Shown here: positions 1 through 34,535 of the stretch, one piece after another
Numbering within the stretch: position 1 is the first letter of the stretch
How the letters are laid out: each line of letters starts with the position of its first letter
Source of the DNA: Desulfobulbus sp.
Lineage (GTDB): Bacteria > Desulfobacterota > Desulfobulbia > Desulfobulbales > Desulfobulbaceae
Direction of reading: 5' to 3'
Length of the DNA stretch: 34,535 bases
Assembly: GCA_009778955.1 (NCBI GenBank)
Contig: WRFD01000003.1
Span: 1 to 34,535, forward strand
Translations under genes and position numbers: made by a program
Notes under the pieces: model-generated
The model's database searches: none
What the model was told of the DNA's origin: nothing
Seen by the model: the letters and a program-made list of their open reading frames with translations, nothing else

Positions 1-151
1 CCTGCGCGGGAGCACGGGCATAGGCGAGCTTGGGCTGAGTTTGAAGCCGTCCACCAAGACGGTGCCGCTGTCCGTGGATTTGGGCGTTCAGGGCTATGTG
101 GGAAAAAGAGAAGGCGTGACCGGGAGTTTACAGGTTAGATACGAGTTTTAG
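1..151 (+). CDS. C-terminal fragment of autotransporter/outer-membrane beta-barrel protein (5' truncated by window)
   Basis: Frame starting at base 2 reads LRGSTGIGELGLSLKPSTKTVPLSVDLGVQGYVGKREGVTGSLQVRYEF*: alternating hydrophobic strands and terminal Phe, typical of an OM barrel C-terminus. Confidence 0.7.
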   Translation, partial: LRGSTGIGELGLSLKPSTKTVPLSVDLGVQGYVGKREGVTGSLQVRYEF

Positions 152-188
152 CGGGTCAAGCCACCAAGAAAACCGCCATCCCATCATG

Positions 189-228
189 CGCGGCGCCGCC
201 GGAAACAACGGTGCGCCGCGTTTTTTTT
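189..228 (+). terminator. Rho-independent terminator after the barrel gene
   Basis: CGCGGCGC ... GCGCCGCG stem followed by TTTTTTTT. Confidence 0.75.
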
Positions 229-455
229 ATCAAAAAATATATATCATTTTCTTGCGCTGGTGCAAGCATGCACAAGGTTAATACGCTGTAATATCAATAA
301 CAATTGAATAGATATTTTGCTTTATCAACAGGAAATGACATTACCCGCCGAACTTGGCCCAAGTCTTTTCCTGTCATATGAACATGATTTGGCACGATAA
401 CACCGCAAACAACCAAAAACGCCGCCGGGGCGGTCAGGAGTGTGTTCCTGTTCCG

Positions 456-477
456 TTCCCACGCCGGAGCTTGGGAA
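456..477. repeat. REP-like palindrome (copy 1)
   Basis: TTCCCACGCCGGAGCTTGGGAA, near-perfect palindrome, followed by CGATCAAATGCGGGC; related copies at 7340-7361 and 11783-11804. Confidence 0.7.
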
Positions 478-615
478 CGATCAAATGCGGGCGGGCGGAG
501 AGCCGTTGCCGCCCAGCCGGTTGCGGAGTTTGCCGTCCGGGCCTTCAGGGCGGCCCGGCTGCCGTTTCTTTTGTTTCTTTTCTTTGGGCAAATAAAGAAA
601 AAAGCCCCTCCGGCA

Positions 616-720
616 GGAGATCGAGGCTAAAATTTCCGACAACAGGCAAAAAACAAGAAATTCTTGATTCAGTCAGGCTTGCGTTTCAACGCTTGCACAT
701 GGGAACGATCAAACAACGGG
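616..720. repeat. Dispersed intergenic repeat, copy A
   Basis: GGAGATCGAGGCTAAAATTTCCGACAACAGGCAAAAAAC...TTGATTCAGTCAGGCTTGCGTTTC...GGGAACGATCAAA closely matches 11715-11818. Confidence 0.7.
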
Positions 721-764
721 AAGGATGCTGCCCGCGTCATAGACGTTGAGTTCGCTCCGTTCAC

Positions 765-2408
<1,644 letters not shown>

Positions 2409-2434
2409 GGCGAACTCCTATTGCAAAAAAAGAA

Positions 2435-3817
2435 TCAGCAGGGAGCATTCCCCGGAGTCCGGGGAAAGGGGATGACGTCGCGAATATTCTGCATGCCGGT
2501 GACGAATTGCACCAAGCGGTCGAAGCCAAGCCCGAAACCGGCATGGGGCACGGAACCGAACCGGCGCAGATCAAGATACCAGCCGTACTGCTCCGTGTCG
2601 AGACCGGCCGCAGCCATCCGCCTGGCCAGCACTTCGTACCGCTCCTCGCGCTGGCTGCCGCCCACCAGCTCGCCGATGCCGGCCACCAGGAGGTCCATGG
2701 CCGCCACAGTGCGGCCGTCGTCATCCAGCCGCATATAAAAGGGTTTGATTGCCTCCGGATAGTTGGTGACGATCACCGGCGCCCTGGCCACCTCTTCGCA
2801 CAGATAGCGCTCGTGCTCGGCCTGGAGGTCAACGCCCCACTGCACCGGAAAGGCGAAATCCCGGCGAGCGCGCTGCAATTCCGCCACTGCCTCGGTGTAG
2901 GTGAGATGGACGAAGGGTGCATCGCGCACCTGCGACAGCCTGTCGATCAGGCCCTTGGCCACATGCTGGTCGAACAGGATGAGATCTTCGGCGCATTCGG
3001 CAAGCACCGAGGCGATCAGCGCCTTGATCATGGCTTCGGCCATCTCCATGTCGCCACGCAAATCGCAAAAGGCCATCTCCGGCTCCAGCATCCAAAATTC
3101 GGCCAAGTGCCTGTTGGTATTTGAATTTTCTGCTCGGAACGTCGGCCCGAAGGTGTAGACCCGGCCATGGGACAGGGCAAAGATTTCCGCTTGGAGTTGG
3201 CCGCTGACCGTCAGGCCGGCTCGGCGGCCGAAAAAATCATCACCAAAGGGGTCACCTTGCCGCATTTGCCCCGGCTCCAAAGTGGTGACCGTGAACATCT
3301 CGCCCGCTCCCTCGCAGTCCGAGGTGGTGATGATCGGGGTTTGCACCAGGATAAATCCCTGCTCATGGAAAAAACGGTGAATAGCGAAGCTGAGGGCGCT
3401 TCTGATCCTGGCTACCGCACCCAGGGCATTGGTGCGGGGTCGGAGATGGGCGATGGAGCGAAGAAATTCGAAGCTGTGCCGCTTTTTCTGCAGCGGGTAG
3501 CTTTCGGGGTCGGCCCAGCCGAGCACTTCGATCAGATCCGCCCGGACCTCCACCGGCTGGCCCTTGGCCGGCGAGGCCACCAGCGTGCCCCGGACCCGGA
3601 GCGAACAGCCGGTGCTCAGCTTCCGCACCTCGGTCGCATAGTTGCCAAGGCCCTCCTCGGCGAGAATCTGGAGATTGGTCAGGCAGGAGCCATCGTTGAG
3701 TTCAAGAAAGGTGAGGCTGCCCGAGTCGCGCCTGGTCCGCAGCCAGCCCTTGGCATCAACCACCTCGCCCAGGGACTGTTGCCGCAAGATATCGACAATC
3801 CGCCTTGTGTCCGCCAT
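2435..3817 (-). CDS. asnS: Asparaginyl-tRNA synthetase
   Basis: Class II aaRS with OB-fold N-terminus, [65 protein letters not shown]. Confidence 0.97.
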
Positions 3818-3878
3818 GGTCTTCCCTCCTGCTCCTGTCCGCGCAGGCGTCCTTTCGCCGGGCCACCGTACCCGGTTG

Positions 3879-4727
3879 TCAACAGATCAACCCGCCCTGC
3901 TCATCTTCGCTCAGCCCCACCACCACCAGCCCCGCCCGGTCGGCCGCAGCCACCATGGCTGCCCGGTCGAACACCAAAGATTGTCCGGCTTCCACCGCCA
4001 GTACCGCTCCCTTGACCTCGGCCAGAGTTTCGATGGTCGTCACCCCGGTCGCCGGCAAGTCGAAACGAAAATCCTGGTTCGGTTTTTTCAATTTGACCAC
4101 CACCGCCCCGGAACCGGCCAAGACGCCGCCCCGGCGAATGGCGGCGTCGGTGCCTTCGATCGCCTCCACAGCCAGGACACTGCGGCCGCGCACCACCACG
4201 CACTGGCCGATATCAAGCCGGCCCACTTCGCGGGCGATGGCCCAGCCGAAGCGGATGTCGTCCATCTGTTCAGCCGTGGGTCGTTTGCGGGTCAGAAAGC
4301 CTTGGGGAAAAAAGAGGTGATCCAGGTAGCAGGTGGAGGCCAGCACCCGGATGCCCTCCTCTTCCAAGGTGGCGGCCACAGCCCGGAGGATGGAGTCGTC
4401 CTGGCGCTTATCGATCTTGCCCCACAGGGACAGCCCTTTAAAATCGGGAAGAATATCGTGAAAAATCCGAGTCTTGGTGATGGTGCCCGCAAAAACGGCC
4501 TCCCGCACCTGTTCCCGATGAAAATACGAGATGATTTTGCCCAACTGCCCGAGCTTGACCCATAAGGTAATATCCGCCAGTTCTTCCAGTTGGGCCTCAG
4601 TCTCGTTGACATGGGCGATGGCCACCACTCGGCGCCCCCGTGCCCGCGCCGCCTCGGCGAACAGGAGGGGAAACTGGCCGCCGCCGGCGATCAGGCCGAT
4701 CGGTGCTGTGCCGTCCGCTTCAGTCAT
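3879..4727 (-). CDS. lpxI: UDP-2,3-diacylglucosamine diphosphatase LpxI (DUF1009 family)
   Basis: IGLIAGGGQFPLLFAEAARARG, lpx gene context, LpxI-like C-terminal domain. Confidence 0.92.
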   Translation of the reverse strand: MTEADGTAPIGLIAGGGQFPLLFAEAARARGRRVVAIAHVNETEAQLEELADITLWVKLGQLGKIISYFHREQVREAVFAGTITKTRIFHDILPDFKGLSLWGKIDKRQDDSILRAVAATLEEEGIRVLASTCYLDHLFFPQGFLTRKRPTAEQMDDIRFGWAIAREVGRLDIGQCVVVRGRSVLAVEAIEGTDAAIRRGGVLAGSGAVVVKLKKPNQDFRFDLPATGVTTIETLAEVKGAVLAVEAGQSLVFDRAAMVAAADRAGLVVVGLSEDEQGGLIC

Positions 4728-5517
4728 CCAGGGTGCGCTTGACCACGCCGCGCTTGCTGGAATGAAAGAACTGCACCATGTTCTGCACCTCGGCGCAGTC
4801 GCTCATCTCCTCCGTCAATTTCACCAGCGCATCCTTGAGCAGGATTTCCGGGGAACGAAACAGTATCCGGAACGCCTCTTCCAACTGCTTGATGGTTTCG
4901 CGGTCCATGCCGGCGCGGCGCAAGCCAATCTTGTTAATGCTGGCGATGCGCATTTGGTTGCGGGTGCCTTCCATGATCACATAGGGCGGCACATCAAGGC
5001 CGATGCCGGACATGCCGCCGATATAGGCATACTCGCCGATCCGGCAGAACTGATGCACCGCCACCAAGCCGCCCAGGTTGGCGTGGCTGCCGACCTCGAC
5101 ATGCCCGGCCAGGGTGGCGACGTTGGCCATGATGATGTGGTCGGCGATGACGCAGTCGTGGGCAACATGGCAGTAGGCCATGATCATGTTGTGGTTGCCG
5201 ATTAAGGTCTTGCCGCTGGCCTTGACCGTGGCCCGATGAATGGAGACGTATTCGCGGATCTGGTTGTCGTCGCCGACGATCAATTCGGTCGGCTCCCCTT
5301 GGTAGTGGATATCTTGGGGCGGCCCGCCGATGATGGCAAAGGAGCCGATCGTGTTGCGGGCACCCAAGGTGGTGTGGCCGCTGACCACGGCATGAGCGCA
5401 GATCCGGGTTTCCGCTCCGATTCTGGCGGGACCGTCGATGACGGCATACGGCTCGACGATCACCGAACTGTCGAGTTCCGCTCTGGGGTCGATGACCGCT
5501 GTGGGATGTATAGGCAT
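4720..5517 (-). CDS. lpxA: Acyl-ACP--UDP-N-acetylglucosamine O-acyltransferase
   Basis: MPIHPTAVIDPRAELDSSVIVEPYAVIDG..., left-handed beta-helix hexapeptide repeats; the 5' extension in the ORF track (to 5796) is not part of LpxA. Confidence 0.96.
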   Translation of the reverse strand: MPIHPTAVIDPRAELDSSVIVEPYAVIDGPARIGAETRICAHAVVSGHTTLGARNTIGSFAIIGGPPQDIHYQGEPTELIVGDDNQIREYVSIHRATVKASGKTLIGNHNMIMAYCHVAHDCVIADHIIMANVATLAGHVEVGSHANLGGLVAVHQFCRIGEYAYIGGMSGIGLDVPPYVIMEGTRNQMRIASINKIGLRRAGMDRETIKQLEEAFRILFRSPEILLKDALVKLTEEMSDCAEVQNMVQFFHSSKRGVVKRTLDD

Positions 5518-5585
5518 AACAACTATCCTGATAAATAAAAAAGTGTTGGGGCGGTATGGCGGCCACCCGGAGCGAATTGGACGGA

Positions 5586-6041
5586 TCAGGTGAAACTGGC
5601 CATCAATTCGGCCTCGGTGGCCAATTGCCCGTCGACCATGGCCTGGCCGGCCATCTTGATCACCCTGCCCCTCTGCTTGAGCATTTCGAGTTTGAGCACC
5701 AACTGGTCGCCCGGACGGACGATCCTGCGGAAGCGAGCCTTGTCCACCCCAGCGAAATAGGCGAGATGGCCGATCATCTCCCGGTCGGAGAGGCACACCA
5801 AAATACTGCCGACCTGAGCCATGGCTTCCAGGATGAGCACCCCGGGCATAACCGGCTCACCCGGAAAATGGCCCTGGAAAAACGGCTCGTTCATGGTGAC
5901 GTTCTTGATGCCGGTGATGTTCTTCCCATGTTCCACCTCGACGATACGGTCGACGAGGAGGAAGGGATATCGATGCGGCAGGATCGCCATGATTCCCTTG
6001 ACATCGATGGGGAGTTGCAGATCAGATACTGGTGTCGTCAT
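5586..6041 (-). CDS. fabZ: 3-hydroxyacyl-ACP dehydratase FabZ
   Basis: [64 protein letters not shown] overlap with lpxD stop. Confidence 0.97.
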
Positions 6042-7099
6042 TCTTCTTCCTCGTTTTGTGTGGCTGCAAGCAACGAGCCGAGCCGGTCCACTTCCTTGCG
6101 CAGGCGCCGCAGCTCCTTGACCATTTCCGGCAATCTGCCAAAGGCGACCGCAGCGCGTCCCCACTCCTTGGCCTCGATGGCCGGAGCACCGCCGACCACC
6201 GCTCCCTTGGGCTGATTGTTATGGATGCCGCTCATGGCCGCCACCATGACCTGATCGGCCAGGTGCAGGTGCCCGGCAACCCCGGCCTTGGCGCCGAGCA
6301 CCACGTTGCGGCCCAAGGTGGCGCTGCCCGCAATCCCGACCTGGGCCACCAGAATCGAGTTTTCCCCGACCACCACGTTATGGCCGACCATGACCAGGTT
6401 GTCGATTTTCACCCCGGACTTGATCCAGGTCACCCCGAAGGCGGCCCGGTCGACGCAGGAATTGGCGCCGATCTCGACATCGTCGTCGATCCGGACCCTG
6501 CCCACCTGTGGTTTTTTATAATGGACGCCCATCCGGTCAGTGGCAAAGCCGAAGCCGTCGCTGCCGATCACCGCGCCGTGATGGAGTATCACCCGCCTGC
6601 CGATGGCGCATCGCTCGCTCACCGTGACATTGGCATGGATAAGGGTGTCGTCGCCGATCATCGTGTCGTCGCCGATCACCGCGCCGGCATGGATGATGAC
6701 CCGCTCGCCCACCACCACCCGGTCACCCAGGACCACCAGGGGGCCGATGGTCACTTCGGCGGGAAGGACGCACCCCGCGCCCAGCACGGCCGAGGGATGA
6801 ACGCCTTGGGCCCGGAACGGTTCGGCCAAAAGAAAGGCATGGATGCGGGCAGCGGCCACTGCGGGCTGCTCGGCCACGATGGCCGGGATGGGCAAGGAAT
6901 CAACGCCAGCGGGGATAATGCAGGCCGAGGCCAGGCACTGTTCCGGCAACGGCAAGTGTTTGCCGTCGAGGACAAAGGTGATCTCGCCGGCTTGGGCATG
7001 CTCGATGCCATTGAGGCCACGGACAACCAGATCGGGGTCACCCTCCACCCGGCCGCCCACCAGGTCGGCCAGTTGCCGCAAGCTGCATTCTCGGGGCAT
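6038..7099 (-). CDS. lpxD: UDP-3-O-(3-hydroxyacyl)glucosamine N-acyltransferase
   Basis: LpxD N-domain plus hexapeptide repeats ([40 protein letters not shown]); start at MPREC chosen from GGAGG 8 nt upstream. Confidence 0.95.
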
Positions 7100-7179
7100 G
7101 TGCGTATTCCTCCGGATATCAATACGGTCATTCATCGCCGAACAAGACCCCTTGTGGAGCTTGCACAGAGCGAAGCGAA

Positions 7180-7290
7180 CGTGTCATTTCGACCGCTTCA
7201 TTTTATGCCATTTCGGCCGAAGGGAGAAATCTCCTTGGCTTGCTCGATAACTCACGGAAATATTTGCAAGATTTCTCGTCGTTGCGCTCC
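7180..7290. repeat. Dispersed intergenic repeat of the GTCATTTCGACCG...GAGAAATCT type
   Basis: gtcatttcgaccg / gccatttcggccgaagggagaaatctcc ... aagatttctcgtcgttgcgctcc; another partial copy begins at the window end (ccatttcgacgagcgcaacgtggaga). Confidence 0.6.
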
Positions 7291-7339
7291 AACGCCAGAA
7301 ACGGCGCAGGCCGCAGGAGCGGCCAGAATTACGCTCCCA

Positions 7340-7361
7340 TTCCCACGCCGGAGCGTGGGAA
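7340..7361. repeat. REP-like palindrome (copy 2)
   Basis: TTCCCACGC-CGGA-GCGTGGGAA perfect 9-bp stem. Confidence 0.75.
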
Positions 7362-7556
7362 GGATCAACGGCGGCGGCAGGATGCCGCCCCTACGCGCGG
7401 TTCATCGATATGACAGCAAACGCCCTGGTCAGAGTTCGGTGAGCAACGCACTCATTGACAAAACAAAAAGTCCTGTCGGAAAAACAAGGGGATTACCCCT
7501 TATTCCGCCATGACTTGCCCCACTGCCAAAGGCAAAGAAAAATACTGTCCTTTGCC

Positions 7557-8740
7557 TCAATCGTAAAGCAAAACAGCAAGCCGCCGCTCCCAGTACTCGT
7601 CCAGTTCCCGCTGCCAGCCGCGCTCCAGTTGGCCACCGGCTCTCCGGCCTCCAGGCTCTCTCGCACGGCCCGGTCGCCGATGATCAGGTCCATGGGCAAC
7701 CGCTCAAACTCATATTCATAGGGCGGCTCTTTATAGGCGAACTGTCCAGGATACAGGTGAAACATGGCCTGCAACAGGGCCAGGCTGGTGCGGTACGGCC
7801 TGAAGGCATTGATATCGGTCACATGGATCTGGAAGCCGGTGCAGGCCTGCCCTATCCATTTTCCCGAAGTCGGCTCAAACCTGAGCGGCCGCAGAACGCA
7901 GCCCGGCAGGTCAGTTGCGCGGAGGACGCCTTGCAACTGGCGATGATCGAGAAACGGCGCGCCGCAGAGCTCAAACGGCAGGGTCGTGCCCCTGCCCTCT
8001 GAAATGTTGGTCCCTTCCCAGATCACTTGTCCTGGGTAGACCAGAGCCGTGACAAAGGACGGCATGTTGGGCGAGGGAAAAACCCAAGCCTGGCCGGTGG
8101 CCGGAAAGTACATGTCCCGGCGCCAGCCCTCGGCCCGAATCACCTCAAGGTCGGCATTGATGGCCAATTCCCGGTTGCACAGCAGGGCTAGCTCGCCTAG
8201 GGTCAGGCCATGGCGCATGGGGATGGCGCATCGGCCGACAAAGGAGGCGCAATCGGGCCGCAGGATATTGCCTTCGACCAGATGGCCGCCGATGGGGTTG
8301 GGCCGGTCGAGCACCACCACCTTGATGCCGGTCGCCGCCGCAACTTCCAGGCAATGGACCACGGTCCAGATAAAGGTGTAGACCCGGGCGCCGACGTCGA
8401 TCAGATCGACCAGCAGGACATCGATATCGGCCAACATCGACGGATGGGGCTTGCGGGTCTCGCCGTAGAGCGAATACACCGGCAGGCCGGTCACCGTGTC
8501 GACCCCGTGGTCAGACTCGATCATATTATCCTGCTTTTCGCTGAAAAAACCGTGCTGCGGCGAAAAAAGGCAAGTCAACTGGCCAGGATAGGCCGCGCGC
8601 ACCAGATCGCGGCCATGGACAAAATGGCGGTCGGTCGAGGCCTGGTTCACCAGCAGCCCCAGCCGTCTGCCGGCCAGGGAGGGCTGGTCCCCGCGGCCAA
8701 GCCGCTCTATTCCGGTTGCGACAATCACCTGTTCTCTCAA
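7557..8740 (-). CDS. DUF1343 / exo-beta-N-acetylmuramidase NamZ-type protein with apparent frameshift near 7628-7636
   Basis: GRRLGLLVNQAS..., LFSPQHGFF, VYSLYG, DIDVLLVDLIDVGARVYTFIWTV, VLDRPNPIGG, EGTNISEGRGTTLPFELCGAPF; C-terminus continues in an adjacent frame as LERGWQRELDEYWERRLAVLLYD*. Confidence 0.85.
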
Positions 8741-9026
8741 TTCCTCTCAATAGAACGTCTTGCTGTTGTTCGCCAAGCGCATACGCGCCCTGTCCCCCCT
8801 CTTTTTTAGCGAACCTTGCGTTCTTCGTCAAGCAGCTGGCTTGGCCGCTTTCGCCACAGCAACTTGATGGCGCGAAAGAAACGCCCTTAGCACCCCTGCG
8901 GGAGGGGCCTTGGCCACACCAAAAAGTCAAATTTTTTTCTTTCAAATTATTCAAACAAAAACAATGAATTATTTAAAAAATCCCTCTCGGGCGTTCAAAA
9001 TTTTGTATTTTTTTACATCCAAGGTA

Positions 9027-9055
9027 TTGCCAGCCTCATGTTCCTTTGTTATATT
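9027..9055 (+). promoter_or_regulatory. Sigma-70 type promoter for the OM barrel gene (copy 1)
   Basis: TTGCCA-17 bp-TATATT; same hexamers and spacing conserved in the paralogous upstream region at 10615-10643. Confidence 0.65.
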
Positions 9056-9154
9056 GGGGCTAAAGAAGAAGCTCAGGATTCATGGCTGTTATTGTACTTC
9101 TCGGGCAATAAAGCCCATGCAGACATAGCACAACACAAAACAGGAGAAAGGAAT

Positions 9155-9964
9155 ATGAAAAAAGTATTGAGTGTCATGGCGGCAACCGCATTCGTTCTGA
9201 CCGCTGGCGTTGCTCTGGCAGGCGGCCCCGGTAAGAAAATGGGTCCCGGTTGTCCGGAAGCATGCCAGAAGCAGATCGACGACCTGCAATCTTCCCAGGC
9301 CCAGCAGAACGAGCAGTTGGACGCCCACAGCAAGCAACTGCAGAATCATGAGGGCCGGATCACCGACCTGGAGAAGGCCTTCAACGATTATTGGTACGTG
9401 CGTCTCAGCGCCCGGGCCGCTTGGACGACCCAAAAGCCTAAGCTGGCCACCATGATCCCAACCGACGACATGGGTTCAGACGTCGGCTGGGGCGGCGCCA
9501 TCGCTTTTGGACGTGAGTTCAGCATGTATCAGGCCTTGGGTAAATTCCGGGCGGAGATCGAGTTGGCCAAGCAGAAAGCGAATTTTGATGGTAACTTTGC
9601 TGCCAACGATGCATTGTATGTGGATGGTAGCGCGGATATCTCCACGGTATTCCTCAACGGTTACTATGAACTGCCGATCGCTGACGCCTTCTCGATCTAT
9701 TTCATGGCCGGTATTGGCTATGCCAAATATGATCAAGATGCTACCATCTATTATAATGTTGATGGTCGCCAGCCTACGGGTTGGAACTCTGCAAATGGCA
9801 GCGACAACGTCTTTGCCTACAAGGCAGGCCTGGGCGTGACCTACAACTTTACCGATCAGATCGCCGCTGATCTGGGCTACGAGTACCTGGGCGTGGCCGA
9901 CACCGACCTCGCTGACAACATCAACGGTCACAACGTGGTCCTTTCAGTCCGCTTTAAATTCTAA
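9155..9964 (+). CDS. Outer-membrane beta-barrel protein with N-terminal coiled coil (paralog 1)
   Basis: AGGAGAAAGG RBS; signal peptide MKKVLSVMAATAFVLTAGVALA; coiled coil QKQIDDLQSSQAQQNEQLDAHSKQLQNHEGRITDLEK; barrel ending SVRFKF. Confidence 0.88.
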   Translation: MKKVLSVMAATAFVLTAGVALAGGPGKKMGPGCPEACQKQIDDLQSSQAQQNEQLDAHSKQLQNHEGRITDLEKAFNDYWYVRLSARAAWTTQKPKLATMIPTDDMGSDVGWGGAIAFGREFSMYQALGKFRAEIELAKQKANFDGNFAANDALYVDGSADISTVFLNGYYELPIADAFSIYFMAGIGYAKYDQDATIYYNVDGRQPTGWNSANGSDNVFAYKAGLGVTYNFTDQIAADLGYEYLGVADTDLADNINGHNVVLSVRFKF

Positions 9965-9990
9965 TTGCCTTACCATTAAAAGCACCTCTT

Positions 9991-10024
9991 CCCCGGCCGG
10001 GTCCTCCGGCCGGGGATTTTTTTT
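9991..10024 (+). terminator. Rho-independent terminator (paralog 1)
   Basis: CCCCGGCC-gggtcctcc-GGCCGGGG-A-TTTTTTTT. Confidence 0.85.
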
Positions 10025-10109
10025 GCCCGCGACCATCCCACTGCAAGGGGACGCTCCGCCGGGCCGCCCCTTATACAATTTCTCAATCGAAATCTCTCTA
10101 ACAGTCTCC

Positions 10110-10186
10110 GTCATTGCGAACCGCGAGCGGAGCGTGGCGGGAAGCAAATCCATGCTGTTGAAAATAATGGATTGCCACCATCGCTG
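10110..10186. repeat. Dispersed imperfect inverted repeat of the TCATTGCGAACCGCGAGCGGAGCG...GCAAATCC...GGATTGCC type
   Basis: tcattgcgaaccgcgagcggagcgtggcgggaagcaaatcc ... tggattgccaccatcgctgcgcc. Confidence 0.55.
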
Positions 10187-10614
10187 CGCCCCATTATAGG
10201 TCGAAAAGGCAGGTCCAGCCGGAGAATCAGCACCCCCTACGCGATTTGATGTCGGGATGCTCCCCACAATGTCAGCTTTAATATCGCAATGTTGATGTCG
10301 AATTGGTGAAACTTGATGATGCAAAAAAATACCCTTTGGGTCACACCCAAAGATGCGGCATTCTAGCGGCCCCCACCTGAACATGATTGGGAAAATTGCA
10401 GAAAAGGAAAGAGCGGCGCTGTCCGCAATATATGCAAATATCACGGTTGACACAGACAGCATCATGCCGAGCAAGGGGCGGCAGGATGCCAGCCCTACAG
10501 AACCATACCCAAAAGTCCAATTTTTTTAATTTAAATTAATTTAATAAAAATAATAAATTATCAACAAAACCCTCCTGTTCGTTCAAAAATTTGTATTTTT
10601 TTGCCTCCAAGGTA

Positions 10615-10643
10615 TTGCCAGCATCATGTTCTTTTATTATATT
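10615..10643 (+). promoter_or_regulatory. Sigma-70 type promoter for the OM barrel gene (copy 2)
   Basis: TTGCCA-17 bp-TATATT, conserved with copy 1. Confidence 0.65.
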
Positions 10644-10745
10644 GATAACCAATTAGAAAAGCTCAGGATTCATGGCAATTATTGCACTTCTCGGACAATA
10701 ACGCCCCATGCAAACACAGCGCCAACCACAACAGGAGAGAAGAAT

Positions 10746-11600
10746 ATGAAAAAAGCACTGAATGTCATAGTGGCATCCGCATTCGTTTTGACCGCAGGCG
10801 TTGCTCTGGCAGGCGGCCCCGGCAAGAAAATGGGGCCCGGTTGTCCGGAAGCATGCCAGAACCAGATCGACGATCTGCAATCTTCCCAGGCCCAGCAGAA
10901 CGAGCAGTTGGGCGTCTACGGCAAGCAACTGCAGAACCATGAGGGCCGGATCACCGACCTGGAGAAGGCCTTTAACGATTACTGGTATGTGCGTCTTGGC
11001 GCTCGGGCCGCCTGGACTGAGCAGAAGCTCAATGGTCCTCCAGGTCTTAACAGCGTTGATGTCGATTCCGACGCCGGTTGGGGCGGCGCCATCGCCTTTG
11101 GCCACGAGTTCGCCATGTATCAGGCCTTGGGCAAGTTCCGGGCTGAGGTCGAGGTGGCCAAGCAGGGCGGCAATCTTGAAGATAAAACCTTACTTAATGA
11201 CACCAATATCGTTCCACCTTATTATTATGGCCAATCCCTAAGGCTTATTGACGGCAACGTGGACATCACCACGGTCTTCCTCAATGGCTACTACGAACTG
11301 CCGATAGTCGACGCCTTTTCGATCTACTTCATGGCCGGTGTTGGTTATGCCAAGTTTGACATTGATGGCACAGTGGCCGTGTACAACAACTACGACGGAT
11401 CCCAGGTCGGCCCCAACTACAAGATATGGGATGGTAGCGACAACGTTTTTGCCTACAAGGCGGGTGCGGGTGTAACCTATAATTTCACCGATCAGGTCGC
11501 CGCTGATCTGGGCTACGAGTACCTGGGCGTGGCCGACACCGACCTGGCTGACAGCATCAACGGTCACAACGTGGTGCTTTCGGTCCGCTTCAAATTCTAA
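10746..11600 (+). CDS. Outer-membrane beta-barrel protein with N-terminal coiled coil (paralog 2)
   Basis: Same signal peptide, coiled coil and strand sequences as 9155-9964, with divergent loop segments; ends SVRFKF. Confidence 0.88.
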   Translation: MKKALNVIVASAFVLTAGVALAGGPGKKMGPGCPEACQNQIDDLQSSQAQQNEQLGVYGKQLQNHEGRITDLEKAFNDYWYVRLGARAAWTEQKLNGPPGLNSVDVDSDAGWGGAIAFGHEFAMYQALGKFRAEVEVAKQGGNLEDKTLLNDTNIVPPYYYGQSLRLIDGNVDITTVFLNGYYELPIVDAFSIYFMAGVGYAKFDIDGTVAVYNNYDGSQVGPNYKIWDGSDNVFAYKAGAGVTYNFTDQVAADLGYEYLGVADTDLADSINGHNVVLSVRFKF

Positions 11601-11628
11601 TTGCCGTAACACCTTAGCAGCATCTCTT

Positions 11629-11663
11629 CCCCGGCCGGGTCTTCCGACCGGGGATTTTTTTTT
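11629..11663 (+). terminator. Rho-independent terminator (paralog 2)
   Basis: CCCCGGCC/T-rich loop/GACCGGGG followed by a run of T; homologous to 9991-10024. Confidence 0.85.
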
Positions 11664-11714
11664 GCCCGCGACATACAGATGAAAACGGACGACCGGGAGC
11701 GGTTGCACCGGCGA

Positions 11715-11818
11715 GGAGACCGAGGCTGAATTTTCCGGCAACAGACAAAAAAACTGGAATTTTTGATTCAATCAGGCTTGTGTTTCCACGCCAGAACGTG
11801 GGAACGATCAAATGCGGG
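11715..11818. repeat. Dispersed intergenic repeat, copy B (includes palindrome copy 3)
   Basis: GGAGACCGAGGCTGAATTTTCCGGCAACAGACAAAAAAAC...TTGATTCAATCAGGCTTGTGTTTCCACGCCAGAACGTGGGAACGATCAAATGCGGGC. Confidence 0.7.
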
Positions 11819-11839
11819 CCGTTTCATGAAGGTAGGGGT

Positions 11840-11962
11840 TCAGCAGAGCTTGATGATTTCATCATTTTTTGGGCGCTTTTGACTCGTATGGAACACGCAA
11901 AATATATCATCAAGATTTTGTGCAGCTTTTTTGGTGAACTTCACTTGCAGCGGATTTTCCAT
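11840..11962 (-). pseudogene. Truncated RelE/ParE-like toxin remnant
   Basis: MENPLQVKFTKKAAQNLDDIFCVFHTSQKRPKNDEIIKLC*: only the first ~20 residues look ParE-like, ORF is 40 aa. Confidence 0.5.
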
Positions 11963-12158
11963 TTTTTATATAAACTCATATCTTCGCCACTGGCAAAATC
12001 GCCTTGATCTGTCTATTGAATTCCTTTTTAATTTCAGCTAGCTGTCAGGACTCTTTCCAAAAATCTTGTAACGCCTGCACCGCAAGAAAACTCTTTGTCC
12101 TTCCTTTTGCTTCAGCCAATTCTTTAAGCTGTATCGCGAGTTCTTCTGGCAATCTCAT
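11941..12158 (-). pseudogene. Ribbon-helix-helix antitoxin remnant with in-frame stop and frameshift
   Basis: MRLPEELAIQLKELAEAKGRTKSFLAVQALQDFWKES*QLAEIKKEFNRQ, then in another frame DQGDFASGEDMSLYIKKWKIRCK*. Confidence 0.65.
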
Positions 12159-12216
12159 GGAGAATAATGCTTGTATTGGTTCACCTGTTCGGTTGAGGTG
12201 AGTCTTTGCTCCCCCC

Positions 12217-13416
12217 TCAATCTTGCCAGAAGGCGAGCCAATCGGCTATTTCCGGCGTCCAAACGATGCGGGCGCCATGGGGATGGACCCAGGCCAACTG
12301 CCAAGATCGGTGCTTGCCGCCCTGCCACAGATCGGCGGTCCAGCCGATCCAGCCGAAGTCCGGCGGCTCAGGGTTGCCCCGCAATGGCTCCCATTGCAGC
12401 CAGAGCACGGGCCATGGGTGTTGCGAGGCCCAGGCTGCCAGGGACGGGCGCAGCGCGGCCCCCTTATCGACCAAATAGGCGGTCAGGTAGGTATTGTAAA
12501 GTATGACGGGTGCATCGGGCAACCGGTCAACCCGATCGGTCAGAAACCGGGGCAGGTCGGCGGGCAAGTCAGCCGGGAAAAGGCGAACCGGCGAGGGCGA
12601 ACGATTGACCGCATGCAGAGCCGCGACGCCAGCGCGGAGCTGGTGCAGCCGTTCAGGATGGTCGCCCCAAACAAAAGCGGCCAGGGTTTGTTCTTCAGCC
12701 GGCGAGCGGAGGATGAGCGGAGCAAGATCACAACCAACACGCGATTGGATTGTGGGACAAACCGCTTGGACCGGCGGCAGCGGCGTCCCTTCGCTGCGTA
12801 CCAGGAATTGGGGCGAGGCGCCGCTGCCAAGCTCTAACAGGGTTTGGCCGTCACTTTCGCCAATGACCCCGAAATGCCGCCAGTCCGCCACCAGATTGAG
12901 TCCGGCGCTGGCGCCCAAATCCACCAGGTGCAGCGCCGGCCAGCCGGTTATGCTTGCCGGCAGCAGCCAGCAAAGCCCGCGGGCCGTCTCGTTGGTCTGC
13001 ACCTGGGCCATGGCGATGAATTCGGCCAGCGCCTCCCGCCTGGCTTCGATGGCGGCGCGGAAACAGGAGACCAGCCTGTTGCCATGGCTCGGCCAGGCGC
13101 CTTGCACGGTCGGATAATAGTGCGCCAACTCGGCCACTTCGGGCCGTCCAGTCAGGATATCCCGATGGAGCCCCGCCAGCAGGAGCAGGGGCACATCGAA
13201 CGAAGATCGGCCCGCGCCCGCATGCACCAACCAGTCCGCCAAAGTATCCTTACCCGGAACTGCGGCCAGCCAGTCGGCCACCAGACCGAACAGCCGGGAA
13301 TACAACGGCGCATATCCAGCGGAAAACTCTTGTTGCTTGCGGAAACGCCGGCCAAGCCTGACCCGCAAATCGGATGGAGACGACGGCGGCGGTTTCACGA
13401 AACTATCCTCGTACAC
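12217..13416 (-). CDS. DUF2332 family protein
   Basis: FRKQQEFSAGYAPLYSRLFGLVADWLA ... LLLAGLHRDILTGRPEVAELAHYYPTV ... QTNETARGLCWLLPA ... LHLVDLGASAGLNLVADWRHF. Confidence 0.82.
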   Translation of the reverse strand: MYEDSFVKPPPSSPSDLRVRLGRRFRKQQEFSAGYAPLYSRLFGLVADWLAAVPGKDTLADWLVHAGAGRSSFDVPLLLLAGLHRDILTGRPEVAELAHYYPTVQGAWPSHGNRLVSCFRAAIEARREALAEFIAMAQVQTNETARGLCWLLPASITGWPALHLVDLGASAGLNLVADWRHFGVIGESDGQTLLELGSGASPQFLVRSEGTPLPPVQAVCPTIQSRVGCDLAPLILRSPAEEQTLAAFVWGDHPERLHQLRAGVAALHAVNRSPSPVRLFPADLPADLPRFLTDRVDRLPDAPVILYNTYLTAYLVDKGAALRPSLAAWASQHPWPVLWLQWEPLRGNPEPPDFGWIGWTADLWQGGKHRSWQLAWVHPHGARIVWTPEIADWLAFWQD

Positions 13417-13456
13417 AATGAAGTTGAGACAGCGGAAAAAGCATGGTTCTTAGTCG

Positions 13457-13500
13457 TTTTGTGCGGATTTGATCAATACAGGGATCAAATCCGCACAAAA
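13457..13500. repeat. Perfect 18-bp inverted repeat with 8-nt spacer
   Basis: TTTTGTGCGGATTTGATC-aatacagg-GATCAAATCCGCACAAAA. Confidence 0.85.
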
Positions 13501-13777
13501 AAGAAAAAAAATCATAGAAGAACAGCATGTTGACAAGAGTTGGCGGTGACCGTAAGCAACAAGACCTTTTCAGTCGGTCGCCTCGTTGCTTTTTATAAAA
13601 ACAAAGAGAGACATGCCGTTACGCTCAGATTGTTCCATTGAGCGGCATTGCCATCGCTCTATTTGGGCCTCAGAGTTCCAGATGAATTCCACACCAAATG
13701 ACGAAGAGCCAATATTCACAGGGTCGGGGCATCGGCTCGTGAGGAAAAAGCTGTAAGACCGGTCTCATCCGGCTGGC

Positions 13778-13936
13778 TTAGCTGATCTCAGAATTCCATT
13801 CCTTCAGGTGGAGGAGTATGTCAATGTGCAGCAACAGCGGGGCAAGCTCTTGTTTTGACAGCTCGCCAAGCCCGGTCAGCGCATTGGGGCTGTTCAGCAG
13901 CGACGCCATGGTTAGATGGGCGTATGCTCCCGGCAT
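13778..13936 (-). pseudogene. Short ORF that looks like the N-terminus of a larger 'MPGAYAHL' protein
   Basis: AAGGAG RBS then MPGAYAHLTMASLLNSPNALTGLGELSKQELAPLLLHIDILLHLKEWNSEIS*. Confidence 0.35.
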
Positions 13937-14053
13937 GTCATACTCCTTGAGAGGTATACTGTTGAGCCAAACCTTGCCCGCAGCCGAGATGCGCACCCGG
14001 CATCAAGTGTGTACGGGGCGGGCGCCCTTCCTGCAAACTGGTTCAATGAGCGC

Positions 14054-14087
14054 GTATTGGTTGCACCGCAGTATTGGTTGCACCGCA
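14054..14087. repeat. Tandem duplication, 2 x 17 bp
   Basis: GTATTGGTTGCACCGCA repeated exactly twice. Confidence 0.9.
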
Positions 14088-14207
14088 GGAGATCTTCCAT
14101 TGCCGGAAAACACCACGCCAAACAAAGCATGGCGATCTAATATACCATTACAGTGAAGCTGCCGGGCAGAAGGCGATAAACCACATGCGAAAGATGGCTA
14201 TGCGCGG

Positions 14208-14999
14208 TCAGAAGGTGTACATGATGCCTGCCGTCAGGCTCCGGGTCTGGGATCTACCCACCATGGGACTGTCCTGGATGTTGCCGCCAAGAAAGACGAT
14301 CTCGCCGCTGCAGAAGATATCCCAGGCGTCGGTGAGGCTGTGGCTCAGCGTGAGGCCGAGATACGGCGAACTCTCCCCGCCGGGATCATGGGGCGTAAGC
14401 CCGCTTTTGCTCGCCCCCTGGCCGCTTATCCCATAATAATAGCTGATATATCGGCTGTCCGACCAGTACACCCCGACCGTCGGTATGATCTCCAGCGGCC
14501 CGAATTCCATGGAATACGCATAGCTCAGCGCCCCATTCCAGCCGTTGCTGTTGCCCAGAATATCCCGGGCCGCGTTGGCGCGCAGCATGCCGTACGGGGT
14601 GGTCAGACGGACTTCCATGCCCGCCGCCACGCTGGCGTCCCTGTCATGCAGCAGGCGCAACTGGGCTTCAGATGTATCCGTGGCATTGAAGCTGGTGGCG
14701 TCATAGGCGCCGAAGATCGAGACTTCAAGAAAATCCAGATTGCAGATTTTCACTCCCACAGCGGTCCCCCTGATATACGCATAATCGCTGTCCAGATCGA
14801 TCATGGGCAAGGGGGTCCATTGGGTGTCATAGCGCTTGTAGGGCGCGAACGTCACGTTGCCGCCTATCCCAACGGCAACCTCGGCAGCGGTAGCCGTCTG
14901 GACAACGGCGGCCAGAAAAAACGCAACCAGCAACCCGACACGGTTCCCGGACTGCCCAAGGATAAAGGGGAGCAGGCGCAACGATGCGGATTGTTCCAT
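14208..14999 (-). CDS. MipA/OmpV family outer-membrane protein
   Basis: 263 aa, hydrophobic leader ending TATAAE, barrel pattern, YLGLTLSHSLTDAWDIFCSGEIVFLGGNIQDSPMVGRSQTRSLTAGIMYTF*; begins 1 nt after the regulator stop. Confidence 0.75.
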   Translation of the reverse strand: MEQSASLRLLPFILGQSGNRVGLLVAFFLAAVVQTATAAEVAVGIGGNVTFAPYKRYDTQWTPLPMIDLDSDYAYIRGTAVGVKICNLDFLEVSIFGAYDATSFNATDTSEAQLRLLHDRDASVAAGMEVRLTTPYGMLRANAARDILGNSNGWNGALSYAYSMEFGPLEIIPTVGVYWSDSRYISYYYGISGQGASKSGLTPHDPGGESSPYLGLTLSHSLTDAWDIFCSGEIVFLGGNIQDSPMVGRSQTRSLTAGIMYTF

Positions 15000-15000
15000 G

Positions 15001-16401
15001 TCAGACCAACTCCTTTTTATGGACGATGGCGATCCCAAGCTTTTTGATGCGATGCCAGATACTGCGCTCAGAGATCTGCAACAATTCAGCGGCCTTGACC
15101 TGCACCCCTCCCGCCTCTTCCAAGGCCTGCATGATGAGATGGCGCTCCATATCTTCCAGCCGCCGGGACAGGTCAAGGGGAAAGACCGTCCGCCCGGCAA
15201 CGGCGGCAGGGTCACGGGTCTCTTGGATATCGCCGGCAGCAAAGCCGGCTGCAAGCATTTCCGGCGTGATCGTGCCGCCAGGGGCGACAATGAACAACCG
15301 CTCGACGCGGTTCTCCAGTTCCCTGACATTACCGGGCCAGGAATAGACCTGCAGGGCCCGGAGAGCCTCTGGGGTGAAGAAGATGAGATTTTTGCCCATT
15401 TCAGTGGCGAATTTTTTGGCAAAGTGCTCGAGCAGAAGTGGAATGTCTTCGGGATGCTCCCGTAAAGGCGGCAGAGTGATAGGGTAGACGTTCAGGCGGT
15501 AGTAGAGGTCCTGGCGGAATCCTCCCCGGCTGATGGCCGCGGCCAGATCCTGGTTGGTCGCCGCGATGATGCGCACATCCACCTTGCGGGATGCGCTCGC
15601 GCCCACCGGCTCGACGGTTTTTTCCTGGATGCAGCGCAGGATCTTCGCCTGTAGCGATAAGGGCATGTCGCCGATTTCATCCAGGAAAAGGGTGCCGGAA
15701 TCGGCCTGGACAAAGCGTCCGGACCGGTTGGCAGTGGCGCCGGTGAAGGCCCCCTTGACGTGACCGAAGAGTTCGCTTTCCAGTAGAGATTCAGGGATGG
15801 CGGCGCAATTCACGGTGACGAACGGCGCCGAGGACCGGGGGCCGTTATAATGGATGGCCTTGGCCACCACCTCCTTGCCGGTGCCGGATTCTCCGGTAAT
15901 GAGCACGTTAGCGGCACTGGCGCTGACTTCGCGGATGCTCTGCCGCACAGCCTGGATCGCCAGGCTGTGGCCGATGAAATTCCGGTCGCTGAAGGTCTTG
16001 CCCAACTCCTGGCGCAACTGCTTGTTATCGGTGCTCAGCGCGTTGAAACGCAGGGCAAGGGCCACGGTCGCCTCAAGGGAGCCCAGATCAAAGGGTTTGA
16101 CGATATAGTCAAAGGCCCCTTCCTTGATGATCTCCACCGCAACCTTCAAGGCGGCATAGGCGGTCATGATCACCACCGGCAGCCCTGGTTCAAAACGCTT
16201 CACCTTTTCCAGAAGGTCGCGTCCGCTCAAGCCGGGCAGGCGCAAATCGCTGAGAACCAGGTGCACTTCCTGTTCCCGCAGCACCGCCAGCGCCTCCTCG
16301 ACAGAGGCTGCGGTAATGGGGTTGTAGCCCATATTTTCCAGGGCCACGGAAAGCACCTCCAGCAGTTTGGCCTCATCGTCGACAATCAGGATCGTCTGCA
16401 T
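15001..16401 (-). CDS. NtrC-family sigma-54-dependent response regulator
   Basis: Receiver (ILIVDDEAKLLEVL, VLSDLRLPGLSG), AAA+ with GESGTGKE and GAFTGA, C-terminal Fis-type HTH (VKAAELLQISERSIWHRIKKLGI). Confidence 0.95.
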   Translation of the reverse strand: MQTILIVDDEAKLLEVLSVALENMGYNPITAASVEEALAVLREQEVHLVLSDLRLPGLSGRDLLEKVKRFEPGLPVVIMTAYAALKVAVEIIKEGAFDYIVKPFDLGSLEATVALALRFNALSTDNKQLRQELGKTFSDRNFIGHSLAIQAVRQSIREVSASAANVLITGESGTGKEVVAKAIHYNGPRSSAPFVTVNCAAIPESLLESELFGHVKGAFTGATANRSGRFVQADSGTLFLDEIGDMPLSLQAKILRCIQEKTVEPVGASASRKVDVRIIAATNQDLAAAISRGGFRQDLYYRLNVYPITLPPLREHPEDIPLLLEHFAKKFATEMGKNLIFFTPEALRALQVYSWPGNVRELENRVERLFIVAPGGTITPEMLAAGFAAGDIQETRDPAAVAGRTVFPLDLSRRLEDMERHLIMQALEEAGGVQVKAAELLQISERSIWHRIKKLGIAIVHKKELV

Positions 16402-16424
16402 GTTGTTCCGCTCTCTATCGCCTG

Positions 16425-18155
16425 TCAACTGTTCAGGCAGACAGTGAAGGTTGTTCCCTGGCCGGGCACGCTCGTACAGGTGATGCTGCCGCCGTGCTCC
16501 TCAATGATGGCATAGGTCTTGGCCAGTCCCAGTCCTAACCCGCTTTTTTTGGTGGAAATGAACGGCAGGTGCATGGTGGACAGCAAGTCTTCCGGAATGC
16601 CCGTACCAGTATCCGCCACCTCAAGGCAGATCCGGTCCTGCGCTTCAGAGTGGTACAGCCGCACGGTCAGGCTGCCGCCTCCCGGCATGGCTTCCGCACT
16701 ATTCAGCACCAGATTGAGCAGGGCCTGGCGGATCTTGTTCTCCTCACCCAGAACACGCACCTCCTGAGCGTTGGGCGTGGCGTTGATGAATGAACAGGCA
16801 ATGCCTTTTGCCGTGAATTCAGCCGCGCTCAGCTCCAGCACATCCTGGGCCAGCGTATCGAGCCGGAAAACGGTCGGCGTAAAGGGAGTCGGCTTGGCAA
16901 AGGATAAAAACTCCGCAATGAGGCTGTCAATGCGGCCGACCTCTTCAATCGCCAGGCCCAGCAGCCGGGATTCCTTGCCATTCTCAGGCAGTTTGCCGTA
17001 CACCAGTTCGGCGGATGTCTTAATCACCAGCAGCGGGTTGCGAATCTCATGGGCAAAGCCCAGCGCTATTTCGCCCAACATGCGGGACCGCTCATGCCTG
17101 GCCGATTGCACGTTCTCGCGCTGCATGAGTTCCAGTTGCCCGGCCATGATGTTGAAGCTGTCGGAAAGTTCCGCAACCTCGTCGTTGCCTGATGGCGCGA
17201 CCCAGCCGGTGAAATTGCCGGAGGCAATTTCCCGGACACCCTCGTTCAATCGCCGTATGGGCCTGGTCAACCGTCGGGCCAACACATAGCCGATACAGCC
17301 GGACAACAGGATACCGCCGGCGAAGAAAGACCAGAACAACGTAAAATAGCCGAAATTGATGCCTTCGTCCGCAAGCAGGTGGGCGGAAACGACGAAAATC
17401 GCCAGAATGGCGCCCTGCTCGTTTCTTACCGGGGTCAGTAAAAAGTATTGGTCAGGCAGGCTGTCCGTCCAGTCGGCATTGGAAATGGCATACTCCGCGG
17501 CCCCGGCTTGCAGAGCCTCAATTGCGGCGGCAGGGAGCACATAGGGGGGGGCGGACGCTGAAGCGTATTCCTGCTGGAATCCCGAATCACCGGGCAGGAA
17601 TATGCGTAATTCCAGCGGCTCGGCGCTGCCGGACTCCGAAAGCCGAATACTGAACTGACTACCCAAATCCAGCCTACGCTCGCTACCGTCCTCTGCGGTT
17701 ATCATGCGCTGGACCACGATGATCAGTTCTTTTGCCCCGTTTTGCATGGTTGCCCAGTGGAACCTGCTGCCTGGAAAGAGCGGGGTTTCCGACAATGATT
17801 GCAGGGAAGGGGTGGCAAAGAGAATGCCCCCGGCCTGGTCCCGCAGCACAATGCAGTCGGCATCCACATTAGTCAGCGCTTCCAGCTCTTCAGGGGTAAA
17901 AGAAACGACCGGTTGAGCGAAACGCGGAGATAGTATGGTGTACGCGGCTGCTATCTCCGTTGCTGTTTCGTCAATGGTGTGAAACAGGTATTGGGAAGCC
18001 TCATGCAGCCAGCGCCCTATATTCTCGTTAGCCGTTTTATTCACCAGCCTTGTGGCTACATGGCTGGCCGCAAGCATCGGCAGGGCGGCCACCAGCATGA
18101 AGGCCAGCACCAGTTTGGTTGCCAGTGATTTTCTGAAATGATGCAAGGGGTTCAT
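16425..18155 (-). CDS. Membrane sensor histidine kinase (periplasmic sensor, HAMP, HisKA, HATPase)
   Basis: Two TM segments flanking a ~230 aa sensor region; RRLTRPIRRLNEGVREIASGNF (HAMP); GFAHEIRNPLLVIKTSAELV (H-box); NLVLNSAEAMPGGG, VADTGTGIPEDL, GLGLGLAKTYAIIEEHGG. Confidence 0.95.
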   Translation of the reverse strand: MNPLHHFRKSLATKLVLAFMLVAALPMLAASHVATRLVNKTANENIGRWLHEASQYLFHTIDETATEIAAAYTILSPRFAQPVVSFTPEELEALTNVDADCIVLRDQAGGILFATPSLQSLSETPLFPGSRFHWATMQNGAKELIIVVQRMITAEDGSERRLDLGSQFSIRLSESGSAEPLELRIFLPGDSGFQQEYASASAPPYVLPAAAIEALQAGAAEYAISNADWTDSLPDQYFLLTPVRNEQGAILAIFVVSAHLLADEGINFGYFTLFWSFFAGGILLSGCIGYVLARRLTRPIRRLNEGVREIASGNFTGWVAPSGNDEVAELSDSFNIMAGQLELMQRENVQSARHERSRMLGEIALGFAHEIRNPLLVIKTSAELVYGKLPENGKESRLLGLAIEEVGRIDSLIAEFLSFAKPTPFTPTVFRLDTLAQDVLELSAAEFTAKGIACSFINATPNAQEVRVLGEENKIRQALLNLVLNSAEAMPGGGSLTVRLYHSEAQDRICLEVADTGTGIPEDLLSTMHLPFISTKKSGLGLGLAKTYAIIEEHGGSITCTSVPGQGTTFTVCLNS

Positions 18156-18193
18156 GGGCGTCTCTCTGTCACAAGGGAATACCATCATTTTGT

Positions 18194-18217
18194 GCTGCAA
18201 GCTACATTTTTTGCAGC
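18194..18217. promoter_or_regulatory. Candidate upstream activator site (inverted repeat) for the NtrC-type regulator
   Basis: GCTGCAA-N10-TTGCAGC, centred about 145 bp upstream of the predicted sigma-54 transcription start. Confidence 0.35.
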
Positions 18218-18323
18218 TCGCCGATTGCAACTCGAAGACTCGTCAGCTGGTCAATCCTCAGACAGGATGCCTCTTTTATCGCTAGCAAGCGAACTTGTCC
18301 GGCATGCAACAGGAGTTCGCCAA

Positions 18324-18339
18324 TGGCACACGCCTTGCT
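18324..18339 (+). promoter_or_regulatory. Sigma-54 (-24/-12) promoter
   Basis: TGGCAC-ACGCC-TTGCT, near-perfect match to TGGCACG-N4-TTGCW with correct GG-to-GC spacing; adjacent to a divergent NtrC-type regulator. Confidence 0.82.
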
Positions 18340-18376
18340 ATACAGCCGACAAATTGTATACCAGCAGGCACACCAC

Positions 18377-19093
18377 ATGATCACGCAAAAGACAGCATCA
18401 GACCAGGGACCGGAAGATTGGCGCATTATCTGCGATTTTGACGGCACCATCACGCCCTTTGACGTGACAGACGCGCTCTTGCAGCGGTTCGCCCATCCTT
18501 CCTGGGAAGATGTGGAAGAGCAGTGGTTGGGCGGTAAGATCACCGCGCGGGAGTGCATGGACCGGCAGGTCCGGTTGCTCAATGTCCCACGCCATGTGCT
18601 GGATGGTTTTCTGGACACTGTTCCGGTGGTGGATGGTTTTGTGGACTTTGCGCACAACTGCGCGTCCCAAGGCATCAGTCTCACCGTGGTCAGCGACGGT
18701 CTAGACTACGCCATCAGGCGCATTCTCTCCCGGCATGGCGTAAGCGCCATGCCGATTATCGCCAATCGCCTGCGCTGCCTGGACGAATCCACATACCGGC
18801 TGGAATTTCCTTACGGTATAGCAGGATGCGCCTCCGGCGTGTGCAAGTGCGCAGTGGGCAAAGCCATGGGCGGCAAGATCCTGCTGATTGGCGACGGACA
18901 TTCCGACTGCTGCGTTGCCGGCGTGTCCGCATTGGTGTTGGCCAGACAAGGCAAAAAACTGCAACAACACTGCGAAACAGACGGCTATCCCCACCTGATC
19001 TTTGCGGATTTCCACGATGTCGCCACCTGCCTGGAAAAAATCACGCGGCATGCCCCTGCCGCAACCACGCCGGCGGAAGCCCGCGCGGCTTGA
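18377..19093 (+). CDS. HAD-IB family phosphatase (MtnX/SerB-like)
   Basis: IICDFDGTITPFDVTDALL (HAD motif I), VVSDGLDYAI, IGDGHSDCCVA; start at MITQKT placed downstream of the sigma-54 promoter (track start 18323 overlaps the promoter). Confidence 0.85.
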   Translation: MITQKTASDQGPEDWRIICDFDGTITPFDVTDALLQRFAHPSWEDVEEQWLGGKITARECMDRQVRLLNVPRHVLDGFLDTVPVVDGFVDFAHNCASQGISLTVVSDGLDYAIRRILSRHGVSAMPIIANRLRCLDESTYRLEFPYGIAGCASGVCKCAVGKAMGGKILLIGDGHSDCCVAGVSALVLARQGKKLQQHCETDGYPHLIFADFHDVATCLEKITRHAPAATTPAEARAA

Positions 19094-19144
19094 TCCATCC
19101 AACCATTCTGAACCCATTGACCAACCAACAACCCGGAGGAAAGC

Positions 19145-20536
19145 GTGAAACAACCCGCAGTTGACGAACAAGCACTGCTCCGTGAGGAAGCCCGATACTG
19201 CTCCCACGGAGACACCGTACACTATCTGGAACCGCCCAAGCTGTTCACCGGCTGTGCCGGTTCTTTTCTATACGATGCCAACGATACGCCCTATCTGGAC
19301 TTGCAGATGTGGTATTCGGCTGTGAACTTCGGCTATGGCAACGAGCGCTTGAACAATGCCTTGAAGCGCCAGATCGACACCCTACCGCAGGTTGCCTCGC
19401 AATATCTGCATAGGGAAAAAGTGGAGCTGGCGGCCATACTGTGCAGGGCCATGAAAAAGATCTGGGACGAGGACGGTCGCGTGCATTTCAATGTGGGCGG
19501 CTCCCAGTCCATTGAAGATTCACTGAAACTGGTTCGCAACGCCAGCAAGGGCAAAAGTCTGATGCTGGCCTTTGAGGGCGGCTACCACGGTCGTACCCTG
19601 GGAGCTTCGGCCATCACCTCGTCCTACCGCTACCGCAGGCGGTACGGACATTTTGGCGACCGGGGCCTGTTTATTCCCTTCCCCTACTGCTTCCGCTGCC
19701 CGTACAAGAAACGTCGCGATGACTGCGAACTGTACTGCTTAAGCCAGTTTGAGCGGTTATTTGAAACAGAATATTATGGCCTGTGGGACCCCAAGGCGCC
19801 CGGCGGCGGCGAGGCCGAATACGCCGCCTTCTATATCGAGTGCATCCAGGGCACCGGTGGCTATGTGATTCCCCCCAAAGACTACTACCCCAGATTCAAG
19901 CGGATTCTGGAGGAGCGCAATATCCTGTTGGTGGACGATGAGATCCAGATGGGCTTTTACCGCACCGGCAAGCTCTGGGGGCTTTCGAACTTCGGGATAA
20001 AGCCGGACGTGGTGGTCTTCGGCAAGGCCATGACCAATGGGCTCAACCCCCTGGCCGGCATCTGGGCGCGCGAGGCGCTCATCAATCCCCAGGTCTTCCC
20101 CTGCGGCTCCACCCATTCCACGTTTGCCAGCAACCCGCTGGGCACGGCTGTGGCCTTGGAAACCATGCAGATGCTGGCTGAAGGCGACTATGAACAAAGC
20201 GTGAACCAACAGGGGGCCTATTTTCTCAGCGGACTGCGGGAACTTCAATCCCGCTACCCGATCATCGGCGATGTGGATGGGCTAGGGCTGGCGCTGCGAG
20301 CGGAGATTTGCGCCGCCGACGGCTTCACCCCCGACAAGGCCATGCTGGACCGCATCGTGGATGAAGGCATCAAGGGCGACATCGAAGTTGACGGCAAAAC
20401 CTATGGCCTGGTGCTGGACGTGGGCGGCTATTACAAGAACGTCATCACCTTTGCCCCCTCTTTGCACATCACGCGGGAGGAAATCGATCTGGCCATGCGC
20501 CTGCTCGATGAACTTCTGCGCCGGGTCACGCGGTAA
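19145..20536 (+). CDS. Class III (acetylornithine/GABA-type) PLP-dependent aminotransferase
   Basis: AFEGGYHGRTLGASAIT, ILLVDDEIQMGFYRTGKLWG, DVVVFGKAMTNGLNPLAG; GGA AGC RBS region upstream. Confidence 0.93.
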   Translation: MKQPAVDEQALLREEARYCSHGDTVHYLEPPKLFTGCAGSFLYDANDTPYLDLQMWYSAVNFGYGNERLNNALKRQIDTLPQVASQYLHREKVELAAILCRAMKKIWDEDGRVHFNVGGSQSIEDSLKLVRNASKGKSLMLAFEGGYHGRTLGASAITSSYRYRRRYGHFGDRGLFIPFPYCFRCPYKKRRDDCELYCLSQFERLFETEYYGLWDPKAPGGGEAEYAAFYIECIQGTGGYVIPPKDYYPRFKRILEERNILLVDDEIQMGFYRTGKLWGLSNFGIKPDVVVFGKAMTNGLNPLAGIWAREALINPQVFPCGSTHSTFASNPLGTAVALETMQMLAEGDYEQSVNQQGAYFLSGLRELQSRYPIIGDVDGLGLALRAEICAADGFTPDKAMLDRIVDEGIKGDIEVDGKTYGLVLDVGGYYKNVITFAPSLHITREEIDLAMRLLDELLRRVTR

Positions 20537-20552
20537 TAGCCTGGAGAAAACG

Positions 20553-21470
20553 ATGCAAGGTATCGAACAGAGCGGCCATTTTTTTCCCGGCAGTCGGACC
20601 GGCATCCTGCTGGTGCACGGCCTGACCGGCACGCCCATGGAAATGCTCAGTGTGGCCAAGCGCCTGAACAAGTACGGCTTCACCGTATCCTGCCCAGTGC
20701 TGGCCGGACACTGCGGCACGGAACAAGACCTCCTGGCCACCCGCTGGCGAGACTGGGCGGCCAGCGCGGAACAGGCGCTGCTGCGGCTGCGGGAGCACTC
20801 GGACGTGACCTTTGTGGGCGGGTTGTCCGCCGGAGCCGTGCTCAGTCTGTATCTGGCGGACCTCTACCCCTCCCTGGTGCGTGGCATGGCCCTGTATTCA
20901 ACCACCCTGACCTGGGACGGATGGAGCATCCCCAAGCTCAGTTTCCTGTTGCCCCTGGTCTTGCGCCTGCCGTATGTCGGCAAGCGTTACCATTTTACGG
21001 AAACCTTTCCCTATGGCATAAAAAATGAACATCTGCGCCGGCGCATCGTGGCCAAGCTGAAGAGCGGCGACACCGCCACCGCCGGCCACACCCATACGCC
21101 GGGCGTCATTGTCCGGGAACTGTGGCGCATGGTGGATGCGGTGAAAGAGAAATTTCCGTCCATCAGGACGCCGGCTCTGATTGTGCACGCCGACAACGAC
21201 GATATCGCCGGGCTGCGCAAAAACGCCCTGTACATGCAACGCCGCCTGGCCGGCCCCACGGAACTGCTCAGGCTGTACGACAGCTACCACATGGTCACTG
21301 TGGACCAGGAACGGCACCTGGTGGCCGACGCCACGGCCCGCTTCTTCCAAGGCCACCTGGAAACGGAAGAGTACGCGGAACTGACCGCGGCCGCCAAGGA
21401 GCCCGTACCCGTTCCGCCAGAAGATGCAAACCGCCGGAATGCGCGCTCGGCGGTTGCGGAGCCGGCATGA
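20553..21470 (+). CDS. Alpha/beta-fold hydrolase (carboxylesterase/Est30-like)
   Basis: GILLVHGLTGTPMEMLSVAKRL, FVGGLSAGAVLSLYLA (nucleophile elbow GLSAG), IVHADNDDI, catalytic His region SYHMVTVDQERHLV. Confidence 0.88.
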   Translation: MQGIEQSGHFFPGSRTGILLVHGLTGTPMEMLSVAKRLNKYGFTVSCPVLAGHCGTEQDLLATRWRDWAASAEQALLRLREHSDVTFVGGLSAGAVLSLYLADLYPSLVRGMALYSTTLTWDGWSIPKLSFLLPLVLRLPYVGKRYHFTETFPYGIKNEHLRRRIVAKLKSGDTATAGHTHTPGVIVRELWRMVDAVKEKFPSIRTPALIVHADNDDIAGLRKNALYMQRRLAGPTELLRLYDSYHMVTVDQERHLVADATARFFQGHLETEEYAELTAAAKEPVPVPPEDANRRNARSAVAEPA

Positions 21471-21826
21471 CGGCGCTGGCTGTCTTCCTTTGGATGCTGA
21501 ACATGTCCATGGACACCTTCGGACACCTGGCCTTCAAGGCCGCGGCCGGCCATGGCCTTGACCTGGACGCCTTCAGCCATTGGAAGCACATGGCTCGCAG
21601 CCCCTGGCTCTGGGCTGGGGTTATCTGCTACACCGGCGAATTCTTTGTCTGGGCGGCCTTTTTGTCGCAGGTGCCCCTAGCCGCCGGGGTGATGCTCGGC
21701 TCGATCAACATCGTGGTCCTGATGATCGCCGGGCGGCTGGTGTTCAAGGAATGCCTCACGGCCTGGCGCATGGCTGGCATGCTGCTGATCACCGCCGGCG
21801 TTATTCTGGTGGGACTTGGCGTATGA
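21467..21826 (+). CDS. SMR/EamA-type small membrane transporter subunit 1
   Basis: 119 aa, four hydrophobic segments; ATGA overlap with the preceding gene; AAGVMLGSINIVVLMIAGRLVFKECLTAWRMAGMLLITAGVILVGLGV. Confidence 0.8.
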   Translation: MTALAVFLWMLNMSMDTFGHLAFKAAAGHGLDLDAFSHWKHMARSPWLWAGVICYTGEFFVWAAFLSQVPLAAGVMLGSINIVVLMIAGRLVFKECLTAWRMAGMLLITAGVILVGLGV

Positions 21827-22239
21827 AGCGGTTCTATCTGATCGGTTTTTTGTGCTTGATGGCCTCGGACACCCTGGCGCAGATCTGCTTCAAATTCGCT
21901 GGTACGGCTGCCGAGCCGCTGGCGTTCGATGTGGACTGGGTGCTGCGGATTGCGACAAGCCCCTGGTCGTATGGCGCGATGGTCGGATATTTATGTTCCT
22001 TTGTCTCCTGGATGACCCTGCTGCGCTACGCGCCCATCGGTCCCGCCTTTGCCGCCTCGCACCTGGAGTTGGTCACTGTGACCATTTTTTCCGTCTGGCT
22101 CTTCCATGAGCCGCTCACCCTGTCCAAGATGGCAGGCGGCCTGTTGATTGTGCTCGGAGTGCTCTGCCTTGCCAAAGGTGAAAGCGTCGTCGGAGAAGAA
22201 CATGGACAGGATGCCGCCCAAGGCGAGAGTCGGGCGTGA
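21823..22239 (+). CDS. SMR/EamA-type small membrane transporter subunit 2
   Basis: 138 aa, four hydrophobic segments; ATGA overlap; APIGPAFAASHLELVTVTIFSVWLFHEPLTLSKMAGGLLIVLGVLCLA. Confidence 0.8.
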   Translation: MKRFYLIGFLCLMASDTLAQICFKFAGTAAEPLAFDVDWVLRIATSPWSYGAMVGYLCSFVSWMTLLRYAPIGPAFAASHLELVTVTIFSVWLFHEPLTLSKMAGGLLIVLGVLCLAKGESVVGEEHGQDAAQGESRA

Positions 22240-23446
22240 ACTGCCGCCCACGGCAGGATTGCCCCTGACCTGGAGCGATTATCTGCACAAGCCCGGCCTG
22301 TCTTTTGCCGAAGGCCTTACGCAATGGCCCGGCCTGCCGGACCCGATCATGACCTGTTCCGGCACCGCCGCTCTGGTGGTCGCCCTGAAGACCCTGCACC
22401 AACGCCACCCGAACAGGAATGCCGTCATTGCGCCCGCCTACAACTGCCCCCTGGTGCCTCTGGCCACATGCCTGGTTTCTGGTTTGCGCGCCATCGCTTG
22501 CGATACCGTTGCCGGCGGCAGCGATCTTGACCTGCAACAATTAGACAGCCTGTGCGATGAGCGCACCCTGGCCGTCATCCCCACTCACCTGGGCGGCCGC
22601 GTGGCGGATGTCCGGGCGGCCCAGGCTGTTGCCGAGCGGTACGGCGCTTTTGTCATCGAAGACGCGGCCCAAGCCCTCGGGGCCTTCGCGGAAGAGGACC
22701 AGACCGTCGGCTTGCGGGGTGATGTCGGTTTTTTCAGCCTGGCGGCCGGCAAGGGTCTGACCACCTACGAAGGCGGCATCCTGGTCAGCCGCGACCCCCA
22801 ACTGCGGGTGGAACTGGCGGCCGTGGCGAGAAAGACGCTGCGACCCGATCTGGGCTGGACCCTACGCCGCAACCTGGAACTGCTGGGGTATGGGCTGTTG
22901 TACACCCCCTCCGGCCTCCGGCTGGCCTATGGACGCAACCTGCGCAAACACTTGGATGCGGGCGACGAGGCCACGGCGGTGGGCGATGTCTTCACCCTGG
23001 CGGACATACCCCTGCACAGCCTGGATGCGTTGCGCTTGCGCGTGGCGGCCAACGGACTGTTCCGCCTGCCCAGCTTTCTGGAAGAAGGGCGTTGGCGGGC
23101 CATGCGCCGACGCGGGCAACTGGCCGAACTGCCCGGCGTCTTGGTCATTGGCGATCGTCCGGGAACAAACGGGGCATGGCCCTTCTTCATGGTGCTCATG
23201 CCCGGCAAAGGGCAACGGGACCGCGCCCTGCACACCCTTTGGCGTTCCGGCAACGGCGTGTCCAAGCTCTTTGCCCATGCCTTGCCGGACTATCCATTTA
23301 TGGCCCCGATCCTGGCGGGACACGACTCACCGGGCTACCCCAACGCACGGGACCTGGCAGACAGATTGCTCACCGTCTCCAACACCCATTGGCTGGATAA
23401 CGCCACCTTCACCCTGATCGTCCAAGCCTTGAGGAGCAGCCTGTGA
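22202..23446 (+). CDS. DegT/DnrJ/EryC1/StrS-family PLP aminotransferase-like protein
   Basis: CSGTAALVVALKTL, VIAPAYNCPLVPLA, GAFVIEDAAQALGA, GDVGFFSLAAGKGLTTYEGGILVS (PLP Lys region). Confidence 0.88.
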   Translation: MDRMPPKARVGRELPPTAGLPLTWSDYLHKPGLSFAEGLTQWPGLPDPIMTCSGTAALVVALKTLHQRHPNRNAVIAPAYNCPLVPLATCLVSGLRAIACDTVAGGSDLDLQQLDSLCDERTLAVIPTHLGGRVADVRAAQAVAERYGAFVIEDAAQALGAFAEEDQTVGLRGDVGFFSLAAGKGLTTYEGGILVSRDPQLRVELAAVARKTLRPDLGWTLRRNLELLGYGLLYTPSGLRLAYGRNLRKHLDAGDEATAVGDVFTLADIPLHSLDALRLRVAANGLFRLPSFLEEGRWRAMRRRGQLAELPGVLVIGDRPGTNGAWPFFMVLMPGKGQRDRALHTLWRSGNGVSKLFAHALPDYPFMAPILAGHDSPGYPNARDLADRLLTVSNTHWLDNATFTLIVQALRSSL

Positions 23447-24519
23447 GCTCGAATGCGCCTGTCGCCTTCCGCAATTTGCCGGAGCCTTCGGCCTTGCCCG
23501 GGCTGTTTGTCCAGCATCCGCCGCAGGACTTTGCCTGCCGCTCAGACAGGCTGGGCCTACCGGTTTTTACAACCAGCTTCGATCTGCTGACCACCTTGGA
23601 ACCCACCGCCCGCCGCCGCCTGACCAAACTCCCCTTATTCCGCGCTTGGTCAAGGTTGTTGAGGCTGCACACCTGTTTCGCCGGGACCACCATCACCGAA
23701 TATGCGCCGCTGCCGCCAAACCTTGCGCCGGAAGCCGTCATCGACAATCTGCTTTCAGAACATGCGGCTGGCCACACCCTGACCATCCTCAAGGATTTGC
23801 CCAACGGTTCGCCCCTCTTGCCGGAAGAGGACAACGCCTTTGCCGATAGGCTGGCCGCCCTGGCGGCGGGTAGAGGGTTCATCGAGGTGGAAGGCCAGGC
23901 CCTGGCCTATGTGCGCATTGACTTTGCGGACAGCGGCGAATACCTGGGCAGGCTCTCATCGGGTCGCAGAAAGGATGTGCGCCGCAAGCTGAAAAAGCGG
24001 TCCGCGCTTCAGGTGGAAACAGTGCGCCTGGGGGATGGGCGGTTTGTCGATCCCACCTTTCTGGAAGAGATGTACGCCATGTACCTGGATGTTTTTGCGC
24101 AAAGCGAGATCCAGTTCGACCTGCTCAGTCTGGAATTTTTTTCGGCCCTGCTGCAACACCCTGAAATCGAAGGCGTGGTCTTCCTGTACCGGCATGGGCA
24201 ACAGCTTGCCGGGTACAATATCTGCCTGATCCAAAACGGCATGTTGATCGACAAGTATGTGGGCTTCACCTATCCGCTGGCGCGGGAACTGAACCTGTAT
24301 TGCATCAGTTGGATGGAGAACCTGGAATTCGCCCTGGGGAACGGCCTGCACACCTACATCGCGGGCTGGACCGACCCCTTGGTCAAGGCGAGCCTGGGGG
24401 CCTCGTTCACCTTTACCCGGCACCTGGTCTGGGTGCGCAATCCCCTGTTGCGGAGCATTCTCCGCCCCCTACGACGCTTTTTCGAGTCCGACGGCCAGAT
24501 GATGCGGGGTGCGGCATGA
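23443..24519 (+). CDS. GNAT/FemAB-like N-acyltransferase
   Basis: GTG start with GTGA overlap; RLSSGRRKDVRRKLKKRS, GVVFLYRHGQQLAGYNICLIQNGMLIDKYVGFTYPLARELNLYCISWMENLEFALGNGLHTYIAG. Confidence 0.75.
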   Translation: MSSNAPVAFRNLPEPSALPGLFVQHPPQDFACRSDRLGLPVFTTSFDLLTTLEPTARRRLTKLPLFRAWSRLLRLHTCFAGTTITEYAPLPPNLAPEAVIDNLLSEHAAGHTLTILKDLPNGSPLLPEEDNAFADRLAALAAGRGFIEVEGQALAYVRIDFADSGEYLGRLSSGRRKDVRRKLKKRSALQVETVRLGDGRFVDPTFLEEMYAMYLDVFAQSEIQFDLLSLEFFSALLQHPEIEGVVFLYRHGQQLAGYNICLIQNGMLIDKYVGFTYPLARELNLYCISWMENLEFALGNGLHTYIAGWTDPLVKASLGASFTFTRHLVWVRNPLLRSILRPLRRFFESDGQMMRGAA

Positions 24520-25460
24520 ACGAAGGCCCGGAAAAGACAAAGCAGGCAAGGAACGGGCTGATATGGCCGGACATGGCGCGGCCGGTAATTCTGGATTTCG
24601 ACGACTCTGGGCCGCCGCTGTCGCCGGATACACTGCGCATCCCCTTGAGCGATTGGCAGGAGTCCATCCGTTTCGGCTGCACCCTACGGAATTATGCGGC
24701 CCTGGCCAGCCGCCTGGACGGACTGATGCCGCTGGAATGCGGCTGCGTGTTCACCGGCAGCGGCGATTATCACCACCTTTCCCTGTATCTGCTCAGGCGT
24801 CTAGCCCGACACAGAGACCTTGTCCCAGGCTGCCTGGATGTTGTAGTCTGCGACAACCATCCAGACAACATGCGCTATCCCTTCGGCCTGCACTGCGGTT
24901 CTTGGGTGCGCCACGCCGTAGCGCTTGCCTGCGTCCGCCATATCCACGTCATCGGCATCACCTCGGCGGACATCACCCTTGCCCATGCCTGGGAAAATTA
25001 TCTTGCACCCTTTGTGCGGAAAAAACTCTTCTATTGGAGCGTGGGCCGCCGGGCCGCCTGGCTGGGACTGTTGGGCAGAAGGGCCCACTCCAGAAGTTTC
25101 GATTCAGCCGGCGAGCTTGTGGCAGCATTCACGCCTGTGGCGCGGGACAGCGGCTGCCTGTACCTGTCTATCGACAAGGATGTACTCAGCCCGGCGGTGG
25201 CGCGCACCACCTGGGACCAGGGCGTTTTCGGGCTGGAGGATCTTGAAATGGTGATCCGGGCTTGCTCCGGCAAACTGGCCGGGGCCGACATCACCGGGGA
25301 TGTTTCGGCTTATGCCTATGGCGGAGTTTTCAAGCGCCTGTTATGCCGCCTGGACGGACAACGAGGCCTGGACGCGGCAACATCGGCATCATGGCAAAAG
25401 GTGCAGCTGGCGGTGAATGCGCGTCTGCTGGCACTGCTGCGTCAGACGATGTCCGTATAA
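24516..25460 (+). CDS. Arginase/ureohydrolase-fold family protein
   Basis: Candidate metal-ligand motifs GSGDYHH, VVVCDNHPDNM (D-x-H-x-x-D like), YLSIDKDVLSPA (D-x-D); ATGA overlap with preceding gene. Confidence 0.72.
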   Translation: MNEGPEKTKQARNGLIWPDMARPVILDFDDSGPPLSPDTLRIPLSDWQESIRFGCTLRNYAALASRLDGLMPLECGCVFTGSGDYHHLSLYLLRRLARHRDLVPGCLDVVVCDNHPDNMRYPFGLHCGSWVRHAVALACVRHIHVIGITSADITLAHAWENYLAPFVRKKLFYWSVGRRAAWLGLLGRRAHSRSFDSAGELVAAFTPVARDSGCLYLSIDKDVLSPAVARTTWDQGVFGLEDLEMVIRACSGKLAGADITGDVSAYAYGGVFKRLLCRLDGQRGLDAATSASWQKVQLAVNARLLALLRQTMSV

Positions 25461-25749
25461 TTCAAGACCTGCTGCCAGCCCATGGGATAGCCGTGTACTG
25501 ACCGGAAGCGGCGAAAAAAGCGCCCTGAGCGGGATGCGCAGGGACGCTAAGCTCTGGCGGGATGTTCTGCTGCAAAGCTCAGACAAGCGCAGCGATGGCG
25601 CCCTCCCCGATGAAGACGCGGTAGCCGTGGGTCGCGGATTCCTTGACTGCCGCCTGATCTTTCATGCCATGCAGCCTGATGCAAGACATTTGTCGTTCCC
25701 CCTGCCATCAAGAAGAGGGTAGAGCTTTTCCCCAACCTCGAGACAGCCC

Positions 25750-26190
25750 ATGCTTGCCAGTTCCTCCTTGACCGGCCTTTTCCTGGCCTCGTTTCTGGCC
25801 GCCACCATTCTGCCGATGCAGTCGGAAGCGATCCTGGTCGGGCTGCTCCTCACCGGCGACTATCCGGTTTTCGCGCTGCTGGTCGTGGCAAGCTGCGGCA
25901 ATATCCTCGGCTCGGCGTGCAACTGGTGGTTGGGCCGGCACGTCGAGCGATACCGCCATTGCTCCTGGTTTCCGGCGAGCGAGCAGCGGCTGCATCAGAC
26001 CCAACAGTGGTACCGGCGCTATGGCAGGTGGTCGCTGCTGTTGTCTTGGGCGCCGATCATCGGCGACCCGCTCACCGTTGCCGCGGGCATCATGCGCGAG
26101 CCCCTGCCGGTTTTCCTCCTGATCGTCAGCATTGCCAAAGCCGGACGCTACCTGATCCTGGCGGCCGCCACCCTGAACTGGCTCTCCTGA
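25750..26190 (+). CDS. YqaA-family (DedA/SNARE-like) membrane protein
   Basis: MLASSSLTGLFLASFLAATILPMQSEAILVGLLL, GNILGSACNWWLGR, FVPIIGDPLTVAAG-like WAPIIGDPLTVAAGIMR. Confidence 0.88.
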   Translation: MLASSSLTGLFLASFLAATILPMQSEAILVGLLLTGDYPVFALLVVASCGNILGSACNWWLGRHVERYRHCSWFPASEQRLHQTQQWYRRYGRWSLLLSWAPIIGDPLTVAAGIMREPLPVFLLIVSIAKAGRYLILAAATLNWLS

Positions 26191-26241
26191 ACAAACCGCC
26201 GGCAACTACAAAATAGAGCGCACCGATTGCCTGATGCGGTT

Positions 26242-27282
26242 CTATTGCGCCGGCCCTGACGGCTGCCCCCCGGCCGGGATCGGGGAAGGCTCGATCGAGG
26301 ATGACTGCACAGGCGTCTTGACCCGCACCAGAGAAGAACGGGACGCACTTTTCAATTCGTCCACCTGCCAGCCGTCAACCCGGAACAACTGCCCCTGGTT
26401 GGACACCTTGAGCACCAACGACGGGTCAGCCGGAAGCGCCGGCGCCGCATCCTTCTTTACCGGTTGCGCCGGCTTCGGCGGCTGACCGAAGACATATTCG
26501 ACAACCATACCGTTGTCGAGTTCCACAGTACACTTCAGCTCCGGGGTGGACAGACCGTATTCAGGCTTGGCCTCGGCGCCGAGAAGGCCGTTGACCATCA
26601 GGCCTGCAAGCCGGTTGACCAGGGCGTCGCGCCGCTCCTTGACCACCTCTTCATCGGGCGCAAGATCGGATGGTTGCAGGCCGTCCTGCCCCCGTTCCAA
26701 GCGCAGGCCGGGCAATTCGATCCGCTTGATCTGCTCGGGCTTAAGTTGGAGGATCCTAGAGTCGATCCAACTGTCGGTCCTGACCTCAAGGTCGTGCTGG
26801 GACAAGGACAGGGACTGAATTTCAGGATCGTTGTCGGCCCTGAGATAGATCTTGCGCAGGCCGGGCGAGGTGCCGAAGTAAAGGATCGCCAGCGCGGTCC
26901 CATCCTTGAGCAGATTCAGCTTGCGGACATACCGGTCCGGCGCCACCTTGAAGCGGGCGGCCGCCTCGGCGGTGGTAGCCTCAGGCCAGCCGCGCTCCAT
27001 GCTGACCAATTGGTCGATCAGGTCCTGCACCCTGGCTGAGTCCGCCGGAAACGACCCGGCCTCAGGCAACAGCCATCGGTCCTTGTCCTTTTTCAGCGCC
27101 AGGTGGCGCCCTTCGCCATCTTCGAGCAGCACCTCGTTGACATCGGCCGCCTTGAAGGCGAGCAAGGCTCCCTTTTCCGGTCGCGCCGTCCCGGTGCGGT
27201 CGATGAAGCGGGTCGCCAACAACAGCCCGATCTGCACCAGCAGCAGGATCAAGCACCCCCAAATCAGTCGTTTCATGGTCAT
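26242..27282 (-). CDS. DUF4340 domain-containing protein
   Basis: N-terminal TM, KDRWLLPEAGSFPADSARVQDLIDQLVSM, LAILYFGTSPGLRKIYLRADND; overlaps the GldG gene stop. Confidence 0.85.
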   Translation of the reverse strand: MTMKRLIWGCLILLLVQIGLLLATRFIDRTGTARPEKGALLAFKAADVNEVLLEDGEGRHLALKKDKDRWLLPEAGSFPADSARVQDLIDQLVSMERGWPEATTAEAAARFKVAPDRYVRKLNLLKDGTALAILYFGTSPGLRKIYLRADNDPEIQSLSLSQHDLEVRTDSWIDSRILQLKPEQIKRIELPGLRLERGQDGLQPSDLAPDEEVVKERRDALVNRLAGLMVNGLLGAEAKPEYGLSTPELKCTVELDNGMVVEYVFGQPPKPAQPVKKDAAPALPADPSLVLKVSNQGQLFRVDGWQVDELKSASRSSLVRVKTPVQSSSIEPSPIPAGGQPSGPAQ

Positions 27283-30209
27283 GCCCTCCCGGCGACCAAC
27301 ATAAGTTCACGCCGCCGCGACCTGGTCTGGATCGTCCGGTGCAGCCCCCAGACGATCAACAGGCCGACAGCTGCCAGACCGTAGTTGAGATACTCCCACC
27401 GCATCCGTTCCGCCTTGTCCATGGGCAGCAGGGTCCGGGCGAAGTGGCCGCGGCCCCGGATGGAAAGCAGATCGCGGTCCTCCAACGACCAGTCGATGCA
27501 GTTGGCCACCAGTTGCAGCGGGTTGAGATAGCGGCTGCCGCTGGCTCCGGAGGCCAGATCGAGGCTGGTGTCGGCCAGAAAGGTATTGGATGCCAGCAGA
27601 ATGATCCGGGCCGAATCCGACGACCGGTCCAGCACCCGGCCGATCACTTCGGGCCGGGCTTGCTCCGCCTCGGCGTCCTTGCCATTTTTGGGGTCGGATT
27701 GGGCGGCAGCCTGCCGTTTTTTCTCCTTTTCGGCCTGCTGATTTGCCTCCTCGATCAGAGGCGAAGTCTTGCCCTTGAACCAGGAATCAAAGCCGCCTTC
27801 CACCATCATCGCCAGCAACTGCCGACCAACGGGTTCACCTTGGGCAAAGCCGGCCTGGCCGTACTGGTTGAAATCGGGCTGAATATCTATGGAATCGGAC
27901 AGCCAGGCCTCTTGCGAACTCTCCAACAGCCGCACCACCCTCCGGCCCTTGTCCTGCCCGCCGTCTACCTTGATCGGCGAGGCCCAGGTCATGGACAATT
28001 GGTCAATGCCGGTGAGCAGGCCGCTGTCCCGATTCATGCCATCATTCCTGATGTCAATGAAATAGGGATAGTTGAGCAGATGGGTCTCGCGGATGGTGAG
28101 GCCGCCGGCTTGGCGCTCCACCGGCACCGGAAAGGCGGCATTCTGCGGGTCGAGCACCAGGGTCGACTCCATCTTGATGCCGTAGCTGGCCAGCCAGTCG
28201 CCGAGGCCGCTTTTCTTTTCCTCGGCGCTGATCCGCCCTTGGAGACTCACGTCAAAGGGTGCGGTGGCCAGGACCACGGTGCCGCCCTGCATGAGGAACT
28301 GATCGATGGCAAACACCTGTTTTTCCTGAAGCCGTTCAGGGGCGACCACCACCAGGATGTCTGCCTCCGGGTCCACCTGTCCGGCGCTCAAATCAACGGG
28401 TTTGACCCGGTGTTCCTCTGCAATGAAGTTGTGCAGGAATTGAAAGGTGTTGCCCTGGCTGGGCATGCCGAATTGGGCCATGTCCGGATTGGCCTGAGGC
28501 GTGTACAGGGCCACGGTCCTGAGCATGCCCTTGGAGAAACGCTTCAGCCCGGCGGTGATGGCGGCTTTCAGCGCCGCCTTGTCCAGGGCCGTGGGCAGGG
28601 CAACCTGCACCTGCTGGCCGCCGCTCTCCAAGATCATGTAGAACCAAAACGTCTGGGGCGACAACAGGTCGGCCACCATCGGCCGCATGCCTAATTCCTT
28701 GCCCAACCGCTCGGCAAGTTGGCCGCCGCCTCCATCGGGGTCAACAAAATCGATGGCCAGCTTATCGCCGGCCTGCTGCTTGAAATCGGCCAGGACCGCG
28801 TCCAGTGACTTTTTCAATTCGACCAATTGCTGCGGCAGCCTGGCATCGGGCGAGAAATAGCCGTGGAACACCACCGGCCCATTGATGGCCGCAAAGAGGT
28901 TACCGCCGCCCTGATAGCTGTAGAGCACTTTCTTGATTGCCCGGGTGATGTCGTGCTCCGGGTTGCGGAGCTCCACCTCCAATTTGGTGTCGCCCTCGCT
29001 CTTAATCTCGATCAGATCCCGGAAGCCGAGGGTGACAAACTCGTCGCCATACTTGACCAGGATATCGAAATAGGAGTTGGTGACCGCAGTCTGGTAGCGG
29101 GAAGCGGTCTGAAAAGGAACGGGGCGGATGGAATATTTTTCACCAGCCTCCTGCTCCAATTCCGGCTTTTCCTGGGGATCGACGAATTCGACCTTAACCT
29201 TGCCCTCGCCGGCCACCTCGTACTCACGCAGCAAATCGCGCAGTTGTGGCTGCAAAGGGGCAAGGAGCGGATGGGTCTGGGCTGAAAAATAGCCGCGAAT
29301 CAGCAGCGGCTCCTGCAACCGCGCCAGATAGGATCGGGTGGCAGGTGAAATCGAATAGATGCGGCCCTGGGTCAGATCGGCGCGCAGCATGCCCAGCGGC
29401 GCCAGCCACAGGTTCAACAAAAAAAAGTTGGCCACCAGCAGCCCGGTCAGTGTCCGCCAGCGGCGGTGCGCGCTGTTGGCCGGGTTTCCGGCCCATCGCT
29501 GCCGTTCCAGGGTGTAGACGTTGAGGGACAGGAAAATGCCGGTCAGACTCAGGTAGTAGGCTAGGTCGCGCAGGTCGATCACCCCCCGGGTAATGGAGGC
29601 GAACCGGGAACCGGCGCCGATCAGTTTGAGCATGTCCCCGACCTGACTGCCGAACAAGGAGGTCAGGGTGTTGGCCCCCACCAGGTAGAGCACGGTGCAA
29701 ACCAAGGTGGTGACGATCAGGCTGACGATCTGGCTGTTGAACTGGGCGCTGACAAAAAGGCCGATGGCAAGATAGGCCCCAGCCAGGCACAGACTGGCGA
29801 GATAGCCGCCAAAGACCGGCCCCCAGTCGAGCTGACCGAGCCGTGAAATGGTAATGGGCAGGGGCAGTGTCAACAGCAGGCCGATGGCGACCAGGCCGAG
29901 GCAGGCCACGAACTTGCCGCCGACCAGGGTCGGCAGCCCCACCGGTGCGGTCAGAAGCGGCTCCAGGGTGCCGGCCCGGTGCTCCTCCGACCAGACCCGC
30001 ATGGTGATGGCGGCCGAAAGAAAAATCAGCAGCAACGGCATCCACTCGAACATCAGCCGTACATCGGCGATATTGCGACTGAAAAAGGTTTCAACCCAGA
30101 AAAAGATGAACAGAGTGGCGGCAAGAAAGGCGCCAAAAAAGATGAAGGCAGCGGGCGTGGCGAAAAAGACGGCCAACTCCCGGCGGGCGACCTTGCGCAG
30201 GGTGTTCAT
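27279..30209 (-). CDS. Fused ABC-2 permease (GldF-like) and auxiliary GldG-like protein
   Basis: 976 aa: six-TM permease with SEEHRAGTLEPLLTAPV, then the GldG-type domain (YSISPATRSYLARLQEPLLIRGYFSAQTHPLLAPLQPQLRDLLREY..., LVVVAPERLQEKQVFAIDQFLMQGGTVVLATAPFD). Confidence 0.9.
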   Translation of the reverse strand: MNTLRKVARRELAVFFATPAAFIFFGAFLAATLFIFFWVETFFSRNIADVRLMFEWMPLLLIFLSAAITMRVWSEEHRAGTLEPLLTAPVGLPTLVGGKFVACLGLVAIGLLLTLPLPITISRLGQLDWGPVFGGYLASLCLAGAYLAIGLFVSAQFNSQIVSLIVTTLVCTVLYLVGANTLTSLFGSQVGDMLKLIGAGSRFASITRGVIDLRDLAYYLSLTGIFLSLNVYTLERQRWAGNPANSAHRRWRTLTGLLVANFFLLNLWLAPLGMLRADLTQGRIYSISPATRSYLARLQEPLLIRGYFSAQTHPLLAPLQPQLRDLLREYEVAGEGKVKVEFVDPQEKPELEQEAGEKYSIRPVPFQTASRYQTAVTNSYFDILVKYGDEFVTLGFRDLIEIKSEGDTKLEVELRNPEHDITRAIKKVLYSYQGGGNLFAAINGPVVFHGYFSPDARLPQQLVELKKSLDAVLADFKQQAGDKLAIDFVDPDGGGGQLAERLGKELGMRPMVADLLSPQTFWFYMILESGGQQVQVALPTALDKAALKAAITAGLKRFSKGMLRTVALYTPQANPDMAQFGMPSQGNTFQFLHNFIAEEHRVKPVDLSAGQVDPEADILVVVAPERLQEKQVFAIDQFLMQGGTVVLATAPFDVSLQGRISAEEKKSGLGDWLASYGIKMESTLVLDPQNAAFPVPVERQAGGLTIRETHLLNYPYFIDIRNDGMNRDSGLLTGIDQLSMTWASPIKVDGGQDKGRRVVRLLESSQEAWLSDSIDIQPDFNQYGQAGFAQGEPVGRQLLAMMVEGGFDSWFKGKTSPLIEEANQQAEKEKKRQAAAQSDPKNGKDAEAEQARPEVIGRVLDRSSDSARIILLASNTFLADTSLDLASGASGSRYLNPLQLVANCIDWSLEDRDLLSIRGRGHFARTLLPMDKAERMRWEYLNYGLAAVGLLIVWGLHRTIQTRSRRRELMLVAGRA

Positions 30210-31138
30210 TGTTCCCTTCCTCCAGTCATGTTGATTTCACTGAATATTTTTTCCAAATTACGCGTTTCGGGGGCAAGGCCATACAGGGGCCGTCCCTGAT
30301 TGACCAGGGCGGCGGCCACCAAGGGCGCAAGGTCGTGCGCGGCCATGGCGCCGGAGACGGCATAGCAACATCGGCCGCTTTCGGCGGGCAGGGCCTCGAC
30401 CGCGCCCACCCCTTCCACTCCGGCGAGCAGGGCATCGGCCCCGGCCTGACGGTCGGTTGTCACCAGCAGTCGCTGTCCGGCGCCCAGTTCGGCCAGGCGG
30501 GCATCCACAACCTTGCGGCCGCGCTGGATGATGATCACCCGGTCGCAGACCGCCTGCACCTCCTGGAGAATATGGGTCGAGATCAGCAGGGTCGATTTCT
30601 GGGCCAAATCCCTGAGCAGGCCGCGCATGTGCTGAATCTGGGTGGGGTCGAGGCCGTTGGTGGGTTCGTCGAGAATGAGCATTTTCGGACGATGCAGGAT
30701 AGCCTGGGCCACGCCGACCCGCTGGCGGTAACCGCGCGACAGGGTGGCGATTTGCTGCCCGGCCTTGTCGGTCAGCGCGGTCCACTCCAGGGTCTCGCGC
30801 AACAGCGGTCCCATGCGGTCAGCCTCGACCTCGTGCAGGATCGCCTGGTACTCGAGGTAGCCCGCCACGGTCATTTCCGGATAAAGCGGGCAATTTTCCG
30901 GCAGATAGCCGATAAGCGACTGGATGGCGCGCCGGTTACCGACCATTTTCAGATCATTGATCCGGATGGCGCCGCCAGTCGGTTCGAGAAAGCCGGTCAG
31001 CATTTTCATGATTGTGGTTTTGCCGGCCCCGTTATGGCCGAGAAGGCCGACAATTTCGCCGGCGCCAATGGTAAAAGAGACATCATCGACCGCGATATGC
31101 GGTCCATAAGTTCGAGTCAGATGGTCGACTAGGATCAT
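30206..31138 (-). CDS. ABC transporter ATP-binding protein (GldA-like)
   Basis: GLLGHNGAGKTTIMKMLTG (Walker A), LSRGYRQRVGVAQAILHRPKMLILDEPTNGLDP; AGGAG RBS. Confidence 0.95.
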   Translation of the reverse strand: MILVDHLTRTYGPHIAVDDVSFTIGAGEIVGLLGHNGAGKTTIMKMLTGFLEPTGGAIRINDLKMVGNRRAIQSLIGYLPENCPLYPEMTVAGYLEYQAILHEVEADRMGPLLRETLEWTALTDKAGQQIATLSRGYRQRVGVAQAILHRPKMLILDEPTNGLDPTQIQHMRGLLRDLAQKSTLLISTHILQEVQAVCDRVIIIQRGRKVVDARLAELGAGQRLLVTTDRQAGADALLAGVEGVGAVEALPAESGRCCYAVSGAMAAHDLAPLVAAALVNQGRPLYGLAPETRNLEKIFSEINMTGGREQ

Positions 31139-31702
31139 AATTATCTCCTATACAACGAAAAACTGGGCCAAAGGGGCGTCGGATCAAGCGATCAGGCAGA
31201 CAAAGGTGGCGGGCAGCGGTTTTACGAACAGCCCGGATACGGGCAGAGACAGGAAAGGCGCCTGGCGGCGCCGGCAATGGCATACGGACACATGGACATG
31301 GGGACACGGGAAGCGTCGGAAGAGCGCGATCATTCCCTGCGGGGCAATCCGGGGCACATAATAACGCAGGGCCGCAGCTTGTCAACCACGGCAACGGATA
31401 TTTTTTCTTGGAAAAGGCGGGAGACCGCAGGTCAAAGACTGTTTCCGGCCCTGCTGACAGCGGCAGGTCCGCCGGAAGCAAGCCGTCATGTTCCGGCAGA
31501 AGTGATTTCTTCGAGCAGTACGTGACCAAGGCGCGCACCCAGTGCCGGCTCGTCCCCCTTTCGCCGCGCCTCTATCCCCTTTTGTGGCCGTTATGGCCAA
31601 AATGAGGCTGTGCGGGCGCTCCGGTCCCGGATATGGCTCAGCTTTCCGGCAATGCGGCGCAACCGCCGGTCATGCCAGCGCATTTCAAGGAACTCAAAAC
31701 CC

Positions 31703-32188
31703 TTATTTACTGTTAATATCCTGCCCACAGACCCGGCCGGCGTCCGCATGGGGCCGGTACACTTCGAGGACGCCTTCCTCAGGCATGTAAATGATATTGT
31801 AGATGTTCCGGGAATACCAATACCCTGCCCGACGCCCGTCGGGCGTGAGAATGACGCCGCCGCGATAGATACAGGCAGCAGGATAATTTTCAGTCCGGAA
31901 CATGTGCAGCCACCCGTTTAATTTGGCTTCAGTCATGTCGGTCTCTGCCCAGACCCTTGTCCGCAGGGTAAACCGACGGTCAATGGCGATGACAGAGTCC
32001 GGCATCGCGAATGACCCGATGTAATAGTAGGCATGGTCCGGAAGCACGACGCCGGATTCGAACAAGTCCTGGGCTCTCGAGTCCGTGGTCCATTGTCCGG
32101 CGGGTGGCCCGCCAGCACAACCGGCGAGAAAAACGGCAACAGCGGCAAGGGCAATCAGCCGCGCCAAAATGAACGTTTGCATATGCAT
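31703..32188 (-). CDS. Predicted lipoprotein, conserved-looking hypothetical
   Basis: Signal peptide with lipobox LAGC; 161 aa, no recognised domain. Confidence 0.7.
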   Translation of the reverse strand: MHMQTFILARLIALAAVAVFLAGCAGGPPAGQWTTDSRAQDLFESGVVLPDHAYYYIGSFAMPDSVIAIDRRFTLRTRVWAETDMTEAKLNGWLHMFRTENYPAACIYRGGVILTPDGRRAGYWYSRNIYNIIYMPEEGVLEVYRPHADAGRVCGQDINSK

Positions 32189-32226
32189 CCCTTAACGAAT
32201 AAGAGAGGAGGACTGGCGGCGCCTGT

Positions 32227-32733
32227 CTACGAGTTTTTCACTGCGGATTCGGAAAGGATTTCCAACTTCACGAGGGCTTTTCCGGTTTTATGCATCCCTA
32301 CTTGCGCCGCTGCGGCGGCTGAGAGGTCGATGATGCGGTCGGCATGCCAGGGGCCGCGGTCGTTGATCACCACCTCGACCGATTGCTTGCTCCGGACATT
32401 GGTGACCAGCACTTTTGTGCCGAGCGGCAGGGTTCGATGGGCCGCAGTCATTTGCTTCTGGCTGAACCGCTGGCCGCTGGCTGTCTTGCGTCCGTTCAGC
32501 CGGTCGGAATAGACGACGGCTATGCCTTTCAGAGTCAGGGACGAATCGGACTTGTGCGACCGGACGATTGCATGGGATTTCGTGGCGGATTTCGTCGAGG
32601 AAGCAATTTTCGGAGAGGCCTGCGATGTCTTGGGCGCCGTGGTTGCCGCCGCGGAATAACATGGTTGTCCAAAGGAAAACTCAAACATCGCCAAGCCGAT
32701 TACTGCAAAGAATACGAGCTTGGAGGTCTGCAT
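32227..32733 (-). CDS. RlpA-like double-psi beta-barrel protein
   Basis: GIAVVYSDRLNGRKTASGQRFSQKQMTAAHRTLPLGTKVLVTNVRSKQSVEVVINDRGPWHADRIIDLSAAAAAQVGM. Confidence 0.93.
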   Translation of the reverse strand: MQTSKLVFFAVIGLAMFEFSFGQPCYSAAATTAPKTSQASPKIASSTKSATKSHAIVRSHKSDSSLTLKGIAVVYSDRLNGRKTASGQRFSQKQMTAAHRTLPLGTKVLVTNVRSKQSVEVVINDRGPWHADRIIDLSAAAAAQVGMHKTGKALVKLEILSESAVKNS

Positions 32734-33161
32734 AATGTATTTCTCTCAAGTTGAAGTCAACAACGGCTCTCGCTATCAAGATAAGGGAAAATAACAGAAA
32801 TTCGATATATTGCAAGACAAACCCGTTTCAACTCCTTGGCGATTGTTCCGAACATGCTGAAAATTCAGGGTATTTTTTTTGTTTTTGGGACCGTGCGCTT
32901 GCTTTGATTCCTGACCGGAGGCATTGCCCCGCCATGTCCACAAAAAAATTGCGAAAAAAACATCGCCAAGGGCGCGATCCTGATCTGTTCCGATCATTAT
33001 CGTGCTGGAACAATGTCATTTTCAGCGATTGATTTTCCTTGGTGAACATAGCTCTCTTGGGAGAGCACATCGTAGTTTTGTGGTGGTTCGCCCGGCGCAA
33101 GACGCAGATACCCGGCAAGGCATCTTTTCATGGGATCATAAAAAAAAATCCATTCTTGCAC

Positions 33162-33380
33162 TCAAGGCCAAACCGGCACATTAACTCGTCTTACAAAGAG
33201 TCTAATATCTTTGCTTTCAGGTTTCGTGGCCATGATCGTGAGCTGATTGAAATTTTGGACCTGCGCGGTGATCTCATAGTTGGACAGACCCTTAAAAATG
33301 AAATCTTTGAACTTTTCCTCCGCCTAAGCCGAAACAGCGAAGCGCAAAAGCAAGGACAGGGCCATGAAAAAGCGTTTCAT
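33162..33380 (-). pseudogene. Small exported protein gene interrupted by an in-frame TAG
   Basis: AAAGGAGATGAACGC-ATG; MKRFFMALSLLLRFAVSA-*-AEEKFKDFIFKGLSNYEITAQVQNFNQLTIMATKPESKDIRLFVRRVNVPVWP*; TAG at 33324-33326. Confidence 0.55.
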
Positions 33381-33637
33381 GCGTTCATCTCCTTTGGGCA
33401 GTTGAGTAACAGTATCGAGCAAGTTCTTTGCATTTTCAGGAAAAATTACCTTGTAATGAATACCGGGAGGATTATACCCTAACCAAGAACATTGCACGCG
33501 TTTTCAGGAAAATACCCTTACCCGCAGCCAGCCTGATGACAATCACCCCCAACGTTCGCTCTTGCCGCGATACCGCTCCGGTTGGTCTTTCTAATTCGGT
33601 AAACGATTGAGAAAAACTTTAACATCAGCTCGCAGCT

Positions 33638-34474
33638 ATGCTTAAAAATTTAATTCCATGTTTTATCTGGTTGATAATGCTCACAGGTCCCGATGTCTCC
33701 TTTTCCGGACAGTCTTTTTACGTCTACAAATCACCTGATCCGGATGCAATCAATAAGCCAAACAAACATACCCCCAAAAACAATGCAAAAATAAATACCG
33801 ATAACAGCAAACCTTTCTCCACAAGTGATACTCCCGTAAAGTTGCAATGCAACTCTCCTGAACAAGAAGTTAATCTGGCGAAATCCGGCGACGAAAATGC
33901 TCAATTCAAGGTTGGATTGAACATGTATCGCGGTAAAGAATCAGGATGCAACAAGAAAGAAGGACTTCTTTTTCTGATCAATGCGGCAAAAAATGGGAAA
34001 TACTCGGACGAGTCATTGAATATTATCGGATATGAATATTACAAAGGTGAAAACATCCCCAAGGATTATGATGAATCAAGAAAATGGTTAAAAATAGCCG
34101 CTGACAACGACAATGCGCAAGCGCAAAATGATCTCGCCTATTTATTTTTCAATGGCATAGGTGGTGCAATAGATTATCAGGCCGCATTTGCATTGTACCA
34201 AAAATCAGCTTTGCATGGATATCAATTGGCGCAGGCAAATCTGGGGACCATGTATGCCAATGGACTCGGCACAGAGAAGAACAGAGAGAAAGGCTATGCG
34301 TGGTATGACATCGCCTCCCTCAATGGCAATGATCCAGCCATGCGCAACAAGAAAATATTATCGTCAGAGATGACGACCGATGAAATACATGCCGCTCAAC
34401 ATCTTTCTTCAGCACTCTTCAAAACGATAGAGCAAGCAACTACCCCTGATCAACCTAACGAAAACAAAGAGTAA
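33638..34474 (+). CDS. Sel1/TPR-repeat secreted protein
   Basis: Hydrophobic leader; Sel1 units (NIIGYEYYKGENIPKDYDESRKWLKIAADNDNAQAQNDLAYLFFNGIGGAIDYQAAFALYQKSALHGYQLAQANLGTMYANGLGTEKNREKGYAWYDIAS). Confidence 0.9.
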   Translation: MLKNLIPCFIWLIMLTGPDVSFSGQSFYVYKSPDPDAINKPNKHTPKNNAKINTDNSKPFSTSDTPVKLQCNSPEQEVNLAKSGDENAQFKVGLNMYRGKESGCNKKEGLLFLINAAKNGKYSDESLNIIGYEYYKGENIPKDYDESRKWLKIAADNDNAQAQNDLAYLFFNGIGGAIDYQAAFALYQKSALHGYQLAQANLGTMYANGLGTEKNREKGYAWYDIASLNGNDPAMRNKKILSSEMTTDEIHAAQHLSSALFKTIEQATTPDQPNENKE

Positions 34475-34495
34475 TGAGCGCGTTGCTCACCGAAC
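34473..34495. repeat. 23-bp repeat, inverted partner of 7434-7456
   Basis: AATGAGCGCGTTGCTCACCGAAC versus reverse complement of 7434-7456 (AATGAGTGCGTTGCTCACCGAAC), 22/23 identical. Confidence 0.7.
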
Positions 34496-34535
34496 ATCGT
34501 CTTTTTCTGCCATTTCGACGAGCGCAACGTGGAGA

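Follow-up and report, generated by a model that had tools for sequence, protein, structure and literature searches.

What switches on the operon that begins with a HAD-family phosphatase gene in this Desulfobulbus sp., and what does this operon make? The window analysed, i.e. the whole stretch of 34,535 nucleotides, contains a divergon in which the genes of a sensor kinase, a response regulator and a MipA-type protein face those of the phosphatase, an aminotransferase, a hydrolase, two ArnE/F-like proteins, a DegT-type protein, a FemAB-like protein and an arginase-like protein, in this order (Table 1). The reading favoured here, with a probability of about 0.6, is that the adjacent NtrC-type two-component system acts via sigma-54 on an uncharacterised envelope-modification operon, and that both sides of the divergon are controlled from the intergenic region between them.

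Table 1. Genes of the divergon and elements of its intergenic region, with positions in the window.
Feature	Position	Strand	Remark
MipA/OmpV outer-membrane protein family	14208-14999	-	start adjoins the response regulator stop
NtrC-family response regulator (REC, AAA+ with GAFTGA, Fis-type HTH)	15001-16401	-	
Sensor histidine kinase (HAMP, HisKA, HATPase_c)	16425-18155	-	
First inverted repeat of the first-pass annotation, GCTGCAA-N10-TTGCAGC	18194-18217		present; as a repeat not kept in G004
Near-palindrome AGCTACATTTTTTGCAGCT, candidate regulator site	18200-18218		centre about -141; kept in G004 and in the G004 copy upstream of arnB
GACAGGATGCC block	18261-18271		identical in G000, G004 and the arn-side copy of G004
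Second inverted repeat of the first-pass annotation, GCGAACT-N18-AGTTCGC	18289-18320		present; ends just upstream of -24
Predicted sigma-54 -24/-12 promoter element TGGCACACGCCTTGCT	18324-18339	+	predicted start near 18350
HAD-IB (MtnX-like) phosphatase, first operon gene	18377-19093	+	
Class III PLP aminotransferase	19145-20536	+	
Alpha/beta hydrolase	20553-21470	+	
EamA/SMR-type small membrane protein (ArnF-like)	21467-21826	+	
EamA/SMR-type small membrane protein (ArnF/ArnE-like)	21823-22239	+	
DegT/DnrJ/EryC1/StrS aminotransferase-like protein	22202-23446	+	
FemAB-like / GNAT acyltransferase	23443-24519	+	
Arginase-superfamily protein, D/H motifs kept	24516-25460	+	

The two small ArnE/F-like proteins, whose NCBIfam matches stand below the library cut-offs, and the DegT-type protein give the operon a likeness to an Arn operon, which it nevertheless is not, as domain searches found no ArnA, ArnC, ArnD or ArnT family in it and the genome has a separate true arn operon on contig C58. 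In the arginase-like protein GSGD.HH, D.HPD and SIDKD are kept in 7/7 aligned sequences, and residues of this kind bind metal in the arginase family. Some of the set is carried by four of the 23 genomes of the genus, the genome of the window (G000) included: in G004 the kinase, regulator and MipA genes and the full operon are syntenic, and in G007 and G016 pieces of them are found, cut by contig ends. Convergent with the operon, on the minus strand at 26242-31138, the genes of a DUF4340 protein, a large permease-like protein and an ABC ATPase stand in a row that we take to resemble the gliding-type (Gld) transporter sets. A VTT/DedA-type membrane protein is encoded after the operon on the same strand (25750-26190), with no match in the G004 contig; in Burkholderia, the modification of lipid A depends on a DedA protein (PMC7835334).

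A search of 395 genomes of the phylum found the aminotransferase in 14, with an E value of 1e-120 or lower, G000 and G004 among them; the other 12 together with G119 gave the 13 loci examined outside the genus. Twelve of these loci have the HAD gene and 11 the hydrolase, while at least one of the two SMR proteins is encoded in 5 and the FemAB and arginase-like genes are present in 4; the absences say little, because the scan covered some of the neighbouring genes and certain contigs, such as L072 and L084, are short. An OmpR-type regulator with a HAMP-HisKA-HATPase kinase is encoded near the core in 4/13 (L081, L021, L083, L089), with regulator, kinase, MipA, FemAB and arginase-like genes in a single row in L081, and regulators of this type may control the related clusters elsewhere in the phylum. 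ArnT-like PMT_2 proteins are encoded at L083, L087 and L089, ketosynthases at L083, L085 and L087, and a sulfatase-domain protein at L086. From the literature, a two-component system adjoins mipA in most of the loci screened by the authors (PMC10936184), CarR acts on almE and ompV (PMC9178039), and MipA/OmpV has been connected with polymyxin or defensin responses that run through two-component systems (PMC10936184, PMC9178039). From the genes it contains, the surroundings of some related clusters and this MipA link, the locus is read as an envelope-modification response, and the uncharacterised cluster probably alters the cell surface.

The alternative that survives best, possible although the odds are against it, accepts the promoter and takes the operon to make or export a small amine metabolite, with the SMR pair as a pump. 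The aminotransferases, the phosphatase, the hydrolase and the SMR proteins would fit such a role, SMR proteins can also act as drug pumps, and the operon itself has no glycosyltransferase; however, the ArnT-like proteins, ketosynthases and OmpR-type systems near some of the related clusters, and the association with MipA, argue for a modification of the envelope.

As to the proposed regulator of this predicted envelope-modification operon, the first-pass annotation had seen a divergent kinase and an NtrC-type protein with an intact GAFTGA loop, and the domains found agree with it: the kinase is a membrane one, and the regulator has the full domain set of the NtrC type, with GAFTGA at residues 217-222 (15736-15753). 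The loop differs among species, since the regulator orthologue of G016 (L024:1418-2815) has GAFTDA; the same change in NorR, G266D, frees that protein from its signal domain (PMC2941729). A response of the kinase to a periplasmic signal, proposed earlier, is plausible because of the kinase layout; the AlphaFold model of the sensor, with a mean pLDDT of 42.5, is too poor for its fold to be read. The CarSR and ParRS regulators are of OmpR type, whereas the regulator here is of NtrC type and paired with a sigma-54 element, and the operon enzymes differ from the Alm and Arn enzymes. The locus resembles CarSR-almEFG/ompV of Vibrio and ParRS-mipBA/arn of Pseudomonas (PMC9178039, PMC10936184) in that a two-component system, a protein of the MipA/OmpV type and genes for envelope modification would belong to a single response. 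Divergent pairs of an NtrC-type regulator and a sigma-54 promoter are also described for Desulfovibrio vulgaris, e.g. DVU3142-ohc and DVU2956-DVU2957 (PMC4641369); these have other genes and one-component regulators, in contrast to the predicted pair of this locus, whose regulator is a two-component one accompanied by its kinase and MipA.

It is quite unlikely that the sigma-54 promoter is real but served by another NtrC-type protein, the neighbouring system controlling only itself and MipA: the best-kept intergenic block (18155-18219) adjoins the kinase start and could be the kinase's own promoter or operator, but G004 has the same divergent arrangement, and in D. vulgaris most co-located regulators were assigned to the sigma-54 promoter next to them (PMC4641369).

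The proposed link between the adjacent system and the operon is the -24/-12 element, which had been recognised earlier as a sigma-54 consensus with the right GG/GC spacing and is here confirmed at the same position. TGGCACACGCCTTGCT fits the pattern TGGCACR-N4-TTGCW in full, scores 11/12 against TGGCACG-N4-TTGCW and has GG and GC at the fixed 10-base spacing inside TGGCAC-N5-TTGC; the D. vulgaris consensus is given as tGGcacg / tTGCt (PMC4641369). It is the single match of TGGCACRN4TTGCW in its own genome (2,660,121 bases), where the looser TGGY-N7-TTGCW gives 153 matches vs 71 of the control, so that loose matches by themselves carry little weight. A second near-match, on contig C39, falls within a reading frame that resembles an ABC transporter gene and was taken as chance. 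An RpoN DNA-binding domain is encoded on contig C176, and no terminator was found in 18100-18450. Sigma-54 has been linked in general terms to lipid and lipopolysaccharide genes (PMC3162934).

Orthologues of the HAD gene at 70% identity or more were found in G004 and G007 among the 145 genomes searched, and at the same place as TGGCACACGCCTTGCT they have TGGCACACGTCTTGCT and TGGCATGCGCCTTGCT, respectively. The element, for which lack of conservation in orthologues would have been fatal, is thus kept in 2/2 orthologous regions surviving in the assemblies, both relatives being of the same genus. Its exact shared form occurs in 3/23 genus genomes (G000, G004, G007), each time upstream of the HAD gene, with the pattern drawn from these same three genomes, so that this is a concordance rather than an independent discovery; some match at no more than 1 mismatch is found in 15/23. 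A chance match, with a housekeeping promoter driving the operon, is very improbable: a control with the pattern reversed matches just as often in the genome (1 match), but 13/16 promoter columns are identical in the alignment of the three species vs 16/46 ungapped flanking non-coding columns, which drift (Fisher P 0.0015), a score of 11/12 is reached in just 0.4% of the cases when the intergenic region is dinucleotide-shuffled 5000 times, and no sigma-70-like promoter was found in 18100-18450. The same relatives bear on the translation start, for which the first-pass annotation had preferred ATG 18377 to the longer start at 18323 in the open reading frame track: the latter is in frame in G000, out of frame in G004 and meets a stop in the corresponding frame of G007, which supports 18377.

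Upstream of the HAD gene outside the genus, the best score was at most 7/12 in 10 of the 11 loci compared (L072 and L084 left out), and sigma-54 control thus looks specific to the genus of the window, with L087 as a possible exception. At L087, which belongs to another family, TGGCGATCGCCTTGCT, some 96 bases ahead of the HAD start (6975), scores 9/12 and may be a sigma-54 site.

Where the regulator would bind is less clear-cut, and the earlier proposal of two inverted repeats as its sites stands in part. Both repeats are present, although near chance, since 7-base inverted repeats occur in shuffled sequence with P 0.196 for at least one and 0.064 for at least two (1000 shuffles). The first was rejected in the form proposed, its arms in G004 being GCAGCAA and TTGTAGC, which no longer match; the second keeps 5/7 pairs there (GCGGA / TCCGC), changes in one arm being matched in the other, and has no counterpart in the paralogous copy of this control region that G004 carries. 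A better candidate site, resting on one orthologue and one decayed paralogue, is the dyad AGCTACA-N5-TGYAGCT, which overlaps the first repeat and has 6/7 pairs in G000 and a perfect form, AGCTACA-N5-TGTAGCT, in G004, where one perfect 7-base repeat is not rare in itself (20% of shuffles). With up to 3 mismatches allowed, the dyad was found 2 times in G000 and 3 times in G004, vs 2 and 6 in the control. A 3-mismatch match on contig C175, considered as a second target in the own genome, was taken as chance after its surroundings were viewed by eye. The distance from dyad to promoter is about 107 bases, a layout near the usual range for D. vulgaris (PMC4641369).

The paralogous copy in G004 is decayed: it has the dyad with 1 mismatch (C8:53501-53519, i.e. 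L095:2002-2020), sits 427 bases upstream of arnB in an operon of arnB, C, A, D, T and an ArnF-like gene, has lost the -12 part and, by eye, looks to contain a 3' remnant of the HAD gene. No dyad site was found upstream of the arn operon on C58 in the 243 bases present in the assembly, nor between lptF and arnB of G016. Because of the lost -12 part and of these two arn operons having no such site, the copy may be a relic only.

In the favoured reading, control by the adjacent NtrC-type system, the kinase would sense an envelope signal and phosphorylate the regulator, which would bind upstream, most likely at the dyad and perhaps at 18289-18320 too, and spend ATP on opening the sigma-54 polymerase poised at the -24/-12 element. 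The operon, predicted to be RpoN-dependent, would thereby be switched on and would most likely make and flip an amine-bearing, lipid-linked group altering the outer envelope, like the Arn and Alm modifications, with MipA, encoded alongside the regulator, as the outer-membrane partner of the response. A literature search found, in titles and abstracts, no description of arn or lipid A modification being under sigma-54, no pairing of MipA with sigma-54 and NtrC by title, and nothing relevant on the lipid A of sulfate reducers.

A wider picture is speculative and rather unlikely as a whole: an undescribed envelope-lipid modification pathway would extend across several families of the phylum, with a core of HAD phosphatase, class III aminotransferase and alpha/beta hydrolase and, in part, ketosynthase, SMR flippases, DegT, FemAB and an arginase-like deacylase; in one genus, its OmpR-type control would have given way to a sigma-54 promoter and a two-component system of the NtrC type, and a sister species would once have acquired a copy of the same control region ahead of arn, so that a single switch served two surface modifications. 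The locus itself is a clear candidate for a sigma-54 divergon, linking an uncharacterised cluster that several families of the phylum have to a two-component system of the MipA type. If the favoured reading is true, sigma-54 would stand in here for the OmpR-type control of surface modification, and the cluster would point to a modification pathway still to be worked out.

Follow-up and report, generated by a model that had tools for sequence, protein, structure and literature searches.

Here we describe an eight-gene operon in Desulfobulbus sp. that belongs to a real, widespread and apparently undescribed gene cluster. The operon combines two PLP enzymes, a phosphatase, a lipase-like hydrolase, a tandem-GNAT transferase, an arginase-fold hydrolase and a pair of small transporters, under the control of a sigma-54 promoter. 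On balance, and with modest confidence, we favour a role in making, acylating and exporting an amino lipid or acylated amine in a regulated manner. No characterised match to the cluster was found in the open-access literature (subscription papers were outside the scope) or among curated family models, in agreement with a sequence-only reading of this DNA that had recognised no characterised pathway. The stretch analysed (hereafter the window; 34,535 nucleotides) is a complete contig of a 308-contig assembly that is 91% complete.

Operon layout and regulation

The operon occupies positions 18377–25460 of the forward strand. It begins with an MtnX-like HAD-IB phosphatase (HAD; 18377–19093), followed after a 51-nt gap by a class III PLP enzyme with an unusual substrate pocket (AT3; 19145–20536) and, 16 nt further on, by an alpha/beta hydrolase whose nearest relative is monoacylglycerol lipase (abH; 20553–21470). 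The remaining genes overlap one another: two small EamA/SMR half-transporters (EamA1, 21467–21826, and EamA2, 21823–22239; 4-nt overlaps with abH and EamA1, respectively), a DegT-type PLP enzyme (22202–23446; 38-nt overlap with EamA2), a FemAB-like tandem-GNAT transferase (FemAB; 23443–24519; 4-nt overlap with DegT) and an arginase-fold dimetal hydrolase without the guanidinium Glu (ARG; 24516–25460; 4-nt overlap with FemAB). These coordinates confirm the strand, extent and overlaps described in the sequence-only reading, the family assignments of which hold for all eight genes; as it had also stated, no NRPS, PKS or glycosyltransferase is present among them. All eight fall short of every NCBIfam equivalog cut-off, and no Rfam RNA families were found in the window.

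Gene order is identical in a same-genus relative (L005), in which the proteins are 80–93% identical to those of the window. Values of dN/dS between the two range from 0.07 to 0.30 across all eight genes, indicating purifying selection and therefore selected genes rather than chance ORFs. We did not count a VTT-domain gene at position 25750 as part of the operon; nothing near ARG in L005 matches it.

A sigma-54 (−24/−12) promoter site of perfect consensus, TGGCACACGCCTTGCT (18324–18339, forward strand), ends 37 nt upstream of the HAD start codon. It is the sole perfect −24/−12 consensus within the window (0.05 expected) and is kept in L005, which makes the previously proposed sigma-54 link firm. 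Beside the operon lies a divergent arm on the reverse strand, consisting of the sensor histidine kinase of a linked two-component system (HK; 16425–18155), an NtrC-type sigma-54 response regulator (RR; 15001–16428) and a MipA/OmpV outer-membrane protein (14208–14999; start codon approximate). Both elements of a sigma-54/NtrC-regulated operon, the −24/−12 promoter and the NtrC-type activator, are thus present. In Pseudomonas, HAD–AT3–abH–GNAT is followed by an HK and by an NtrC-type RR that is 51–52% identical to that of the window, and in four Pseudomonas loci the sigma-54 site stands upstream of HAD with one mismatch; the regulatory link is therefore common across phyla. Other versions of the cluster are accompanied by different two-component systems. 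We conclude that the HK–RR–MipA/OmpV arm belongs to the same system as the eight genes. The earlier view of the eight genes as a system accordingly stands in part: the set recurs, but this arm had been left out, and DegT is missing from several versions. Transcription of the eight genes as one unit, also proposed earlier, would fit the comparative evidence, including the recurring co-location described below.

Folds and active sites

The predicted model of ARG (pLDDT 90) has only ureohydrolases as its best Foldseek matches, with proclavaminate amidino hydrolase and agmatinase at the top (TM ~0.54). ARG has the ureohydrolase fold with its dimetal ligands (His, DxHxD and DxD), so that both metal sites are kept, and the ligands H86/H87, D113, H115, D117, D220 and D222 are invariant (n = 50 sequences). 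The Glu that orients the guanidinium group (E277 of arginase) is not found in ARG, which has an invariant Gly261 instead; in the alignment, DITGDVS of ARG stands opposite the DVMEVSP segment of proclavaminate amidino hydrolase. The profile E-value against arginases in the PDB is only 0.009. ARG is probably a dimetal C–N hydrolase acting on another substrate.

FemAB is predicted (pLDDT 93) to have the tandem-GNAT fold of the MprF and FemX aminoacyl-tRNA transferases; its nearest structures are streptothricin peptide synthases, MprF and FemX (TM ~0.5), and it has no sequence match among PDB chains. Structural matches at this level indicate folds rather than substrates.

AT3 matches Aminotran_3 (PF00202; E = 1.4e-69) and has the PLP residues of class III enzymes, with D265 and K294 invariant. 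Two features of GABA/ornithine-type enzymes, the Glu switch (QGE) and the carboxylate-binding Arg, were not found in AT3 (n = 55). Thr237 and Thr435 are present in all 55 sequences and Asp425 is invariant in its loop, at positions occupied by Glu or Arg in common class III aminotransferases. Some omega-transaminases have Arg in the loop of Asp425. The nearest solved relatives of AT3 are archaeal amino acid racemases.

Among the other enzymes, abH is nearest to thermostable monoacylglycerol lipases and HAD to MtnX, with HAD scoring 86.5 bits against the cut-off of 303 for the MtnX methionine salvage phosphatase equivalog. DegT retains its Lys, and its first half resembles sugar and inosose aminotransferases.

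Distribution and co-location

A scan of GTDB with ARG as the query confirmed 98 relatives, and 80 of their loci were fetched. They span Acinetobacter, Enterobacterales, Xanthomonadales, Burkholderiales, Desulfovibrionaceae and others. In high-GC loci, genes were located by ORF and homology alone, and a few accessory ones may have been overlooked there. Among the loci of at least 16 kb (n = 54), all eight core genes are present in 21, seven in 12 and five in 12; seven or eight are thus held by 33 of the 54. Gene order and strands differ between loci, and the persistence of co-location in rearranged orders argues for a functional link rather than inherited gene order. Scattered homologues, named beforehand as the outcome that would speak against such a link, were not seen; the genes are co-located across distant groups.

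Co-occurrence extends to other samples. AT3 was detected in 7 of 244 Desulfovibrionia genomes and ARG in 3, each of which also has AT3. Of a further 273 Gammaproteobacteria, two have AT3, in both cases adjoined by HAD and abH; the Pluralibacter AT3 gene has no match in E. coli. With AT3 as the query, 34 plasmid records match at 60–80% identity, and related versions of the cluster occur on plasmids of Rhizobium, Agrobacterium, Sinorhizobium and Xanthomonas. Six plasmids were inspected; HAD adjoins AT3 in five, GNAT and ARG-like genes are present in all six and EamA genes in five. Pairwise distances of partner proteins correlate, reaching r = 0.91 for FemAB versus ARG, in a comparison that includes the contribution of species relatedness. 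AT3 of the window is 71% identical to its counterpart in Uliginosibacterium and 68% to those of rhizobial plasmids, compared with 59% for another family of its own order; this closer similarity to distant hosts suggests that the operon was horizontally transferred.

Split modules and accessory genes

In Pseudomonas the set is split over two loci, one with HAD–AT3–abH, a GNAT gene and a two-component system of the type found in the window, and the other with FemAB, ARG, DegT and the EamA pair. Three of the four Pseudomonas genomes examined that carry the FemAB–ARG locus also have the HAD–AT3 locus; in the fourth, HAD alone was detected at the AT3 threshold and a fragmented AT3 is visible. One Desulfovibrionia family has HAD–AT3–abH only; one of its members also carries a cyclopropane fatty acid (CFA) synthase. 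Five Xanthomonadales genomes gave no strong match to AT3, and in these HAD is adjoined by a GSAM-like paralogue that looks like a replacement for AT3, as the presence of a second GSAM-like (HemL-like) gene elsewhere in each genome argues; its position beside HAD points to an amine-forming or amine-moving step. We had considered whether the HemL-like gene adjoining HAD in Dokdonella was a housekeeping neighbour, and rejected this owing to the second copy in each genome.

Accessory genes vary between versions. Rhizobial plasmids carry the order two-component system–HAD–AT3–ARG–EamA–(desaturase)–abH–GNAT–EamA–(CFA synthase)–MipA/OmpV, to which one Agrobacterium plasmid adds TolC–permease–ATPase–MFP. 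Xanthomonadales versions have an additional ACP and FabF-like KS, and several loci carry a DevC-type permease, ATPase, MFP and NodT/TolC. In some versions a fatty acid desaturase lies inside or beside the operon, and in some there is a CFA synthase, scoring at or near its equivalog cut-off. Each of these additions (desaturase, CFA synthase, KS/ACP and DevBCA) is confined to a minority of loci, and the window itself has none of them. OmpV and DevBCA–NodT occur together in none of the fetched ARG loci and, given this pattern, may be alternative outer routes.

Proposed function and alternatives

The product of the operon is probably an acylated amino compound, most likely an amino lipid. The two PLP enzymes point to an amine; the desaturase, CFA synthase, KS/ACP and lipase-like hydrolase point to an acyl chain, which, because the lipid-type genes occur in a minority of loci, is read from some versions of the cluster; and the EamA pair with OmpV or DevBCA–NodT points to export. 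The scheme that follows takes the gene set, regulation site, co-location, folds and active-site residues from the observations above and proposes the substrates, the order of steps and the product. AT3 would form or rearrange an amine on a substrate other than an ordinary amino acid, and HAD would take off a phosphate to give an amino alcohol. The tandem-GNAT enzyme could then acylate or aminoacylate the amine, with abH and ARG trimming ester and C–N bonds and DegT, where present, adding a second amination. The EamA pair would carry the product across the inner membrane, and MipA/OmpV, or elsewhere the DevBCA–NodT exporter, would deliver it to the outer membrane or beyond. The earlier proposal, of an operon that produces an amino-containing or lipid-linked molecule, acylates it and moves it across the membrane, is consistent with the co-location, the lipid-type accessory genes, the envelope-spanning exporters and the MprF/FemX-like tandem GNAT; the molecule could be an envelope modification, as suggested earlier, or a secreted amphiphile. 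We further suggest, more tentatively, that the operon might be the type case of widespread, undescribed biosynthesis-and-export clusters without NRPS, PKS or glycosyltransferase, making a new amino lipid through new reactions of AT3 and ARG.

Alternatively, the operon could alter an existing membrane lipid in the manner of Arn or MprF, for example by adding an aminoacyl or amino group, and flip it outward to change surface charge under two-component control. The distant likeness of the EamA pair to ArnE/ArnF and of DegT to ArnB, the proximity of the FemAB fold to MprF and FemX, and the conserved MipA/OmpV and two-component system all agree with this. We nevertheless consider it unlikely, as there is no glycosyltransferase or sugar-nucleotide enzyme in the operon, Arn scores are all far under their cut-offs, and the KS/ACP, desaturase and tripartite exporter found elsewhere suggest a whole new molecule.

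It is quite improbable that the operon is catabolic, with the two-component system sensing an external amine, amide or guanidino compound that the enzymes degrade. Operons for nutrient use, too, typically have NtrC-type sigma-54 regulation and OmpV-like proteins, which counts against synthesis and export, and the class III PLP enzyme, the phosphatase, the hydrolase and the ureohydrolase fold would suit degradation. However, ARG is without the guanidinium Glu, ABC or TRAP transporters for uptake do not recur among the loci, and DegT, the tandem GNAT, KS/ACP, desaturase and DevBCA exporter suit synthesis and export.

That HAD–AT3–abH serves one pathway and EamA–DegT–FemAB–ARG another, linked by position only, is very unlikely: the two loci of Pseudomonas and the HAD–AT3–abH-only Desulfovibrionia family fit such a division, but the modules are joined repeatedly, in varied orders, across distant groups, and most of the Pseudomonas genomes examined that carry the FemAB–ARG locus also have the other.

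The set occurs in Acinetobacter (including strains of A. baumannii and A. nosocomialis), Pseudomonas, Enterobacterales, Xanthomonadales, Burkholderiales, Desulfovibrionaceae MAGs and rhizobial plasmids. If the proposal is correct, so widespread a new envelope lipid or secreted amphiphile would be relevant to the chemistry of the cell surface, to competition and to contact with hosts. The arginase-fold and class III enzymes would then represent new activities within well-studied folds. Pseudomonas and Rhizobium hosts are culturable, so the question is directly testable.

Comparison with known systems

The closest parallels are partial. ArnBCADTEF likewise has a DegT-type PLP enzyme, two small paired EamA/SMR subunits of a flippase and two-component control, but its sugar-nucleotide enzymes and the glycosyltransferases ArnC and ArnT are absent from the eight operon genes, and HAD, the class III enzyme, the tandem GNAT and the arginase-fold enzyme have no counterpart in it. 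DegT scores 61 bits against the ArnB equivalog cut-off of 631, and the EamA pair 35 and 24 against 99 for ArnF and 25 and 18 against 92 for ArnE. With the aminoacyl-tRNA-dependent transferases MprF, FemX and those of streptothricin, FemAB has the tandem-GNAT architecture in common, whereas sequence similarity is undetectable against PDB chains.

Proteobacterial sphingolipid clusters (Spt–AcpR–AasR–CerR–CerS; gene roles from PMC9386255 and PMC11324152) also group a PLP enzyme, an ACP, an N-acyltransferase and transport genes for an amino lipid, but the operon described here is without a serine palmitoyltransferase. We rejected a ceramide or sphingolipid route because the FemAB-like acyltransferase shows no homology to CerS (YghO) of E. 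coli BL21: BLASTP gave no match and the hhalign probability was 0.1.

ARG has the fold and both metal-site motifs of the ureohydrolases (proclavaminate amidino hydrolase, agmatinase and arginase), and differs in that their guanidinium-binding Glu is an invariant Gly. The components of the DevBCA–TolC heterocyst glycolipid exporter (MFP, DevC-type permease, ATPase and outer-membrane channel) are present in several cluster versions and absent from the window, where MipA/OmpV is found instead. Finally, by analogy rather than sequence comparison, the N-terminal domain of RtxA, in which an aminotransferase step and then dephosphorylation yield serinol, an amino alcohol (PMC3222319), offers a possible precedent for the logic of AT3 and HAD.

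Genes flanking the operon

Directly 3′ of the operon lies a gene for a membrane protein with a VTT domain (DedA-like; window 25750-26190, +), for which no counterpart was found near ARG, the arginase-fold hydrolase gene, in the locus of the same-genus relative (L005); this gene is therefore probably unrelated to the operon. Window 26242-31138 (-) reads as an ABC-2/GldG-like permease, a DUF4340-like neighbour and an ATPase. Genes resembling lpxI, lpxA and lpxD (lipid A synthesis), identified by eye at 3879-7135 (-), are separated from the operon by around 11 kb. Two similar exported proteins are encoded in tandem (9038-9964 and 10626-11600, both +), each with VLTAGVALAGGPGKKMG close to its start.

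Other versions of the locus

In some Xanthomonadales genomes, a GSAM (HemL)-like enzyme (L040:18815-20203 and L097:7788-9176) adjoins the HAD-IB phosphatase. No strong match to AT3, the class III PLP enzyme, was found in these genomes, and each encodes another HemL-like protein elsewhere.

An MBOAT O-acyltransferase and, by reading, an AlgJ/AlgX-like gene (L109:12437-14998) adjoin the AT3–GNAT–ARG locus of a Bartonella plasmid. The Pseudomonas HAD–AT3–abH locus (abH, alpha/beta hydrolase) itself includes a FemAB-like GNAT (L095:11897-13021), which shares 26-28% identity with that of the window.
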